A stretch of 64,000 nt of DNA from assembly GCF_000153205.1 (NCBI RefSeq), contig NZ_CH672427.1, positions 3,216,596 through 3,280,595 of the forward strand, in the 5' to 3' direction. Shown here one piece after another: positions 1 through 64,000 of the stretch; the stretch's first letter is position 1; the number at the start of each line of letters is the position of its first letter. This DNA is from Nitrococcus mobilis Nb-231. GTDB lineage: Bacteria; Pseudomonadota; Gammaproteobacteria; Nitrococcales; Nitrococcaceae. A model generated the notes under the pieces. It had not been told where the DNA came from. It searched no databases and worked only from the letters and a program-made list of their open reading frames with translations. The position numbers and the translations under genes are program-made.

Positions 1-2
1 CG

Positions 3-695
3 GGTCGCGACGATACCACGGGCCGATGGTATCGGACCGGTGACCGGGCCCGCTACTGGCCGGACGGCGTGTTGGAGTTTCTCGGTCGGATCGACGATCA
101 GGTCAAAATTCGCGGCCATCGTATCGAACTTGGAGAGATCGAAGCAGCGCTTCTGGAATGCCCCGGCGTTGACCATGCGGTCGCGCTCGTGCTGCGTGGG
201 CCGGCTTCAACGGCGCGACTGGTAGCTGCCGTGGTGGCGCCACCCGGGCACCCGGTCCCCGATGGCGACCTTCTGCATTCGCACCTGATCGGAATATTGC
301 CGCCGCCGATGGTTCCCGAACACATCGAGGTGATGGATGCCTTGCCGCTGACCGCCAATGGCAAGGTGGATCGTGCCGCGCTGGCGGAATGCTTCAAAAG
401 CCCCGCTTCGAAGGACGAGAGTCAATCCGGGCCGCCGCAGGGCGAGTGGGAACAGCGCGTCGCTGAGATCTGGGAAGCACTGCTAGAGGTGCCTTTTCCA
501 CAACGACAGCACAGTTTTTTCGAACTGGGGGGCGATAGCCTTTTGGCAACCCGTTTTACCGAAACCCTGTGCCGCCGCTATGGAGTGACTTTACCCCTTC
601 GTCACCTTTTTACCCAGCCTATGTTAGCGGATGTGGCGGTGGCCATCGAAGTCGAAGCGGCGCGCGCCGTGGATACAGAAGAAGGCGCCCTGTGA
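3..695 (+). CDS. NRPS, C-terminal part (PchE-like; A domain end and PCP), 5' partial
   Basis: This is the end of a large nonribosomal peptide synthetase whose start lies before the window. The frame is open from base 3. Visible in order are the A7/A8 region ([13 protein letters not shown], then [14 protein letters not shown]), the A10 motif [14 protein letters not shown] with its lysine, and a carrier domain [14 protein letters not shown] whose pantetheine serine codon is at 537-539. A8 runs into A10 in about 80 residues, so no methyltransferase or epimerase domain sits inside this A domain, unlike P. aeruginosa PchE or HMWP2. It is followed after 51 bp by the PchF-like gene. By position it should load salicylate and the first cysteine, but that is inferred from context because the specificity residues are off the window. 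Confidence 0.85.
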
Positions 696-746
696 GTATC
701 TGACCGCCCCGATTTCTCACCCAGGACACACAGGGAGTCTTACATT

Positions 747-3700
747 ATGAACGCCAATGCCTTGATTGAGGAACTGCAAGGACTCGGAGTGGAACTCTGG
801 GCAGAGGAGGAGCAACTGCGTTTCCGTGCCCCCAGAGGAGTACTTACCGAGGAAAAAATTGCGGTGTTGCGTACTCACAAAACGCAGATCATCGATCTGT
901 TGCGCACGGATAAGGCGGGAGCGGTGGCGGCGGACGCCCAGGCTCGCCATGAGCCTTTTCCATTGACCGAGGTGCAGGAGGCCTACCTGCTCGGACGCAG
1001 CGAATCCTTTGGTTTTGGGGGCGTGGCCTGCCACGGCTATCTGGAGGCGATCTACCCGGAACTTGATCCAGCCGCGTTGCAAGATGCCTGGAACGATCTG
1101 ATCCACCGCCACGATATGCTGCGCGCGGTGATCAGCGCGGACGGCTACCAGCGCGTGCTGCCGGAAGTGCCATGCTATCGGATCGCGGTGCAGGACGGCC
1201 GGGACTGGGCGCCTTCCGAGTTGGAGCAGCATCTACGTGCGTCCCGCGCGGAGATGGACCATCGCCTTTACGACACCGGCAAGTGGCCGTTGTTTGAACT
1301 GCGTCTGACGCGCACCCGTGGTGGCGACATTCTTCATTTCTCCTTGGATGCGCTGATCGCGGACTGGGCCAGCGCCGGCATTCTATTCTCCGAGTTGAAC
1401 CAGATACTTCGGGGGCACGGTGACACCTTGCCCGCTCTGGACATCAGGTTCCGCGACTACCTGCTGGCCGAACGGCGGTTGCGCGACGGTGTTGCCTATC
1501 GCAGAGCCCGGGATTACTGGATGGATCGGGTGGAGGCTTTGCCCAGTGCGCCGGAATTACCGCTCTTGTCTCGAACCGCGGTGGAGAACCGCGCGCGCTT
1601 TCGGCGTCATCATTGGCGTCTGCCACGCGGTCATTGGGAGGCGCTGCGGCGACAAGCCTCCATGTTCAGCCTGACCGCCTCCAATGTGGTGCTGGCCGCT
1701 TATGTTGCGGTACTACAGCGCTGGAGCCGATCTCCTCACTTCTCGCTGAATTTGACCCTGCTGAATCGTCAACCGCTGCATCCTCAGGTCAACCGTTTGG
1801 TAGGGGATTTCACCTCGGTCAGTCTGTTGGAAGTGCCTGCTTTCGGCGGGCGCCCGTTTCATGAGCAGGCGGCTGTTCTGGGCGAGCAACTGTTCGCGGA
1901 CCTGGACCATCGTCTGTTTTCTGGCGTGGAAGTCATTCGCGAAATCAGTAGACGGCGTGGCCACGAAGCCGCTTTCATGCCGGTGGTGTTCACCAGTGCC
2001 ATAGGTCTGGATGGAACCGGTGAAATGGATATCGGTTGCCGGCTGGAGAACGGTGTTACCCAGACGCCGCAAGTGTTCCTGGATTGCCAGGTCCGCGATG
2101 ACGCGGACGGATTGGAACTGAATTGGGATGTCCGTCAGGGCGTGTTTCCCGAAGGTTTGATCGACGATATGTGGGATGCATTTCAGACGTTGATCCTGGA
2201 TCTGGCCTCCGGCGGTCGAAGTTGGTCCGCTGCCAATTCGCTTCCTCTTCCCGCATGGCAAACGTCAATCAGGGCGCAGGTCAATGATACCGAAGCGCCG
2301 GTGTCGAACCGGCTCTTGCACCAAACCGTGTTGGAACAAGCCGAGCGCACGCCAGAAGCCATCGCCATTGTAGGGCCGGAAGACACACTGTGTTACCGCA
2401 CTCTGGCACTGCGTGCGGCGGCCGTGGCCGAGGCATTGCGGGACGGTGGCTGCCAACCCGGTGAGCGCGTCGCCATTCTGATGCGCAAAGGGGTGGAGCA
2501 GGTGGTCGCGGTTCTTGGAATTCTGCTGGCCGGCGCGGTTTATCTGCCGTTAGAGACGACCCAACCGGTGCGGCGCAGGGACAAGGTGCTCGCCAACGCG
2601 TCGGTGGCGGTGGTGCTGACTCAGTCCTGCCATCGGCCTTTGGATCTGCCCGATACGGTTCGTACGATCGAAACGGATACGCTCGGCGAAGCGCAACGGA
2701 TGCCACGGATATCGCAGGGAGCTCCCAACACACTGGCGTACGTGATCTATACCTCGGGTTCAACCGGTGACCCGAAAGGAGTGATGATCACCCACCAGGC
2801 CGCGCTCAATACCATCGACGACATTAATCGTCGTTTCGAGGTCGATGCCGGTGACCGTGTACTGGGGCTGGCGCAACTGGGCTTCGACCTTTCCGTTTAC
2901 GATATCTTCGGTCCTCTTTCCCAGGGCGGCGCGCTGGTGCTGCCGGACGCGGAACGAGGGGCCGACCCTTCGCACTGGGCGCAATGCGTCATCGAGCACG
3001 ACGTCACCGTCTGGAACTCGGTGCCGGCCCAATTGCAAATGCTGGCCAATTATCTCGATGGAGAACCCGCCACACTGACAACGCTGCGTTTGGCGCTGGT
3101 CTCCGGGGATTGGGTTCCGCTGACGTTGCACGATCATATTCGTCGGCATGCGCCGTGTCTGTCTCTGGTGGCTCTCGGGGGGGCCACCGAGGCTTCGATT
3201 TGGTCCAACTATCACCGTGTTGAAAAGCTGGATCCGGAATGGACCAGTATCCCCTACGGACGTCCGTTGGCGAATCAGGGGTTTCGTGTCCTCGACGCCG
3301 AATTCCGAGATCGGCCGGTGTGGGTTCCCGGTGAGCTCTATATCACCGGCCTCGGACTCTCCACCGGATACCTGGGTGATCCGGTCTTGACCGAAGCGCG
3401 ATTCTTCCCCCATCCGCTGGACGGACAGAGGCTTTATCGCACCGGCGATCTGGCGCGCTATTTGCGATCCGGCGAATTGGAGTTTCTCGGCCGTGATGAT
3501 GGTCAAGTCAAAGTCCGCGGACACCGTGTTGAACTGGGCGAGGTGGAAGCGGCGATACTCGCTCACCCGAATGTAGCTGCTGCCGTCGCCATTACCGCGG
3601 ACAACGACAGCAGTGACCGGATGCTGCTGGGTTTTGCCGAACCGCGTCGCGGCGTGGAGGCGCACCAGGTTTCGGCGGAGTTTGGTGAAGCGGCGCGGCG

Positions 3701-6248
3701 GATGGCGGAGTATCAGCTCCGAGGTCTGGAATGCGAGGGCGTGGGCACGCAGGTCAATGCGCTCCATCATGCCGCTTTGGCGTCGCTGCTGAACGTCATG
3801 CTCGAACATCGCCTGTTTGTCGATAGGGAATCCCGTTGCTCCTCGGATCAGGTGATCCAGGCCCTGGCCGCTGAACCGCGACATCATTGGCTGATTCGTC
3901 GCTGGTTGGCGTTGTTGGTGCGGAACGGCTGGTTGAGTAAAGGGGACAACGAAGACCAGTACTGGAGGACGGCCGACATCGACAGCGCGGGAGTGGAGCA
4001 GGCCTGGCGGCGTGTCGAGACCGGCGTCGAGCGGCGCTGGTGTACCCGGGAATTCATCGATTATCACAAGGCACACGTGGCGCGTTTGCCGGAACTGTTG
4101 AGCGGGGAGCAAAACCCGTTTGAGCTGTTGTTCCCGCGAGGCGAGCAGGACATCGCATTGGCCTTATACCGGGATGACCTGATCACACGCTACAACAATC
4201 ACGCCGTGGCCGCCTTGTTGAACCGTCTGGCGCTGGAGCGCACTGAAGCGACGCCGCTGCGGGTTCTGGAAATAGGGGCCGGTACCGGCGCCACCACCTC
4301 GGCGGTGGTGCCCATGCTGGATGGTTTCCAGGTGGAGTATCTGTTTACGGACCTGACACCGTTCTTTCTGTCAGCGGCCCGCCAGAGCTGGGGAAACCTG
4401 CCGTGGATGCGTTTCGGATTGTTCAATCTGGACCAGGACTACCGGGCTCAGGGGTTAGCGCCGAACTCCCAGGACGTGGTGCTGAGCGCGGGAGTGCTCA
4501 ACAGTACCCGGGATCCGGAAGCGGCCGTCGAGAGGATCATCGAATTGCTGGCACCGGGAGGCTGGTTGATATTGACCGAGCCGACGGTGGAGCATCCGCA
4601 TATTCTGCTGACCCAGGGATTCATGATGGAGCCGGACGGAGATCGGGAAACCGGTCGGGCGCCGTTTTCCTCTCGGGAGGCCTGGCTTGCAGTGCTAAAG
4701 AGCAAGGGGGGGCAGGACCTGATTTGCTTGCCTGAGCTGACGCATCCGCTGGCGGTTTGTGGAATGAACTTGATCGCGGCGCGTTTCAAAAGCGACCGTG
4801 CTCCGCTGTCCGACACGGATTTGTTTGCGTTCCTCTCCGAACGCCTGCCCGGCTACATGATGCCTGCCCATATACAGGTGCTTGATCGACTCCCGCTGAC
4901 CGCCAATGGCAAGTTGGATCGCAAGACTCTGGCCGGTTGGAAGCCTGCGCCTTTGATTCAAGGTGGTGGACACACGGAGGAGCAATCCGCTGATCCGCTG
5001 GTGGACGGCTTGCGTGCGCTGTGGGCGGCGGCGCTGGGGCTGCCGCACATCGGCACTGAAGATAACTTCTACGATCAGGGCGCGGATTCCCTGGTACTGG
5101 CCAGGGTGGCGGGACAGTTGCGCGAAACCGTTCCGGAGGCTCAGGCCTTTACCTACGACGCCTTGCTGCGGCAGATGCTTAATGAACCCACGGTGGCGGC
5201 GCTTGCCCGGGCTCTGCGCTCATCGCCAGGCGACGCGGAACCGGCCGCCAACTCGTCCGCCACGATTGCGGACGTCGGCGCGGCGCGGCCGCGGCCCGGC
5301 AGTAACTCCCTCATCGTTCCGTTCGGTGGTGGTGAGGGGCCGGTACGGGTGCTGTTCCACGCGGCGCTCGGCACCATGGACTATTTCCAACATCTCGGGC
5401 GGACGCTGGCCGCTCAGCAACAGGGGCCCGTGGTGGGGCTGGCGGTGGCGGATCCCGAACGGTATCTGGCCATCCCTCATCAAGAACTGATCAATCGGGT
5501 CGCCGATGATTACGCGCAGCGATTGGTGGATGAGGGTTACCGACGTTTCCAGTTGATCGGCTATTGCCTTGGCGGGTTGCTGGCGATGGAAGTGTCGCGC
5601 CGCCTGCTGGAACGGGGTCTCGAGGTGATCGATCTGACGTTGGTAGACAGTATTCCGATGTTCATCGAAACGGACGAAGAACTGGCGTTTGAAGCGATCT
5701 TCGCGCCCAACCTGAACCTTGATCCGGTAAAAGATGTTTTCGGTGCCGGGGTCGAGCACGAAGACGTTTACCGTGCGATCGATACGTTGATGCATCAATA
5801 CGACCGCCGTATCCCAGCCGGAGCCATGGCCGGCCTAGATGGTGATGATGGCCTGCGGGTGGTGGCAGAGGCGGTGCGTCAACGCTCGGCGATACCCCAG
5901 GATGAACGGCTGGCCGGCTACGCCCGCCTCGCCGGCGGTCAGGCCGGAGTTCCGGTCGGGCCCGAACTGATCCCGGCCTTGTTCCGGGTGTGCCGACACA
6001 GTATGCGGGCCGCTCGTTTCGACCCGCCGCCCTACGTCGGAAACATCAACTATCTGCGGTGCAGGGAGCAGCAGTCGTTCGGCATCACCGCCGGTATCGG
6101 CCACTACGCGGCGCCATTCTGGGAAAACACCTGCCTCGGCGTGTTTAACCTTGTCGATGTGCCGGGCAATCATTTCAGTGTGATCGAACCGCCCCATGTG
6201 GAAGAGGTCGCCACCCGGCTGGCTGAAACTCTGCGGGGGAACCGGTGA
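747..6248 (+). CDS. pchF: PchF-like NRPS: docking-Cy-A(Cys)-MT-PCP-TE
   Basis: 1833-residue synthetase that would add the second cysteine, cyclise it, methylate and release the siderophore. Domains in order: TubC-like N-terminal docking helix region (about 1-55); Cy domain (about 70-490) with the DxxxxDxxS signature intact at 201-209 (DALIADWAS); A domain from about 520 with IYTSGSTGDPKG near 668; pocket residues read by eye as D-L-Y-N-L-S-L-I-W, the known cysteine code of PchE/PchF/HMWP proteins; an embedded SAM methyltransferase (VLEIGAGTGA, 1173 on) between A8 and A10; A10 lysine 1389; PCP serine 1448; a C-terminal thioesterase. The TE nucleophile is cysteine (GYCLGG, Cys1607) rather than serine, with probable partners Asp1634 and His1809. 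The stop codon overlaps the GTG start of the next gene. Confidence 0.95.
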   Translation: MNANALIEELQGLGVELWAEEEQLRFRAPRGVLTEEKIAVLRTHKTQIIDLLRTDKAGAVAADAQARHEPFPLTEVQEAYLLGRSESFGFGGVACHGYLEAIYPELDPAALQDAWNDLIHRHDMLRAVISADGYQRVLPEVPCYRIAVQDGRDWAPSELEQHLRASRAEMDHRLYDTGKWPLFELRLTRTRGGDILHFSLDALIADWASAGILFSELNQILRGHGDTLPALDIRFRDYLLAERRLRDGVAYRRARDYWMDRVEALPSAPELPLLSRTAVENRARFRRHHWRLPRGHWEALRRQASMFSLTASNVVLAAYVAVLQRWSRSPHFSLNLTLLNRQPLHPQVNRLVGDFTSVSLLEVPAFGGRPFHEQAAVLGEQLFADLDHRLFSGVEVIREISRRRGHEAAFMPVVFTSAIGLDGTGEMDIGCRLENGVTQTPQVFLDCQVRDDADGLELNWDVRQGVFPEGLIDDMWDAFQTLILDLASGGRSWSAANSLPLPAWQTSIRAQVNDTEAPVSNRLLHQTVLEQAERTPEAIAIVGPEDTLCYRTLALRAAAVAEALRDGGCQPGERVAILMRKGVEQVVAVLGILLAGAVYLPLETTQPVRRRDKVLANASVAVVLTQSCHRPLDLPDTVRTIETDTLGEAQRMPRISQGAPNTLAYVIYTSGSTGDPKGVMITHQAALNTIDDINRRFEVDAGDRVLGLAQLGFDLSVYDIFGPLSQGGALVLPDAERGADPSHWAQCVIEHDVTVWNSVPAQLQMLANYLDGEPATLTTLRLALVSGDWVPLTLHDHIRRHAPCLSLVALGGATEASIWSNYHRVEKLDPEWTSIPYGRPLANQGFRVLDAEFRDRPVWVPGELYITGLGLSTGYLGDPVLTEARFFPHPLDGQRLYRTGDLARYLRSGELEFLGRDDGQVKVRGHRVELGEVEAAILAHPNVAAAVAITADNDSSDRMLLGFAEPRRGVEAHQVSAEFGEAARRMAEYQLRGLECEGVGTQVNALHHAALASLLNVMLEHRLFVDRESRCSSDQVIQALAAEPRHHWLIRRWLALLVRNGWLSKGDNEDQYWRTADIDSAGVEQAWRRVETGVERRWCTREFIDYHKAHVARLPELLSGEQNPFELLFPRGEQDIALALYRDDLITRYNNHAVAALLNRLALERTEATPLRVLEIGAGTGATTSAVVPMLDGFQVEYLFTDLTPFFLSAARQSWGNLPWMRFGLFNLDQDYRAQGLAPNSQDVVLSAGVLNSTRDPEAAVERIIELLAPGGWLILTEPTVEHPHILLTQGFMMEPDGDRETGRAPFSSREAWLAVLKSKGGQDLICLPELTHPLAVCGMNLIAARFKSDRAPLSDTDLFAFLSERLPGYMMPAHIQVLDRLPLTANGKLDRKTLAGWKPAPLIQGGGHTEEQSADPLVDGLRALWAAALGLPHIGTEDNFYDQGADSLVLARVAGQLRETVPEAQAFTYDALLRQMLNEPTVAALARALRSSPGDAEPAANSSATIADVGAARPRPGSNSLIVPFGGGEGPVRVLFHAALGTMDYFQHLGRTLAAQQQGPVVGLAVADPERYLAIPHQELINRVADDYAQRLVDEGYRRFQLIGYCLGGLLAMEVSRRLLERGLEVIDLTLVDSIPMFIETDEELAFEAIFAPNLNLDPVKDVFGAGVEHEDVYRAIDTLMHQYDRRIPAGAMAGLDGDDGLRVVAEAVRQRSAIPQDERLAGYARLAGGQAGVPVGPELIPALFRVCRHSMRAARFDPPPYVGNINYLRCREQQSFGITAGIGHYAAPFWENTCLGVFNLVDVPGNHFSVIEPPHVEEVATRLAETLRGNR

Positions 6249-8011
6249 ATCACACATCCAACCCGCCTTTGTACGAGTTGCGTCGCCCGGTGGCGGGGTT
6301 GATTCGCCTCGGTGTGATACTCGGAGGGGTGGGGGCATTGAGCTCGCTGCTTCCCTTTATCGCCATCGTGGAACTGGGGCGAGTGTTGATGGCTCCAGGT
6401 CCTATCGATACCGTCCGGGTGGGAATGATCGCGGCGCTGATCGGGCTGGCGCTTTTGTTGGGCTGGCTCTGCATGGGGTTGGCGCTCTGGGCTACCCATC
6501 TAGCCGATCATCGCATGCAGGCGTCACTGCGGCGCGAGCTGGTACGAGTACTCGGCCGCGTGCCTTTGGGCTGGTATTCCGACAAGACCTCCGGCGCCGT
6601 CCGTAAGGCGGTGCAAAACGACTTGGAGGATCTGCATCACTTGGTGGCGCACCATGACGTGGAGCGCGTCGCCGCCATTGTATTACCCGCGGGAGGACTG
6701 CTCTATTTGCTGTGGCTCGACTGGCGTCTGATGCTGCTGGCAGTGGTGACCCTGCCGGTTTACGCGGTGGCTTACGCTCGGATGATGCGCGGTTTTGGCG
6801 ACAAAATGACGCAACTCGACGCCAGCTTTTCCGAGGTCAGCGCCGCCATTGTCGAGTTCGTTAATGGTATCACCGTGGTCAAGGCTTTCGGTCAGTCCGG
6901 ACGGGCCTACGAGGGTTACCAGAACGCGGTTCGTAATTTCAGCGAACGCTATGCAGGTTGGGTCAGGCCCCTGTTGCGGCTTGAAGCGTTGTCTTCGCTG
7001 GCGCTGTCGGCGCCGGTGATCATGCTGTCGACCCTGGCCGGTGGGGCCTGGTTTCTTGCCAACGGCTGGGTGGGGCCTTTGGATGTGATGGCCGCGACCC
7101 TGGTTGGCATGGCGCTTCCTCAAACGCTACTGACGTTGAACCAGGGGCTGGTCGCGCAACGCAATGCCGAGGCCGCGGCAAAGCGAATCGCTTCGTTGCT
7201 CGCAGCGGAGCCGCTACCGGTGAGTTGTCATCCGCGCCGTCCTGTCGGCGCCACGGTGGAATTCGAACAAGTCTCGTTTCGTTACGCCGACGACCATGAG
7301 GTTCTTTCCAATATCTCGCTGAATTGCCGGCCCGGCACGGTGACCGCCCTGGTGGGCCGGTCCGGAGCCGGCAAATCCACTCTGGCCATGCTGGTGCCCC
7401 GGTTTCATGACGTCAGCGCTGGAACAGTGCGGGTGGGCGGTGTCGACGTTCGCGAGATTGCTCCCTCCGTGTTGTACGGAAAAGTGGGTTTCGTGCTGCA
7501 GAATGCGCAACTGGTGCGCGGTACGGTCCGCGACAACGTCTGTCTGGGGCGGCCCGGCGCCGATCAGGCGGCGGTGATCGAGGCGGCCCGTGCTGCTCGC
7601 ATCCATGATCGCATTCTGGCTTTGCCCCGAGGATACGACAGCGTGATTGGCGAGGACGCGGTGTTTTCCGGTGGTGAAACGCAGCGGGTATCGATTGCCC
7701 GTATGTTGCTCGCCGATACGCCGATTCTGATTCTGGACGAGGCTACGGCCCATGCCGATCCGGAATCCGAGGCGCACATTCAGGATGCGCTGTCCACTCT
7801 GGCGTTGGGGCGGACGGTTCTGGTGATTGCCCATCGCTTAGCTTCCATCGTTGCCGCGGATCAAATCGCCGTCATCGACGGCGGCCAGATTGTTGAGCAG
7901 GGCACCCATGATCGGCTGTTGGAAGCGGGCGGTTTGTACGCGCGCTTGTGGCGACTGCAGACGTTTGTGGAGTCGGAAGGGGGCGAGCGGGAAGAGGCGG
8001 CACGGGCATGA
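6245..8011 (+). CDS. ABC transporter, fused membrane and ATPase domains (PchH/YbtP type)
   Basis: 588-residue half transporter with an N-terminal six-helix exporter-fold membrane region (about 1-320) and a C-terminal ATPase. Walker A is GRSGAGKST (371-379), followed by the signature FSGGETQR and Walker B ILILDEATAHAD, so the ATPase looks intact. It starts with GTG inside the stop of the NRPS gene and ends in an ATGA overlap with a second half transporter, so the two probably form a heterodimer in the inner membrane. Tandem genes of this kind in pyochelin and yersiniabactin loci (PchH/PchI, YbtP/YbtQ) handle the siderophore or its iron complex. Direction of transport cannot be read from the sequence. 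PchH versus PchI identity is by position only. Confidence 0.9.
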   Translation: MNHTSNPPLYELRRPVAGLIRLGVILGGVGALSSLLPFIAIVELGRVLMAPGPIDTVRVGMIAALIGLALLLGWLCMGLALWATHLADHRMQASLRRELVRVLGRVPLGWYSDKTSGAVRKAVQNDLEDLHHLVAHHDVERVAAIVLPAGGLLYLLWLDWRLMLLAVVTLPVYAVAYARMMRGFGDKMTQLDASFSEVSAAIVEFVNGITVVKAFGQSGRAYEGYQNAVRNFSERYAGWVRPLLRLEALSSLALSAPVIMLSTLAGGAWFLANGWVGPLDVMAATLVGMALPQTLLTLNQGLVAQRNAEAAAKRIASLLAAEPLPVSCHPRRPVGATVEFEQVSFRYADDHEVLSNISLNCRPGTVTALVGRSGAGKSTLAMLVPRFHDVSAGTVRVGGVDVREIAPSVLYGKVGFVLQNAQLVRGTVRDNVCLGRPGADQAAVIEAARAARIHDRILALPRGYDSVIGEDAVFSGGETQRVSIARMLLADTPILILDEATAHADPESEAHIQDALSTLALGRTVLVIAHRLASIVAADQIAVIDGGQIVEQGTHDRLLEAGGLYARLWRLQTFVESEGGEREEAARA

Positions 8012-9750
8012 TAGGTGATCTTTCGAAAATACTGGGACCGGTGCATCGCCGGGATCTGTACCGCTATCTGAACTGGTTGATCGCCTACGCGGTACTCCAG
8101 GGCGTCGCCATCGCCTTTCTGGTGCCGGTGCTGGCGGCGATGATGCACGGTGATATGAAGCGTGCGGGCTATGGATTGCTGGGGTTGGCGCTGATGGTGG
8201 TGCTGGTGGCCGTCGCCCACTATCGCCAGGCAATGAAAGGCTTCGCGCTGGCGCTGGTGGTGCTGACCACGCTTCATGACCGCCTCGGGGCTAAGCTGGT
8301 CTCCCTACCGCTGGGGTGGTTTTCGTCGGAGCGTGTAGGCCGGCTGTCGCGTAGCGCTACCGGCGGGACCATGTTGGTTACTAATGTCTTCGCCCATCTG
8401 TTGACTCCAGTGGCGACCGGAATTCTCACCCCAGCCACCACAGCCGTCGCTCTATTGTATTTCGACTGGCGTCTTGGGCTGACTGTTTTATTCGCCGCCC
8501 CACTGATATTCCTGCTTCATAACTGGTCGTCGTCATGGATTGCCCGTACCGAGCTGCAGGTCGATGCCGCCGGTGTCGAGGCCAGTAACCGAGTGGTGGA
8601 ATTCGCTCGCCTGCAGCCAGTGTTGAGGGCTTTCGGTCGTACCACGGATGGCTACCTGCCATTGGACGAGGCCATTGAGGAGCAACGCCGTGCCGGCGGT
8701 GACCACCTCAGTGCTACTTTCCCCCGTCTTCTGGTGGCGGGGCTGGGTATACATCTCGCTTTTGCTGCCCTGTTGGCGGTCGGCGTGACCCTGGTGTTCG
8801 CCCACGCTCTCGACAACGTCGAACTCATCGCTCTTCTGGCTCTGTCCGCGCGGCTGGCCAGTCCGCTCGCAGAGGCGGCAGCGCGCAGCGGGCAACTGCG
8901 CATGGCGGCGAACGATTTGCGACGGCTCGCGGACATCTTCGATCAGGAACCGCTGCCGGAATCGGGTCATTCCATGCCGATGAGCGATCCGGGATCGGTG
9001 GCGTTCTCTGAGGTGGTGTTCGGATACCGGCCCGGGGAGAAGTTGATAAACGGTGTCTCGTTCCATGTGCCAGCGGGAACCATGACCGCCATCGTCGGAC
9101 CTTCCGGGTCCGGCAAAACCACGCTTACCAAACTGATCATGCGCTTTCACGACGTCGACAGCGGATCGGTGCGGATGGGTGGTAGTGATGTCCGCAGCTT
9201 GACCACCGGGGATCTGATGGCGCAGATCGCGCCAGTGATGCAGGACGTCTACCTGTTCAACGATACCCTCGAAGCAAACATCCGCATCGGCTCGCCGACG
9301 GCCAGCCAAGCTGAGGTTCGCGAAGCCGCCCGGCTTGCCGGTGTCGATGACATCGTGGAACGGTTGCCGTTCGGCTGGCGCTCATCGGTGGGCGAGGGTG
9401 GCAGCGCCTTGTCCGGCGGCGAGCGACAACGGATTTCCGTGGCGCGCGCCTTGTTGAAACGAGCCTCGATCGTGATTCTCGATGAAGCCACCGCCGCTCT
9501 CGACGCGGAGAACGAGCGCCATGTTCAAAACGCCATCCGTACCCTGAAGGCGCGTTCCACACTCATTGTGGTGGCGCACCAGCTGTCCACGATTCGTGCG
9601 GCGGATCAGATTCTTATGCTTGAGGACGGTGTTGTCGTCGCCGCCGGTACGCATCGGCAGTTACAGGCCAGTGATCCGCGCTATTGCGCGTTCTGGCAAG
9701 AACGCAATCGCGCCCAGGGATGGCGGCTGACGGGGGAAGCAGTGCCATGA
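8008..9750 (+). CDS. ABC transporter, fused membrane and ATPase domains (PchI/YbtQ type)
   Basis: 580-residue second half transporter. The ATG at 8008 overlaps the previous stop (ATGA) and is preferred over an in-frame start 60 bp upstream that would lie inside the previous gene. Membrane region about 1-310, then an ATPase with Walker A GPSGSGKTT, signature LSGGERQR and Walker B IVILDEATAALD, all intact. It is the probable partner of the preceding half transporter in an inner-membrane heterodimer for siderophore traffic. The next gene again starts by an ATGA overlap, so the expression is likely coupled. An unrelated lipid or peptide exporter with the same fold is less likely because both neighbours are siderophore genes. 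Confidence 0.9.
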   Translation: MIGDLSKILGPVHRRDLYRYLNWLIAYAVLQGVAIAFLVPVLAAMMHGDMKRAGYGLLGLALMVVLVAVAHYRQAMKGFALALVVLTTLHDRLGAKLVSLPLGWFSSERVGRLSRSATGGTMLVTNVFAHLLTPVATGILTPATTAVALLYFDWRLGLTVLFAAPLIFLLHNWSSSWIARTELQVDAAGVEASNRVVEFARLQPVLRAFGRTTDGYLPLDEAIEEQRRAGGDHLSATFPRLLVAGLGIHLAFAALLAVGVTLVFAHALDNVELIALLALSARLASPLAEAAARSGQLRMAANDLRRLADIFDQEPLPESGHSMPMSDPGSVAFSEVVFGYRPGEKLINGVSFHVPAGTMTAIVGPSGSGKTTLTKLIMRFHDVDSGSVRMGGSDVRSLTTGDLMAQIAPVMQDVYLFNDTLEANIRIGSPTASQAEVREAARLAGVDDIVERLPFGWRSSVGEGGSALSGGERQRISVARALLKRASIVILDEATAALDAENERHVQNAIRTLKARSTLIVVAHQLSTIRAADQILMLEDGVVVAAGTHRQLQASDPRYCAFWQERNRAQGWRLTGEAVP

Positions 9751-10856
9751 TCTCAGTGTTGGGAGGTTACGGTGAGGTCGGAACGGCGGCGGTCAGGGCC
9801 TTGCTGGCGCTAGGGCTCGGTCCGTTGCGGATCGGTGGTCGTGACGGCGCCGCTGCCAGGGCCCTGGTAAGAACACTGGATGCCCCATCGCTGGAAGCCG
9901 CGGAAGCGGATTTCATGGACCGTTCGTCTCTGGCGCGGTTCGTATCCGGTTGTCGTGTGCTTCTCAACTGCGCGGGGCCTTCCCATCTGATCGGTGCGGG
10001 GCCGGCGTTGGTCGCTTTGGAAGAGGGCGCCGATTACGTGGATGTGGCCGGCGATGACGGTCTGTATGCGCTTCTGGACGACGCCGACTACCGTGAGCAG
10101 GGGTGCCGGGCACTGCTCTCTGCCGGTTTGCAGCCCGGTCTTACCGGACTGCTGCCGCGCTGGCTGGCTGCTACTGGTTTCGACAAAGTAAGTCGGCTGG
10201 TCAGCTATTTCGGTTTGCTCGATCACTTTACCGCGGTGGCCGCCGACGATTACCTGCAAAGTGTCGAGGACGGTTTTGGACGGCCCTTGGCCGCATGGCG
10301 GCAAGGATGCCGTCCCGGCGTGCTGGTCCGCAACAGTGACGCGGGGTTGCCGTTCTTTCCCGGCCGGGTGACGGCGTTGCCCTACCTGAATCGGGAAGCG
10401 GAACGGATTGCCTCGTCCCTGGAACTTGAACAGGGGGACTGGTACACGGTTGTTGCCGGACGCCATACCCTGGCGGCTTTAGATTGGGTCCACGGCATGT
10501 CTCGTGAGGGAGCCGCCTCCCTGCTGCAACGGTCTAGCCGCCTGGACATGGCCGGTCGAACACCCTTCGTAACCCTACTGGTGCAACTTGGCGGCCGCGT
10601 GGTCAGTGGAGAGCAGCGGACTCGTTCACTGGCATTTCGGGGGCACCGCAATAGCGAATTGACCGGCGCCTTTGCGGCGGTGGTGACCCGCGCGGCGTTG
10701 GAGCAGAACATCCTCCCCGGCCGTCAGTTCGCGGCGATGTCAGTGGAGCCGGTATCTGCCGTCGAGTCCTTGCTCGCCACCGGCATGGTGAGCGGTCTCA
10801 CCGTCCTGGACGGCCCTCTGGAGATGTTCACCGAAGCCGAGGAGGGCGCATTGTGA
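9747..10856 (+). CDS. Saccharopine dehydrogenase-like NAD(P)-binding reductase (possible PchK-type)
   Basis: 369 residues. The N-terminus MISVLGGYGEVGTAAV is a Rossmann dinucleotide-binding loop (GGYGEVG), followed by VLLNCAGPSHLIGAG and DYVDVAGDDGLY, which are typical of the saccharopine dehydrogenase-like family. The start ATG overlaps the transporter stop. Enantio-pyochelin clusters carry a reductase called PchK that does the thiazoline reduction in place of PchG and shows only distant similarity to it; this gene sits in a fitting place, just after pchF and the transporters. That assignment is from memory of the pathway and not proved here. The same cluster also has a PchG-like reductase at 14472, so the two may act on different rings or one may have another role. 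Confidence 0.7.
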   Translation: MISVLGGYGEVGTAAVRALLALGLGPLRIGGRDGAAARALVRTLDAPSLEAAEADFMDRSSLARFVSGCRVLLNCAGPSHLIGAGPALVALEEGADYVDVAGDDGLYALLDDADYREQGCRALLSAGLQPGLTGLLPRWLAATGFDKVSRLVSYFGLLDHFTAVAADDYLQSVEDGFGRPLAAWRQGCRPGVLVRNSDAGLPFFPGRVTALPYLNREAERIASSLELEQGDWYTVVAGRHTLAALDWVHGMSREGAASLLQRSSRLDMAGRTPFVTLLVQLGGRVVSGEQRTRSLAFRGHRNSELTGAFAAVVTRAALEQNILPGRQFAAMSVEPVSAVESLLATGMVSGLTVLDGPLEMFTEAEEGAL

Positions 10857-12010
10857 TGCTCGATACCGCTGTCGTTCATCAGGCCGGGCTGGCGGGTGTA
10901 CGCCGGCATCGTCGTCCGGTGTGCGACCCGGCACGGATTCCGGAGGCCATGGAACGACTGGAAACCCTCAGCCGCCTCGCCATGCAAGGTTGCCTTCAGC
11001 AATGTGGCTGGTCCGCCGGTGACTCTATATCCCGGGAACAGGTTGTGACGATGATAGGCGCGGCGTCCCGGCATGCCGGGTTGCTGCGGTCCTGGCTGGC
11101 GGCCTTGCTGGCCGCTGGAATGTTGGAAGAGAGTATGGGGATTTGCCGCTGGCGCTCCGCCGCCACGTCTGAGGACGAATCGGAAAAGCTGGCGGAGAAT
11201 ATGAAAGATGCCTACGCTCAATTGGGATTCCCGCCGATCATGGCCGAGGGTCATTCCCGGGCGCTGGCCTGTTTGCCGCGATTGATCCGCGATGAACTGC
11301 GCATCGAGCAGCTGTTGTTCCGGGACGGCAAGGTGCTGGAAGCACTCGGAGCGTATCAGGACAACTTGTTCACGTCTTATCTCAACACCGCCTGCGGCTA
11401 TCTGGCCCGGCATTTGGCGGAGCAGCATCCGTCTCCCTTGAGAGTGGTCGAGTTGGGCGCCGGCGCTGGATTGACCACCGCTTCCACCTTGCGGGCGTTG
11501 AACGGTATGGCGGTGGACTACCTATTCTCCGATCTGTCCCGGATCTTTACCGTCGCCGCCGGTGAACGGTTTGCCGGTCAGCCGGGAATGCGCTACGAGC
11601 TGTTGGACATCAATACCGCATTTTCCAGCCAGGGGGTGCCGCCGGCTAGCGCCGATCTCGTGTTGGCCGGCAATGTACTGCACAACGCTCGCCATCTGGG
11701 GCAAACCCTCGTTCATATTCATCAACTGCTGGCGCCGGGAGGTTGGCTGCTGTTCACCGAATCGTGCCGCGATAACCACGCCGTGCTGACCTGCATGCAG
11801 TTCCTGCTCTCGCCGGCGCCAAGGACTCCGATGCCGGGCATGGCTGACCGGCGCCGATTCACCGGCCGCCTTTTTCTGGATATCGGGGGTTGGGACCGTG
11901 AGCTGCGCGAAGCCGGTTTCGAACCGTTGCTGGTGCTGCCGCAGGCCGATTCCTCGCTGGCTGCGGCGGGGCAGTATCTGTTTCTGGCTCGGCTTGGCAA
12001 TACGGACTGA
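10856..12010 (+). CDS. Free-standing SAM-dependent methyltransferase related to NRPS-embedded MT domains
   Basis: 384 residues. The central motif VVELGAGAGLTTAS is a class I SAM-binding loop, followed by VDYLFSDLSRIF and LLAPGGWLLFTE, the same order as in the MT domain inside the PchF-like protein of this cluster. The part before the motif (RIEQLLFRDGKVLEALGAYQ) also resembles the MT flank in PchF. No A, PCP or C motifs are present, so it must act in trans on a carrier-bound or free intermediate. The start is ATG 10856, overlapping the previous TGA, with GAGGAGG upstream; GTG 10853 is an alternative. It could be a C- or N-methyltransferase or an MT-like epimerase. The intact-looking SAM loop favours a real methyltransferase. 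Confidence 0.8.
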   Translation: MLDTAVVHQAGLAGVRRHRRPVCDPARIPEAMERLETLSRLAMQGCLQQCGWSAGDSISREQVVTMIGAASRHAGLLRSWLAALLAAGMLEESMGICRWRSAATSEDESEKLAENMKDAYAQLGFPPIMAEGHSRALACLPRLIRDELRIEQLLFRDGKVLEALGAYQDNLFTSYLNTACGYLARHLAEQHPSPLRVVELGAGAGLTTASTLRALNGMAVDYLFSDLSRIFTVAAGERFAGQPGMRYELLDINTAFSSQGVPPASADLVLAGNVLHNARHLGQTLVHIHQLLAPGGWLLFTESCRDNHAVLTCMQFLLSPAPRTPMPGMADRRRFTGRLFLDIGGWDRELREAGFEPLLVLPQADSSLAAAGQYLFLARLGNTD

Positions 12011-12020
12011 CAAGAACTGC

Positions 12021-14246
12021 ATGGCGACCATGAGCTTTCACCAAATAATTTTCGACGGACTGGAACGAATGCGCGAGCGCACCGTGTTGTATGGCGATGC
12101 TCAGCAATGGAACGGAGCCCGGATGCTGGAGACCGTGGAGCAGTACCGGGCGGCGCTGTCCTGGCGAGGTCTCGGCATCGGCGACAGCTTGATCTGGGAT
12201 GGTGAGGAAGACGGTCAGGTACTGGCATTGCGGTTGGCGGCCATGGCCCGCGGTTGCACGTTTGTTTCCGCACCCGGCGGCGCCGGTGACGCGGTGCCGG
12301 TTTCCTCGTCCATTCTCCAGGACTGCGTCGACGACAGGGGGCTGGAGACCCAACGGGACGAGCTCTGGTGCTACCAGGTACGAAAGGGCGCCTTTGCCTG
12401 GTCTGAAGACACTTTCAGCGCCACCTTGTCGGAGCTGCGAGCCACCTTGGAGGAAGTGCCGCGGCGCATTGCCGTACTTGCCCCTCTGTCCGGTTTTGGC
12501 GGCGACCTCTGCCTGGCAGCGTGGAGTTTGTCCGCACCGGTTCATTACTCCGGCGCCAAGCAACCCGCCGGCGTTTTCGCCTTTCTCGAACGTGTAGCCG
12601 CCGATCGCCTGATTGTGTCGGATCATCGACTGCGAGAGTTGCTGGCGCATCCGGCGGCGGTACTGGCCCGTTGTGCGCCGCTGCGGACACTGCTGATCGA
12701 AAGCAGCCCTGGGGCAGAGGAAAACGATCTTGAGTCGTTGGTTGCCTCTGGTCCCCTCCACTGCGAAAAGACCGTCGTTGTCGTTCCCACCGACCAGGGA
12801 TTCCTGCCCACAGAAGAAGCGTTTTTGCGACTGCAACAGGAAGCCCAAAAAGTAGAGGAGGCAGCCGCTGCCCACCCGCTGGTGGGCGAGGTCCGGGTGT
12901 TGCCGGATGGCGTCGGGAAATGGACGTTGTTGGCCGTTCCCGCCGAGCAATGTCCGGTGACCGAGGAAGAGGGGGGGGAGGATTTCTGGAATGGCTATGT
13001 CCAGACCCGTTTGGCCGCGCATTTCACCGACTTCGACTGGCAGGCCGGCGTTTCGGCGACACAGCGTTTGGCCCGCATCGCTTTGCTGTCGATGGTCAAT
13101 GCGCTAAGCCGGCGGGGTGTTTTTACCGAACGTGAAACCGGTTATTCCCAACAACAGATATTGGCCTGCGCCGCCGAACGGCACCGGCCTTTAGTGTCCC
13201 GATGGTTGGCGGTGTTGGAGCAGCAGGGGTTGTTGCGTCGCCATGGCGACGGGCTGAGGGTTTCGGACCGGCTTGATGACTATGCTGACGCGGCGCTGGA
13301 GCAGGCCTGGGACGAAATGGAAAGCGTTTGGCGTGAGGTGGCGGGTTCCACCGGCACCATTGAGTACGCCCGCGAGAACAGCGCCTGTCTTGCCGAATTG
13401 CTGTCCGGACAACGCAATGCCGTCGAGGTTCTGTTTCCGGCGGGGCGGATGGATCTCGCCGAAGCCCTCTATCGAGAAAGCCCGGCGGCGCGTTACCAGC
13501 ATCAGGCGGTCGCGGTCTTGTTGACGGAGATCGTTGCCGCCCACGAGCAGGGTGACCCGGTGCGGATTCTGGAAGTCGGAGCCGGCACTGGCGCCACTTC
13601 CGAAGTGGTGCTGCCGGCTTTGGCGGGCGAGCCGGTGAGTTATCTCTACACCGATTTTTCCCGGTTCTTTCTGGATCAGGCTGTTCGGCGCCTGGGGAAC
13701 GATCCGCGGGTGACATTCGCCATTTATGACATCGACAGCTCCCCTGAAGCCCAGGGTTTCTCGCCCAACGATTTTGACGTGGTTATCGGCGGAGGGGTAC
13801 TCAACGCGGCCCGTGACACGGATGCCTCGGTGCTCTGGCTGCAACAGTTACTGAGACCGGGAGGCTGGCTGGTGATCACCGAGCCGACCATGGAGGAATT
13901 CTGGGTGATGGCGTCCCAGGCCTTCATGCTGGCTGATGCCAGCGACGAACGGGCGCAATCAGGCCGCACTTTCCTCAGCCTGGAACAGTGGCATCGGGTC
14001 CTGGCCCAAGCCGGCCTGCGGTGCGTGCTGGATTTGCCTCCGTCGGGGCACCCGCTGGCGACTTTGGGGCACCGGGTTTTCGCCGCGCGTGCCAAGATCG
14101 ACCGCGCACCCCTGCGCCGCACCGATCTGGAACGCTACTGTCGGCAGTGTCTGGGTGATGTCATTTCCCGGGTGGAAATTCTTGATCGGCTGCCGGAGTT
14201 GCGAACCGGCGAACCGGCGGCTGCGGAGTACGGCCACTGCATATAG
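12021..14246 (+). CDS. Degenerate adenylation scaffold with embedded SAM methyltransferase
   Basis: 741 residues from ATG 12021 (ATG 12030 is an alternative). The first 300 residues follow the layout of an adenylation domain (TVLYGDAQQWNG, then a GIGDSLIWDGEEDGQVLALR stretch), but no TSGSTG-type A3, no TE-type A5 and no RTGD A7 can be found, so amino-acid activation is very unlikely. An A8-like segment leads into an MT domain like that of PchF (ILEVGAGTGATSEVVL, SYLYTDFSRFFL, LLRPGGWLVITEPTM). The end resembles the A9/A10 region (VEILDRLPELRTGEPA) but lacks the A10 lysine, and no carrier domain follows. It appears to be an A-MT segment cut out of an NRPS and kept as a trans-acting methyltransferase or MT-like epimerase. 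The frame is intact. Confidence 0.8.
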   Translation: MATMSFHQIIFDGLERMRERTVLYGDAQQWNGARMLETVEQYRAALSWRGLGIGDSLIWDGEEDGQVLALRLAAMARGCTFVSAPGGAGDAVPVSSSILQDCVDDRGLETQRDELWCYQVRKGAFAWSEDTFSATLSELRATLEEVPRRIAVLAPLSGFGGDLCLAAWSLSAPVHYSGAKQPAGVFAFLERVAADRLIVSDHRLRELLAHPAAVLARCAPLRTLLIESSPGAEENDLESLVASGPLHCEKTVVVVPTDQGFLPTEEAFLRLQQEAQKVEEAAAAHPLVGEVRVLPDGVGKWTLLAVPAEQCPVTEEEGGEDFWNGYVQTRLAAHFTDFDWQAGVSATQRLARIALLSMVNALSRRGVFTERETGYSQQQILACAAERHRPLVSRWLAVLEQQGLLRRHGDGLRVSDRLDDYADAALEQAWDEMESVWREVAGSTGTIEYARENSACLAELLSGQRNAVEVLFPAGRMDLAEALYRESPAARYQHQAVAVLLTEIVAAHEQGDPVRILEVGAGTGATSEVVLPALAGEPVSYLYTDFSRFFLDQAVRRLGNDPRVTFAIYDIDSSPEAQGFSPNDFDVVIGGGVLNAARDTDASVLWLQQLLRPGGWLVITEPTMEEFWVMASQAFMLADASDERAQSGRTFLSLEQWHRVLAQAGLRCVLDLPPSGHPLATLGHRVFAARAKIDRAPLRRTDLERYCRQCLGDVISRVEILDRLPELRTGEPAAAEYGHCI

Positions 14247-14293
14247 TGACCACGGTCAGCCTGGCCGGCTACTCAACCCTTTGGGGGGATCCT

Positions 14294-14526
14294 ATGACAT
14301 CCACACTGGATCAGCCGCAGGCCTATCCCTTCAACCGGTTCGACGGTCTGGAGCTTGCGCCACAGTATGCGTGGGCGCTGCGTCAGACCGGACTGACTCG
14401 GATCACCTTGCCGTTCGATTGCGTGTTTTGCTCGAGCGCCTGCCGGATATCCATCTTTGCGGAGAAATTGAATGGAAGACCAAGACCTTCTTTCGCGGGC
14501 CGCGGCGCATGCTGGTGGCATGGTGA
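14294..14526 (+). pseudogene. Cytochrome P450 remnant with central deletion
   Basis: The ATG at 14294 has a good ribosome site (GGGGGG at 14283-14288) and encodes MTSTLDQPQAYPFNRFDGLE followed by an LxLPF-type segment, which matches the N-terminus of bacterial class I P450s (CYP105/107-like). After about 41 codons the frame leaves the family. Another frame then reads LRVLLERLPDIHL and RGPRRMLVAW up to a stop at 14524-14526, which matches the extreme C-terminus of the same family. The heme-binding, I-helix and ExxR regions, some 300 residues, are missing. The junction lies near 14405-14420. This is the scar of a deleted tailoring gene in the operon. The 3' end of the scar overlaps the start of the PchG-like gene. 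Confidence 0.75.
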
Positions 14527-15632
14527 GCGAGGTCGGCGATCGCCGACGTCGAGTGGTGGTCGCGGGCACCGCATTTGGGCGTATCTATATCCAGGCGGTG
14601 CTTTCCCACCCTGACCGATTCGCATTGGCGGGAATTCTGGCTAAGGGCGGAGACTATTCCCGGGGCTGTGCTGAGCGTTACGGTGTGCCGTTGTTCACCG
14701 ATCCGGAACGAATTCCCGATGACGTGGACATCGTCTGCGTGGTGATCCGCTCCGGGGCCATTGGCGGTGCCGGTGCAGAGCTGGCGAAGGCGTTGCTGGA
14801 ACGAGGATATCACGTGCTCCAGGAACACCCGGTGCACAGTTCGGAAATCGTCGAATGCTTACGCGCCGCCCGGGCCGGTAACGCAGCCTATGCAGTGAAC
14901 ACGCTTTATCCCGATATCAAACCGGTGCGGCAATTGCTTGCCGCCGCTGCCTATCTTCGGCAACAACAGCCGTTGGCTTTCATTGATGCGGCGTGCAACA
15001 GTCAAGTGGCCTATCCGCTCATCGATATCCTCGGTCGGGCGGCGGGCTCACTGCGACCGTGGTCGTTCCAGGCGCCGCCGCTGGGGTCCGACAGCGAGGC
15101 GACGCCATTCCGCTCCCTGACGGCCACCATTGGCGGTGTTCCGGTGACGCTGCGAATTCAGAACCAGGTTCATCCCGACGATCCGGACAATTATTCCTAT
15201 CTCATGCACCGCATCACCCTGGGCTGGGAAGCGGGCATTCTGAGTCTTGCCGATACCCACGGACCGGTGTTTTGGAACCCCCGGTTGCATGCGCCCCGTG
15301 ACGACACCGGTCGGTTGCTGATGGAAGGCCCTGGCACGGAACGACTGGCAGTACCCAGCACCGTGATTCTGGGCGACGAAGAGCCCCGCGATTATCACCG
15401 AGTGTTTGCGGAAACCTGGCCGGATGCGGTTGCGGTGGCCCTGGCACGCTTGTGCCGCGATATCGATGCTCCTGCGGGCAGGGCGCGAAGTGGGCAGTGG
15501 GCTCTGGGTGTGTCCCAGGCCTGGCGGGATATGACAGCGGCGGTGGGTATGCCCGAGTTGATTCGTCCTGCGGAGCCGCGGGCCGTTTGCTTGGACGCCT
15601 TACGTGCCGCTGCCGCGGCCGGGGAATGGTGA
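14472..15632 (+). CDS. pchG: Thiazolinyl imide reductase (PchG/Irp3/YbtU family)
   Basis: 386 residues. It reduces one thiazoline ring to thiazolidine on the NRPS-bound intermediate, using NADPH. The N-terminal Rossmann part reads RVVVAGTAFGRIYIQAV, followed by DIVCVVIRSGAIGGAG, VLQEHPVHSSEIVECLRAA and AYAVNTLYPDIKPVRQLL, all characteristic of the PchG/YbtU family. ATG 14472 follows CGGAGAAATTGA, a good ribosome site, and lies inside the P450 scar, so the deletion did not remove the gene's translation signal. VAW-stop of the P450 remnant ends 54 bp inside this frame. The next gene starts two bases after the stop. The presence of this reductase and of the saccharopine-dehydrogenase-like gene in one cluster is unusual. 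Confidence 0.92.
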   Translation: MEDQDLLSRAAAHAGGMVSEVGDRRRRVVVAGTAFGRIYIQAVLSHPDRFALAGILAKGGDYSRGCAERYGVPLFTDPERIPDDVDIVCVVIRSGAIGGAGAELAKALLERGYHVLQEHPVHSSEIVECLRAARAGNAAYAVNTLYPDIKPVRQLLAAAAYLRQQQPLAFIDAACNSQVAYPLIDILGRAAGSLRPWSFQAPPLGSDSEATPFRSLTATIGGVPVTLRIQNQVHPDDPDNYSYLMHRITLGWEAGILSLADTHGPVFWNPRLHAPRDDTGRLLMEGPGTERLAVPSTVILGDEEPRDYHRVFAETWPDAVAVALARLCRDIDAPAGRARSGQWALGVSQAWRDMTAAVGMPELIRPAEPRAVCLDALRAAAAAGEW

Positions 15633-15633
15633 T

Positions 15634-16362
15634 ATGGGATTATCGTGCAGTCACGTTTTGCTTTGGGTTCGTGATCTTCATCAGGCGGTGGCGGATTTTC
15701 GCGCGCTGGGATTCCACGTGGACTACGCCACCGATCGAAAAAAAGCACAGCACGCCCACATCTGGTTTTGCCGAGGGCCGGTGATCGAGTTGCTGACCAC
15801 CCCGAGCAACGCTCGTTATTTCAAGTGGCCGATTGATCTTATGGCCGGTCGCGGCGCCGGAGAGCGCATGGTGCGTTGGGGCTGCGAGGGAGAAGGATTC
15901 TGCGATGTGGCTGTGGTTGTCGAGGGCAATCCTAAAAAAGTGTCGGCGGAACTGAAGCGTTCCGGAATTGCCATAGGACGTTTTGTTCCCTGGCGGCGCA
16001 CTCGTCCGGATGGTCAGCGAGTCCACTTCCGCTTCGCCTACCCACGCCAAAGCCGGCTCCCTTTCGTGGTGACCCCCTATGAACCGCCTCAGCATCCCGC
16101 CAGGGTTCGTCACGCCAATGGTGCCACCGCTTTGCGGCATGTGCGGATGGGTGCGCGGGTGGAAGACAGTGACCGGCTGCATCATCTGGTGGGGGCGGAT
16201 CCGGTTTTCTCCGTGACGTCTGCCGAGCAAACCGGCGTGTTGTGGATCGAATTGGAGGGCCTTTCGCTGCCGCTGCCTGAGACGTTGACGCACGGGGCGG
16301 AGATTCGCCCGGCCGGCGCGCGCGCCGACGTGGCGCGAAGCTCACCCGCATTTGCAAAGTAG
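15634..16362 (+). CDS. VOC superfamily (glyoxalase-like) protein
   Basis: 242 residues from ATG 15634, one base after the PchG stop, so probably translated by coupling. The N-terminus CSHVLLWVRDLHQAVADFRA and the later HIWFCRGPVIELL and LPFVVTPYEPPQHPARVRH have the beta-alpha-beta-beta-beta layout and metal-ligand His/Glu spacing of the VOC fold, closest to glyoxalase-like single-polypeptide members. No such gene belongs to the standard pyochelin or yersiniabactin sets. It may bind the siderophore or a metal, protect the host, or tailor the product; none of these can be decided here. It is in an operon between the imide reductase and the salicyl-AMP ligase, which ties it to this pathway by position. 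Confidence 0.72.
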   Translation: MGLSCSHVLLWVRDLHQAVADFRALGFHVDYATDRKKAQHAHIWFCRGPVIELLTTPSNARYFKWPIDLMAGRGAGERMVRWGCEGEGFCDVAVVVEGNPKKVSAELKRSGIAIGRFVPWRRTRPDGQRVHFRFAYPRQSRLPFVVTPYEPPQHPARVRHANGATALRHVRMGARVEDSDRLHHLVGADPVFSVTSAEQTGVLWIELEGLSLPLPETLTHGAEIRPAGARADVARSSPAFAK

Positions 16363-16371
16363 GAGGCAAAG

Positions 16372-17979
16372 ATGTTGGAAGGTTGTGTGGCCTGGCCGGT
16401 GGAACTCGCGGAACATTATCGGGAAAAAGGATATTGGCGGGGTATCGATCTGGGAGAGTGGTGGCGCGGCTGTGCCGACGAATTTGCCGTCGGTACTGCG
16501 CTGATCGAAGGCAGTCGGCAATGGTCCTATCGGGAACTGGATGCCTGGGTAGAGAGGTTGGAGGGGGGCATTCTGGAGGTTGGATTGGAACCGGGACAGA
16601 GGGTTCTGCTGCAACTGCCCAACAAGGCGGAATTTGTTGCTTTGTGTCTGGCTTTTTTCAGGATTGGTGTAATTCCGGTACTGGCCTTGCCGGCGCATCG
16701 GGAGAAGGAAATTCGTCACTTGGCGGAAGCTTCACAGGCGGTTGCCTATGTGATCCCCGACACGCATCTCGGATTCGATTATCGGCCGATGGCCAGAACG
16801 GTGCTGGACAATGTCGAGACTCTGCGTTCGGTCTTCGTGGTTGGAGAACCGGGAAGTTTTGCGCCGTTCTCGGCTCTGGAAGGGGAGCCGCGCCCAGTGC
16901 CCGCGCCTGCCGCCGAGGAAGTTGCCGTAATGTTATTGTCCGGCGGCACCACGGGATTGCCCAAGCTGATTCCGCGTACACACAACGACTATCTCTATAA
17001 CGCACGCACGAGCGCCGAACGGGCCGGTTTCACTGCAGACACCCGTTATTTGGCAGTGTTGCCCGTGGCGCATAATTTTCCGTTGGCGTGTCCGGGGCTG
17101 CTCGGCACTTTTGATGCGGGAGGGGCGGTGGTGCTTTGCCCTGACCCCAGCCCCGATACGGCTTTTGCACTGATCGAGAAAGAGGGGATTACGGTTGCCG
17201 CGCTGATTCCCACGCTCGTACGAGTCTGGCTGGAATTCGCCCCGCTTACCGAAGCCGATTTGAGCAGCCTGACCTGCCTGCAGGTGGGAGGGGCACGCCT
17301 GAAGGTGGAGGTTGCGGCACAGGTGGGCGAGATATTGGGGTGCGGTCTGCAGCAGGTTTACGGCATGGCCGAGGGGCTGTTATGCATGACTGCGCCGGGG
17401 GACCCGGAATCATTGGTGCTCAACACTCAGGGATGCCCTATTTCTCCTGGCGACGAGGTTCGAGTGGTGGACGACCAGGGGCGTGATTTGCCGGACGGAG
17501 AAATCGGTGAGTTGCTGGTACGTGGGCCTTACACTCTGCGCGGCTACTACCGCGCCGAGGAACATAATCGCCGTTCCTTCACCGAGGACGGCTTTTATCG
17601 CAGTGGTGATCGAGTGCGCCGGCTGGCCGGCGGCTATCTGGTGGTGGAGGGGCGTGATAAGGACATCATCAACCGGGGAGGCGAAAAAGTACCGGTGGAG
17701 GATGTGGAGAACCATTTGTTGTCGCATCCCAGTGTCGCCGACGTAGTTTTGATCGGGATGCCGCATAACACTCTGGGCGAATGCAACTGCGCGTGCGTTA
17801 TCGCCAGAGGCGAAGCACCCCGGCTCTCCGAGTTGAATGCTCACCTTTCCGCATCGGGCCTGGCGGCGTACAAACTGCTGGATCGGTTGGAAATCATCGA
17901 CCGTTTTCCGCTTACCCGATTGGGCAAGGTCAATCGCCGTCAACTGGCGGAGCAGTTTCACGCCAGGGTGGCCTTATGA
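16372..17979 (+). CDS. pchD: Salicyl-AMP ligase (PchD/YbtE, EntE family)
   Basis: 535 residues. Activates salicylate with ATP and loads it onto the aryl carrier domain of the first NRPS. Family signs: MLLSGGTTGLPKLIPRTHND (P-loop and the conserved RTHNDY), VLPVAHNFPLACPG with the asparagine typical of aryl-acid ligases, VYGMAEGLLCMT, YRSGDRV, RDKDIINRGGEKV and the C-terminal lysine in FPLTRLGKVNRRQLA. Length is normal for stand-alone aryl-AMP ligases. ATG 16372 is preceded by a strong GTAGGAGG site 9 bp downstream of the VOC gene stop. It overlaps the pchC-like start by ATGA. A 2,3-dihydroxybenzoate ligase is excluded mainly by the neighbouring pchB/pchA genes, which make salicylate. Confidence 0.93.
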   Translation: MLEGCVAWPVELAEHYREKGYWRGIDLGEWWRGCADEFAVGTALIEGSRQWSYRELDAWVERLEGGILEVGLEPGQRVLLQLPNKAEFVALCLAFFRIGVIPVLALPAHREKEIRHLAEASQAVAYVIPDTHLGFDYRPMARTVLDNVETLRSVFVVGEPGSFAPFSALEGEPRPVPAPAAEEVAVMLLSGGTTGLPKLIPRTHNDYLYNARTSAERAGFTADTRYLAVLPVAHNFPLACPGLLGTFDAGGAVVLCPDPSPDTAFALIEKEGITVAALIPTLVRVWLEFAPLTEADLSSLTCLQVGGARLKVEVAAQVGEILGCGLQQVYGMAEGLLCMTAPGDPESLVLNTQGCPISPGDEVRVVDDQGRDLPDGEIGELLVRGPYTLRGYYRAEEHNRRSFTEDGFYRSGDRVRRLAGGYLVVEGRDKDIINRGGEKVPVEDVENHLLSHPSVADVVLIGMPHNTLGECNCACVIARGEAPRLSELNAHLSASGLAAYKLLDRLEIIDRFPLTRLGKVNRRQLAEQFHARVAL

Positions 17980-18737
17980 GAGCGGTTCAGCCATCCAGTA
18001 GTGGCATCTGCGCGCTTAGGGTCTCTCCGAAGCCGCGCGCCCGGCTGGTCTGCCTGCCTCATGCCGGAGGCAGCGCCAGCTATTACCGTGACTGGAGCAA
18101 AGCGTTGCCTGGCCATATCGATCTGTTGGCGGTGCAGTACCCCGGGCGCGCGGAGCGGTATTCCGAACCCTTTGCGCGCTCGCTGGAGTCGTTGGCGGAT
18201 GAAACCGCTGCGGCCCTGGTGCAGTTCGCCGACGTGCCGCTGGTGTTGTTCGGGCACAGCCTCGGCGCCGCGCTGGCTTACGAAGTCGCGCTACGACTCG
18301 AGCAACGGGCCCTACCTCTGAAACGCTTGATCGTCTCCGCCCATCCCGCCCCCCACCGGCAGCGTGAAAGTTCTTTGCACCAGCAGACCGATGACGATCT
18401 GCTTGAGGATATAAGACGCCTTTCCGGCGGCAGTACTCCTCTGGACGAACCCGTGATACGAGAGGTGTTCATGCCCATGTTGCGCAATGACTATCGACTC
18501 ATCGAAAGCTATGCACGCGATATTCCCGAGCGGGTCGGGGCTCCAGTAGATGTGTGCTTTCCCCTCGACGACGACGAAATCAGTGAAAGCGAAGTGCGTG
18601 CCTGGCAGGACGTGACGCCCTGGATGCTAGGGATTCTGCTGTTCCGGGGTGGGCACTTTTATCTGCAAGAGCAATATTGGGAGCTCGTTGAGCGACTGTT
18701 GCAACGTCTGGATTCCACCAACGAGCCGAGGAGGTAA
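17976..18737 (+). CDS. pchC: Type II thioesterase (PchC/YbtT)
   Basis: 253 residues from ATG 17976, overlapping the pchD stop. The protein is an alpha/beta-hydrolase with LVCLPHAGGSASYYRDW near the N-terminus, QYPGRAERY, the nucleophile elbow FGHSLGAALAYE and the C-terminal histidine in RGGHFYLQEQ, all hallmarks of editing thioesterases that remove wrongly loaded groups from carrier domains. In contrast to the TE at the end of the PchF-like protein, the nucleophile here is the usual serine. It sits between the aryl-AMP ligase and the salicylate genes as in pchDCBA operons. A longer upstream in-frame start lies inside pchD and is not preferred. Confidence 0.92.
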   Translation: MRAVQPSSSGICALRVSPKPRARLVCLPHAGGSASYYRDWSKALPGHIDLLAVQYPGRAERYSEPFARSLESLADETAAALVQFADVPLVLFGHSLGAALAYEVALRLEQRALPLKRLIVSAHPAPHRQRESSLHQQTDDDLLEDIRRLSGGSTPLDEPVIREVFMPMLRNDYRLIESYARDIPERVGAPVDVCFPLDDDEISESEVRAWQDVTPWMLGILLFRGGHFYLQEQYWELVERLLQRLDSTNEPRR

Positions 18738-18742
18738 ATGGA

Positions 18743-19048
18743 ATGTTGGCGCCTGATGATTGTGCCAGCCTCACGGATATTCGCCAGGCCATCGACGGGT
18801 TGGATCGGGAGGTGCTGACGATTCTGGGCAAACGGATGCAGTATGTTCTGGCCGCGTCGCGATTCAAATCGGACGCAAAAAGCATTCCCGCGCCGGAGCG
18901 GGTGGCGTCGATGTTGGTGGACCGTCGCCGGTGGGCGGAGGAAAACGGGCTCGACGGTGACTTCGCGGAATCTCTTTTTCAGCAGATCATCTCTTGGTAT
19001 ATAGCCCGGCAGGTGGACTACTGGCGCGCACAGCGGGGGCTGCAATGA
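18743..19048 (+). CDS. pchB: Isochorismate pyruvate-lyase (PchB, chorismate mutase fold)
   Basis: 101 residues. It converts isochorismate to salicylate and pyruvate. The sequence has the AroQ-type helix bundle with SLTDIRQAIDGLDREVLTIL and GKRMQYVLAASRFK; the lysine loop that marks PchB is visible in FKSDAKSIPAPERV. Length matches P. aeruginosa PchB (101 residues). ATG 18743 follows GAGGAGG at 18727-18733. The gene ends in an ATGA overlap with the isochorismate synthase, consistent with the two working in sequence from chorismate. A true chorismate mutase is less likely given the neighbours. Confidence 0.93.
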   Translation: MLAPDDCASLTDIRQAIDGLDREVLTILGKRMQYVLAASRFKSDAKSIPAPERVASMLVDRRRWAEENGLDGDFAESLFQQIISWYIARQVDYWRAQRGLQ

Positions 19049-20421
19049 ACATACTGACCCGGATGTGGGATTTTGAATCCGTGTTCACGGCGGCCCGGGC
19101 CCAGGCCAGGCAAGCCTGCCAGCCGGTTCTGGCGGTGCTGACTTTTCTCTGGACGGGCCGGGATCCGCTGGAGCTATACGAACAGTTGGAGTCCTCCTCC
19201 GTCCCGTGCTTGTATTGGGAAACCCGGGACCCGGAATTGACGTTATTGGGTATTGGCAGAACATTGGAATTGTGTCCCGATCCCGGCTCCGGATTTGAGC
19301 GGGTGGAACAGCGATGGCGGGAGATGACCGTCGCCGCCCTGGTTGAGGGGTCTGCGGCACCTCGAGCCATCGGCGGGTTCCGGTTCGACGCCGAGGCCGT
19401 TCCGGAATGGCCCTGGCGGCAGTTTCCATCGGCGCGTTTGATAGTGCCCCGTTTATTATTGGAGCGCACTCCGCAAGGAAGCCTGCTGGTCTGTCAGAAG
19501 CTGATTGGGGTGGACGATGATCCTATTGCCGAGGGACATCGGTACCGCCGTGATATCGAAGCCTTACTGGGCCAGGGGGCGAGTTCACGACGGCAGGCGA
19601 AGCCGTCGCTGGTTCAGAATCAGGGAGTATCCGCGGGGCAATGGCAATCCAAGGCCGAGGCACTGATAGAGGCGATTCGAAAGGGCAGGCTGCAGAAGGT
19701 TGTGCTCGCAAGGCATCTGCACCAAACCTATTCGGAGCCCTTGTCCCCGGCGGCCATACTTCGCCGCCTTCGGAGATCAGACGCCCGCTCCCATCTGTTT
19801 GCGGTACGGCACGGCGATCTCTGTTTTCTCGGTGCAACTCCCGAGCGCCTGGTTTCCGTGCGGGAGGGGAGGGTGAGAACACATGCTCTGGCAGGAACCA
19901 TACAGCGGGGCGACGACCCCGAAACCGACCAAAGGTTGGGGCAGCAACTTCTGAGTTCCGCCAAGGACCGTCATGAACATGCACTGGTGGTGCGCGCTAT
20001 CCGCGATGCTCTAGCGCCGCTCGTCGAGGGACTGACCGTGTCTCCGAAACCAGTATTGCATCGTCTGCCTGTGATGCAGCATCTGAGCACCACGATCGAA
20101 GCCCGGATCGCCGGAGTCAACGGCATCCTGAAGTTGGTGGAAGTTTTGCAGCCCACTCCGGCCGTGGCAGGTCATCCAAAGGGCGAGGCACTGTCCTGCA
20201 TTCGCCTGCATGAAGGCTTTGACCGCGGCTGGTACGCGGGACCGCTGGGCTGGATTGACGGCAACGGAAACGGAGATTTTGTAGTGGCGCTGCGTTCGGC
20301 GTTGATAAAGGGGCGCGATTGTCACCTGTTCGCCGGTTGCGGGCTGGTGGCCGATTCCGTTCCCGAGTATGAGTATCAGGAAACCTGCCTCAAACTATCG
20401 AGTATGCAGGAGGCGGTATGA
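19045..20421 (+). CDS. pchA: Isochorismate synthase (PchA)
   Basis: 458 residues. It isomerises chorismate to isochorismate. The C-terminal two thirds carry the chorismate-binding fold: LQKVVLARH, FLGATPERLV, RTHALAGTI, KDRHEHALVV, LSTTIEAR, PTPAVAGHPKGEA, GWYAGPLGWID and CHLFAGCGLV, including the acidic metal ligands. The N-terminal 150 residues are less conserved, as in PchA. ATG 19045 overlaps pchB. It could be a bifunctional salicylate synthase like Irp9, but the separate pchB makes the two-enzyme route more likely. Its stop overlaps a further ATG whose frame closes after 13 codons (see the next entry). Confidence 0.92.
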   Translation: MNILTRMWDFESVFTAARAQARQACQPVLAVLTFLWTGRDPLELYEQLESSSVPCLYWETRDPELTLLGIGRTLELCPDPGSGFERVEQRWREMTVAALVEGSAAPRAIGGFRFDAEAVPEWPWRQFPSARLIVPRLLLERTPQGSLLVCQKLIGVDDDPIAEGHRYRRDIEALLGQGASSRRQAKPSLVQNQGVSAGQWQSKAEALIEAIRKGRLQKVVLARHLHQTYSEPLSPAAILRRLRRSDARSHLFAVRHGDLCFLGATPERLVSVREGRVRTHALAGTIQRGDDPETDQRLGQQLLSSAKDRHEHALVVRAIRDALAPLVEGLTVSPKPVLHRLPVMQHLSTTIEARIAGVNGILKLVEVLQPTPAVAGHPKGEALSCIRLHEGFDRGWYAGPLGWIDGNGNGDFVVALRSALIKGRDCHLFAGCGLVADSVPEYEYQETCLKLSSMQEAV

Positions 20422-20459
20422 ATGCCCCGGTTTCTCCGGAATGGCCTCGCTTTGGGTAA
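20418..20459 (+). pseudogene. Thirteen-codon truncated frame coupled to pchA
   Basis: An ATG at 20418 overlaps the pchA stop by ATGA, the same coupling used by most genes of the operon, and reads MNAPVSPEWPRFG before TAA at 20457-20459. It looks like the first codons of another operon gene that was cut off. The 220 bases after it show no convincing coding sequence. The identity of the lost gene cannot be read from 13 residues. A chance start codon is the alternative. Confidence 0.4.
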
Positions 20460-20681
20460 CCGCAGTACGCCCGCTCGCTGTATTCCGCAAAGCCGCGGTG
20501 TCTCCCGTTCCTACTAAGCGATCAAACGGCCCCACTGCCGCTCGCAGTGTGCGCTGTCATGCCTGGTGAAAACCGGGATTGAATACATCGAAACCGACTA
20601 GCGGCATTATAACATGCTGGATTACATCAGCGTGGAAGTCTTCGTGAGGCGCGGATCAAGTGCTCAATCAGGTGCCTACAA

Positions 20682-21398
20682 TTGCTGGATGAGACCGACG
20701 AATTGACAGCGTGTGATAAGGGAACGGACTTCACGGCGGTCTGTAGAGCGCTGGTTCCCGCCGGTATGGCTGTTGCTGGCGGGCCTATCTTGGCGCTATC
20801 GCATGACCACAGGGGTCTTTCTCCGACGTTCTCAAGCAAGCGTCGTGCCGAGTATTGGTCTGGTCGGTATTATGCGCTGCAGGCACTTTGTGATCTCGGT
20901 GTGATTGTTAATAGTCTGCCAATTGGAGGAAATCGAGCGCCAGTGTGGCCCGACGGTATCGTCGGCTCAATATCGCACACGGACAGTCTATGCGTTTCGG
21001 TAGTCGCTGCGGAAGACAGGTTTCACGCAGTCGGAATTGATCTCGAACAAAATAGCCGCGTTACTCCTGAGCTGTTTAGCATGCTCTTCACCCAGCGCGA
21101 ACTGGCAGTTCTCGATCGTTTGGCTTTGGAAAAGCGATTCAATTTTATCCCCACGCTAGCCTTTAGCGCCAAGGAGGCGTTCTACAAATTCTGTTCACCA
21201 GAAAAGTACTTCGATTTCTTAGACGTGGAAATCGAATTTAACTCTCACATACCTATATTTCGGGTGCGCCTTGTTAACCCGAAAAACGTCCCGGTAACAG
21301 GCGAAATCTTCTACGGCCGCTGGGGGCGGTTTCGCGATCACGTTCTCACCGTAATTTGCTGTTCGGCGAACGCTACTTACGTTAGCAAGCCTCTGTGA
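20682..21398 (+). CDS. 4'-phosphopantetheinyl transferase (EntD/Sfp superfamily)
   Basis: 238 residues. It would prime NRPS carrier domains with phosphopantetheine from CoA. Signs: the GSISHTD motif, the metal-binding VGIDLEQ, and FSAKEAFYKF, in correct order and spacing for the EntD branch. The only available start in the open frame is TTG 20682 (ATG and GTG are absent back to the stop at 20610), so the N-terminus may be slightly short. Base composition is visibly more AT-rich than the siderophore genes before it, and there is no overlap with them; the 260-bp gap holds the truncated pchA-coupled frame. It could serve the adjacent NRPSs or be an older genomic PPTase. The frame is intact. Confidence 0.85.
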   Translation: MLDETDELTACDKGTDFTAVCRALVPAGMAVAGGPILALSHDHRGLSPTFSSKRRAEYWSGRYYALQALCDLGVIVNSLPIGGNRAPVWPDGIVGSISHTDSLCVSVVAAEDRFHAVGIDLEQNSRVTPELFSMLFTQRELAVLDRLALEKRFNFIPTLAFSAKEAFYKFCSPEKYFDFLDVEIEFNSHIPIFRVRLVNPKNVPVTGEIFYGRWGRFRDHVLTVICCSANATYVSKPL

Positions 21399-21484
21399 GG
21401 CTCACGATGGCGGGGTCACTATGAGCATATGGAAGTAAGACGAAGGGACATGGGGCAACGCGCACAGCGACGCGGAGTTGCGCC

Positions 21485-22220
21485 ATGAGCCAAGATGCGC
21501 TGTCCGATCTGCCACGCTGCGTGCGGTTGCGCGGTGCGTTGTTCTTCCATGTGGACTGCGCCGGACGCTGGGTGAGTGAAGCGCCCGACGCCAAGGTGCT
21601 GACCCCGCTCATCATGCCCGAAGCTCAGCACCTGATGGACTACCACGTGATGCTCAAGGGGGCATGTTGGGCTGGCGTTACGACGGCTGAGCCGCCAATT
21701 CGTCTGAGCGAGGGCGACGTCGTCGTTTTCCCTCGCGGCGATGCTCACGTGATGTCGAGCGTGCCGGGCCTGCGCGCCGAGCCTGACGTCGACTTCCTGG
21801 CGCGGCGCCCGCCACAGCTGCCGTTCCTGTTGCGCCAAGAGGGTGGCCGGTTCCTCGAGGCAGGCGATTGGAGTCCGAATGATGGCTCGTAAGGCGCGGA
21901 CGCGGCGACCCTGCTGTGCGGTTTCTGGGGTTGCGACCGGGGCCGTTCAACCCATTGCTCGGCACGTTGCCGCGGATGATTCACACGCCTTCGAGCCGTT
22001 TGGCCGAGGACGGCTGGATCGGCTAGTTCGTTCGCCTGGCGGCCGAGGAGTGCCGTGCCAAACGCCCAGGCGGTGAGGCGGCACTCGAGCGCATGAGCGA
22101 GATGATGTTCATTGATGTGCTGCGCCGACACCTCGAGACACTCCCCGAGGACCAGACGGGTTGGCTTGCCGCGCTGCGGAACCGTTACGTCGGATGCGCG
22201 CTTTGCCATCTCCTGGCAGA
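21485..22220 (+). pseudogene. AraC-family regulator pseudogene, frameshifted
   Basis: The first 135 codons (ATG 21485 to the stop at 21892) match the AraC cupin_6 N-terminal ligand domain: VRLRGALFFHVD, DYHVMLKGACWAG, SEGDVVVFPRGDAHVM. The family continues in other frames, LLCGFWGCD around 21910 and FNPLLGTLPRMIH around 21945, then a TAG near 22027, then LETLPEDQTGWLAALRNRYVG up to about 22200. At least two frameshifts and one stop break it. The helix-turn-helix end is gone and the frame runs into IS3 transposase sequence. It is not PchR-like in any way that can be seen, so there is no evidence that it ever controlled the siderophore genes. Confidence 0.7.
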
Positions 22221-22370
22221 CGCTATCCCAGATAAAGCCCACCAGCTCCCGGATGTCTTTGACTACATCGAGCGGTTCTATAACCCACGCATCTAACGAC
22301 GGCTCGACGCCGAGGACCAGAAATTTCGAGCCTTAACCCAACCGTCCATGGAAAACGGGTAGAACCCGCG
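22205..22370 (+). mobile_element. IS3-family transposase 3' remnant
   Basis: The frame that runs out of the AraC remnant reads LPDVFDYIERFYNPRI and stops at 22294-22296. FDYIERFYNP is the C-terminal signature of IS3-family OrfB proteins. The following CCGTCCATGGAAAACGGGTAGAACCC (about 22344-22369) resembles the right inverted repeat of such elements. Only the last fragment of the element is present. It probably caused or followed the truncation of the regulator gene. No matching left end is seen. Confidence 0.55.
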
Positions 22371-22483
22371 CTGACTAAACGTCCGTCGCACTCAAGTCCG
22401 ACGGACTCCTAGGGCTTGGCCACCTTGCCCTTGCCGATGCCCCCCACCTCAGAGGACTGTCAGGAAAGAAGCTTATTCTTACT

Positions 22484-23060
22484 CTTAGTACTACAAGTTT
22501 AATCTGCGTGGTACAAACCTGAGGAGGCTGTCATGCAAGCAAGAGTTCGGGAATGGCATGGAGCCTTGGGGGCGCCCCATGAACGGATCGTCCCCCGCCT
22601 TCGGCGGGTTGAGCCGCGCAAACAGGTTCTGGGCTATCTGCGCGGACTGCTCAGTCCGGTGCTCGGAAGAATGATTGGCACCTGACCGAATATCTAGGGG
22701 GAAGACTGTCCCGACGGTGTGCAACGCCTGCTCAACGCGGCGCACTGGGATGCCGAGGCGGTGCGTGAGGATTTGCACCGATACGTTGTCGAGCAGTTGG
22801 GCGATCCGCAAGCCGTGCTGATCGTTGACGAGACGGGCTTTCTGAAGAAGAGCACGCACTCGGCCGGGGTCAAGTGTCAGTACAGCGGCACGGCGGGCCG
22901 GGTCGAGAATTGCCAGGTGGGTGTATTTTTTGTGTTACGCGAGCCGACACGGTGCGGCCTGGGCGTACTGGGCGTACGTTGCACTGAAGCACAGCACCGC
23001 CGACGCGCGCCGGTCGAGCGCCCGATTTGGGAAACAACCACCCTGGGTAGTTCGACGTGC
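22484..23060 (+). mobile_element. IS701-family element remnant
   Basis: ATG 22533, after GAGGAGG, starts a transposase N-terminus (VREWHGALGAPHERIVP, VLGYLRGLLSP) that stops at 22683. A second frame continues with [16 protein letters not shown] and [12 protein letters not shown] (about 22720-22870), then [17 protein letters not shown], all typical of IS701-family DDE transposases; further frame changes follow. The catalytic domain is incomplete. The sequence CTTAGTACTACA at 22484-22495 ahead of it may be the element's end, because the same 12 bases open the palindrome at 24060. The element is dead. Confidence 0.65.
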
Positions 23061-23121
23061 TGCAATCTCCGGCCTACAATCAAATTGTCTACCCCCATCG
23101 ACGCCAAGGAGACAACCAACC

Positions 23122-23448
23122 ATGCCATTTTCTTCTAGAATATCCAAAAAACTTCGTATTCTGATTCTGGCGATTGCCGCGGCCGCACTTCCGCTCAGTT
23201 TCTCCAACCTGGCCATCGCCGCCGACGATGGTCACGCCTCGGAACACGAGCATCATCATGGCAATGACGGCCACGCCAACGAGCATGAGCACCATCATGG
23301 CAATGACGGCCACGCCAACGAGCATGAGCATCATCACGGTGATGACGGCCACGCCAACGAGCATGAGCATCATCACGGTGATGACAGCCACGCCAACGAG
23401 CATGAGCACCATCATGGTGGAGATGGGGATCATCACCACCACGGATAG
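23122..23448 (+). CDS. Small exported histidine-rich repeat protein
   Basis: 108 residues. The first 34 form a signal peptide (basic start, hydrophobic [15 protein letters not shown] core, likely cleavage after AIA). The rest is five copies of a 13-residue unit built on [13 protein letters not shown] and a HHHH tail, with no other domain. Such composition suggests binding of nickel, zinc, copper or cobalt in the periplasm, as storage or buffer, but the function is not established. ATG 23122 has AAGGAG 16-11 bases upstream. It lies just after the IS701 remnant and before a perfect palindrome that could end the transcript. A reverse-strand repeat frame exists but has no start or context support. 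Confidence 0.65.
23230..23424 (+). repeat. Five tandem 39-bp direct repeats in the His-rich gene
   Basis: The units start at 23230, 23269, 23308, 23347 and 23386 and each encodes [13 protein letters not shown] or a close variant. Copies two to five differ by only a few bases, so copy number has probably changed recently by slippage or unequal crossing over. Confidence 0.85.
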
Positions 23449-23492
23449 CCCCTGCCATTGAACGCGGCACAGGCTGCAATTAATATTTGATC

Positions 23493-23516
23493 CCCCTGGC
23501 AACGCGTTGCCAGGGG
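23493..23516. terminator. Perfect 24-bp palindrome after the His-rich gene
   Basis: CCCCTGGCAACG is followed directly by its reverse complement 45 bases after the stop at 23448. A transcript would fold a very stable GC-rich stem. No T-run follows on either strand, so it is only a possible terminator or RNA-stabilising hairpin. Confidence 0.45.
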
Positions 23517-23534
23517 ATAGAACCGCGACTGCGC

Positions 23535-24059
23535 CGTACGCTGCTACTAATCGCAGCCAATCTCCTGCCCCCGGTGGGCGTTCTGTTCCTGGGATGTGAC
23601 ACCAGGGCCCGTGTGGTGTTCTACTAATCCGAGAACCTCATCATCGGTGCCGACAACATCCTCCCAATGTTCGTCGTCGGTGGGCCCGCGGCGATTTTCC
23701 CATCGGCTTTTCCCCTCATCCACCAAGGCAGTTTCTGCGCCGTGCACGCGTTTTCATCGCATCCATGCTGCTGTCTAACCCCGTCGAAATGGGTGGAGAA
23801 GGAGAGTCCTCCCTGGCCTCTATTCCTCGTCACCATAGAATGGCTTGTCAACGTTACCGGTCGGATCCTGGCCAGCTGTCCGCCGCGCGGCTGATCACCT
23901 TCGTCGGCCTGATGATCAGCCATGGTTATTCGTTTGTGACCAACTTCCTTCTTGTCGGCGAGAAGGATCGGCCGACCATTAACCACAGCGCATGACTGCA
24001 CCCTCAAACGAACCGTGGTTCTTCACGTGGCTGTCATTCGCGGCAAAGGAATACCGAGC
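23535..24059 (+). pseudogene. DUF6498-like membrane protein pseudogene
   Basis: Pieces of one membrane protein can be read in several frames: ANLLPPVGVLFLGCD near 23560, SENLIIGADNILPMF near 23630, a HQGSFCAVHAF segment near 23730, then LMISHGYSFVTNFLLVGE near 23910 and TVVLHVAVI near 24020. The order and wording fit the DUF6498 family of multi-pass proteins of unknown function. Stops and frameshifts separate the pieces, so no product is made. The palindromic element at 24060 cuts its end. The family assignment rests on recall of short motifs. Confidence 0.5.
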
Positions 24060-24130
24060 CTTAGTACTACAGTTGCAAATAATCATCAACGGACATCTCG
24101 ACGATGATTATTTGCAACTGTAGTACTAAG
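24060..24130. mobile_element. 71-bp palindromic MITE-like element
   Basis: Perfect 28-bp inverted repeats, 24060-24087 and 24103-24130, flank a 15-base loop. The left arm starts CTTAGTACTACAGTTGCAAA. Its first 12 bases are identical to those ahead of the IS701-family remnant at 22484, so it may be a miniature derivative moved by that transposase family. A transcript would form a long hairpin. Confidence 0.65.
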
Positions 24131-24593
24131 AGCCATTGGCGCTCCCGATCTGCCCATTACGATCACGCGCGACGTAGTGCGCAAAGCCACCAATGGCGTA
24201 AAACACAATGTCCCTATGGCTGCGATCGATCAGCTTCCCGAGGAGCTTGCCGATCCGCTTCTGGTGTTTGAAGGGGGTAAGGATTTCCCGTCACACGTCA
24301 TTTTGACTGAACGCAAGGATTCAAACGGCAAGCCTATTCTGGTGGCCCTGCATCTACAGAAGCGGGAAGGGCGTCTTTTTGTTAATCGGATCGCCAGCGC
24401 TTATGGCAAGGATAAGGTGCAATCGCTGCTAGGATGGGTCGAAGAGGGGAGGTTACGCTACCAGAGTAATAGAAGCCCCGCGCAGGTACGACTGATTGGG
24501 CTCCAATTGCCACAAAGTGGTACACCTGCGCAGGGCCAGTCCCGCATCCTTCCCGAAGTTCCGGCGAAAGGAAAGGGCCTGATAGAATCCTAA
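24126..24593 (+). pseudogene. C-terminal fragment of a phage polyvalent/MuF-type nuclease protein
   Basis: The open frame begins at the edge of the palindrome (GAPDLPITITRDVVRKA) with GTG 24177 as the first usual start, and runs 138 codons to 24593. DQLPEELADPLLVFEGG, VILTERKDSNGKPILVALHL, VNRIASAYGK and GWVEEGRLRY match the C-terminal phage-Barnase-EndoU-ColicinE5/RelE-like domains (PBECR/MuF-C group) found at the end of large phage proteins injected with DNA. Here it stands alone with no phage head gene before it. It is most likely a leftover domain rather than a working toxin, although its frame is intact. RNase activity is only a family prediction. Confidence 0.5.
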
Positions 24594-24689
24594 ACGACTC
24601 CGGCATCGGGTCAATATCCCGCCAATCCGGATCTCCACTTCGTCTTGCTCGAGGGGGTATCCCACCCGATCCCGAAAGTGGCGCCGAGG

Positions 24690-24855
24690 TTCGAGTGCAA
24701 TTCTTCACTTTGATGCACGCAGGCCGTTCATCGGCAAGGTGTTGCGCGTCAAAATGCTGGAGCAGGAATTCGTGAACGCATCCCGAGATGGGCGCCTCTA
24801 TCTTGTGGAGGCCGTTGAAATAGAAACGCCAGCGTCATGCCACTTCGATTTATAA
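24690..24855 (+). other. Coding-like + strand remnant overlapping the dabA 3' end
   Basis: A + strand frame reads DARRPFIGKVLRVKMLEQEF and LYLVEAVEIET before TAA at 24853-24855. It has protein-like composition but no start codon with a ribosome site, and its left part is broken. It overlaps the last 19 codons of dabA on the other strand. I do not recognise the family. It may be the tail of another broken gene at the island junction. Confidence 0.25.
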
Positions 24856-27254
24856 TATTTGGCGATCTTTTTTGCTTCAATATCCCATTGAAAAACATAC
24901 AGCCAGTCATGATTGATTAATTGAGCGACGGCTTCATGTCGCTCGACGATATCCGCGATCGCTTCCCGTGGCGCAGCCAGATAGACGCTCAACCGTAATG
25001 GCTGGTGCATCCACTGCCGACCGTTGTGCAGGCACTGCAGCGGCAGGCCAATGCGCAGATCGCCGCCGTTGCCTTCGAATACGCCCAGGTTGCCGCCAAC
25101 GACGTTGTGCAGAACTTTGTTGCCGCTGCCGTATTTCAAATTGTCGCTGACCGACGCGTTATATTGCATGTTGATCCAATGGGTGACCACCATGGGCGCA
25201 GTCATGATCAGCTCCAGCACTTTAAAGTCTTGATCCTGCCGCCATTCGTAGTCGTGCAGAAAGCTGCGGCCGGCAAAATCGAGATGCCGGGTACGAAGGC
25301 GTGGAGCCACGATAAAACAGGCGTTATTGGCCAAGCCCCATTCCGGTCGGACTTGCGACCAGTCCCCGGCGCGCCGCCTAATCGACTGCGTCAGGTTCGC
25401 CTGTTTGTTCGTATGCAGGTCCAGCTTTGCCGCTCGCTCCTGGCGAACACGCTGGCCGGCAGCTTTTAGCCAGCCGCTGAGTTGCTCGCTCACCTTGGCG
25501 TCGAAGCAGTCGATATCGTCGGTAGTGGTATTGTGCAGGGCAGCCACAAAACGGGTCTGCTCGGGAATGATGATACCCTGCTTTGACATCGATTCACGGA
25601 GTGTTGGCTCGTTGAGCAATTGCGCCAAAACGCGCACGTTAATTTCACCGGTTTGCCCGCCACAGGCACCACAGTCAAGTCCGGCTGCATGGGGGTTATT
25701 GCGGCTTTGGCTACCGTGTCCCACCAGCAGGACCAGCGGGGCAAAGTTTTTGGTCAGCCCCATGGCTCCTAATATTCCGGCGGCAAGCTCGGTTTTCTCT
25801 GCCAGCGTGAGCGGCGCTCCGTCTCGGCTTAGCAGCCAGGACCCACTCTGGGGCAGGTCGTTCACTGGATGTCGGTGAGCGCCGGGGATAAAGCTATCTT
25901 TCAGCAGTTTGAAAGCATAGCGCAAGCCCGTCGCCTCGATCAGGCTGAAAGTGGCCGGGGGCGCATCGTTCAATTCCTGCCAGCGCGCCAGCCTATTCAG
26001 GTGTTTTTGGCGGTGCTCGCCGACAGCTGCCCCCGGATCGTCGCCTTCAGCAATCTGAATCGTCGGTTTGAGTAGCCCCGGCAGTTGCGGCCGTTGCAAA
26101 GCGCTGCCAACCGGTTGATACTCCAGCGGCAGGCCAAAAAAGCCGGCGAAACCGAGCGTTTCAATGGCCGGATGCTGGGCTTCCAGGGCCCGGCGCATGG
26201 GCTCGGAGCGCACATCGATACAAAAGGCGGCCTGCAGCACCGGGGGAGTCGGTGCAACATAGGGCGGCGGCTGGCGCAACTGAGTATGCAGCTCTTCCTG
26301 GTAGGACAGTTCGGCCGCCCGCTGCCAAACCCAGGTTAACCGTTGCGCCTGGCGATGCGAATCGATGATTTGCGGAAGGCGAGTCCATTGCTGTTGCCAC
26401 TCGGAGCGCAAATGGCGGGCTTCAGCGGTGTGCATGGCGGCACAGTGGCGCCAAAGCGCCAGTTCCCACCCAAGGCGCACGGCGAGCAGTTCTACCATCA
26501 AGCCGTACTCTGTCTGGCCGTCGAGGCGAGCCTGCCAGCGCCGATAAGCGACCCAGGACGCCCAACCGTTGATGTCTAGCAACAGTGCATGCAGGTAATC
26601 CGCCAAGTAAACCTGATCCCCGGCCAGTTCATCGAACGCTTGCGCCAGCAATTCCTCATGCTCATCGGGCAGTGCGGCGAACTGTGAACGCAATTTCGGC
26701 TCGGCCATAAGAATCTCTAGGCCGCGGTCCTGACGAGTGACTTCCAACCAGTCCCGATAAAGTCCCTGTTCGGCGTTGGCGTCTGCGTTAAACGGGCCGC
26801 CTGGTTGAAAGAAGCCGACACAAAACTGGCTGATCTGGTAAGTGATTTCGTCGCGCCAGGCCATGCGATGTTGGCGGTCGCGGTGACTGTCGAGCCAATC
26901 GGAAACGTTATGCCAATGGCTCTGCCGCTCGGGCACCCGTAAGTGAGTAAGCAAATCGTCGACACTCGCCGTTTCGCCAAGCAATCGCGCCGCTTGTTGG
27001 AGATGGTGACGCTGAATCTGGTGCGACCAGAGTTCGGCGAAATAGTCTTTCGGCATCAAGCAGTGAGCCCGAGCCAATGCCGCCAGCAGTGCCGAGGTCT
27101 CAGCCAGCGAGCGATCGCGTAGTTCCCACCAGGGATTCACCGCAATCATCTGGTCCAACGGCCAGGCGGGTGCAATGCGTTGGCATGCCTGCTGCACGGC
27201 CTGTTTTTGATCGTCCAGCAGCACGGCGGCGGATGGTTGGAGTGCAGCCTTCAT
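24798..27254 (-). CDS. dabA: Inorganic carbon transporter subunit DabA (DUF2309)
   Basis: 818 residues from ATG 27254, which overlaps the dabB stop by ATGA. DabA is the cytoplasmic, carbonic-anhydrase-like subunit of the DAB system, which takes up CO2 and traps it as bicarbonate using the proton gradient through DabB. The zinc site is intact: FCIDVRSEP gives Cys345 and Asp347, HGSQSRNNP gives His513 and LDCGACGG gives Cys528. The spacing (168 and 15 residues) is close to that of the Halothiobacillus protein (173 and 15). The pair suggests an autotroph, or a host needing CO2 supplementation. A start 102 bp further upstream would lie inside dabB. The last residues, KWHDAGVSISTASTR, are unusual for the family and may reflect the island junction. 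Confidence 0.92.
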   Translation of the reverse strand: MKAALQPSAAVLLDDQKQAVQQACQRIAPAWPLDQMIAVNPWWELRDRSLAETSALLAALARAHCLMPKDYFAELWSHQIQRHHLQQAARLLGETASVDDLLTHLRVPERQSHWHNVSDWLDSHRDRQHRMAWRDEITYQISQFCVGFFQPGGPFNADANAEQGLYRDWLEVTRQDRGLEILMAEPKLRSQFAALPDEHEELLAQAFDELAGDQVYLADYLHALLLDINGWASWVAYRRWQARLDGQTEYGLMVELLAVRLGWELALWRHCAAMHTAEARHLRSEWQQQWTRLPQIIDSHRQAQRLTWVWQRAAELSYQEELHTQLRQPPPYVAPTPPVLQAAFCIDVRSEPMRRALEAQHPAIETLGFAGFFGLPLEYQPVGSALQRPQLPGLLKPTIQIAEGDDPGAAVGEHRQKHLNRLARWQELNDAPPATFSLIEATGLRYAFKLLKDSFIPGAHRHPVNDLPQSGSWLLSRDGAPLTLAEKTELAAGILGAMGLTKNFAPLVLLVGHGSQSRNNPHAAGLDCGACGGQTGEINVRVLAQLLNEPTLRESMSKQGIIIPEQTRFVAALHNTTTDDIDCFDAKVSEQLSGWLKAAGQRVRQERAAKLDLHTNKQANLTQSIRRRAGDWSQVRPEWGLANNACFIVAPRLRTRHLDFAGRSFLHDYEWRQDQDFKVLELIMTAPMVVTHWINMQYNASVSDNLKYGSGNKVLHNVVGGNLGVFEGNGGDLRIGLPLQCLHNGRQWMHQPLRLSVYLAAPREAIADIVERHEAVAQLINHDWLYVFQWDIEAKKIAKYYKSKWHDAGVSISTASTR

Positions 27255-28795
27255 GACAGGGACTCCCGGTTCAACAAGGGTTGCGGTAGTTGTTTGGCAT
27301 TGGCGCGGACTGGCAATCGAATAGGCCACACCGCCAAGGTAGTGCGAGTGGCCCATTCATCCAGGTAAAGGCCCGCGTAGATCGACTGCCACAGCCGCCG
27401 GCCTAGGGCGCTGTTCGGGGCGTAGCGCAGCAGGATATAGCCGAGGAACAGCGACGCGACCAACAAACAGACCCAGGCATCGCCCAGCGCGCCGGCGCTT
27501 GGCGGTAATTCTGGTGCAAGCCAAGCAGCGCCGCTTTTTTGCAGGCCGTAGGCCGTGATCAGCACCACCGCCAAGCCCAGCGCCGGTAATAGCTTGCCAG
27601 CGTGCAGCCGGCCGGCGCGCTCGGCCAAGACCAAGGACAGAGTCAGCGTCAGCAGCAGCCAGGGACTGTACGGGCCTGCTGGAGCCAGGTAGGCGACCGG
27701 CGCCGCCACCAGAGCAGTGGACAATAAGGCTGCCTCCAGCCAGGCTCGGGCATCGGGTCGGCCGGCCGGCGCCAGTTGGCGATAGAGTTGAGCTTCGACG
27801 GTTGAACCGGCGTTGAGAAAAGCATAGGCCTTATAGCACGAGTGGGCGATCAGGTGCAGCAGCGCCAACTCGAACAAGCCGAGCGCACACTCCACGAGCA
27901 TCAATCCCATCTGTGCACAGGTCGACCAGGCCAGTCTTACCTTGATACTGGTACGGGTCATCATGATCAGGCCGGCCAGCAGTGTGGTCAGTCCTGCAAA
28001 CACCAGCAACAGCCACTGTGCGGCAGCGGCCTGGGTCAGCAGCGGGGCAAACAAAATCAGCAGATAACCGCCCAGATTGATGATACCCGCGTGCAGCAGC
28101 GCCGATACAGGCGTTGGCGCCTCCACCACCTGAATGAGCCAGCCATGGACCGGCAACTGAGCGCACTTGATGAGGGCTGTCAACGCCAGCAGCAGTGCCG
28201 CTATTTGTTCATAGAGGCTCAGTTGCGCTACCGGATAGGCGGCAACGATCTCGTCGATCCGCCAGGTACCGTGTTCGGCATACAACAATAGCGCGGCGCC
28301 GAGCAGCGAGCCCTCCGCGATTCGGGCAAAGAGGAATTTCTTATGGGCGGCCAGCGCGGCGCGCGGACGTTCCGGATAGAACATCAGCAATTGATGCAGA
28401 CTGAGGCTGATGGCGATCCAGGCAGCCAGTAGCAGTAATAAGTGGTTGCTGATCACCACCACTGAGACCGCCGCCAGCGTTAATTGCAGGCTGCAGTAGT
28501 AATGGCTCTCGCGGCGCTCGCCGGCTAGATAGTGTTGGGAATAGCGCGCGATGATCAAACCGATAAAACTGATCAACAACAGCATAACAAGGCTCACCGG
28601 GGACGATGAAAGCCACGGCAGTGGATGCGCCTCGGCGAACAGCGCTTGGCTTGTTGCCGCTAGCATTGCCAGCGAGAACAAAAACTGGGAGCCGGTAGCG
28701 CGGGCTGGGTCCAGGTGAGCGCGTGTGGCGCCAATTAGGTAAGCAAAGGGTACTGCAGCCAGTGTCAGCGACAATGCAATCTGTACGAGTGTCAC
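27251..28795 (-). CDS. dabB: Inorganic carbon transporter membrane subunit DabB (NuoL-like)
   Basis: 514 residues, about 13 membrane helices, related to the NuoL/MrpA proton-translocating subunits. The conserved helix region LIKCAQLPVHGWLIQVVEA followed by PTPVSALLHAG carries the lysine and histidine residues of proton channels. It would couple proton entry to CO2 hydration by DabA. The start is GTG 28795, supported by AAAGGAG 7 bases before it. The stop overlaps the dabA start, so the pair is translationally coupled. No LysR-type DabR gene is adjacent. Without the dabA neighbour it could be mistaken for an Mrp antiporter or NADH dehydrogenase subunit. Confidence 0.92.
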   Translation of the reverse strand: MTLVQIALSLTLAAVPFAYLIGATRAHLDPARATGSQFLFSLAMLAATSQALFAEAHPLPWLSSSPVSLVMLLLISFIGLIIARYSQHYLAGERRESHYYCSLQLTLAAVSVVVISNHLLLLLAAWIAISLSLHQLLMFYPERPRAALAAHKKFLFARIAEGSLLGAALLLYAEHGTWRIDEIVAAYPVAQLSLYEQIAALLLALTALIKCAQLPVHGWLIQVVEAPTPVSALLHAGIINLGGYLLILFAPLLTQAAAAQWLLLVFAGLTTLLAGLIMMTRTSIKVRLAWSTCAQMGLMLVECALGLFELALLHLIAHSCYKAYAFLNAGSTVEAQLYRQLAPAGRPDARAWLEAALLSTALVAAPVAYLAPAGPYSPWLLLTLTLSLVLAERAGRLHAGKLLPALGLAVVLITAYGLQKSGAAWLAPELPPSAGALGDAWVCLLVASLFLGYILLRYAPNSALGRRLWQSIYAGLYLDEWATRTTLAVWPIRLPVRANAKQLPQPLLNRESLS

Positions 28796-28936
28796 TTCTA
28801 TCTCCTTTACACCGATGAGGCTTCAGTTGGATTGAGTGTATGCAGAAGAAGTGATAAAGCATATTTTAATCTCGATAACTATTGATTTAATGATTATTTA
28901 ATATAAAGAGCGCCTCTAAACATATCTCAGCTATGT
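28796..28936 (-). promoter_or_regulatory. AT-rich leader upstream of dabBA
   Basis: This 141-bp stretch before dabB is far more AT-rich than its surroundings. On the minus strand it holds two direct copies of ATTAAAT four bases apart (about 28879-28896) and several TATAAT-like hexamers, so it is the likely promoter region. No single -35/-10 pair is convincing. Confidence 0.35.
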
Positions 28937-28959
28937 GTGTCGAAGCTGTTGAGATGCTT

Positions 28960-29395
28960 TGAAAGAAGGAGGCGGGAGCGTGCAACAGCCGAAGACAGCT
29001 ATTTTGACTGGATGCAACGCTTCTCGACCCAGCAAGCCTGCCTGGAAGAGTGGCGCACCACCGCTGACCCAAGGGGTTTATCTGTCCACGCTGTGGCCAT
29101 GATCAAGGCTGCTGGATCGGCACCCGGGGCTGTATCAGTGCACTCGTTGCCGCTATCACTGCTCGGTGACCGCGGGCACGCTTTTTCATCATCATACGCG
29201 AATGGCACTGCCCAAGTGGTTCGCTATCCTGCTCCCCTTGAAAGCCAAGCCATGGGCGATTGGGATGGAATCTATCGACTCAGTGGCCTGGTGGAGCTTG
29301 ATGAGGCCTTTATCGGAGGGCGCCGGCCGGGAAAACGCGGACGCGACGCCGCCGGCAAGACACCGATGCTGTGGGTGCTGAGCGCGGCACCGATG
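28960..29395 (+). mobile_element. IS1595-family transposase remnant (ISXO2-like)
   Basis: Frames here read FDWMQRFSTQQACLEEW, then in other frames a short YQCTRCRYHCSVTAGTLFHH zinc-ribbon-like part and MALPKWFAILLPLK, then YRLSGLVELDEAFIGGRRPGK. These are the N-terminal, zinc-ribbon and first catalytic parts of IS1595-family transposases. At least two frameshifts separate them and the rest of the DDE domain is missing, so the element is dead. A 210-codon open frame through the region is a composite and not a gene. Confidence 0.6.
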
Positions 29396-29642
29396 CTCTG
29401 GCGGCACATGACTGCGCCCGCGCCGTGGAGCAAACGGCAGCCCGGCACCGGCGCCTGCAGAAATCGCCTCGCTCGGCGAGCGCCTTGCCAAAAGGCTCGA
29501 TGCGCAGGAGGCCGGCAAGGCGCTACGCGGTCGGCCCACCTCGGATCGACGCGCCTAGCAGCGCCTTAGCCGCATCGTCGATCCGTGGAGTTAACCCGCT
29601 TTCGTGGACATCTGACTCTTTGAGTAGCAACAGGAGTTCGAG

Positions 29643-29963
29643 ATGTCACGAACCGGACCGCCATACCCACCGGAGTTTCGGCAACAGATAATCGATCTGG
29701 TGCGCAATGGCCGCACGCCGTGGGAGCTGGCGAAAGAGTTTGAGCCCTCTGCGCAGACCATCATGAACTGGGTGGCACAGGCCGGCCGGGACGCCGGTGA
29801 GCGCCATGATGGCCTCACGAGTGCCGAGCATGAGGAGTTGCGCCGGCTACGCCGGGAGAACAAGCGCCTGCGCAAGGAACGCGAGATCTTGTCAAAAGCC
29901 GCGGCCTGGTTCGCTCGGGAGACCGATGCCGTGCCACCGAAATCTTCAGGTTCGTCGAAGTGA
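29643..29963 (+). CDS. IS3 transposase OrfA
   Basis: 106 residues with an N-terminal helix-turn-helix (PPEFRQQIIDLVRNGRTPWE, then LAKEFEPSAQTIMNWV) and a C-terminal leucine-zipper-like coil (EELRRLRRENKRLRKEREIL). It binds the element ends and dimerises. ATG 29643 follows CAGGAGTTCGAG. Its stop overlaps the GTG start of orfB, where IS3 elements normally make the OrfAB fusion by -1 frameshifting. The frame is intact. Confidence 0.88.
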   Translation: MSRTGPPYPPEFRQQIIDLVRNGRTPWELAKEFEPSAQTIMNWVAQAGRDAGERHDGLTSAEHEELRRLRRENKRLRKEREILSKAAAWFARETDAVPPKSSGSSK

Positions 29964-30818
29964 ATCGGGCCTGTCACAGCGTGGCCACCATGTGCCGAGT
30001 GCTGGACGTCTCCCCCAGCGGCTACTATGCGTGGCGAAACCGCACGCCCTCGGTGCGCTCGGCGACCGATGCGGCGCTCACCGAGCGTATCGAGGCCATT
30101 CACCAGGGAACGGGGGAGACCTATGGGGCACCCCGAATCCACGCGGCACTCAGAGACGAGAGCTGGTGCGTTGGTCGCAAGCGGATTGCCCGGCTGATGA
30201 GTAGCGCTGGTCTGCAGGGGATAACCCGGCGCAAGGGCACCTTCACCACAGAGCGCGATAAGGGCCGCCGGAGCGAGCCGGATCTCGTCGAGCGGGATTT
30301 TACGGCCGATGCGCCGAACGAGCTCTATGTCTTCGATACCAGCTACATCCCGACCTGGGGCGGTTTTCTGTACTTGGCGGTGGTACTCGACGTCTTGAGT
30401 CGGCGTATCGTGGGCTGGTCGATGGCCACGCACCTGAAGAGCCAGCTGGTAGTGGATGCTCTGGATATGGCGTTGTGCCAGCGCCAGCCTGAGGGCGTGA
30501 TCCACCATAGCGATCAAGGCTGTCAGCTTAGGTTCAAGGAGTTGTCGCGACGCTGGCGTGCGAGCGTCGATGGGCTCGGTCGGTGATTGCTTCGACAACG
30601 CCATGGCCGAGAGCCTCTTCGCCACATTGGAGTGTGAACTGCTGGACCGGCGTCGGTTCCGCAACCCATCCGAGGCACGGCGGGCGGTGTTCCGGTTCAT
30701 CGAAGGCTGGTACAACCCGCACCGGCGCCACTCTGGGATCGGTAACCAATCACCCGTGAATTACGAGAGGATGCACGCCGAACGTACCTTGGAACTCAAC
30801 TCCAAACCTGTCCACTGA
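29960..30818 (+). pseudogene. IS3 transposase OrfB, frameshifted
   Basis: The frame from GTG 29960 carries an HTH_21-like part (ERIEAIHQGTGETYGAPRI) and the rve integrase core with the first two acidic residues in YVFDTSYIPTWGGF and VIHHSDQGCQ. After about 30530 the reading changes: the first frame ends at 30586, while another frame continues RASMGSVGDCFDNAMAESLF, with the catalytic glutamate, to WYNPHRRHSGIGNQSPVNYE and stops at 30818. The frameshift lies near 30535-30550, between the second and third catalytic residues, so no active product is expected. A long minus-strand frame opposite is a shadow. Confidence 0.85.
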
Positions 30819-31073
30819 AACGGGGGAACTCCAATCCGGAAGTCGCCCGTAAGGCCAGACAAATGGCTCGCAAGTTATCCCAAGAGCAACGTAGGCAAGC
30901 CTACCCGTGCAGGATCTAGGTGATACAGTCACGCTGATGGGCCATACAGCGTTCGCTTGGCTCGATGCAGTCTATCTCGGGTTAAGGTGCTCGGCGGCCA
31001 ATGCACGCACTATCCGACCGGCGGCAAGCGGCACTCGCAATGGGGAAGGTCGTAAACCTGAGCACTGATCCTC

Positions 31074-31746
31074 GCCGATACGCGACTCCCGATCGCGGCC
31101 AACCTCGTCGAGGGGTTGAACTTGTCGCGCTTGCCGGACCCCGGATCCCGTCCGGACGCCAGCGATTGGTCGGTTCGCCTGACCCTCACCCCGGCGAGCG
31201 CGGACAGCGTCGATGCCTTTGCCGTATCGGCGGGCCCGCCCGGGACGATGGCGATGACGATGGACACATCCGGGATCGGTATAGACGTCGACGACACCGA
31301 CGAGATCTTCTACGGCGCCCTAAAATGGGTATTGACGATCGGCGCCTCGCTCGGCGCCCAGCTGAGCCTGCTCGCGCAGTCACTCGACGACTCGACGCCG
31401 GGCCGGGGAGCTCACCGTCGACGGCACGCCGGACGCGCTTGTCGTCGTCGAGGGCAACATCGTCCTATTCGCCCAGGTGATCATCGTCGGGATGCGCGCG
31501 CGGCTCCGGTCCGCGGAGTATTCGAAGGGGCTGCGTCGCTTCGCGATCTTCCAGCTCGATGACCGTCGCAAGTTCCGAGCCCAGGAGCTCGCTCGGCTCA
31601 TGAAGGCAGGCAAGATCGCGGTCTCTGGTTTCCACGATGTCGGCGGCGACTACGTGCGATCGGACAACGACGATTCGCTCGCCAACAACCTGCTCCAGTC
31701 CTTCAAGGACAACGAGACGCGAGAGGTCGTAGTCAAGAACCTTTGA
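31074..31746 (+). pseudogene. Phage-like hypothetical gene broken by a frameshift
   Basis: One frame reads LADTRLPIAANLVEGLNLSR through DPGSRPDASDWSVRLTLTP and TIGASLGAQLSLLAQSLDD up to about 31405. A different frame carries on with TVDGTPDALVVVEGNIVLFA, RSAEYSKGLRRFAIFQLDD and NDDSLANNLLQSFKDNE to the stop at 31746. The two parts read as one protein of about 220 residues with a single indel near 31405-31412. I do not recognise the family. Neighbours (DUF2280 and a small helical protein) suggest a phage or integrative-element origin. A separate gene starting at ATG 31477 is possible but less likely. Confidence 0.4.
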
Positions 31747-32024
31747 CTCGTCAGCGCGAGCACCGGCTCGTCCCTTCCGGCCGCAAGTAGACGGCGCATA
31801 CTCCGCGGCAGCTCCGCGAGCAACATTCCAAACGATGGGAGGTGCGGTGACCCTGAAGAGACTCGAGATTACCCAATCGCACAGCCGCCGCTATCGGCCG
31901 TTCACGGGCCAAGCTGTACCAGACCTGTGTTAAGGAACGAATCGGATCACGATGCGTTATGGCCGAATCGGTTTCGCGGTAACACGAAGCGACGCCGGGC
32001 GGCTCGGCGAGTTGAGGTGCGCTG

Positions 32025-32525
32025 ATGATCAAGCGAGCTAAACGGGTGGCCAACAAGCTGACCGAGACCCAAAAAGAACATCTCGTACAGCGACTAGCGT
32101 GTTTCGAGTCGCCCAAGGAGGCGGCCGATGCGCTCAACGCAGAGCATGGCGTTAGGATCTCGCCGCAGGGCGCCGAGCGCTACGATCCGACTAAGCGCGC
32201 CGAGTTCCTCGCTAACCTCAAGGCCATCCCCGAGGCCAACAAGGCCGTGCGCATCCGCCAGTTGGCGCATGCCTCCCGGGCGTTCAAGGCCAAGGGCAAC
32301 TACCGCGATATGGCCGACATGCTCGAGCGGATCGCCAAGGAGGTCGGTGACGTGTATTCAAACCGCCGTGAGGTCACCGGTCGCGGCGGCGGTCCGCTGC
32401 GGGCGGACTATAGCGATCTGACCGACGAACAGCTCAATGCCCGGATCGTCCAACTCCTCGGGATCACCGGGTTGCCCGTGCTCGACGAGGAGAAGGGAAG
32501 TAGCACTGGTCGCGGCCTCAATTGA
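32025..32525 (+). CDS. DUF2280-family phage protein
   Basis: 166 residues. EHLVQRLACFESPKEAADAL, the middle YDPTKRAEF and the later MLERIAKEVGDVYSNRREV match DUF2280, a family of prophage proteins usually found near terminase genes and sometimes considered small-terminase-like. The frame is intact and starts at ATG 32025 after TTGAGGTGCGCTG, a moderate ribosome site. No large terminase, portal or capsid gene is next to it, so it is probably a survivor of a decayed prophage. DNA packaging as function is family-based guesswork. Confidence 0.65.
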   Translation: MIKRAKRVANKLTETQKEHLVQRLACFESPKEAADALNAEHGVRISPQGAERYDPTKRAEFLANLKAIPEANKAVRIRQLAHASRAFKAKGNYRDMADMLERIAKEVGDVYSNRREVTGRGGGPLRADYSDLTDEQLNARIVQLLGITGLPVLDEEKGSSTGRGLN

Positions 32526-32856
32526 GGAGTCGCGGATCGCGAGCCCGTTCGCAGCGAAGCACGACCGCCAAGCATGCAGCTAGCAGCAGGTCATCCTTAG
32601 CGGCGTTGCTCGCGGAAGCCGGGCGGGAAGTGGTGAACGTGATCGAGCGTCAAGCTGCGTACTATGACCCGGCTATGAGCTAACCTTCGCCAATTTTCGC
32701 CACCAATCGCCAAATGTTCGCCACGCCGAAAGCCAAGCGTACCAACGGTTTTCGCCGGATTCGCCGCTTTCGCCATCCCTGGACGCCAACGGTGCTGCCC
32801 GCTCCCAATCCTGCGCGCCTGCTATCCTGCCCGTTACAAGGTAACAGGAGATTGCC
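32526..32856. repeat. Gene-poor stretch with clustered TTCGCC hexamers
   Basis: No convincing gene lies here. A + strand frame reads AALLAEAGREVVNVIERQAA up to TAA near 32680 without a start, perhaps a phage remnant. Between 32686 and 32775 the motif TTCGCC or ATCGCC occurs seven times in irregular spacing (about 32686, 32696, 32706, 32716, 32750, 32760, 32769), most as TTCGCCA. This could be a set of binding sites upstream of the small gene at 32857 or a chance of composition. Confidence 0.35.
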
Positions 32857-33102
32857 ATGGGCATGAGCACAGCGGAGCGGCAACGCGCTTACCGGAGGCG
32901 GCATTTGAGGGATGGTGCGGACGAGCGATTAAGCATGGTAGTACCCGTGCAGGTAAAGCGGCGCCTCGAACGGCTGGCTCGCCATCGCGGGGTTAGCCAG
33001 CGCGTCATGCTAGCAGTGGCGTTAGCGAGCCTGGAGCAGGAGATACTGAATGGAATGGATGACACGTCGGCGTTTTACGACAGCGCAGGAGGGTCGCTCT
33101 AA
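32857..33102 (+). CDS. Small helical phage/plasmid-type protein, ribbon-helix-helix-like
   Basis: 81 residues. The N-terminus MSTAERQRAYRRRHLRDGAD, then LSMVVPVQVKRRLERLARHR and SQRVMLAVALASLEQEIL, resembles small regulators of phages and plasmids in which a strand is followed by two helices. ATG 32857 has AGGAG 12 bases before it; ATG 32863 is a second choice. It overlaps the next short frame by TAATG. It may bind DNA, perhaps the repeated hexamers just upstream, but this is inference. The frame is intact. Confidence 0.5.
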   Translation: MGMSTAERQRAYRRRHLRDGADERLSMVVPVQVKRRLERLARHRGVSQRVMLAVALASLEQEILNGMDDTSAFYDSAGGSL

Positions 33103-33248
33103 TGGAAAGCCATCCACGAGCGTGCCCGGGACATGACTGCCGTCATGGAGTGTCGGTTTTGCGTGGCGTCGGATGCGGGAACGTTTCTCTACAGAAGCGG
33201 ATGGCGCGGGAGGAAGCACGGGAACGGCTGGCCGAACCGGCCTCATAG
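33102..33248 (+). CDS. Very short coupled frame, hypothetical
   Basis: 48 codons from ATG 33102, sharing one base with the TAA of the preceding gene. It encodes MESHPRACPGHDCRHGVSVL and ends with EEARERLAEPAS. Cysteine and histidine spacing (C-x4-C-x2-H in the first part) is suggestive but short. No homolog is recognised. The TAATG coupling is its only support; chance is a real alternative. Confidence 0.25.
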   Translation: MESHPRACPGHDCRHGVSVLRGVGCGNVSLQKRMAREEARERLAEPAS

Positions 33249-33379
33249 GAACGCCGAAGTCGCTGGGGGCGACGGACTAAAGGTAGATTTGGAAGGTTAA
33301 AAGCGAGTTATGCCTCTACATAGTCTCTACATGAGAGGAGGGCGGCTACCGAGAGAATTACTTAAGTATTTGTTTTATC

Positions 33380-33455
33380 TGGTGGGCCGTCTAGGATTCG
33401 AACCTAGGACCAGCGGATTAAAAGTCCGATGCTCTACCAGCTGAGCTAACGGCCC
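33380..33455 (-). tRNA. tRNA-Lys (anticodon TTT), CCA encoded
   Basis: On the minus strand the gene reads GGGCCGTTAGCTCAGCTGGT, then the anticodon arm CGGACTTTTAATCCG with loop CTTTTAA (anticodon TTT), then the T arm CTAGGTTCGAATCCTAG and the acceptor GGCCC, discriminator A and encoded CCA. It is 76 bases and all stems pair. It follows queC. Its 3' end faces the accessory island on the left, the geometry of a tRNA used as an integration site. Confidence 0.97.
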
Positions 33456-33505
33456 ATCGCGAAAAGGAGACTAATAGTACCGAACAAGCCCGCTGTTAAC
33501 AATCA

Positions 33506-34237
33506 TTAGCTCTTTTCTTCCGGCGATGGTGATGTGTCGGAAACCGAAACGCCGGGTTGATAGCGGGTGGGGTCGGGCATTCCGGCTTGCCGAAAACCCT
33601 TGGCGCGATAATAACAGGCATCACAGCGACCGCAGGCACGGCCGATTTGATCGGCATTGTAGCAGGACACGGTGATTGAGTAGTCCACCCCGAGTCGGGC
33701 GCCGCACTGGATGATTTCGGCTTTGGTGAGCTGGATTAGGGGGGTGCTTATATGGTAGCAGCTTCTGTCTTCTGCCGACGATTTAGTGGCGAGATTTGCC
33801 ATGTGCTCGAAAGCCGTAATGAACTCGGGGCGGCAGTCTGGATAGCCGGAGTAGTCGATGGCGTTGACGCCGATAAAGATATCATGCGCTTGCAATACCT
33901 CCGCATAAGCGAGGGCATAGGCCAAAAAGATGGTGTTGCGAGCGGGGACATAGGTCGCTGGTATGCCTTTGCTCGGGGGTTTTGGTAGCGGGGAAGCGAC
34001 ATCGGTAAGGGCCGATCCGCCTAGGTCATCGAGCCCAATTCGCAAAACTCGGTGCTCTGCCACACTCATGGCCTTGGCAATCGCTGTACCGGCCGAGAGT
34101 TCGGACGCATGGCGTTGGCCGTAGTCGAAAGAAAGAGCGAAGCAGCAAAAGCCTTGGGCTTGGGCAATGGCAAGTGTTGTGGTGGAGTCGAGGCCACCGG
34201 AGAGCAACACGACGGCCCGTGGGTGGCGCTCGTTCAT
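33506..34237 (-). CDS. queC: 7-cyano-7-deazaguanine synthase QueC
   Basis: 243 residues. It makes preQ0 from 7-carboxy-7-deazaguanine with ATP and ammonia, on the way to queuosine in tRNA. The ATP loop [17 protein letters not shown] is at the N-terminus; the zinc cysteines are in [20 protein letters not shown] near the C-terminus. The start at 34237 lies two bases after the queE stop, so the two are in one operon read toward tRNA-Lys. Length is somewhat above E. coli QueC because of a C-terminal tail. Confidence 0.95.
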
Positions 34238-34239
34238 GC

Positions 34240-34917
34240 TCAGCGCCCCGGCTGATCGCCCCAGAGGTATTTATGAAGCTGGATCTGCAGCCGCACGTTG
34301 AGGTGGTCGGCGAGTATCCAGTCGGCTAACAGCCGCGACGAGAGTTCACCATAGCTCGCGGAGAAAAAAACCGTCCACCGCTCACCGAGCTTCAGTTCAC
34401 TCACCTTGGTGCGTGCCCAATCATAATCCTGCCGGTTGCAGATAACGAATTTCAACTCATCGTGTGGTCGCAGATAGTTTAGGTTTTCCCAACGGTTGCG
34501 CCGCTCTTCCCCAGAACCGGGGGTCTTGAGATCCATCACCTTGATGACCCGGGGGTCGACTGCTTGCACATCGAGAGCGCCGCTGGTCTCGAGTGAGACC
34601 CGATAGCCTCGGTCACACAGCGAGCTCAGCAAAGTTAGACAGCCTCTCTGAGCCAGCGGCTCGCCGCCGGTGACCGTGACGAATTTTGCCGCGTGTTCTC
34701 CAACCCGATCGAGAATTCGTATGATGCTCATTTTCTCGCCGCCGTGAAAGGCGTAGGCCGTGTCACAGTAATGGCAGCGAAGGGGGCAGCCCGTAAGGCG
34801 CACGAATACCGTAGGGGCACCGACAGTGCCTGCCTCACCCTGTAGGGAATAGAAGATCTCGGTCACACGGAGCGCTTCCGGCCGTGGCCGCATGGCTACG
34901 CTCGGCATAGCGCCCAT
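34240..34917 (-). CDS. queE: 7-carboxy-7-deazaguanine synthase QueE
   Basis: 225 residues. A radical SAM enzyme that forms 7-carboxy-7-deazaguanine from carboxytetrahydropterin. [20 protein letters not shown] precedes the cluster motif [11 protein letters not shown] (CxxxCxxC), followed by [12 protein letters not shown]. It is upstream of queC with a two-base gap and downstream of cpoB with 40 bases. ATG 34908 or 34893 are alternative starts. Product together with QueC is preQ0. Confidence 0.94.
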
Positions 34918-34957
34918 TATACACGCTCCTTATTCGGTGAGTCGGCAGTGCGGACGC

Positions 34958-35836
34958 CTATTGCCGTTCATTGCCGATAAGCCGTAAGCGCTGCTGCGCC
35001 AGGTTCGCAGCGGTTGAGTTCGGGTAGCGCTGGATAACCTTGCCGAGCGTTTTTCGGGCTCGATCGAGTTTGCCTTGCTCGTGTTGTATGAAGCCGATCT
35101 TGAGCTGCGCACCGGGCCGCTTGCCACTGTGGGGAAAATCGTCCAGCACCTTTTGGAACTGCTGCATGGCCTGATCAAAGTGCCGTTCCACGTAGTAGGA
35201 TTCACCTAACCAGTAACGTGCATTATCAGCATATTGGCTATCGGGATAATGGTGTAGAAACTCGTGGAATTCCTGCTGTGAACGTGCATATCGACCGTCT
35301 CTAAGTGTATTGAAGGCTCGCTCGTAAGCCGTTTGCTCTTCGCTAGAGTCAATCGTGTTGCCGTTTTGTCCCCTTGTTTGGTTGCCGTCGGCTGGCTGGT
35401 TCTTCTTCTGCTGCGCGTCTCCGTTTGGGGTCACGCCGTGGTCGGGGGCTCCCTCGGTTGGGGGGGGCTTATCTCCATGCGCTCGTTTGGGCGCTTTTGC
35501 AGCAGACGAGTTCGATTCCCTTTTCGAGGACGGATCGGGGCCACTTTGTTCCAGTTCGCGCAAGCGGCTATCCACATCCGAGTAGATGTCGCGCTGGCGC
35601 CCTTTAATCTCCTGGAATTGGCGTTGCATCCGTTCAATCTCGCCGCGCAGATCTTGCACTTGCTGGTGCAGGGCTTCCATCTGATTAGCCATTTCACCTA
35701 GCGCGGCACTATCGAGTTTATGCTCGACAAGCGTCAACCTTTCATCAAGGCTTTGCGCGAAGCTTGTACCAGCCGTTACCAGCAATACGATAAAAGTACT
35801 GCCGGCACACCAAGAGCGTCTGGTTGAACTGTTCAT
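34958..35836 (-). CDS. cpoB: Cell division coordinator CpoB (YbgF)
   Basis: 292 residues. Periplasmic partner of TolA that links outer-membrane constriction to PBP1B-dependent wall synthesis. A signal peptide ends near TAGTSFA; an N-terminal trimerising coiled coil follows (QMEALHQQVQDLRGEIERM); a low-complexity Ser/Gly/Gln linker spans about 100-165; the C-terminal half has three TPR units (AFNTLRDGRYARSQQEF, YWLGESYYVERHFDQAM, KIGFIQHEQGKLDRAR). It starts right after the pal stop, the usual place at the end of the tol-pal operon. Confidence 0.93.
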   Translation of the reverse strand: MNSSTRRSWCAGSTFIVLLVTAGTSFAQSLDERLTLVEHKLDSAALGEMANQMEALHQQVQDLRGEIERMQRQFQEIKGRQRDIYSDVDSRLRELEQSGPDPSSKRESNSSAAKAPKRAHGDKPPPTEGAPDHGVTPNGDAQQKKNQPADGNQTRGQNGNTIDSSEEQTAYERAFNTLRDGRYARSQQEFHEFLHHYPDSQYADNARYWLGESYYVERHFDQAMQQFQKVLDDFPHSGKRPGAQLKIGFIQHEQGKLDRARKTLGKVIQRYPNSTAANLAQQRLRLIGNERQ

Positions 35837-35838
35837 AA

Positions 35839-36387
35839 CTATTGGCGATACACGATCAAGGCGCGGCGGTTCTTGGTCAAGGCTGCTTCAGTGTGCCCCG
35901 GATCCAACGGTTTTTCCTCTCCATAGCTCACGGTGCTTATTTGTTCCTTGGCCGCTCCGTTGAGTTCGAGAATTCGCTGCACCGCTTTGGCGCGGCGCTC
36001 GCCCAAAGCCAGATTGTATTCACGGGAACCACGCTCGTCAGTATGGCCTTCGATGGTCACTTGGTTTTCAGGGTGAGTGGAGAGATATTCGCCATGAGCC
36101 TTGAGGATGGGCATGTACTCCGACTTGACGACATTGCTGTCGAAATCGAAGTAGATGACCCGTTTAGCAAGCGGGCTGGCTGGATCCTGCAACTCCGTGC
36201 CCTTGAAGGGTTGGGCGCCTTGAGCACCCCTGGTCGCGATACCCGATCCGTCAGTGGCGGATGCGCCACCCCGTTCGCTCATGGGGGGTCCCCCTATAGC
36301 CTGCTCGTTATCTGTGGTGGCACAGCCACTCAGTATGAGCAACAAAACCAAGAATGGAGCAGCCATCTGGAATTTTAACCGGCACAT
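35839..36387 (-). CDS. pal: Peptidoglycan-associated lipoprotein Pal
   Basis: 182 residues from ATG 36387, chosen because AAAGGAG sits 7 bases before it and the lipoprotein signal MCRLKFQMAAPFLVLLLILS is directly followed by the lipobox cysteine (LSGC). A start 66 bp upstream adds an unlikely extension. The C-terminal OmpA-like domain (VIYFDFDSNVVKSEY, then TIEGHTDERGSREYNLALGE) binds meso-diaminopimelate in peptidoglycan. It anchors the outer membrane and is recycled by TolB and the TolQRA motor. Confidence 0.96.
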   Translation of the reverse strand: MCRLKFQMAAPFLVLLLILSGCATTDNEQAIGGPPMSERGGASATDGSGIATRGAQGAQPFKGTELQDPASPLAKRVIYFDFDSNVVKSEYMPILKAHGEYLSTHPENQVTIEGHTDERGSREYNLALGERRAKAVQRILELNGAAKEQISTVSYGEEKPLDPGHTEAALTKNRRALIVYRQ

Positions 36388-36437
36388 TATCTTCTCCTTT
36401 GATTGTGCTTCAGAGCGATCCAGGCATGCGATTCGGC

Positions 36438-37739
36438 TCACAAAGGTGACCACGTGGGCTCCTGCACAGCGTTGTTGAATACCCCCAGACGCTCATGGGC
36501 CCGGCCGTAAATGGAAACTGTCGCTAATTCGGATTTGCCACCGAGCACACTGCTGTACAACAACGTAGCGCCGTTCGGTGCAAAGCTCGGCGACTCATCA
36601 AGTGGCCCATCCGTTAGTACACGCGTCAGCCGAGTCTGTAGGTCCAATACGGCGATCTTGAACTTGCCATCCTCGCGGTGCACCAGCGCCAGCAGTCGAC
36701 CATCAGGTGAGAGTGTAGGGCGGGCATTATAGCTTCCCTCGAAAGTCAATCGCTCGGCTTTGCCCCCAGCGCTTGGAAGCCGATAGATTTGCGGGCTGCC
36801 GCCCCGATCCGATGTGAAAATGATTTGCTGGCCGTTCGGCGTCCATACCGGCTCGGTGTCTATGCTCGAATTGTGGGTGATTTGCCGTAGGCTTTCGCTC
36901 GCAAGATCCAGAATATAAATTTCCGGGTTACCGTCTTTGGAGAGCGTCAGCGCCAACCGGTTGCCCTGTGGAGACCAGGCTGGGGCGCTGTTGATGCCAT
37001 TGAACGAAGCCACCGTGCGGCGTTTGCCGCTGGCCACTTCTTGGACATAGACTTCGGAGCGCCCATTTTCGAACGATACGTAACCAATCCGCTGCCGATC
37101 CGGTGACCAGGCCGGTGACATGATGGGGGCTTTGGAGGTTAAAATAACCTGTGGATTATGGCCATCGGCATCGGCAACGATGAGCTTGTGAACCGGCTGG
37201 TCGGCGTTGCGCTCGATTTCCACGTAGGCGATCTGAGTGTTGAAGCCCCCAGGGCGGCCGAACAGGCTTTGAAAAATGATATCGCTGATGGTATGCCCCA
37301 AAGTGCGCAGCGCATCGGGCCGCACGCGATAGCGTTTGCCCGTCAACCGGTTCGCCTTGTAAACATCCAGTAGCTCGAAGCTTACCTGATAGCCGTGATA
37401 GCCGCTATCCGGGTCTGATGCCAGAGCGCCCACCACTAAATTGTCGACCCCGAGCACTCGCCAGTTCTGGAAATTCACCTCTTCCAGCGTGGCGGGGTGG
37501 GCGATGAGATCCTTTCGAGGCAGCGGTTGCAACAGTCCCGTTCGGTAGAGATCATCCCGAATGATGGTGATCATTTCTTCGGGCGGGGCCGGGACACCGT
37601 TTTCGACCCGGAAGGGGACAAGGGCGATCGGTAAAGCGCCTTCGGCTCCCCCCGTGATCTGTATGGTCAGCTGCGCCGGCACTTGGGTGGATACCAATAG
37701 CATTAGCAAACCGAGGACAAGTGTCCGCATGAGCTTCAT
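36438..37739 (-). CDS. tolB: Tol-Pal system beta-propeller protein TolB
   Basis: 433 residues from ATG 37739 (ATG 37730 also possible). A signal peptide (LVLGLLMLLVSTQVPA) is followed by the TolB N-terminal domain, with FRVENGVPAPPEEMITIIRDD and GVDNLVVGAL, and then a six-bladed propeller with repeats of the SPAWSPDRQRIGYVS and PAWSPQGNRLALTL kind. It binds Pal in the periplasm and releases it from the wall when pulled by TolA. It lies between tolA and pal as usual. A longer open frame upstream runs over the tolA end and is rejected. Confidence 0.96.
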   Translation of the reverse strand: MKLMRTLVLGLLMLLVSTQVPAQLTIQITGGAEGALPIALVPFRVENGVPAPPEEMITIIRDDLYRTGLLQPLPRKDLIAHPATLEEVNFQNWRVLGVDNLVVGALASDPDSGYHGYQVSFELLDVYKANRLTGKRYRVRPDALRTLGHTISDIIFQSLFGRPGGFNTQIAYVEIERNADQPVHKLIVADADGHNPQVILTSKAPIMSPAWSPDRQRIGYVSFENGRSEVYVQEVASGKRRTVASFNGINSAPAWSPQGNRLALTLSKDGNPEIYILDLASESLRQITHNSSIDTEPVWTPNGQQIIFTSDRGGSPQIYRLPSAGGKAERLTFEGSYNARPTLSPDGRLLALVHREDGKFKIAVLDLQTRLTRVLTDGPLDESPSFAPNGATLLYSSVLGGKSELATVSIYGRAHERLGVFNNAVQEPTWSPL

Positions 37740-37749
37740 GAAGCGATAC

Positions 37750-38676
37750 CTAGGAGCTTGGTTGAAATTCGAAACTGAGGTCACGAAACGCGGCGGCGAT
37801 GGCGGGATCGTTTGGCACGGGAAGCGGTGAGGCTTTGCGCACGGCGGTTTCAGCAGAGTGATCGAATGCGGTGTTGCCACTCGATTGCACCACCCGCGCA
37901 TCCAATACGATGCCGCCCGCGCCCATGCGCACGTGGATGACACAGGACAGCCCACGTGGGATACCAACGGGGCGTAGCCAGTTTTGTGTTACGTTGCGCT
38001 GTATCGCCGGAATATAATCGTTCTTAGCCGCGGCCACCTTGCGGGCATGCGCACGGGCGGCGGCCTCCTCAGCCAGCTTGCGTTCCAAGGCCGCCTCACG
38101 GCGCTGCGTTTCTCTCTGTTTTTCGCGGGCAAGCCGTTGCTGCTCAGCCTTGCGTTCGGCCTCGGCTGCGGCCTCTTGGGCTTTTTTCTGCTCCTGGCGG
38201 CGCCGCTCTTCTGCCTGTGCCTCGGTTTTAGCCTGCTGCTTACGCTGCTCGGCCAATTGCTGTTCTGTTCTCGCGCGCTGTGCTTTGAGCTTGGCGAGCC
38301 GCTGCTGTTCGGCCTCATGCTGCGCCGCCAGCGATTGCTGTCGCTGTTGGAGTTGCTCGCGTTGTTTCTCGAGTTCGGTCAGTGCGCGCTGCTTCTGCGT
38401 GCGCTGCTGCTCAAGCTGGCGAGTCTGTTCCTCCAACTGCGCCATTTTCTGCGTTTTGCTGCTTTGTTGCTTCTGGTTTTGAGCCTGCATACGTTGGATT
38501 TCTGTCTGTACCGCCTGTTCGTCAATCGCAACCGCCTGAATGGCTTGCGAGCTAGGTATCGGTGTGGGGGGGGGCGTGGGCGAGAAGGAGAAGCTTAGAA
38601 TCAACAACAACAGCACGATGGCATGCACTGCCAGGGAACAGCCGACATAGAGCCAAGTGCGCGCGTGGTTGCCCAT
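37750..38676 (-). CDS. tolA: Tol-Pal inner membrane protein TolA
   Basis: 308 residues. One N-terminal membrane helix (LAVHAIVLLLLILSFSF) anchors it; residues about 60-215 form a very long Gln/Ala/Lys/Glu/Arg-rich helix spanning the periplasm; the C-terminal domain (NYIPAIQRNV-like start at NDYIPAIQRNVTQNWLRPVG) is the TolA III fold that reaches TolB/Pal. It transmits force from TolQR. The start overlaps the tolR stop (TAATG). The repetitive helix produces long false frames on the other strand. Confidence 0.94.
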   Translation of the reverse strand: MGNHARTWLYVGCSLAVHAIVLLLLILSFSFSPTPPPTPIPSSQAIQAVAIDEQAVQTEIQRMQAQNQKQQSSKTQKMAQLEEQTRQLEQQRTQKQRALTELEKQREQLQQRQQSLAAQHEAEQQRLAKLKAQRARTEQQLAEQRKQQAKTEAQAEERRRQEQKKAQEAAAEAERKAEQQRLAREKQRETQRREAALERKLAEEAAARAHARKVAAAKNDYIPAIQRNVTQNWLRPVGIPRGLSCVIHVRMGAGGIVLDARVVQSSGNTAFDHSAETAVRKASPLPVPNDPAIAAAFRDLSFEFQPSS

Positions 38677-39122
38677 TAGCGCTCCATGGGGGGATGCGTC
38701 ATGAGCCCGACCCGAGCGACTCCGGCTTGCTGCAATTGGGCCATCATTACCACGATTTTGCCGTATGCCACCTGCTTATCGCCGCGGATTAGAACCTGGG
38801 TTTTAGGTCGTTGGCGCATAACGGCGGCGACCTTCGTCAGCATGCTCATGGCGGTCAGTGCGGCCTTGGGGTTCTCACCGATGTTGAGGTAGTAGTTGCC
38901 GTCTCGATCCAGCCCAACGATGAGCGGCTCATCTTGTTGAGGTGGTATCGGTTCGGCGTTGGCTTGTGGCAGATTCACCTTCACCCCTTGGTAGAGCAAG
39001 GGGGCCGTGACCATGAAAATGACCAGCAATACGAGAGAGACGTCGATATAGGGTACGACGTTAATCTCGGCCAATACGCGGCGGCGATAACGCCGCGGGT
39101 TCACTGCAGTCGAACCTCGCAC
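38676..39122 (-). CDS. tolR: Tol-Pal stator-like protein TolR
   Basis: 148 residues. The single membrane helix INVVPYIDVSLVLLVIFMVT carries the conserved aspartate that takes part in proton flow through TolQR; the periplasmic part (VKVNLPQANAEP onwards, then VLIRGDKQVAYGKIV) is the ExbD/TolR domain. It couples the proton-motive force to TolA. It begins 19 bases after tolQ and overlaps tolA. Confidence 0.95.
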   Translation of the reverse strand: MRGSTAVNPRRYRRRVLAEINVVPYIDVSLVLLVIFMVTAPLLYQGVKVNLPQANAEPIPPQQDEPLIVGLDRDGNYYLNIGENPKAALTAMSMLTKVAAVMRQRPKTQVLIRGDKQVAYGKIVVMMAQLQQAGVARVGLMTHPPMER

Positions 39123-39140
39123 CCGGCGACCTCCTCAAAT

Positions 39141-39845
39141 TTACTCCGCCGGTGCGGCTTTAGTGGCCAGGGGCGGGCTATGCACATGGCGTTGCAGAAT
39201 GCTTGCGAACTCCTCCATGAAGATCTCGTAGTGATTGGTGAGCCGCTCAATCTGGCTCGCGTAGCGATTGTAGGCGATCACGGCGGGGATCGCGGCGAAA
39301 AGTCCCATCGCTGTTGCCACTAGAGCCTCGGCTATACCGGGCGCGACGGTGGTGAGCGTTGCCTGTTGCATGTTACCGAGGGCAAGAAATGCGTTCATGA
39401 TGCCCCATACAGTACCAAACAGGCCGATATAAGGGCTGGTAGAGCCAACCGTGGCGAGGAATGGGACATAGCTTTCAAGGATATCGATTTCGCGTTGCAG
39501 AGATACGCGCATAGCCCGATGAGATGCATCCACGACGGATTCGGGATTACTACCTTGTTTACGCATGCGGGTAAACTCGCGGAAGCCAGCCCGAAATATA
39601 CGCTCCAATCCTCCCGCTTGCTCATGGGGCTGACTCACTTGGGCGTAGATCTCCGCAAGGTTGCCCCCGGACCAGAAACGATCTTCGAATGCATTCGCTC
39701 CGCTTTGCGCCTGGCCGATTGTCTGCCATTTTCGGAAGATCAAGGTCCAAGAACTGATCGATGCGCCAAGCAGAATCAGCAAAACAAACTGCACGATGAG
39801 GCTTGCATTTAGGACCAAACCGGCTATGGAAAGGTCAGCCGACAT
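39141..39845 (-). CDS. tolQ: Tol-Pal proton channel protein TolQ
   Basis: 234 residues, three membrane helices. The ExbB/MotA-type region [18 protein letters not shown] and [20 protein letters not shown] contains the conserved threonine and glycine positions of the channel helices. It forms a ring around the TolR helices. It overlaps the ybgC end by 11 bases, showing one operon ybgC-tolQRAB-pal-cpoB. Confidence 0.95.
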
Positions 39846-40284
39846 TGATTAGCTCCGCAACGATGGCGCTGGGTACGGGGCGTGGCCGGAGATTCTGACT
39901 GTCGACACAGACGATCTCGATATCCGCCCGACATAAAACCGCCTTCTCTCCACTACCACTTTGCACTTGCCGGATATGTTGCGCGAAACGCAAGCCGGCG
40001 CGGCGGTGGTGGACTGCCCAAGTGTCGACAGCCAGCTGATCGTTGAAGAAGGCGGGCTTTTGGAACTCGATTCGCACAGATCGGACCGTGAACAAAACGC
40101 CGAATTCACGGCGCAGCCAGTCCTGTTCAAAGCCAAGGGCCCGCAGCCACTCGGTGCGCGCCCGCTCCATGAACCTGAGGTAGCTGGTGTGGTATACCAC
40201 ACCGCCACTGTCGGTATCCTCATAGTAGACCCGAACCAACCATTGAAACACGCCGTCTCCACCGGGTACAGCCACGTCGTTCAT
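39835..40284 (-). CDS. ybgC: Acyl-CoA thioesterase YbgC (tol-pal associated)
   Basis: 149 residues from ATG 40284. The hot-dog fold is shown by [20 protein letters not shown] with the catalytic aspartate, and [15 protein letters not shown]. It hydrolyses short-chain acyl-CoA and is tied to phospholipid enzymes. The start was set by comparison with the E. coli protein, where the RVYYEDTD motif lies near residue 11; ATG 40311 would add nine residues. First gene of the tol operon; the lptD operon runs away from it on the other strand. Confidence 0.93.
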
Positions 40285-40656
40285 GTTTTGTATCCGCGTT
40301 CGCGCCATCATTTTAAAAAAACCGAGCCAATGTAGCCATCCGATTGTATCCGGGCAAGCTGTACGATTTGTGACTCCGTGGCGGCTGGCTTGGCATATCC
40401 CGCAACGCATTGATGTTTTTATTGAAAAAGCAGTGCGGCCCGGCATTCAAATGATGGATGCAATGGTGATTAATGCAGTGGAGCCCGACGCCTGCCTGAC
40501 TACCCGGGTCGTTTGGCCTCGTCATGTTGCAGCACAACGCACGATCCTGGCGCGCCGGGCGGTTCGTGCGGAAGCCGCAACTGTACGCAGAGCAGTCACC
40601 TGCCGTTGCAGGCCCATGCGAGCTATGCGATGGTTAGGCCCCGCGGAGAGGACAGC

Positions 40657-42936
40657 GTGACATCTGCCAAGCTATCGCGATATTTGACGACCCTAGCTTT
40701 GTCCGGTTTGTTCCTGTTCGGGAAAGTCGTGCCAGCCCGTCCACCGAGTGGGCATTGGGGGCTGTGCGGTGGGCCATTGACGCCACCGCCGCTTGGCGAC
40801 CCAAGTCTTCGCAACGCACCGAATACCGCGCTGCATATCGAAGCCGACACGGCTCGCCATGACGTCCGCAGCGGCGAGTATACTTTGTTTGGCCGGTCGG
40901 TGATCACCCGGGCCGATCAGCGTCTCAAAGCCGATCGCATGCATTACAATGCGCAGACTGGGCGCGTCGATGCCGAGGGCGACGTCTATTATCAGCAATC
41001 CGGTGCGACCGTTGCGGGCGAGCGCGGGCACTTCAATCTCAACACCAATTCCGGTGAATTCACTCAGTTGCGTTACCGAATCGAAGAAGGGCATATGCAT
41101 GGTGATGCCACCCGCGCAGAAATAGAGAATCCGGATCGCACGAACTACCAAAACGCCCGTTTCAGCACTTGTCGGCCCGGCGCGGAGGATTGGTGGCTGC
41201 ACAGCGGCTCACTCACCATTGACGAGGCTGAGCATCGGGGTACTGCACGCAATGTCTGGCTCAGCTTCCATGGCATACCATTCGCTTATGCGCCGTACTT
41301 GAGCTTTCCGGTGGGAGAAAAGCGCAAAACCGGTTTTCTGATGCCGGCCATCGGCAGCTCCAGCCAGGGGGGGTTGCAGTTCGGAGTACCCTGGTATTGG
41401 AATATCGCGCCCAATTACGACGCCACCTTCACTCCGACGGTCTTCGCCGAGCGTGGTCTACGGTTCGGCACCGAATTTCGCTACCTATTGCCAAGCGCGA
41501 ACGGGCGCAGCCAATTTGATTTTCTACCCAACGATAGGGCGGCCGGTAAAAACCGCTGGCTGCTCGATCTCGACCATGCGCTGCATGCCGGTCGCCACTT
41601 GCAGGCTCACCTCGATGTAAACCGTGTCAGCGACAAGCAATACCTCAACGATTTCAGTACCAATCTGCAACAAAGCTCCAACGTCGCGCTACCCAGCCGC
41701 GCCGATGCGAGCCTGAATTTCCGCGACTGGAGCGTAAGCGTGCAAGCACAAAGTTGGCAGCCGATCGCGCAGAACTTGGCGCCACGTAATGAGCCGTTTT
41801 CGACCGTGCCGAGTATTCGCATTGGTTATTCCCCCAGCTTGACAGGGCTGCCAGTGCGGTTTCGGCTCGCAACGGAGGCGGTGCGTTTCCAACACTCCGA
41901 GTCGGACGTGCTCGATACCGGCTCCCGTATTGATGTCATGCCTCGGCTCAGCGTGCCGTTTAGAACACTTGGTTATTTTATCGAACCCGCCATCGCCTAC
42001 CGTTATACGGCTTATCGCCTCGATCGACCGGATCCGACATTGCCAGATCGCCCATCACGGGGGCTGCCGATTTACAGTGTAGATAGTGGGCTGTTTCTGG
42101 AGCGCGAGCTCAAGCTGTTCGGCAACGCTCTTACCCATACCCTGGAGCCGAGGCTGTATTATCTATATGTGGCCAGGGATAACCAGGATGATTTGCCGGT
42201 GTTCGAAACGGCACAGGCCACGTTTACCTTCTCGCAGCTCTTCGAGACAAACCGTTTCACGGGTCCCGACCGGATGGGCGACGCCAACCAACTTACCGCA
42301 GCCCTGAGCAGCCGAGTGCTCTCGGCTGCTTCCGGCTTCGAGTACCTGCGCTTTTCCATAGGCCAGATCTTCTATTTCGATGACCGCACCGTCACACTAC
42401 CGGGAATGGCCGAAGAATCGGCGCACAGTTCGGATTACATCACGGAACTGCGCACCGGGGTGCCGGGGCTAATGAACGCGTGGGTGGATTATCGCTGGAA
42501 TCCTGGCGGGACGGACAACCAAAGGCTAACTTCCCAGCTTCAATTTCTGGGAGGGAATGGGCGCGTGCTCAATCTCGCCTACCGCCTTCAAAAAAACAAT
42601 GGCCAAAGAGTTCTTTCAGAGGCGGAAGGCAGTGTTGCTTTTCCAGTCGGGACAAACTGGCAAGTCGTCGGTGGCTGGAATTATTCGTTCCTGAACGGCC
42701 AAACCCAGGAACGTTTTGCCGGCCTGGAGTTCAACAGTTGCTGTTATGCGGTTCGTGGGTTGTTTCGGCAGTTCCAGGCAAACCGCAGCCGTGGTTCCAG
42801 GCAGCGGCAAATCGGGTCCGCGCAGCTGCAAACCGGATATTTACTGCAGTTCGAACTCAAAGGGCTGGGGGCGTTGGGCGATGAGGTTCCGAAGTTCCTT
42901 CGTAAGGCCATCCCGGGCTTCCGCTCCTCATCTTGA
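40657..42936 (+). CDS. lptD: LPS assembly outer membrane protein LptD
   Basis: 759 residues from GTG 40657, chosen because GGAGAGG lies 7 bases upstream and a signal peptide follows (LTTLALSGLFLFGKVVPA). The periplasmic LptA-like domain (LHIEADTARHDVRSGEYTLF to GHMHGDATRAEIE) precedes the 26-strand barrel. Cysteine pairs for the disulfides are present: RFSTCRPGAEDWW and the C-terminal doublet FNSCCYAVRGLF. With LptE it inserts LPS in the outer leaflet. It heads the lptD-surA-pdxA-rsmA-apaGH cluster. The longer open frame to 40513 is not preferred. Confidence 0.95.
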   Translation: MTSAKLSRYLTTLALSGLFLFGKVVPARPPSGHWGLCGGPLTPPPLGDPSLRNAPNTALHIEADTARHDVRSGEYTLFGRSVITRADQRLKADRMHYNAQTGRVDAEGDVYYQQSGATVAGERGHFNLNTNSGEFTQLRYRIEEGHMHGDATRAEIENPDRTNYQNARFSTCRPGAEDWWLHSGSLTIDEAEHRGTARNVWLSFHGIPFAYAPYLSFPVGEKRKTGFLMPAIGSSSQGGLQFGVPWYWNIAPNYDATFTPTVFAERGLRFGTEFRYLLPSANGRSQFDFLPNDRAAGKNRWLLDLDHALHAGRHLQAHLDVNRVSDKQYLNDFSTNLQQSSNVALPSRADASLNFRDWSVSVQAQSWQPIAQNLAPRNEPFSTVPSIRIGYSPSLTGLPVRFRLATEAVRFQHSESDVLDTGSRIDVMPRLSVPFRTLGYFIEPAIAYRYTAYRLDRPDPTLPDRPSRGLPIYSVDSGLFLERELKLFGNALTHTLEPRLYYLYVARDNQDDLPVFETAQATFTFSQLFETNRFTGPDRMGDANQLTAALSSRVLSAASGFEYLRFSIGQIFYFDDRTVTLPGMAEESAHSSDYITELRTGVPGLMNAWVDYRWNPGGTDNQRLTSQLQFLGGNGRVLNLAYRLQKNNGQRVLSEAEGSVAFPVGTNWQVVGGWNYSFLNGQTQERFAGLEFNSCCYAVRGLFRQFQANRSRGSRQRQIGSAQLQTGYLLQFELKGLGALGDEVPKFLRKAIPGFRSSS

Positions 42937-43113
42937 GCCGATAATCTTAATATCCAGTTGTTGCTGAAAAATGTGTGGAATTTCGTGGTGCGGCCGTCGT
43001 TGTCTGCTTAATCAGGCGAATGAATTCATCCATTGACTGCGAACCGCTACTGCAGAGTAGTAGAGGCATTTACTCTCAGTGTCCGTAAAGTGTTCCCCGG
43101 AGAAATCGTGCCG

Positions 43114-44406
43114 ATGAAGACACGCGTGCGCTCGCTCATAATATTCCTCGCCCTGGTCGTGTTCATCGAGGCGCAGACTCCCCTCCTGGCGGCGCAAGTT
43201 CTCGATCGTATCGTTGCAGTTGTCAATGATAGTGTAGTGCTGCAGTCCGAGCTCAAAGAAGAGCTTATCATCGTACGCCAACAGTTGCAGCGCCAGGACA
43301 TGCAACTACCGGATCCCCGAAACTTGCAACACCAAGTGCTCGAACAGCTCATCCTGAAAAAACTGCAGCTGGATGCCGCCTCCCGCACCGGAATTTCCGT
43401 AGATGACGCTACTTTGGATGCCGCCGTACGCCGTGTCGCGGAGCAGAATCAGATGACGCTCTCACAGTTCAGGGATGCGCTAGCGGCCGAGGCGATCGGC
43501 TGGGAAGACTTTCGTGACAAGCTGCGCGACCAGATCATCATTTCTCGATTGCGACACCAGGTGATGCAGAGCCGAATTAACGTCACTCCGCAGGAGATCG
43601 CCCAGTTCGTAGCTCAGCAACGTGGTGGACAGTCTGCTGAGTATCATTTGGGGCATATCTTGGTTGCTTTGCCGGATGCCGCCTCACCGCAAACCATCGC
43701 CCAAGCCCGCGACAAGGCCGAGCGTATCCATCGGCAGTTGGAGCAGGAGGCGAGTTTCGAGACTTTAGCGGCGTCTTACTCCGATAGCCAAACAGCCCTG
43801 CAAGGGGGTGATCTCGGTTGGCGCAAGCAAGGCGAGCTACCCACCCTCATAGCCGAGCTGATCAGCGGGTTGCCGGTGGGCAAGGTTACCCCGGTGCTGC
43901 GCAGCCCAAGTGGTTTTCATATCTTCAAGCTGCTCGCTCGGCGCGAGGGCGAACGCCATATCATTACGCAAACCCACGCCCGGCATATTCTGATCGAGAC
44001 GAATGCTGTCGTAAGCGACCGGGACGCGCGCCGCCGCCTTGAATCCCTGCGCAAGCGAATCGAAAATGGAGACTCCTTTGCGGCGCTCGCCAAGGCGCAC
44101 TCGGACGACTCGACCTCCGCGTTTCAAGGCGGTGACCTCGGTTGGGTCGACCCCGGCCGTATGGTTGCCACCTTCGAGCAGGTCATGGACAGTCTGCAAC
44201 CGGACGAAATCAGCCAGCCGTTCCATACCCGCTATGGATGGCACATCGTGCAGGTCTTGAATCGACGCAAGCAAGATACCACGGAGGCCTATCGCCGAGA
44301 GCAAGCCGCTCAGCAGATTCAAAACCGCAAGCTGCAGGATGAGACCCAGCTGTGGTTACGACAGCTCCGCGAAGAGGCCTACGTCGATCTCCGGCTGCAG
44401 AGCTAA
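43114..44406 (+). CDS. surA: Periplasmic chaperone and peptidyl-prolyl isomerase SurA
   Basis: 430 residues from ATG 43114, where a signal peptide begins ([20 protein letters not shown]); an in-frame start 81 bp upstream would spoil it. The N-domain ([20 protein letters not shown]) is followed by two parvulin domains ([13 protein letters not shown] and [13 protein letters not shown], each with a GGDLGW motif) and a C-terminal helix. It guides outer-membrane proteins such as LptD to the Bam complex, which fits its position next to lptD. Confidence 0.96.
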
Positions 44407-44412
44407 TCAACC

Positions 44413-45444
44413 ATGGCGCTGGACCAACGCGACCGCTGCCCCCGCATTGCATTGACTACTGGTGAGCCGGCGGGAATCGGACCGGATCTCACTGCGATGC
44501 TCGCCCAGCAGCCGCCGCCGGCTTGCCAGCTGGTAGCGGTAGGAGATTCGACGCTACTCAGCGAGCGGGCGAAGGCGATTGGTCTGTGTTTGGAGACCCG
44601 GATTTTTCGGCCCGATGGCGTGGTGACAGATCGCCAAGGCCAGATCAGCGTGCTGCCGGTCAAGCTGCGCTCTGCAGTAACACCGGGACAGCTTGCCCCA
44701 GCCAATGCCCACTATGTACTGGAGACACTCGAGCGTGCTGGCCGTGGCTGCCTGGAGGGCCTCTTTGACGCGGTGGTTACGGCGCCGGTTCATAAAGGCA
44801 TCATCAACCGGGCGGGTGTGCCATTTAGCGGCCATACGGAGTTTTTTGCCGAGCTGACCGGGGCGATCCAGCCGGTGATGCTGCTGATGGCGGGGCGACT
44901 GCGTGTGGCGCTGGTCACCACTCATCTGCCCCTACGAGAGGTGGGGGATGCGATCACCGACTCGCATCTGGAGCGGGTTGCCCGTATCCTGGAGCGGGAA
45001 TTGCGTATTCGCTTTGGCATCGACAGACCACGCATTTTGGTAGCCGGCCTCAATCCGCACGCGGGCGAGCACGGTTATCTAGGGCGCGAGGAGATCGAGG
45101 TCATTCAGCCGGTGTTGGCGCGCTTGCGCGCGGAGGGTTTGGATTTCGAAGGGCCGTTGCCCGCGGATACGCTGTTCACGCCGCGGCGTCTCGAGGCGGC
45201 CGATGCCGTGCTTGCAATGTATCATGATCAGGGTTTGCCCGTGCTCAAATATGCCGGCTTTGGGCGCGCCGTGAACCTTACCTTGGGGCTGCCGATCGTG
45301 CGCACCTCGGTGGATCATGGCACTGCACTCGATTTGGCGGGCACTGGCCGGGCAGAGGAGGGCAGCCTGCGCGAGGCGGTACGCATCGCCAGTGAACTGG
45401 CTCGGCTTCACCGCACCGCCCAACCTTACCATTCGTTCCCATGA
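44413..45444 (+). CDS. pdxA: 4-hydroxythreonine-4-phosphate dehydrogenase PdxA
   Basis: 343 residues, the normal length. NAD-dependent enzyme of pyridoxal phosphate synthesis. Family motifs: IALTTGEPAGIGPDL, FSGHTEFFAELTG, VALVTTHLPLREV, GLNPHAGEHGYLG and VLAMYHDQGLPVLKYAGFG, which include the metal-binding histidines. It starts six bases after surA and overlaps rsmA by four bases. Confidence 0.96.
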   Translation: MALDQRDRCPRIALTTGEPAGIGPDLTAMLAQQPPPACQLVAVGDSTLLSERAKAIGLCLETRIFRPDGVVTDRQGQISVLPVKLRSAVTPGQLAPANAHYVLETLERAGRGCLEGLFDAVVTAPVHKGIINRAGVPFSGHTEFFAELTGAIQPVMLLMAGRLRVALVTTHLPLREVGDAITDSHLERVARILERELRIRFGIDRPRILVAGLNPHAGEHGYLGREEIEVIQPVLARLRAEGLDFEGPLPADTLFTPRRLEAADAVLAMYHDQGLPVLKYAGFGRAVNLTLGLPIVRTSVDHGTALDLAGTGRAEEGSLREAVRIASELARLHRTAQPYHSFP

Positions 45445-46256
45445 GTCAGCATCGCGCGCGCCGGCGTTTCGGGCAGAATTTCTTGCATGACCCAAGTATC
45501 CTGCATCGGATGGTCGACTCGATCGATCCGCGCCCAGGACAATGTTGCATCGAGATCGGTTCAGGCTTGGGTGCGCTTACTCGACCGCTGCTGGAGCGCG
45601 CGCGCGCGCTGGTGGCCATCGAACTCGACCGCGATTTGATCGAACCCTTGCGGCGTTGCTGCGATGGTGCTGGAGAGCTCGAAATTATCCAGGCCGATGC
45701 GCTCGGCTTGGATTTTGCCTGCTTTCGTCAGGGTCCGGAAAAGCTGCGAGTGATCGGTAATCTCCCTTACAATATTGCCACGCCATTACTGTTTCATGTC
45801 ACTGGCTTCGCGGAGCATCTGGAGGATGCCCACTTTCTGCTGCAAAAAGAGGTGGTGGAGCGAATGGCAGCCGGTGCCGGTCAGGCCAGCTATGGCCGGC
45901 TCTCGGTCATGATTCAATACCGTTGTCGGGTCGAGCCGCTGTTCGACGTCTTGCCCAACGCGTTTCGTCCCGTTCCCAAAGTGACCTCTAGTTGGGTTCG
46001 CCTAACCCCCCTGTCCAGGCCACCCCGCGGGACATGGGATGATGAGCCCCGTTTGGCTGAGGTCGTAGCACGTGCATTCGGCCAGCGGCGCAAAACTCTG
46101 CGCAACGCTCTGCGGGGAATGATCTCGGAGCAGCAGATCAAAGCGGCCGGCATCGAGCCTTCGGCCCGCGCCGAAACGATCGACCTCGATCATTATCTGC
46201 GGTTGGCCGAAGTGATGGCTAAGCGCAGCCCGGGAAATACGCCCCTAAGAGCATAG
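45441..46256 (+). CDS. rsmA: 16S rRNA A1518/A1519 dimethyltransferase RsmA (KsgA)
   Basis: 271 residues. Dimethylates two adenines at the 3' end of 16S rRNA late in 30S assembly. FGQNFLHDPSILHRMVDSI, the SAM loop CIEIGSGLGALTRPLLE, and the catalytic motif VIGNLPYNIATPLLF are intact, followed by ASYGRLSVMIQY and a KTLRNALRG end domain. It overlaps pdxA by ATGA. The usual apaG/apaH genes follow. Confidence 0.96.
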   Translation: MSQHRARRRFGQNFLHDPSILHRMVDSIDPRPGQCCIEIGSGLGALTRPLLERARALVAIELDRDLIEPLRRCCDGAGELEIIQADALGLDFACFRQGPEKLRVIGNLPYNIATPLLFHVTGFAEHLEDAHFLLQKEVVERMAAGAGQASYGRLSVMIQYRCRVEPLFDVLPNAFRPVPKVTSSWVRLTPLSRPPRGTWDDEPRLAEVVARAFGQRRKTLRNALRGMISEQQIKAAGIEPSARAETIDLDHYLRLAEVMAKRSPGNTPLRA

Positions 46257-46520
46257 CGACTTAGATGTTTGAATCAAAAGCTTCTCTTCCTACGTATGCG
46301 AGATTCAGCGGCAATCGAAAGCCCCGTGCGAGGCCCTCAATCCAACAGATTCGGAGTAATCAAGCGCGCAGGTCACCGGCGGGACGATTCTAAGTACTAC
46401 GATGAGGCGATTTAACTTGCCAGGCGCATCACATAATGAGAAACCTGAGCGGTTTTCGCTGCCTGCGTGCAACGCTAATATTGGCTATTTCGTGCAAACT
46501 TTGACGAAGGTGGTGATTTT

Positions 46521-46904
46521 GTGACCGATCGGGGGCGCTATGCTGTGGACGTTAAAGTGGATGCCGTCTATCTGCCGACGCAGTCCAATCCGACGGAGCG
46601 ACGTTATGCCTTTGCATACACGGTGATTATCCGTAATACGGGTGTTGTGGATGTAACGCTGCTCAGTCGCCATTGGGTCATTACGGATGCCGAGGGTAGA
46701 GTGCGCGAGGTGCGGGGCGAGGGCGTGATCGGCCAGCAACCCCTGATTGCCCCAGGGGAGAGTTTTAAATATACCAGCGGCACTGTAATTGAAACCCCGG
46801 TGGGCACTATGCATGGTAGCTATCGCCTGCAGGCCTCGGATGGGGTCGAGTTCGACGCCGCAATCGATGCATTCCGCCTGGCCGATCCTCGCACTGTGCA
46901 TTGA
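46521..46904 (+). CDS. apaG: Co2+/Mg2+ efflux-type protein ApaG
   Basis: 127 residues, a fibronectin-III-like beta sandwich. Motifs RYAFAYTVIIRNTG, VTLLSRHWVITDAEGRV, GEGVIGQQPLIAPGESFKYT and MHGSYRLQASDG are strongly conserved in the family. The start is GTG 46521 after AAGGTGGTGATTTT. It lies 264 bp after rsmA, more than usual; that gap holds no other gene I can see. Its exact biochemical role is unsettled, and the name comes from E. coli genetics. Confidence 0.94.
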   Translation: MTDRGRYAVDVKVDAVYLPTQSNPTERRYAFAYTVIIRNTGVVDVTLLSRHWVITDAEGRVREVRGEGVIGQQPLIAPGESFKYTSGTVIETPVGTMHGSYRLQASDGVEFDAAIDAFRLADPRTVH

Positions 46905-46947
46905 GCGGTTCGCGGGTTTACATAAAGAGTGCCAGGAGCAATTGCAA

Positions 46948-47784
46948 GTGGCTGTCTACGCCATCGGGGATATTCAAGGATGCTATGAATCCTTGCGTGC
47001 TTTGCTCGATCGCATCGACTTCCAAAGCGCACGTGATCGGCTCTGGTTCACCGGGGATCTGGTAAACAGAGGGCCCCAATCCCTGGAGGTGTTGCGCTAT
47101 ATCTACTCATTGGGAGAGCGGGCCCAAGTGGTGCTCGGTAATCATGACCTGCATTTGCTTTCCGTATGGGCTGGCCCCGGGGAAATTAAACAAGGCGACA
47201 ATCTTCGCTCTGTTCTAGAAGCACCTGATAGTGAGGAGCTCATGCAATGGCTGCGGCATCAGCCACTGCTCTATGAAGAGCCCGGCTCTCCTTACGTTTT
47301 GGTGCATGCCGGCATTCTCCCATCCTGGACGTTGGGCGAGGCGCGGTCGTGCGCACGTGAGCTCGAGACCGCGCTGAAGGGGCCCGATCTCGGCGATTTC
47401 TTCCGGCATATCTATGGCGATCGACCGGCCCGTTGGCATGATAGCTTGCGGGGTTGGGACCGATTGCGCTTCATTACCAATGCCTTTACTCGTATGCGCT
47501 ATTGTGCTGCCGACGGAGCGCTGCTGTTCGACTATAAAGGCGCTCCCGAAACCGCGCCCAGTGGCTACTACCCATGGTTCGCCATCCCAGATCGCCGTTT
47601 TCGACAGCAAGCGATAACCGTGATCTGCGGCCACTGGTCGACTTTGGGGCTGCGGCGTGAGGCTGGGTTGCTGGCGATCGATACCGGCTGTCTCTGGGGG
47701 GGGCAATTGACGGCCGCCCGCTTGGACGGCGAGCCACAGCTCATATCCATGCCCTGCCGCGTCCGCATGAAACCCGGCCGATAA
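46948..47784 (+). CDS. apaH: Bis(5'-nucleosyl)-tetraphosphatase ApaH
   Basis: 278 residues from GTG 46948, which fits the E. coli length of 280 and has AGGAG at 46933-46937; TTG 46942 is an alternative. A metallophosphatase that splits Ap4A to two ADP. Metal-binding motifs are VYAIGDIQGCYES, WFTGDLVNRGPQSLEVL, VLGNHDLHLL and VHAGILPSW. The stop lies inside a small hairpin (CCGATAA, 9-base loop, TTATCGG at 47778-47800). Confidence 0.95.
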   Translation: MAVYAIGDIQGCYESLRALLDRIDFQSARDRLWFTGDLVNRGPQSLEVLRYIYSLGERAQVVLGNHDLHLLSVWAGPGEIKQGDNLRSVLEAPDSEELMQWLRHQPLLYEEPGSPYVLVHAGILPSWTLGEARSCARELETALKGPDLGDFFRHIYGDRPARWHDSLRGWDRLRFITNAFTRMRYCAADGALLFDYKGAPETAPSGYYPWFAIPDRRFRQQAITVICGHWSTLGLRREAGLLAIDTGCLWGGQLTAARLDGEPQLISMPCRVRMKPGR

Positions 47785-47859
47785 AGGGGCGGATTATCGG
47801 ATGATTGCATTGCTTGCGTACAGCACGCACTGTTGTTTGCCAGTTGCACGGTGATACGG

Positions 47860-48882
47860 ATGGGCACGACAGGATCGGGACCGGTTGCAGACGAGCGACT
47901 TGTTAGACTAAAGCAATGGCTTGCTCACGATCTGGGGCTGCGGCTGCGGTCACTCGAACCGATCGCCAACGATGCCAGCTTCCGGCGCTATTTTCGGGTG
48001 CATTTGGCAAAGACGACGTATATCGCCATGGATGCGCCGCCGGCCCATGAGGATTGTCACGCCTTCGTGGCGGTGGCGAAGTTGCTCCGCGAGGCAGGTA
48101 TCAACGCTCCAGCCGTTTTGGAGCAAGAGCGTGTGCAAGGGTTTTTGTTGCTCGCCGATCTGGGGCGGGAGAGCTATCTCGACGCAATCGCCTACAATGA
48201 TGCCGACGCGCTGTTCACGGATGCAATCGATGCGCTGATTCGCTGGCAGCTGGCGAGCGAACCGGGGCGGTTGCCTTCCTACAGTCGGGATCTGCTGCAA
48301 CGGGAGCTGGATCTATTCCCGGACTGGTACCTCGCTCGGCATTTGGGGTTGGAACTCAGCGCCACGGAGCGGGATGGCTGGCAAGAGGTCTGCGCTCGAC
48401 TTATCGACAGTGCACTTGAACAAGCGAGCGTATATGTGCATCGCGATTACATGGTGCGCAATCTGATGTACTGTGAGCCCAATCCCGGGGTCATCGATTT
48501 CCAGGACGCTGTCTATGGACCGGTAACCTACGATATCGCTTCGCTGCTGCGGGATGCCTTCATCTCCTGGGAACCGAGGTTGGAGACACGGTGGCTGCGC
48601 TATTATGCTACTCGCGCGCGCCTTGAGGGGGTTCCGATAGCGGTCGACGACGATGAGTTCGTGCGGCAGTTGGACTGGATGGGCGTACAGCGTCATCTAA
48701 AGGTCATCGGTATTTTCGCCCGTCTGTACTACCGCGACGGCAAGTCCCGTTATCTGGCTGAGGCGCCGCGCTTTTTTGACTACGTGCGCACGGTGGCTGC
48801 ACGTTACTCGGAACTTGGTGCGTTGCTGAAGCTGCTCGATGGCCTGCAGCAGCGGCAGGGCTCGCAAAAGCCGCGGCTGTGA
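47860..48882 (+). CDS. amgK: Anomeric N-acetylmuramate/N-acetylglucosamine kinase AmgK
   Basis: 340 residues from ATG 47860. An aminoglycoside-phosphotransferase-like kinase that phosphorylates MurNAc at C1 in the cell-wall recycling route that bypasses de novo UDP-MurNAc synthesis. DASFRRYFRVH is the nucleotide-binding strand, VYVHRDYMVRNLMY the catalytic loop and GVIDFQDAVYGPVTYD the metal-binding motif. It is coupled to murU by a GTG/TGA overlap. The pathway gives intrinsic fosfomycin tolerance in Pseudomonas; the same effect here is inference. Confidence 0.92.
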   Translation: MGTTGSGPVADERLVRLKQWLAHDLGLRLRSLEPIANDASFRRYFRVHLAKTTYIAMDAPPAHEDCHAFVAVAKLLREAGINAPAVLEQERVQGFLLLADLGRESYLDAIAYNDADALFTDAIDALIRWQLASEPGRLPSYSRDLLQRELDLFPDWYLARHLGLELSATERDGWQEVCARLIDSALEQASVYVHRDYMVRNLMYCEPNPGVIDFQDAVYGPVTYDIASLLRDAFISWEPRLETRWLRYYATRARLEGVPIAVDDDEFVRQLDWMGVQRHLKVIGIFARLYYRDGKSRYLAEAPRFFDYVRTVAARYSELGALLKLLDGLQQRQGSQKPRL

Positions 48883-49562
48883 GAGCCATGATTTTGGCCG
48901 CCGGCCGGGGCGTGCGTATGCGTCCGCTAACCGATCGCCTCCCCAAACCGATGCTAGCGGTCGCCGGCCGGCCTTTGATCGACTACCAGCTGACGGCGCT
49001 TGCGCGCGCCGGTGTGGACACGGTGGTGGTCAACGTAGCTTGGCTGAGTACAAAACTCGTCCACTACCTTGGCGATGGCGCGCGCTGGGGAATTGAGATC
49101 CGGATTTCGGATGAGGGCGAGAGCGCATTGGAAACCGGTGGCGGCATACAGCGTGCGCTGCCGTTGCTCGGCGCCGATTCTTTTTGGGTCGTGAACGGGG
49201 ATATTTGGAGCGATTTCCCGTTGCAGGATTTGCCGACCGAGCCGACTGCTTTGGCGCACCTGATTCTAGTGGATAATCCGCCGCACCACCCACACGGCGA
49301 CTTCGCGCTGCTCGGAGACCGCGTAGTCGAGCCGCCTTGCACTCGGCGTTTGACCTTTGCCGGCATCGGCTGTTACCGACGCGAGCTGTTCGATCGGGCT
49401 TGCGCCGGGGCTTTTCGCTTGGCGCCGTTGCTACGCCAGGCCGCTGCACGGGGTCAGGTGAGCGCCGCGCATTATCGAGGTCGATGGCGGGATGCCGGTA
49501 CCCCGGAGCGACTTGCGAGTTTGGACGCCGAGCTTCGCGCGTCTCGGCCAGGACGGCGCTGA
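48879..49562 (+). CDS. murU: N-acetylmuramate-1-phosphate uridylyltransferase MurU
   Basis: 227 residues from GTG 48879 (ATG 48888 possible). A sugar nucleotidyltransferase: MILAAGRGVRMRPLTDRLPK with the signature GRGxRMRPLT and the lysine, then FWVVNGDIWSDFP for metal binding. It makes UDP-MurNAc from MurNAc-1-phosphate made by AmgK. It overlaps amgK by four bases, so the pair is a recycling operon. Plain glucose-1-phosphate thymidylyltransferases are longer, and the neighbour decides for MurU. Confidence 0.92.
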   Translation: MRAMILAAGRGVRMRPLTDRLPKPMLAVAGRPLIDYQLTALARAGVDTVVVNVAWLSTKLVHYLGDGARWGIEIRISDEGESALETGGGIQRALPLLGADSFWVVNGDIWSDFPLQDLPTEPTALAHLILVDNPPHHPHGDFALLGDRVVEPPCTRRLTFAGIGCYRRELFDRACAGAFRLAPLLRQAAARGQVSAAHYRGRWRDAGTPERLASLDAELRASRPGRR

Positions 49563-49617
49563 AGTTGCCGGAGCAAGGCATGCGGCGTGCCCCACCCTCC
49601 GTATGGACCGGGCGGTT

Positions 49618-50574
49618 TTAGCCGTCGACCCAGTGCGAAAGATCCCGTTCCAGCAGCTCCGAGAGCTTCATGATCTCGCCGCGAAAAGTCTGCGCCAGCT
49701 CCCGGTGCATCCGCGAGTCGAGCTTCGCTCGTGGTTCGTTGATCGTATTCCAGTTTTGTAAGCGCTTTTGCGCTCGCTTGAGCAGCGAGCGTTTGCGTTC
49801 GCTTTTGGGGGCGTGTGGATGCACTCCCCCAACGAACAGGGTGGGTGGCCGTTTTACCAGACGTTGTAGCCATCGGGAACGGTATCGGCGGTTGCTCCTT
49901 ACTGGGGAGAATACACTGCGGCCATCGTCCTTGGCGCCGATAAAGCTCAGCACTCCTCGGTACGTGGTCGAAGGGTCGCTGATGAAATCATCGAACACAA
50001 TGACATGACAGCGTTGTCGGCCTGCGAGGCTGAAGATCTGCTCCAGGTAACTTCCCAGGCGACCGATCTCGGTATACTGCAGATGCCGCGGGTCGCTGCA
50101 GGTGGGCGGTACTCGGCGGCCCTGGGCGCGTAGACTCTGCAACTGCCAGGCTTGGCGGAAGTCACCGACATCCTCTTGCAAAATATAAAGCAAGCGGGCG
50201 TGATATGACTGGAGCATCGCCACCGGCGAGCGCAGCATCACAATGAAGCGCGCGTTTGGGTTGATCCGGAGGATATGCTCGAGGGCGTCTTTCGAGTAAA
50301 GATATGATACGGAACCCTCGCCGAGAATGCGGTTTTCATGGCTGCAATGGCCATAGAAGCGCTCGATGTAGTCCCGTTGCAGATTTAAGGTATCCGAGGT
50401 GGCCAGGGGCGAGGTAAAAAAATGTGGCTCCTTAGGGCGTGCGAAACATATTTTGGGGTGTTTGCTGAGATAGCGGCTCATTGCGGTGGTGCCGCAGCGG
50501 GGCGCGCCGACGATGAAAAATGTCGGTAGTGTTCTGACGCCGTGGATTGTCGGTTGACGGTTGAACGTGGTCAT
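49618..50574 (-). CDS. Sulfotransferase family protein
   Basis: 318 residues. The PAPS-binding 5'-phosphosulfate loop FFIVGAPRCGTTAMSRYL and the 3'-phosphate motif ARFIVMLRSPVAMLQSYH are intact, and KEPHFFTS matches the heparan-sulfate-type/NDST-like group. It would transfer sulfate to a sugar or small molecule; the acceptor is unknown. It is alone on the minus strand between murU and lipB, with no PAPS synthesis genes near. The C-terminal 90 residues are rich in Arg/Lys. It may be an island-acquired gene in an otherwise conserved stretch. Confidence 0.85.
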   Translation of the reverse strand: MTTFNRQPTIHGVRTLPTFFIVGAPRCGTTAMSRYLSKHPKICFARPKEPHFFTSPLATSDTLNLQRDYIERFYGHCSHENRILGEGSVSYLYSKDALEHILRINPNARFIVMLRSPVAMLQSYHARLLYILQEDVGDFRQAWQLQSLRAQGRRVPPTCSDPRHLQYTEIGRLGSYLEQIFSLAGRQRCHVIVFDDFISDPSTTYRGVLSFIGAKDDGRSVFSPVRSNRRYRSRWLQRLVKRPPTLFVGGVHPHAPKSERKRSLLKRAQKRLQNWNTINEPRAKLDSRMHRELAQTFRGEIMKLSELLERDLSHWVDG

Positions 50575-50768
50575 CTCGGTGAATCGATACTCATCTGCCG
50601 CGAGTAATAGGGGGGTTGCCGTATTTCTACGGGGCTCACGATACGTATACTTACTTAACCGCCGCTGTATGGTTCCGCTCTAACATGGCCAATCCAATAG
50701 GGCCGGCCGCAGCAGTGGTTCGATACGCGGCAACAACGACTCGCGACGTTGCGCCACCAGAGATTATT

Positions 50769-50792
50769 AGGGAGTCCATATAAGAACTCCCT
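50769..50792 (-). terminator. Hairpin after lipB
   Basis: AGGGAGT (50769-50775) and ACTCCCT (50786-50792) pair with a 10-base loop, seven bases past the lipB stop. Only a weak T-containing tail follows on the minus strand, so termination is possible but not certain. Confidence 0.35.
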
Positions 50793-50798
50793 TAGATT

Positions 50799-51467
50799 TT
50801 AGACATTAACCGAACGTACACGCGCTGCGCTGAGCTCATTTGCCAGCGCTCGGGCCACTGACTGGCCCACCGCATCCAGCGACAGTTCCACACCTTGTTC
50901 ACGTAGGTCCGTCACCGCCAGTCCGGGATAGCCGCAAGGGTTGATTCGGCTGAAGGGCTCCAGCTCCATCGCGACATTGAATGCAAGGCCATGGTATGTG
51001 CAGCCGCGCCGCACCCGTAGCCCGACGGCCGCAATCTTGGCCGCACCGACATAGACACCGGGGGCCTCGCGGCGCGCATGGGCGGCAATGCCGTGGCCGG
51101 CAAGCACTCGAATTACCGTATTTTCCAATGCCGAGACTATACTACGCACCCCGATGTCCCGGCGTCGCAAGTCGACCAGTGTATAGGCCACCACTTGTCC
51201 CGGACCATGATAAGTGACCTGTCCGCCGCGGTCCACCGCCAGTACGGGTATCGCGCCGGGCGTTAGAATATGCTCTCGTTTGCCGCTCACCCCTAGAGTG
51301 AAAATGGGCGGATGTTCGAGAAGCCACAGCTCGTCTTCGGTGTCCGCACTACGGTCCGCCGTGAAGGCCTGCATGGCGCGCCAGGTTGGCTCGTATTCGA
51401 CCCGTCCGAGTTCGCGCACGCGCAACCCCGCAGTTGCCATCATCTGTAATTGGTTTGCCTCCACCAT
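50799..51467 (-). CDS. lipB: Octanoyl-[ACP]:protein N-octanoyltransferase LipB
   Basis: 222 residues; ATG 51443 or 51440 would shorten it to near the E. coli length. Moves octanoate from ACP to the E2 and GcvH lipoyl domains, the first step of lipoate synthesis. Motifs: VDRGGQVTYHGPGQVVAY, AAKIAAVGLRV with the catalytic lysine, and INPCGYPGLAVT with the catalytic cysteine. It follows dacA by 31 bases. lipA and the ybeD-type gene that usually accompany it are not adjacent. Confidence 0.94.
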   Translation of the reverse strand: MVEANQLQMMATAGLRVRELGRVEYEPTWRAMQAFTADRSADTEDELWLLEHPPIFTLGVSGKREHILTPGAIPVLAVDRGGQVTYHGPGQVVAYTLVDLRRRDIGVRSIVSALENTVIRVLAGHGIAAHARREAPGVYVGAAKIAAVGLRVRRGCTYHGLAFNVAMELEPFSRINPCGYPGLAVTDLREQGVELSLDAVGQSVARALANELSAARVRSVNV

Positions 51468-51498
51468 CGCCTTGTTTTCAGTCTAGAAGCTCTCTGCG

Positions 51499-52653
51499 CT
51501 ATTGCAGTATGAGCAAAACCTCGTCGGTCATGCGCCGCCATATGCCGCCTTCGGAGATGTCCTCGAGTGCCACGAGCGGCTCCGAAGAAATCGTCTGACC
51601 GTTGAGCTGTACATTGACCTTGCCGTATTGCTCGCCGCGCGTCACTGGCGCCATGAGCAAGTTGTCCACATTCATAGAGGCCTTGAGGTTGTCATACTGG
51701 TGCTCGGGGATGGTTACGAAAAGGTCATGGGTCAAGCCAAGCGGCAGCATCTCGAGCGCGCCTTTCCATACTCGGGCCTTGGTAAGGCTCTGACCGGCCT
51801 GGTACAGGAGGTGTGTCTTAAAGAAGCGGAAGCCGTAATTGAGCAGGGCCTGGGTGTCACTGAGCCGCGCTTCCTCACTGCCTGCGCCCATGACCACAGA
51901 GATCAAGCGCATGTTATCGCGCTCGGCGCTGGAGGCAAGGCAATAACCAGCCGCTTCGGTGTGGCCGGTTTTGAGTCCGTCCACCGAAGGATCGCGCCAG
52001 AGTAACTTGTTTCGATTGTACTGCTCGATTCCGTTGTAGGTGTATTTCTTTTCGGCGAACATGGAATGATATTGAGGGAAGTCACGCATGAGTGCCTGCG
52101 AGAGAAGGGCGGTGTCATGCGCCGTCGTGTAGTGCTTCGGATCCGGCAATCCGGTGGCGTTGACGTAGTGGGTGTGCTCCATACCCAACGTGCGAGCGTA
52201 TTGGTTCATGACTTGCGCGAAGGTCGATTCGTTGCCGGCCACGTGCTCGGCGAGCGCCACGCTGGCGTCGTTGCCGGATTGCACGATCATACCCTGGAGT
52301 AACGCTTTGACCGGGACTTTGTCGCCGACTTCGATGAACATACGCGAGCCGGGCTCGCGCCACGCCTTTTCGCTCACGGTGACCTGATCGTCTATGGCAA
52401 TGTGCTTGGATTTTAGCTCACTGAAGACCACATAAGCAGTCATCATCTTAGTTAGACTCGCCGGATCGTGACGTTTATCGACGTTGACCTCGACTAGCAC
52501 CTGATTGCTGTCGTGGTCCATTAGGATGTAGCTGTCCGCACCTAGGGTGGGTGGTGACGGTACGGGAATGGCCTGTGGCTGTGGTGTGGCGGCAGCGGCG
52601 ATCAGCGCTGTGTTGAGTACGATTAGGATAATCAATAACCTGATTGCCTGCAT
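51499..52653 (-). CDS. dacA: D-alanyl-D-alanine carboxypeptidase (DacA/PBP5 family)
   Basis: 384 residues. Removes the terminal D-Ala of peptidoglycan stem peptides in the periplasm. A signal peptide (LLIILIVLNTALIAAAA) is followed by the three active-site motifs: PASLTKMMTAY (SxxK), VQSGNDAS (SxN) and DGLKTGHTEAAG (KTG). The C-terminal PBP5 beta domain and an amphipathic end helix follow. It is upstream of lipB and downstream of rlpA in the elongation-complex cluster. Confidence 0.95.
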   Translation of the reverse strand: MQAIRLLIILIVLNTALIAAAATPQPQAIPVPSPPTLGADSYILMDHDSNQVLVEVNVDKRHDPASLTKMMTAYVVFSELKSKHIAIDDQVTVSEKAWREPGSRMFIEVGDKVPVKALLQGMIVQSGNDASVALAEHVAGNESTFAQVMNQYARTLGMEHTHYVNATGLPDPKHYTTAHDTALLSQALMRDFPQYHSMFAEKKYTYNGIEQYNRNKLLWRDPSVDGLKTGHTEAAGYCLASSAERDNMRLISVVMGAGSEEARLSDTQALLNYGFRFFKTHLLYQAGQSLTKARVWKGALEMLPLGLTHDLFVTIPEHQYDNLKASMNVDNLLMAPVTRGEQYGKVNVQLNGQTISSEPLVALEDISEGGIWRRMTDEVLLILQ

Positions 52654-52871
52654 AATTTGGTTCGCTGTGTGGAGGTTGCTCGAAGGTTCGTTTGTTGTTA
52701 GACCGGCACGTTAGTCCGCAATGATTCGGTGTTGAGCGAAAATTCATCGGTTCGGCCCGAGTTTTGGATTCCTCAAGCAAAGACCGAATTCAGCAACAGG
52801 TTGCGGCGTAGCGCTAGCGGATGCAGCCCGCCCCATCGTCGCCGCAGCCGGCGCCGCTGACCGAATCGAAT

Positions 52872-53651
52872 TTAGGGCGAATCGACCATGTGTGCATCGT
52901 CGACACCATAGTCAGCCAATTGTTGGGCAAGCCGGACGGCCGCTTCACGGCTGCGCAATGGGCCCAGCCTTACCCGGTAGTATTTGTTCCGCCCACGCTG
53001 AATAGGCTCCACCCGTATCGGAGTTGTGAATTGGCCGGTCTCGAGTTGTCCTTGTAGCCGATAGGCGTTCGCTTGATCAGTAAATGCTCCCGCTTGGACA
53101 TAAAATACCGCGTCGCGTTGAGCGTCAATGGCACTCACGGGGACGGCTGCGGGCGCCTGAGGGGCGGCGCTTGGGTGTCGCTCACTCGCCTGGGTTGGCC
53201 TGGCGCTCAGGGCACGGATCTCCACCGTTGCAATGCCCTCATTGAGCATGTCGAGCTGCTTGGCCGCTGCATAGGAAAGATCGATGATGCGATTGCGCAC
53301 GAATGGACCTCGATCATTGATGCGCACCACCGCGTGCCGCCCGTTTGTCAGGTTGGTTACTTCGACCCGGCTGGGGATGGGTAGGCGCTTATGAGCGGCC
53401 GTCATGGCATACATGTTATAAAGCTCGCCGCTGGAGGTGCGTCGGCCGTGAAATTTGCGGCCATACCAGGAAGCGATACCGTGTTGGACGAAACCATCGG
53501 CGCTACGCAGGACATGGTAGCGTTGACCGTGCACCACGTAGCTGCCTGTCTTGACGCTCGAACGGCTCGATCCGTTTTCAGGGTTGAGACTGCAGCCGGT
53601 GGTCGCCAAACCGAAGAGCAAAGCGGTCAACCAGCGCGGCGGCTGTGTCAT
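52872..53651 (-). CDS. rlpA: Septal ring lytic transglycosylase RlpA
   Basis: 259 residues. A lipoprotein (lipobox LATTGC) with a double-psi beta-barrel (QHGIASWYGRKFHGRRTSSGE, VRINDRGPFVRNRIIDLSYA) and a C-terminal SPOR domain (YVQAGAFTDQANAYRL, YYRVRLGPLRSREAAVRLA) that binds denuded glycan strands. The start overlaps the mltB stop by four bases. It cuts glycan at daughter-cell separation in Pseudomonas; the same role here is inferred. Confidence 0.95.
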   Translation of the reverse strand: MTQPPRWLTALLFGLATTGCSLNPENGSSRSSVKTGSYVVHGQRYHVLRSADGFVQHGIASWYGRKFHGRRTSSGELYNMYAMTAAHKRLPIPSRVEVTNLTNGRHAVVRINDRGPFVRNRIIDLSYAAAKQLDMLNEGIATVEIRALSARPTQASERHPSAAPQAPAAVPVSAIDAQRDAVFYVQAGAFTDQANAYRLQGQLETGQFTTPIRVEPIQRGRNKYYRVRLGPLRSREAAVRLAQQLADYGVDDAHMVDSP

Positions 53652-54679
53652 CGGCCCGTCTCGTGCCGTTGGGAGATTGCCCGGCTCAATTGATAAACGG
53701 CCATGGCATAGAGCGCACTGTGGTTATAGCGTGTGATGACATAGAAGTTGGGTAGCCCGACCCAGTATTCGGGGCCCTCCTTACCCTCGAGAATGACCAG
53801 GCCAGCCGGCTGCTCGGCGGAGAGTGTATGCTTGGGGACTACCCCACGTTTGCGCAGCTCAGCCACGCTGCTATCGGCCTTGAGTTGCCGCGCTGCTTGG
53901 CGGCGTGGGAGCTCAGTGGCCACATTCGCTGGCACAGCTACGTTCTCGCTGTGCCGCCAACCGTGCTTCCTGAAGTAGTTGGCAACGCTGCCGATGGCAT
54001 CCTCGGGCTGATCCCACAGGTCACGGTGGCCGTCGCGGTTGAAATCAACGGCATACACACGGTAGCTGCTGCTGATGAACTGCGGTATACCCATGGCCCC
54101 GGCGTAGGAGCCTTTGGGCTGCAGCGGGTCGAAGCCTTCTTCCCGGGAGAGCAACAGGTATTGTTCCAGCTCGCTTCGAAAGAATTTGCTGCGCGGTGGA
54201 TAATCGAAGGCGAGCGTGCGTAGGGCGTCGATAACTCGGTGCTTGCCACGGTAGCGCCCGTAACGGGTTTCAACGCCGAGAATGGCGACAATAATCTGGG
54301 GGGGGACTCCATACTGCTGCGCCGCTCGTTCGAGCACGACTTGGTTTTGCTCCCAGAAGGTCACGCCCTGACGGATTCTGGATTGCTGCAGGAAAATCGG
54401 TCGGTAACGATGCCAGGGCAGCGCTTCCGCTGGTTTGGCGATTGCGGTCAGTATGTCATCCTGGCGCGCGCTTTGCGCAAGGAGGTGCTCGATTTCCCGA
54501 GCATCGAAGCCGTGCCGGCTGGCCATCTGGTCGGCGAAGCGTCCGAAGGCCTTGGTATCCGATGTGTTCGTGTCGGCATGGGCGATACTGACCAGGATCG
54601 CCCAGAGCAGTATGGATAAAAGCCCATTCAGGATGTGCGGATAGCATTTTTTTATAGACAAGCCTGTTCTCCTTGCCAC
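53648..54679 (-). CDS. mltB: Membrane-bound lytic murein transglycosylase B (MltB)
   Basis: 343 residues with an N-terminal signal or membrane helix (LLSILLWAILVSIAHA). The family-3 lytic transglycosylase core has the catalytic glutamate in AILGVETRYGRYRG, followed by QPKGSYAGAMGIPQFISSSY and DFNRDGHRDLWDQPEDAIGS. No lipobox cysteine is clear, so it may be a soluble or anchored periplasmic form (SltB1-like). It overlaps rlpA. Confidence 0.92.
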   Translation of the reverse strand: MARRTGLSIKKCYPHILNGLLSILLWAILVSIAHADTNTSDTKAFGRFADQMASRHGFDAREIEHLLAQSARQDDILTAIAKPAEALPWHRYRPIFLQQSRIRQGVTFWEQNQVVLERAAQQYGVPPQIIVAILGVETRYGRYRGKHRVIDALRTLAFDYPPRSKFFRSELEQYLLLSREEGFDPLQPKGSYAGAMGIPQFISSSYRVYAVDFNRDGHRDLWDQPEDAIGSVANYFRKHGWRHSENVAVPANVATELPRRQAARQLKADSSVAELRKRGVVPKHTLSAEQPAGLVILEGKEGPEYWVGLPNFYVITRYNHSALYAMAVYQLSRAISQRHETGR

Positions 54680-54816
54680 ATGACCACCCTGGGTTGCGCC
54701 GCGCAGTGCAATCCTCGCCGCGCTGGTTCACTGCATTGAGTGCGGTAGTATTAGGTCCGCTGCGCTGACAGATAGCGTCGCAATTCCAGGTTGCCCCCTC
54801 GACATCCCGTGCTGGC

Positions 54817-55947
54817 TCACGACACCCATAGACGTCGATGCGTATGGATGGACATGAGCATACCGAAGGCAGCCAGTAGGGTCACTATGGAGGTTCCGCC
54901 ATAGCTGATCAGTGGCAGTGGCAGTCCTACCACAGGCAGCAACCCCGATACCATGCCGATGTTCACAAAGAAGTAGATGAAGAAGGTCAGCACGATACTG
55001 CCGGCAAGCAGCCGGCCATAATTGTCCTGGGCATGCGAGGCGATATGTAGGCCGCGGGCGATCACCATAAAATAGAGCACCAGTAACAGGATGACACCGA
55101 TGAACCCAAACTCTTCGGCGAGCACGGCGAAGACGAAATCGGTGTGTTGCTCCGGTAGGAAGCTTAGATGCGCTTGGCTCCCGTTGAGCCAGCCTTTGCC
55201 GTACAGACCGCCCGAGCCGATGGCGATCTTCGATTGGATGACGTGGTAGCCGGTGCCGAGAGGGTCACGCGTCGGATCAAGGAAGGTCAACACCCGCTCG
55301 CGCTGATAATCGTGTAACAAGAGAAACCATAACGGCGGGGCGCTCGCTGCCATGGTAATGATCATGGTCAAAATCACCCACCAGGCGAGTCCGACCAGGA
55401 AGAGTACGGAGAGGCCGGATAGGGTTACCAGCAAGGCGGTGCCGAGATCGGGTTCGATGGCGATTACCCCTGCCGGTACGACGATGAGGAGCAGGCTGAT
55501 GGCAAGACGACCCCAATGAGGGGGCAGATCCCTGGCACCAAGAAATGCGCTCAGCATCATGGGCAAGGCGAGTTTCATCATTTCCGAGGGCTGAAAGCGC
55601 ACCACTCCCAGATCCAGCCAGCGCTTAGCACCGCCTCCGGCGACACCGAACAGGAGCACGCTGAACAGTAACAGTAGACTAAGCCCATAGAACCAGGGCG
55701 CCCAGCGTCGCAGCTGTCTCGGAGGTATTTGCGCGACCGCAAACAGCACGCCGAACGCGATGCCCAGCCGTACCACTTGCTTGTCGATCTGATCGATCTG
55801 CGCTCCAAACGCGCTGTAGAGGACGATCAGGCCAAAGACCGCGAGCAGCAGCAATGGCGTCAACAAGGTCGGATCGATATGCAGACGGCGCTGGATGAAC
55901 GACAGTTGAGTAGTGGCCACGGTCGAATCGGTAGGGTTGAAGCGCAC
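54817..55947 (-). CDS. rodA: Peptidoglycan glycosyltransferase RodA (SEDS)
   Basis: 376 residues, about ten membrane helices. It polymerises glycan strands of the lateral wall with PBP2. SEDS signs: FQPSEMMKLALPMML, IAIEPDLGTALLVTLSGL (with the Asp near LGTA), TDFVFAVLAEEFGFIG and PLISYGGTSIVTLLAAFG. It starts 18 bases after the mrdA stop, as in most rod-shaped gammaproteobacteria. Confidence 0.96.
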   Translation of the reverse strand: MRFNPTDSTVATTQLSFIQRRLHIDPTLLTPLLLLAVFGLIVLYSAFGAQIDQIDKQVVRLGIAFGVLFAVAQIPPRQLRRWAPWFYGLSLLLLFSVLLFGVAGGGAKRWLDLGVVRFQPSEMMKLALPMMLSAFLGARDLPPHWGRLAISLLLIVVPAGVIAIEPDLGTALLVTLSGLSVLFLVGLAWWVILTMIITMAASAPPLWFLLLHDYQRERVLTFLDPTRDPLGTGYHVIQSKIAIGSGGLYGKGWLNGSQAHLSFLPEQHTDFVFAVLAEEFGFIGVILLLVLYFMVIARGLHIASHAQDNYGRLLAGSIVLTFFIYFFVNIGMVSGLLPVVGLPLPLISYGGTSIVTLLAAFGMLMSIHTHRRLWVS

Positions 55948-55965
55948 GCTTAGGGCATCCTTCAG

Positions 55966-57816
55966 TCAGCCGGTAAGCCAGGCATCCATTACTTGTCGGG
56001 CGATCGGGCCCGCCACGGCGCCCCCGCTGCCACCGTTTTCTACTACCACGGCCAGCGCGATGCGTGGATTGTTAACCGGGGCGAATGCGATAAACAGCGC
56101 ATGGTCGTGTAAATGCTCGGCTAAGGCGTTGTCCCCAGCGCGTTCCTCGGCGGCGTGGTCCAGGCCGAAGACCTGCGCGGTGCCGGTTTTCCCGGCGATG
56201 ACATAGCTCGCCCCTTCGCCCACGCGGCGAGCGGTGCCATGGTGGGCGTTGACTACCGCCACCATGGCCTCCTTGACCCGCTCCCAATGCTCGGGCGCTT
56301 TTAACGCAAGGGCCGCTCCAGGGTGGTGCGGTAAAGGTAAGGGCCTGAGCGTGCTCTTACCTGGCGCACGAGAGGCGCGCCCGAGGTGCGGAACGATGGG
56401 TCGGCTGTGGTTGGCGAGCAGCGCGGTCGCGTAGGCGAGCTGTAGCGGCGTCACCAGTAAAAACCCCTGCCCGATGCCGGTGATGACCGTTTCGCCAGGG
56501 TACCAGGGCTCACCTTTGGTCTGACGTTTCCAGCGCCTCGAGGGGATGAGCCCGCGGAGCTCACCTTTTAGGTCGATCCCGGTCGGTTGTCCGAAGCCAA
56601 ATCGCGCCAGCGCATCATAAATGGCATCGATGCCAAGATCGTAGGCAAGTTTATAGAAGTAAACGTCGCAGGACTGGGCGATTGCCTGCTCGAAGTTCAT
56701 CCAGCCATGCCCCCAACGCTTCCAATCATACCAACGATAACTGCTGCCCGAGAGGCTGAAGTGGCCGGGACAATAAATCGTGTCGTTGGCCTGGCGTACC
56801 CCCGTTTCGAGGCCGGCTAGACCGACGAACGGTTTGATCGTCGATCCAGGAGGGTATTGGCCGCGCAGGCTGCGATTGAACAGCGGTTCATCCCGGTTGG
56901 TTTGTAGGCGCTTGTAGTCCTTCAGGGCAATCCCGTTGACGAACAGATTCGGGTCATAGGCCGGTTTGCTGACTAAGGCGAGAATCTCGCCGTTGCGGGG
57001 ATCCAGTGCAACCACGGCGCCGCTGCGGTTACCCAGCGCGTTCTCTGCGATCCTCTGTAGACGTAGATCCAACGTAAGATAGAGATCCTGCCCTGGGGTC
57101 GGGGCGCTGTGTGAGAGCGTTCGAATGATCCGGCCCAGCGCGTTCGTCTCCTGGTGTTCCAGCCCGGCCGCACCATGCAACAAAGTCTCGTAGTAGCGCT
57201 CGATTCCGATCTTGCCGATGTGGCTGCTGGGCTGGTACTGGGTAGGATCGGCTTGGCTGAGTTCGTGCTCGTTGATTCGTCCGACGTAGCCGAGGGCGTG
57301 TACAGCGATTTCCCTGTGTGGATAGTGGCGGGTCAGATGCGCCTTGACCTCCACACCAGGGAAGCGTTGGCGGTTCACCGCGAAGCGCGCCACTTCGACT
57401 TCGGTAAGCTCGAACTTGAGCGGAATTTCCTGAAACGGCGGTGATTGCTCGAGCAGGACGTGGAAGCGTTCCAGATCGGTCGGGCGCAATTTCACCAACC
57501 CGGCAAGGCCGCGCAGGGTAGCTCGCAGATCCTTCACCTGCTCGGGGACGAGCACTAAGCGGAAAGATGGCCGATTCTCGGCAAGCAGGATGCCGTTGCG
57601 GTCATAAATCAACCCCCGGGGCGGCGGTATGGCTCGCAGACGCAGCCGATTATCCTGCGAGAGGGTAGTGTAGCGTTGGTGGTTGAGTATCTGGAGGTAG
57701 CCAAGCCGGCTGATAAGGCCGCTGGCGAGCACCAGCATGCCGAGCAATGCAACGGCCAGGCGGCGGCGTATGATGCGGATATCGTGGGCATGATCGCTAA
57801 GGTGTGGCAAAAACAT
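55966..57816 (-). CDS. mrdA: Penicillin-binding protein 2 (MrdA)
   Basis: 616 residues. Transpeptidase of the elongation machinery. One N-terminal membrane helix (LAVALLGMLVLASGLISRLG), a dimerisation domain with PPPRGLIYDRNGILLAENR, and a transpeptidase domain with YPPGSTIKPF (SxxK), QSCDVYFYKLA (SxD-type) and VIAGKTGTAQVFG (KTG). It lies between mreD and rodA. Confidence 0.96.
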   Translation of the reverse strand: MFLPHLSDHAHDIRIIRRRLAVALLGMLVLASGLISRLGYLQILNHQRYTTLSQDNRLRLRAIPPPRGLIYDRNGILLAENRPSFRLVLVPEQVKDLRATLRGLAGLVKLRPTDLERFHVLLEQSPPFQEIPLKFELTEVEVARFAVNRQRFPGVEVKAHLTRHYPHREIAVHALGYVGRINEHELSQADPTQYQPSSHIGKIGIERYYETLLHGAAGLEHQETNALGRIIRTLSHSAPTPGQDLYLTLDLRLQRIAENALGNRSGAVVALDPRNGEILALVSKPAYDPNLFVNGIALKDYKRLQTNRDEPLFNRSLRGQYPPGSTIKPFVGLAGLETGVRQANDTIYCPGHFSLSGSSYRWYDWKRWGHGWMNFEQAIAQSCDVYFYKLAYDLGIDAIYDALARFGFGQPTGIDLKGELRGLIPSRRWKRQTKGEPWYPGETVITGIGQGFLLVTPLQLAYATALLANHSRPIVPHLGRASRAPGKSTLRPLPLPHHPGAALALKAPEHWERVKEAMVAVVNAHHGTARRVGEGASYVIAGKTGTAQVFGLDHAAEERAGDNALAEHLHDHALFIAFAPVNNPRIALAVVVENGGSGGAVAGPIARQVMDAWLTG

Positions 57817-57823
57817 GATGGCT

Positions 57824-58312
57824 CTACCGCACCTGGAAGCGGCGGCGAACCGCGCGCAGACCTAGGAATAGAGGCGGCCAGAGCGCGGCGCCCGTCAGCG
57901 CCGGCAGCCAGTATTGCCAATCGACGCCCGGGTGGCCGATCAGTCCCCGAGTCCACAGCAAAATCAACCGTATGACCAGCAGCAACAGCAGCGTACTTAG
58001 AGCCTGTTGCCACAGTGGAAAGACGCGAATCTGCCGATGCAGTTTGAGTGTGAGGAAAGCGGCAACACTGAAGGCGAGCGCATGTGCACCGAGCAGGAAT
58101 CCCTGCAGCACATCCTGCAGCAGCCCGACTGTCCACGCTACGGTGACCCCGACCCGTTGGGGAAGTGCCATACACCAATAGATGAGAATCAGGGCGGTCC
58201 ATTCGGGGCGCAGTGGTTTTGCCCACATCGGCAACGGTAGGACAGTCAAAACCAGGCCTGCCAGCAGGCTCAACAGAATAATCCGAGCAGCGGAGGGCGC
58301 GCACACGCTCAC
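57824..58312 (-). CDS. mreD: Rod shape-determining protein MreD
   Basis: 162 residues, about five membrane helices (IILLSLLAGLVLTVLPLP, ALILIYWCMALPQRVGV, DVLQGFLLGAHALAFSVAAF and others). It joins MreC and MreB to the RodA/PBP2 complex. It overlaps the mreC end by four bases and is followed after seven bases by mrdA. Confidence 0.92.
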   Translation of the reverse strand: MSVCAPSAARIILLSLLAGLVLTVLPLPMWAKPLRPEWTALILIYWCMALPQRVGVTVAWTVGLLQDVLQGFLLGAHALAFSVAAFLTLKLHRQIRVFPLWQQALSTLLLLLVIRLILLWTRGLIGHPGVDWQYWLPALTGAALWPPLFLGLRAVRRRFQVR

Positions 58313-59148
58313 GGACCGGGCTGCTTCCCCGGCGGCGGCTCAACCTTGTCGCCGGTGCTTGTCAGCCGCACGGCTTTTTGATCGCGTTTGACCACTAGCA
58401 CCTCCTGCAGCCGATCCAGCGCCGCTGTAGGGCTGGCCAGCACCCGCGCGAATGGCGGCCCTGGATCCGTGGTAACGGATTTCACGCGTGCCACCGGGTA
58501 GCCGCGTGGAAAGCGCCCGCCCAAACCCGAGGTGATCAGTAAATCGCCAGCCCGAATGTCCGTATTATTGGGGAGATTGGTCAGCTTCAGTTCGTGGAGA
58601 TTGCCGGTGCCCACGGCGATGCTGCGGATGCCGTTGCGGTTGACTCGCACAGGAATGGCGTGGCTGGGATCGGTGATCAGCCGCACCATGGCGCTGAGCG
58701 GCCCCACTTTATCCACCTGGCCGACGATCCCATCGGCATCGAGTACCGGCTGGCCGTGGAAGATACTGTCGCGAGCGCCTTTGCCGATCTGTATTAAGTG
58801 GCTGTACGGGTCTAGGCTGACGCGCATCAACGGTGCGATCAACACCGGCTTCCCAACGTCATAGGATGAGTCGAGCAGTTGACGCAAGCGAATATTCTCT
58901 TCTTCGAGTGCGTCGAGCTTTTGTAGTCGTGCTTCATTGAGGAGTCGTTGGGCCTGCAGACGCTCGTTTTCTGCCATCAATCGGCGCCGCCCGGAGAGCT
59001 CCCGCGAGATCACGTTGCCCATCTCGAAGGGAAAATCCACCACCACCCGAATGGGATACACCATTGCGGCGAGCGTATAGCGGATGGGTTCGGGCACGCC
59101 TTGCCGCTGGTCCAGCGCCATTAGCAATATCGAGAGCAGGGCCAGCAC
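58309..59148 (-). CDS. mreC: Rod shape-determining protein MreC
   Basis: 279 residues from GTG 59148, the first ordinary start codon. A coiled coil (RLMAENERLQAQRLLNEARL) is followed by the beta-domain LDPYSHLIQIGKGARDSIFHGQ, GIVGQVDKVGPLSAMVRLIT and GDLLITSGLGGRFPRGYPVA. However, the same frame upstream of 59148 reads IKPLFRQGPSITVRVI, which matches the conserved start MKPxFxRGPS of MreC, and it begins with an ATC codon at 59196-59194 where ATG is expected. The protein may therefore start at 59196 with a rare AUC codon, or the base is a mutation or error. It assembles under mreB and above mreD. Confidence 0.92.
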   Translation of the reverse strand: MLALLSILLMALDQRQGVPEPIRYTLAAMVYPIRVVVDFPFEMGNVISRELSGRRRLMAENERLQAQRLLNEARLQKLDALEEENIRLRQLLDSSYDVGKPVLIAPLMRVSLDPYSHLIQIGKGARDSIFHGQPVLDADGIVGQVDKVGPLSAMVRLITDPSHAIPVRVNRNGIRSIAVGTGNLHELKLTNLPNNTDIRAGDLLITSGLGGRFPRGYPVARVKSVTTDPGPPFARVLASPTAALDRLQEVLVVKRDQKAVRLTSTGDKVEPPPGKQPGP

Positions 59149-59549
59149 GATGACGCGTACCGTGATCGATGGGCCTTGTCTGAACAGCGGTTTGATGGTG
59201 TGCCCCCAAGACTCGGTATTACGTCGATATTACGAATAACACCTGGCGGTCGCGTCTATCGAGCGGTGTCGGCCAGCCCGCTTCTGGCCGATCGCTGTGG
59301 TAAAGGGTGACATTTTGGGCTTTAGCGTTGCTTGAGTCCATGAACAGCATCGCAGCTGCGCTAAAGAGACGCTGATTTATTCGATAAGCCTCCTTCGAGA
59401 GAGATCTACTGAGCGCAGTCGAAGGGTTCAGGGCGAGCAGCTAACGTATTGATGCCTATTCCCTTGTGTCCGCTCATGCTGAGTCATGAGCTTGACGAAT
59501 GGCCGAGAAGCATGAGCGGAGTAAGCGTCTTGCTGAAGGAGTGGTTCGG
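59149..59549. other. mreB-mreC intergenic region with repeat-like inverted repeats
   Basis: These 401 bp hold no gene apart from the possible 48-bp mreC extension at the left edge. CCTTCGA near 59393 and TCGAAGG near 59420 flank a GAGATCTACTGAGCGCAG core, a pattern seen in dispersed intergenic repeats. An 11-bp perfect inverted repeat, CCGCTCATGCT (59470-59480) and AGCATGAGCGG (59509-59519), follows. Either may fold in the mreB-mreC transcript and set relative expression. Confidence 0.4.
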
Positions 59550-60675
<1,126 letters not shown>

Positions 60676-60712
60676 TTTTCGTTTTCTCGCTTGATTGAAT
60701 GGAGTCTTGATT

Positions 60713-61000
60713 ATGTCCCTTGGACCCTCGCAAGTTCGAGAAATTGCACATCTTGCACGTCTTACGATAGACGGCAACGATATACCGGCCTACGCGGAAA
60801 ATCTATCGAGAATTCTTGATTTCGTGGATCAGTTGGGTTCGGCTGCAACCGAGGGCACCGCGCCGTTGGCCCACCCGCTCGAGATGCCGCAACGGCTGCG
60901 CGCGGATGCGGTCGATGAGGAGGATCAGCGTGAGCTGTTCCAGTCCATCGCACCGGCGACGCAAGATGGGCTGTATTTGGTGCCAAAGGTGATCGAATGA
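60713..61000 (+). CDS. gatC: Asp-tRNA(Asn)/Glu-tRNA(Gln) amidotransferase subunit C
   Basis: 95 residues from ATG 60713. VREIAHLARLTIDGND, the middle LSRILDFVDQLGSA and the end APATQDGLYLVPKVIE are typical of GatC, which holds GatA and GatB together. An 18-bp longer start (TTG 60695) is less likely. First gene of gatCAB. Confidence 0.94.
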   Translation: MSLGPSQVREIAHLARLTIDGNDIPAYAENLSRILDFVDQLGSAATEGTAPLAHPLEMPQRLRADAVDEEDQRELFQSIAPATQDGLYLVPKVIE

Positions 61001-61081
61001 CTCGGGCGTGAGCGGCGCCGGCACGTGTGATTGTTTTGCAAATCTAGGGCCCCGACCCCGTTTGAGTAGGATCCAAGAGCT

Positions 61082-62536
61082 ATGCACAAAAAAACCATTG
61101 CGCAGCTGGTGGCGGGTTTGCGCAGCGGTGAATTTACCAGTATTGAGCTCACGCGGGCGTGTTTGGAGCGCATCCGGCGGCTCGACTCGAAACTCAACGC
61201 GTTCATCACCGTCTCCGAGGAGCAGGCTTTGGCCGCCGCGCAGGCGGCCGATAGCGCTCGGGCCGTTGGCCAGGGCGGAGCGCTTACGGGTATTCCTATC
61301 GCTCATAAGGACATCTTTTGCACCCGGGGGGTGAAGACCACTTGCGGCAGCCGCATGTTGGATAATTTCATTGCCCCCTACGATGCGCATGTAGTCGAGC
61401 GTTTGAAGGCCGCGGGCGCGGTCATGGTGGGCAAGACCAATATGGACGAGTTCGCTATGGGCTCGTCCAACGAGACCAGTTTCTTCGGCCCGGTGCGCAA
61501 CCCTTGGGTCGATACGGCCGTGCCGGGCGGGTCCTCCGGTGGTTCAGCCGCGGCCGTGGCAGCGCGGCTGGTGCCGGCAGCGACGGGTACGGACACCGGC
61601 GGTTCCATCCGTCAACCGGCGGCTCTGTGCGGCATCAGCGGCCTCAAGCCAACCTATGGGCGGGTGTCGCGCTACGGCATGATCGCCTTTGCCTCGAGCT
61701 TGGACCAGGGCGGACCGATGGCGCGTACCGTGGAAGATCTGGCCTGGCTGATCGAGGCGATGGCAGGTTTCGATCCGCGCGATTCCACCTGCGTCGAGCG
61801 CCCGGTGCCGCGCTATGCGGCCGGTATCGATGCGCCGCTGACGGGCTTGACGATCGGTCTGCCCAAAGAATACTTCGGCGAGGGGCTGAGTCCGGCGGTC
61901 GGCGACCTCATTCAGGCAGCCATCGATGTGTTGCACCGGTTAGGCGCGCAAATCAAGGAGATTTCGTTGCCCAATTCGCGCCTGGCGGTGCCGGTCTACT
62001 ATGTGATCGCCCCGGCCGAGGCCTCCTCCAATCTCTCCCGCTACGACGGGGCGCGATACGGCTATCGCTGTAGCCAACCCCGGGATCTGGAGGACATGTA
62101 TGAGCGCACCCGTAGCGAGGGTTTTGGCGCCGAGGTCAAGCGCCGCATCATGGTGGGCACTTACGTACTCTCGGCGGGTTACTACGATGCCTACTACCTA
62201 AAGGCGCAACAAGTGCGCCGCATGATTCGGGATGATTTTATCCGCGCTTTCGAGGAAGTGGATGTCATCATGGGGCCGACCGCGCCGACGGCGGCCTTCG
62301 ATCTGGGCGAGAAAACCTCGGACCCGGTGCAAATGTACTTATCGGATATCTATACGATCGCGGTCAACCTGGCGGGTTTGCCCGCGTTGTCGATTCCGAC
62401 GGGTTTCGCCGCGGGGCGGCCGGTGGGGCTCCAGCTCATAGGCAACTTCTTCGCCGAGGAACGATTGCTCAACGTGGGGCATCGGTATCAGCAGGAAACG
62501 GATTGGCATGCGCGCATACCACCCGGCTATGAGTGA
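61082..62536 (+). CDS. gatA: Asp-tRNA(Asn)/Glu-tRNA(Gln) amidotransferase subunit A
   Basis: 484 residues. The amidase subunit that frees ammonia from glutamine. The Ser-cisSer-Lys triad is visible: lysine in [10 protein letters not shown], the cis-serine in [14 protein letters not shown] and the nucleophile region [13 protein letters not shown]. Length is standard. It follows gatC by 81 bp and precedes gatB by 61 bp. Its presence shows that this organism makes Gln-tRNA and/or Asn-tRNA by the indirect route. Confidence 0.97.
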
Positions 62537-62597
62537 GCCGGGTGGCTGCCGATAAGCGGGCGGCGCACGGATTTTTGGGACTAAAGAAGAGGCGGGC

Positions 62598-64000
62598 ATG
62601 AACTGGGAAGCGGTCATCGGGCTCGAAGTCCATATTCAGCTGGCGACCAAGACCAAGATTTTCTCCGGGGCGGCGACAGCTTACGGGGCGGCGCCGAATA
62701 CCCAGGCCTGTGCCATCGATCTCGGCATGCCCGGTGTATTGCCGGTGCTCAATGAGCAGGCTGTGCGTATGGCCGTGAAACTGGGTCTCGCGTTGGGGGC
62801 GACTATTGCGCCACGTTCGGTGTTCGCCCGCAAAAATTACTTCTATCCGGACCTGCCCAAGGGCTACCAGATCTCGCAATACGAGCTGCCGGTCGTGGCC
62901 GACGGCGAACTCACTATCGAGCTCGACGCTGATGTGAGCAAGCGCATCGGAATCATCCGGGCGCACCTGGAAGAGGACGCCGGCAAGTCTCTGCATGAGG
63001 GCTTCGAGCAGGTTACCGCAATCGATTTGAACCGTGCGGGAACGCCGCTGATCGAGGTGGTTTCGGCACCGGATATGCGCTCCGCGAAAGAGGCCGTGGC
63101 CTATATGAAAAAGCTGCATAGCCTGGTGCGCTATTTGGAAATCAGTGACGGCAACATGCAGGAGGGCTCCTTCCGCTGTGACGCCAATATTTCGGTGCGT
63201 CCGCTGGGTGAGCAGCGCCTTGGAACTCGGACCGAGGTGAAGAACGTCAATTCCTTCCGCTTCGTCGAGCGCGCCATTAATTACGAAATCCAGCGCCAAA
63301 TCGAGCTATTGGAGGACGGTGGCAAGGTAGTGCAGGAGACTCGGCTATTCGACACCAGCCGCAACGAGACCCGTCCCATGCGGACCAAAGAGGAGGCGAA
63401 TGACTATCGCTACTTCCCAGATCCGGATTTGTTGCCGCTGGAGATCGAGCCCGCACTGATCGAGGAAGTTCGCAAGACGCTGCCGGAGCTTCCCGATGCC
63501 AAGCGCGAACGCTTCATGCGGGACTATGGGCTGGATGCCTACGACAGCACGGTGTTGACCGCAAGCCGCGCTCTGGCCGATTACTTCGAGGCGGTGGCGG
63601 CGCAGTGCGCCGACGCCAAGTTGGCCGGCAATTGGGTCATGGGGGAATTGGCCGGAGCCTTGAACAAGGCGGGGTTGGATATTACCGAGACGCCGGTTAG
63701 TTCCGAGATGCTCGGTGTTTTGCTTCAGCGCATAAAGGACAATACTTTATCGGGCAAAATCGCTAAGGAGGTCTTCGAGGCCATGTGGAACGGCGAAGGC
63801 GGGGCCGATGCCGTGATCGAGCGGCGCGGGCTGAAACAGCTCACCGATCGTTCCGCTCTCGAGGCTATTATTGAGGAAGTCATCGCCGCCAATCCGAACC
63901 AGACGCAGCAATACCGCGCCGGCAAGGAGAAGCTGCTGGGGTTTTTTGTCGGTCAGGTGATGAAAGCGACAAAGGGTCAAGCTAACCCGCAGCTGGTCAA
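62598..64000 (+). CDS. gatB: Asp-tRNA(Asn)/Glu-tRNA(Gln) amidotransferase subunit B, 3' partial
   Basis: 467 complete codons are visible from ATG 62598, about ten short of a normal GatB, so only the tail is missing. [36 protein letters not shown] and [11 protein letters not shown] mark the kinase-like cradle; the YqeY-like tail domain ([17 protein letters not shown], then [19 protein letters not shown]) follows. It phosphorylates the mischarged tRNA and passes ammonia from GatA. Confidence 0.97.

Follow-up and report, generated by a model that had tools for sequence, protein, structure and literature searches.

A free-standing methyltransferase of the adenylation-embedded kind with a dead adenylation remnant in Nitrococcus mobilis

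A 741-residue protein encoded in a 64,000-nucleotide stretch of Nitrococcus mobilis Nb-231 DNA (the window) carries a methyltransferase (MT) whose kind usually sits inside an adenylation (A) domain; here the MT lies on a polypeptide of its own that retains the remnant of a dead A domain and has no carrier domain. Gene order and content identify it as the putative counterpart of the mchG (mupirochelin) and srbG (sorangibactin) products. These counterparts are already known, whereas the dead wrapper and a likely division of labour between two helper enzymes appear undescribed in the literature consulted: the available parts of the two reports label MchG (PMC10080011) and SrbG (PMC10127202) SAM methyltransferases and nothing further, and our literature search, with subscription papers and supplements outside its scope, found no description of a dead-A shell on such methyltransferases. 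We posit that the enzyme at the MchG/SrbG position is probably a trans SAM-dependent N-methyltransferase acting on the second ring, with the A shell as a leftover or scaffold.

The neighboring genes (Table 1) indicate a coelibactin/sorangibactin-like cluster, combining salicylate and three cyclizing modules with two reductases, two trans methyltransferases and a Cys-type thioesterase (TE). The gene set and its order agree with mchA-N and with the srb genes described, apart from the P450 (SrbH/CYP105N1), of which just both ends are left in the window, unlike in the mch and srb clusters; the remnant implies that the gene was once there, which suggests a variant product and leaves the cluster type unaffected. 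The gene of interest sits after the saccharopine-dehydrogenase-like and first methyltransferase (MT1) genes and before the P450 remnant and the imine reductase and VOC genes; MchG (Pseudomonas sp. NCIMB 10586) and SrbG (Sorangiineae MSr11367), likewise SAM methyltransferases, adjoin mchF/srbF in clusters of matching content. Sorangibactin synthetases are described as having seven and five domains and a TE with a Cys nucleophile (PMC10127202); the same plan is found here, the second synthetase having an extra TubC_N docking domain. The initial annotation had called the arrangement non-standard for pyochelin or yersiniabactin systems; it is no deviant of these, and the gene occupies the mchG/srbG position of a known three-module siderophore class, as far as the consulted parts of the reports describe it (PMC10080011, PMC10127202).

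Table 1. Features of the siderophore cluster and of the 741-residue protein, in window coordinates
Feature	Positions	Strand	Basis
NRPS1, 3' end (whole protein 2190 aa, L016:7719-14291 in own genome, its upstream part outside the window)	1..695	+	CP-Cy-A-CP-Cy-A-CP
NRPS2: TubC_N docking-Cy-A[MT]-PCP-TE, TE nucleophile motif with Cys (LIGYCLGG)	747..6248	+	profiles, motif
ABC exporter (mchC/D-like)	6245..8011	+	Pfam ABC_tran, ABC_membrane
Second ABC exporter (mchC/D-like)	7948..9750	+	translation; homologues in syntenic loci
Saccharopine-dehydrogenase-like reductase (mchE/srbE; start uncertain)	9684..10856	+	Pfam Sacchrp_dh_NADP 2.5e-6
MT1 (mchF/srbF position): standalone methyltransferase, intact SAM loop, catalytic-type His; candidate trans epimerase	10853..12010	+	profiles, motif table, tree
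A*: degenerate adenylation (ANL) core lacking A3 and A5-A7, residues 1-280	12021..12860	+	PDB sequence matches, fold Z ~20, motif alignment
Degenerate A8/first part of A sub-domain, residues 281-345	12861..13055	+	module-3 A-MT match, alignment
MT2: SAM methyltransferase, PchF (N-methyltransferase) type, Asn595 at catalytic-His position, Glu621 kept	13056..14096	+	profiles, alignment, tree, fold
Degenerate A9/A10 tail, A10 lysine lost	14097..14246	+	alignments
Cytochrome P450 gene remnant (mchH/srbH position)	14285..14523	+	962 bp missing relative to genome G002
Thiazolinyl imine reductase (Irp3/PchG type; mchI/srbI)	14472..15632	+	TIGR01761 333.8 bits, cut-off 188.8
VOC/glyoxalase-like protein (mchJ/srbJ)	15604..16362	+	profile search
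Aryl-AMP ligase (mchK)	16372..17979	+	best NCBIfam DHB_AMP_lig 623 bits, under cut-off 723.55
Type II thioesterase (mchL; 17781 probably upstream of true start)	17781..18737	+	profile search
101-aa ORF, presumably chorismate-mutase-like, at mchM (isochorismate-pyruvate lyase) position	18743..19048	+	position; similarity
Isochorismate synthase (mchN; start uncertain)	18994..20421	+	NF005459 549.9 bits, cut-off 475
Phosphopantetheinyl transferase	20682..21398	+	all models under their cut-offs

With the ATG at 12021 as its start, the gene (12021-14246, +) runs through 741 codons without an internal stop; the ORF that contains it opens at an upstream GTG, 11898. The protein comprises an ANL/adenylation N-domain, a SAM methyltransferase (MT2) inserted at the A8/A9 point and a decayed A9/A10 tail, and its similarity to the A-MT of module 3 in the same cluster begins at residue 274. 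Much of what the initial annotation had read from the letters holds: the 741-codon frame and the intact GAGTGA loop (within LEVGAGTGATS), the PchE/PchF-like A-MT-A9/A10 order (fold and alignments), the lack of a carrier domain (Pfam finds methyltransferase domains only, the widest at 495-669, and no PP-binding match anywhere in the protein), and a PchE-like neighbor without an embedded domain, Pfam finding no MT or epimerase (E) domain in full-length NRPS1, taken whole from the organism's own genome. That neighbor was also to be checked for an MT/E domain of its own elsewhere; none was found, and the claim survives. The embedded epimerase of PchE (PDB 7emy; Foldseek rank 4) has the same insertion point and an A-X-A layout, and 5wmm, an A domain interrupted by a methylation domain, shares the A-MT-A layout (rank 15). 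Interrupted A domains of the latter type are active, and their MT belongs to another subfamily.

Pfam AMP-binding has no match in residues 1-347, and the Sorangium homologue reaches AMP-binding (7.5e-5) and AMP-binding_C (9.4e-4), both missing the Pfam cut-offs. All seven matches of the A* region in a PDB sequence search (E up to 10; best E=0.0015) are named ANL-type enzymes. An AlphaFold2 model, computed from six orthologues in an alignment without any catalytic A domain, assigns the ANL N-domain fold to residues 2-273 (249 residues aligned with 6sq8_D at Z 20.4 and 3.2 A), its pTM of 0.51 leaving domain placement unsure. A non-adenylation family for the first 300 residues, another check attached to the original claim, is thus contradicted; the candidates Apicomplexa microprotein (0.0025-0.0035) and BAT (0.071) both lie under Pfam cut-offs and conflict with the fold and the PDB matches.

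What marks the A domain as dead is the loss, claimed initially and now confirmed by alignment to the cluster's own three A domains, of the A3 P-loop, A5, A7 and the A10 lysine that a catalytic adenylation domain has: A3 (YTSGSTGEPKG) is replaced, the A5-A7 stretch deleted, A8 degraded and the lysine missing. A3 and the A10 lysine are absent from 8/8 dead-A homologues, and the A5-A7 deletion is seen in the three that were aligned with real A domains. A* is a decayed fragment whose core is shortened besides having lost its motifs, beyond point mutation. That MchG and SrbG share the shell is inferred from homologues in Sorangium cellulosum So0157-2 and Alcanivorax standing in for them.

The A* core is under purifying selection, with dN/dS by simple counting of 0.25 against both G002 and Alcanivorax, and eight aligned homologues from gamma- and alphaproteobacteria and Sorangium have in common invariant residues peculiar to A*. 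The MT gives 0.145-0.25, so that in the Alcanivorax pair A* evolves faster than the MT (0.25 vs 0.145). These ratios, the open frame, the existence of full-length homologues and the intact SAM and active-site motifs make it scarcely credible that the gene is a decaying pseudogene, as its decayed A domain and the adjoining broken P450 might suggest. The shell could instead be an active adapter, a carrier-protein docking or oligomerization platform that gives a trans enzyme its specificity; the constraint on the A* core and its shared invariant residues fit this, as does PchE, in which the inserted E domain is reported to rotate together with the A sub-domain, against which it packs over 865 square angstroms (PMC8807600). 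We consider such a role unlikely, because relatives in Magnetospirillum, Amycolatopsis and Lentzea manage with a reduced shell or none, and a reductase stands in its place in the fused proteins examined. The A sub-domain piece (dN/dS 0.59, bootstrap 0.21-3.0) and the tail piece (0.54, bootstrap 0.21-1.23) are without clear constraint, which, with the faster evolution of A*, means that the shell may be mere debris.

PchF, an N-methyltransferase, consists of a single A-MT-PCP-TE module whose A domain is functional. MT2 shares with it (the row being an unannotated Burkholderia arboris PchF) the insertion between A8 and A9, the Asn motif and the side of the tree; the 741-residue protein differs in its dead A domain and in having no Cy, PCP or TE. 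Asn occupies the catalytic-His position in 28/28 MT2-type domains, free-standing or reductase-fused, in 8/8 dead-A homologues and in the Burkholderia PchF row. The position is His in the aligned CurJ, DisA/DszA and AprA MT2 structures, in 9/9 MT1 rows and in 17/17 E-type rows, a count that is partly circular for five of the latter (Bacillota, Aerophobetes), placed by upstream-synthetase position and a poor SAM loop. The 26 embedded MTs of module 3 are mixed (11 Asn, 12 Glu, 1 Ser, 2 His), making the position no clean reporter in that group, and Asn is taken as a mark of N-methylation because PchF carries it, and by correlation.

In a quick tree of 81 domains, MT2 and PchF-type module-3 MTs (52 rows) split from E-type rows with SH-aLRT 96, the PchF row being a long branch; MT2 alone is without support as a group (SH-aLRT 48). 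The tree carries warnings for long branches (PchE E, Klebsiella E, PchF, HMWP1-like) and skewed composition, and it comprises segments of at least 200 aa, without the partial E-type segments of L017, L018, L065, L067 and L068, the duplicate locus L059, and G002, G446 and G578. Rows were assigned to groups once the motif table was complete, on architecture, motif and best BLAST group, and homology is the basis of the names PchE, PchF and HMWP1-like for the Burkholderia and Shinella rows. MT2 falls with the PchF-type N-methyltransferases, and we predict N-methylation as its function.

C-methyltransferases carry a His-Glu pair, and the yersiniabactin HMWP1 module methylates the thiazoline alpha-carbon. 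A trans C-methyltransferase acting in that manner would agree with the best fold matches of MT2, which are C-methyltransferases (CurJ, Z 33.1; DszA, Z 30.0), but is highly improbable given that Asn replaces the His of those structures in 28/28 MT2-type domains, that the HMWP1-like row stands apart in the tree and that sorangibactin is described with N-methyl-thiazolidines (PMC10127202). A free-standing relative of assembly-line MTs, the trans-methyltransferase CalH (7dmb), reaches Z 24.0 to MT2; it lacks an A shell and belongs to a fungal pathway.

The initial annotation saw an MT/epimerase moved out of the assembly line, and half of this stands: an MT is indeed found outside the synthetases, together with a dead A domain, but its identity with the PchE MT/epimerase is contradicted by its PchF-type tree side and its Asn. 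An embedded PchE-type epimerase, or a bifunctional MT/E, displaced from module 1/2 would explain why NRPS1 has no embedded E and why the protein stands alone and lacks a carrier domain. It is nevertheless very unlikely. MT2 has an intact SAM loop, whereas the Burkholderia PchE E counterpart has no GxGxG loop, and Asn595 stands where the PchE E domain has a His, H1204, that is reported to be essential (PMC8807600); MT2 groups apart from the E rows, and clusters with an embedded E retain MT2 as well. MT1 and an embedded E never occur together in one cluster among those examined, and MT1 appears the better candidate for the missing epimerase. An SrbE-like fusion is rejected for the Sorangium MT1: by BLAST, its N-terminal part is Irp3-like (31%). 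A more tentative extension, which we hold possible but doubtful, takes both module-2 tailoring domains off-line, with MT2 on a dead-A adapter docking to the carrier and MT1 as a trans epimerase with a SAM motif; the all-S stereochemistry of sorangibactin, predicted from the lack of an epimerase domain, would then be wrong.

Returning to the predicted trans N-methyltransferase, NRPS1 module 2 would produce a carrier-bound thiazoline, which the thiazolinyl imine reductase (14472-15632) would reduce to a thiazolidine; the MT2 protein would next methylate the ring nitrogen in trans on the module-2 carrier protein, module 3 performing the same chemistry in cis through its own embedded MT, to yield tandem N-methyl-thiazolidines as known from sorangibactin. 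The A shell flanking the MT would be a relic of the A-MT module that gave rise to the gene by excision, still serving as a scaffold and perhaps a docking surface, and it is almost lost in some lineages. The uniform Asn, the tree side, the MT2-imine reductase fusions and the purifying selection on A* support this reading, as does the sorangibactin system, described as having two N-methyl-thiazolidines yet an SrbD with one embedded MT (PMC10127202). The ring of module 2 is assigned by elimination. In the parts of that report consulted, SrbF/G are proposed as trans methyltransferases, deletion of SrbE/F/G abolished production, and srbI deletion led to a shunt product, C16H13N3O4S2 (PMC10127202), whose atom count leaves no carbon for an N-methyl. 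The mupirochelin authors name other targets for MchF/MchG, the oxazoline N and a thiazolidine (PMC10080011), which counts against methylation of the module-2 ring. The sorangibactin authors could not assign all tailoring enzymes to the structure (PMC10127202); taken together, the Asn/His split, the fusions of reductase and MT, the exclusion between MT1 and embedded E and the domain anatomy suggest SrbG as the N-methyltransferase of ring 2 and SrbF as a trans epimerase.

Homologues in other genomes rule out a lone oddity. A search for the same gene in other clusters, suggested at the outset, found syntenic homologues and the dead-A form in at least eight genomes, a lower bound because the genome-contig scan used two peptide patterns. 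Among 54 genomes, A* matches its own, G002 and, weakly over 64 residues, G038 (E 4.7e-4); 369 genomes of the class gave 13 matches at E 1e-20, the N-terminal part being covered in the own genome only. The N-terminal part has no match in the plasmid collection, and one phage-collection record matches the MT part only (25%). The dead-A forms make up a decay series: the BLAST-detectable shell shrinks to ~80 residues in Magnetospirillum and ~70 in Amycolatopsis regifaucium, while A. decaplanina and two Lentzea show none at E 1e-4, and in sister clusters a single protein joins MT2 and the thiazolinyl imine reductase (4 by Pfam, 4 more by BLAST), the reductase occupying the place of the shell in those examined. 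Running from a dead A domain that is largely kept to no A domain at all, the series would record an embedded tailoring domain becoming a free-standing trans enzyme, a course relevant to engineering that relocates such domains.

The 741-codon frame encoding the MT2 protein is genuinely open, and SAM methyltransferases are the sole domains that Pfam recognizes in its product. Residues 1-347 have no match to Pfam's AMP-binding model; in a PDB sequence search up to E = 10, all seven of their matches are named as ANL-type adenylating enzymes, and the Sorangium homolog has AMP-binding (7.5e-5) and AMP-binding_C (9.4e-4) matches, both under curated cut-offs. In an AlphaFold2 model built from six orthologs (mean pLDDT 75.7, pTM 0.51), residues 2-273 resemble ANL N-domains (6sq8_D, Z 20.4, 249 residues, 3.2 Å; 8pyx_B, Z 20.8, 242 residues, 3.3 Å) and residues 317-693 the CurJ methyltransferase (Z 33.1, 366 residues, 3.2 Å); in a Foldseek search, the PchE module (7emy) comes fourth and 5wmm, an interrupted A domain, fifteenth. 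Alignment with the cluster's three A domains reveals that A3 is replaced, A5-A7 are deleted, and A8 is degraded; the A10 lysine is absent in an alignment of dead-A homologs. The initial annotation, a degenerate adenylation scaffold around a methyltransferase, was therefore anatomically right, and the N-terminal part matches the ANL family in sequence and predicted fold rather than a non-adenylation family.

The shell is under constraint in its core (residues 1-280), weaker than that on MT2, and its small pieces are not clearly constrained, as judged from dN/dS by a simple counting method with bootstrap intervals. Against the relative genome G002, dN/dS is 0.25 (0.14-0.49) for the core, 0.25 for the MT, 0.59 (0.21-3.0) for the brief stretch of sub-domain, and 0.21 (upper bound 1.09) for the tail, compared with 0.21 for the working A domain and 0.19 for the MT of module 3; against Alcanivorax, the values are 0.25 (0.16-0.39), 0.145 (0.10-0.20), 0.31, and 0.54 (0.21-1.23), respectively.

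A scan of species-level genomes for two peptide patterns yielded 30 loci, a lower bound on prevalence; together with two further genomes, these supplied the dead-A alignment (n = 8: the window, G002, Alcanivorax sp. 24, Sorangium cellulosum, Magnetospirillum molischianum, Magnetospirillum fulvum, G446, and G578). The protein is rare: at E 1e-60, a phylum sample of 398 genomes contains two with it, one of them the window's own, and the Alcanivorax family has it in 2 of 46, including Alcanivorax sp. 24. The arrangement had been called nonstandard for pyochelin or yersiniabactin systems; the eight dead-A proteins and the mch/srb gene order place it in a known cluster class. Judging by the alignments, the A part forms a graded series of decay: Sorangium and G578 retain a recognizable A10 stretch, its lysine gone; about 80 residues are BLAST-detectable in Magnetospirillum; Amycolatopsis regifaucium joins MT1, an A* trace of about 70 residues, and MT2 in one polypeptide; and BLAST (E 1e-4) detects no A part in A. 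decaplanina or two Lentzea. In another subclade MT2 is fused to a thiazolinyl imine reductase, as detected by Pfam in Alkalilimnicola, a Kitasatospora, Streptomyces chattanoogensis, and Paenibacillus popilliae and by BLAST in Klebsiella, Citrobacter, and two more actinomycetes. The Klebsiella pneumoniae plasmid pINF237_01-VP and Citrobacter braakii (L037, L064), both with this fusion, carry coelibactin-like clusters with a Cys-type TE. In Alkalilimnicola ehrlichii AK92, each synthetase gene is broken over several frames, perhaps through assembly errors. MT1 of S. cellulosum So0157-2 has an N-terminal Irp3-like domain (31%), possibly a second dead scaffold, even though an imine reductase of its own and a saccharopine-DH are also encoded there.

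Coordinates of features in the window and in loci of relatives
Feature	Sequence	Position	Strand
MT1, standalone methyltransferase	window	10853-12010	+
MT2 protein	window	12021-14246	+
P450 remnant	window	14285-14523	
ORF with His-rich repeats	window	22921-23448	
Two DAB-type transporter-like genes	window	24798-28795	
MT1-A*-MT2 polypeptide, A. regifaucium	L046	9503-11854	
MT1, S. cellulosum So0157-2	L043	8744-11047	
Broken synthetase gene, A. ehrlichii AK92	L018	391-6696	
Broken synthetase gene, A. ehrlichii AK92	L017	8013-14223	

To which type MT2 belongs was assessed from 81 aligned MT-like domains, leaving out segments of <200 aa (among them partial PchE-like embedded epimerase, or E-type, domains of L017, L018, L065, L067, and L068) and the duplicate L059. 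At the position where three C-methyltransferase structures carry His, Asn is found in 28/28 MT2-type domains and His in 9/9 MT1, 17/17 E-type, and the HMWP1-like row. The count is partly circular: groups were listed once the motif table had been seen, and five of the E-type rows owe their placing to position and a poor SAM loop. The 26 domains embedded in module 3 have Asn (11, including Burkholderia PchF), Glu (12), Ser (1), or His (2). MT1 of the window carries His, as C-MT/epimerase domains typically do. In a maximum-likelihood tree lacking G002, G446, and G578, where PchE E and some others have long branches, MT2 and 24 module-3 MTs including PchF (52 rows) share one side of a branch (SH-aLRT 96); MT1 (100) and E-type rows (90) each form one group. 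MT2 alone is unsupported as a group (48), and the window's copy belongs to successively larger MT2 groups of 2, 5, and 9 rows (100, 96, and 99). The proposal of a moved-out module acting in trans thus stands as an excised A-MT piece, but motif and tree point to an N-methyltransferase, not an MT/epimerase.

The neighboring PchE-like synthetase, NRPS1 (2190 aa, CP-Cy-A-CP-Cy-A-CP), indeed lacks an embedded domain: Pfam finds nothing methyltransferase-like in the full protein. NRPS2 (TubC-Cy-A[MT]-PCP-TE, with the Cys of its TE nucleophile motif LIGYCLGG) is followed by two ABC exporters, a saccharopine-dehydrogenase-like reductase, MT1 (385 aa), and the MT2 protein; beyond the P450 remnant lie a thiazolinyl imine reductase (333.8 bits to TIGR01761, cut-off 188.8), a VOC protein, an aryl-AMP ligase, a thioesterase, a 101-aa lyase-like ORF, isochorismate synthase, and PPTase. 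This order is that of mupirochelin mchA-N (PMC10080011) and fits the sorangibactin cluster, with seven-domain SrbC, five-domain SrbD (TE with Cys), saccharopine-DH SrbE, methyltransferases SrbF/G, P450 SrbH, imine reductase SrbI, and VOC SrbJ (PMC10127202). The P450 gene is the cluster's one broken piece, reduced to both ends (71% and 60% identity to Alcanivorax P450); 962 bp present in G002 are absent, and the G002 gene is near full length but in two BLAST pieces in different frames. The product may therefore retain an oxazoline/thiazoline, as after srbH deletion.

The window's module 2 was matched without an E-domain-size insert in 8/8 genomes with MT1 in the cluster, ten with the window and G002, the latter counted by its equal protein length (2190 aa) alone. 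Conversely, an MT1-type domain occurs in 0/15 relatives' loci with an embedded E-type segment of at least 200 aa (flanks up to 10 kb; Klebsiella plasmid, 18 kb); in six (L037, L048, L049, L053, L055, and, by a gap only, L064), the segment falls within the final module of the NRPS1 homolog. Sorangibactin has two N-methyls (PMC10127202); SrbD's MT and MT2 would account for both, so that no methyl would be left for MT1 to add. Because of this and the lack of co-occurrence, MT1 is a candidate trans epimerase on sequence grounds; its SAM loop is intact, and a pure epimerase would need none.

Beyond the directly established anatomy, synteny, family placement, and fusions, we posit that module 2 would form a thiazoline on its carrier protein, which the imine reductase would reduce, and that MT2, acting in trans, would then methylate the nitrogen of the ring while the same carrier protein holds it. 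Deletion of SrbE/F/G abolished sorangibactin production, and SrbI loss gave the shunt product C16H13N3O4S2 (PMC10127202); by atom count, no carbon remains in the latter for an N-methyl. These results support the frame of the proposed mechanism. The mupirochelin authors predicted other roles for MchF/MchG (PMC10080011). We consider it probable, with appreciable room for doubt, that the MT2 protein was cut out of an A-MT module and serves as the trans N-methyltransferase of an MchG/SrbG-type cluster, a class already known and only partly understood. Literature searches on A shells and interrupted or degenerate A domains, subscription papers and supplements being outside their scope, found no published description of the dead shell or of the MT1/MT2 division of tasks.

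Elsewhere in the window, one ORF ends in tandem His-rich repeats and is possibly metal-binding. From their translations, two further adjoining genes look like those of an inorganic carbon transporter of the DAB type, one for DUF2309 and one for a proton-pumping subunit.
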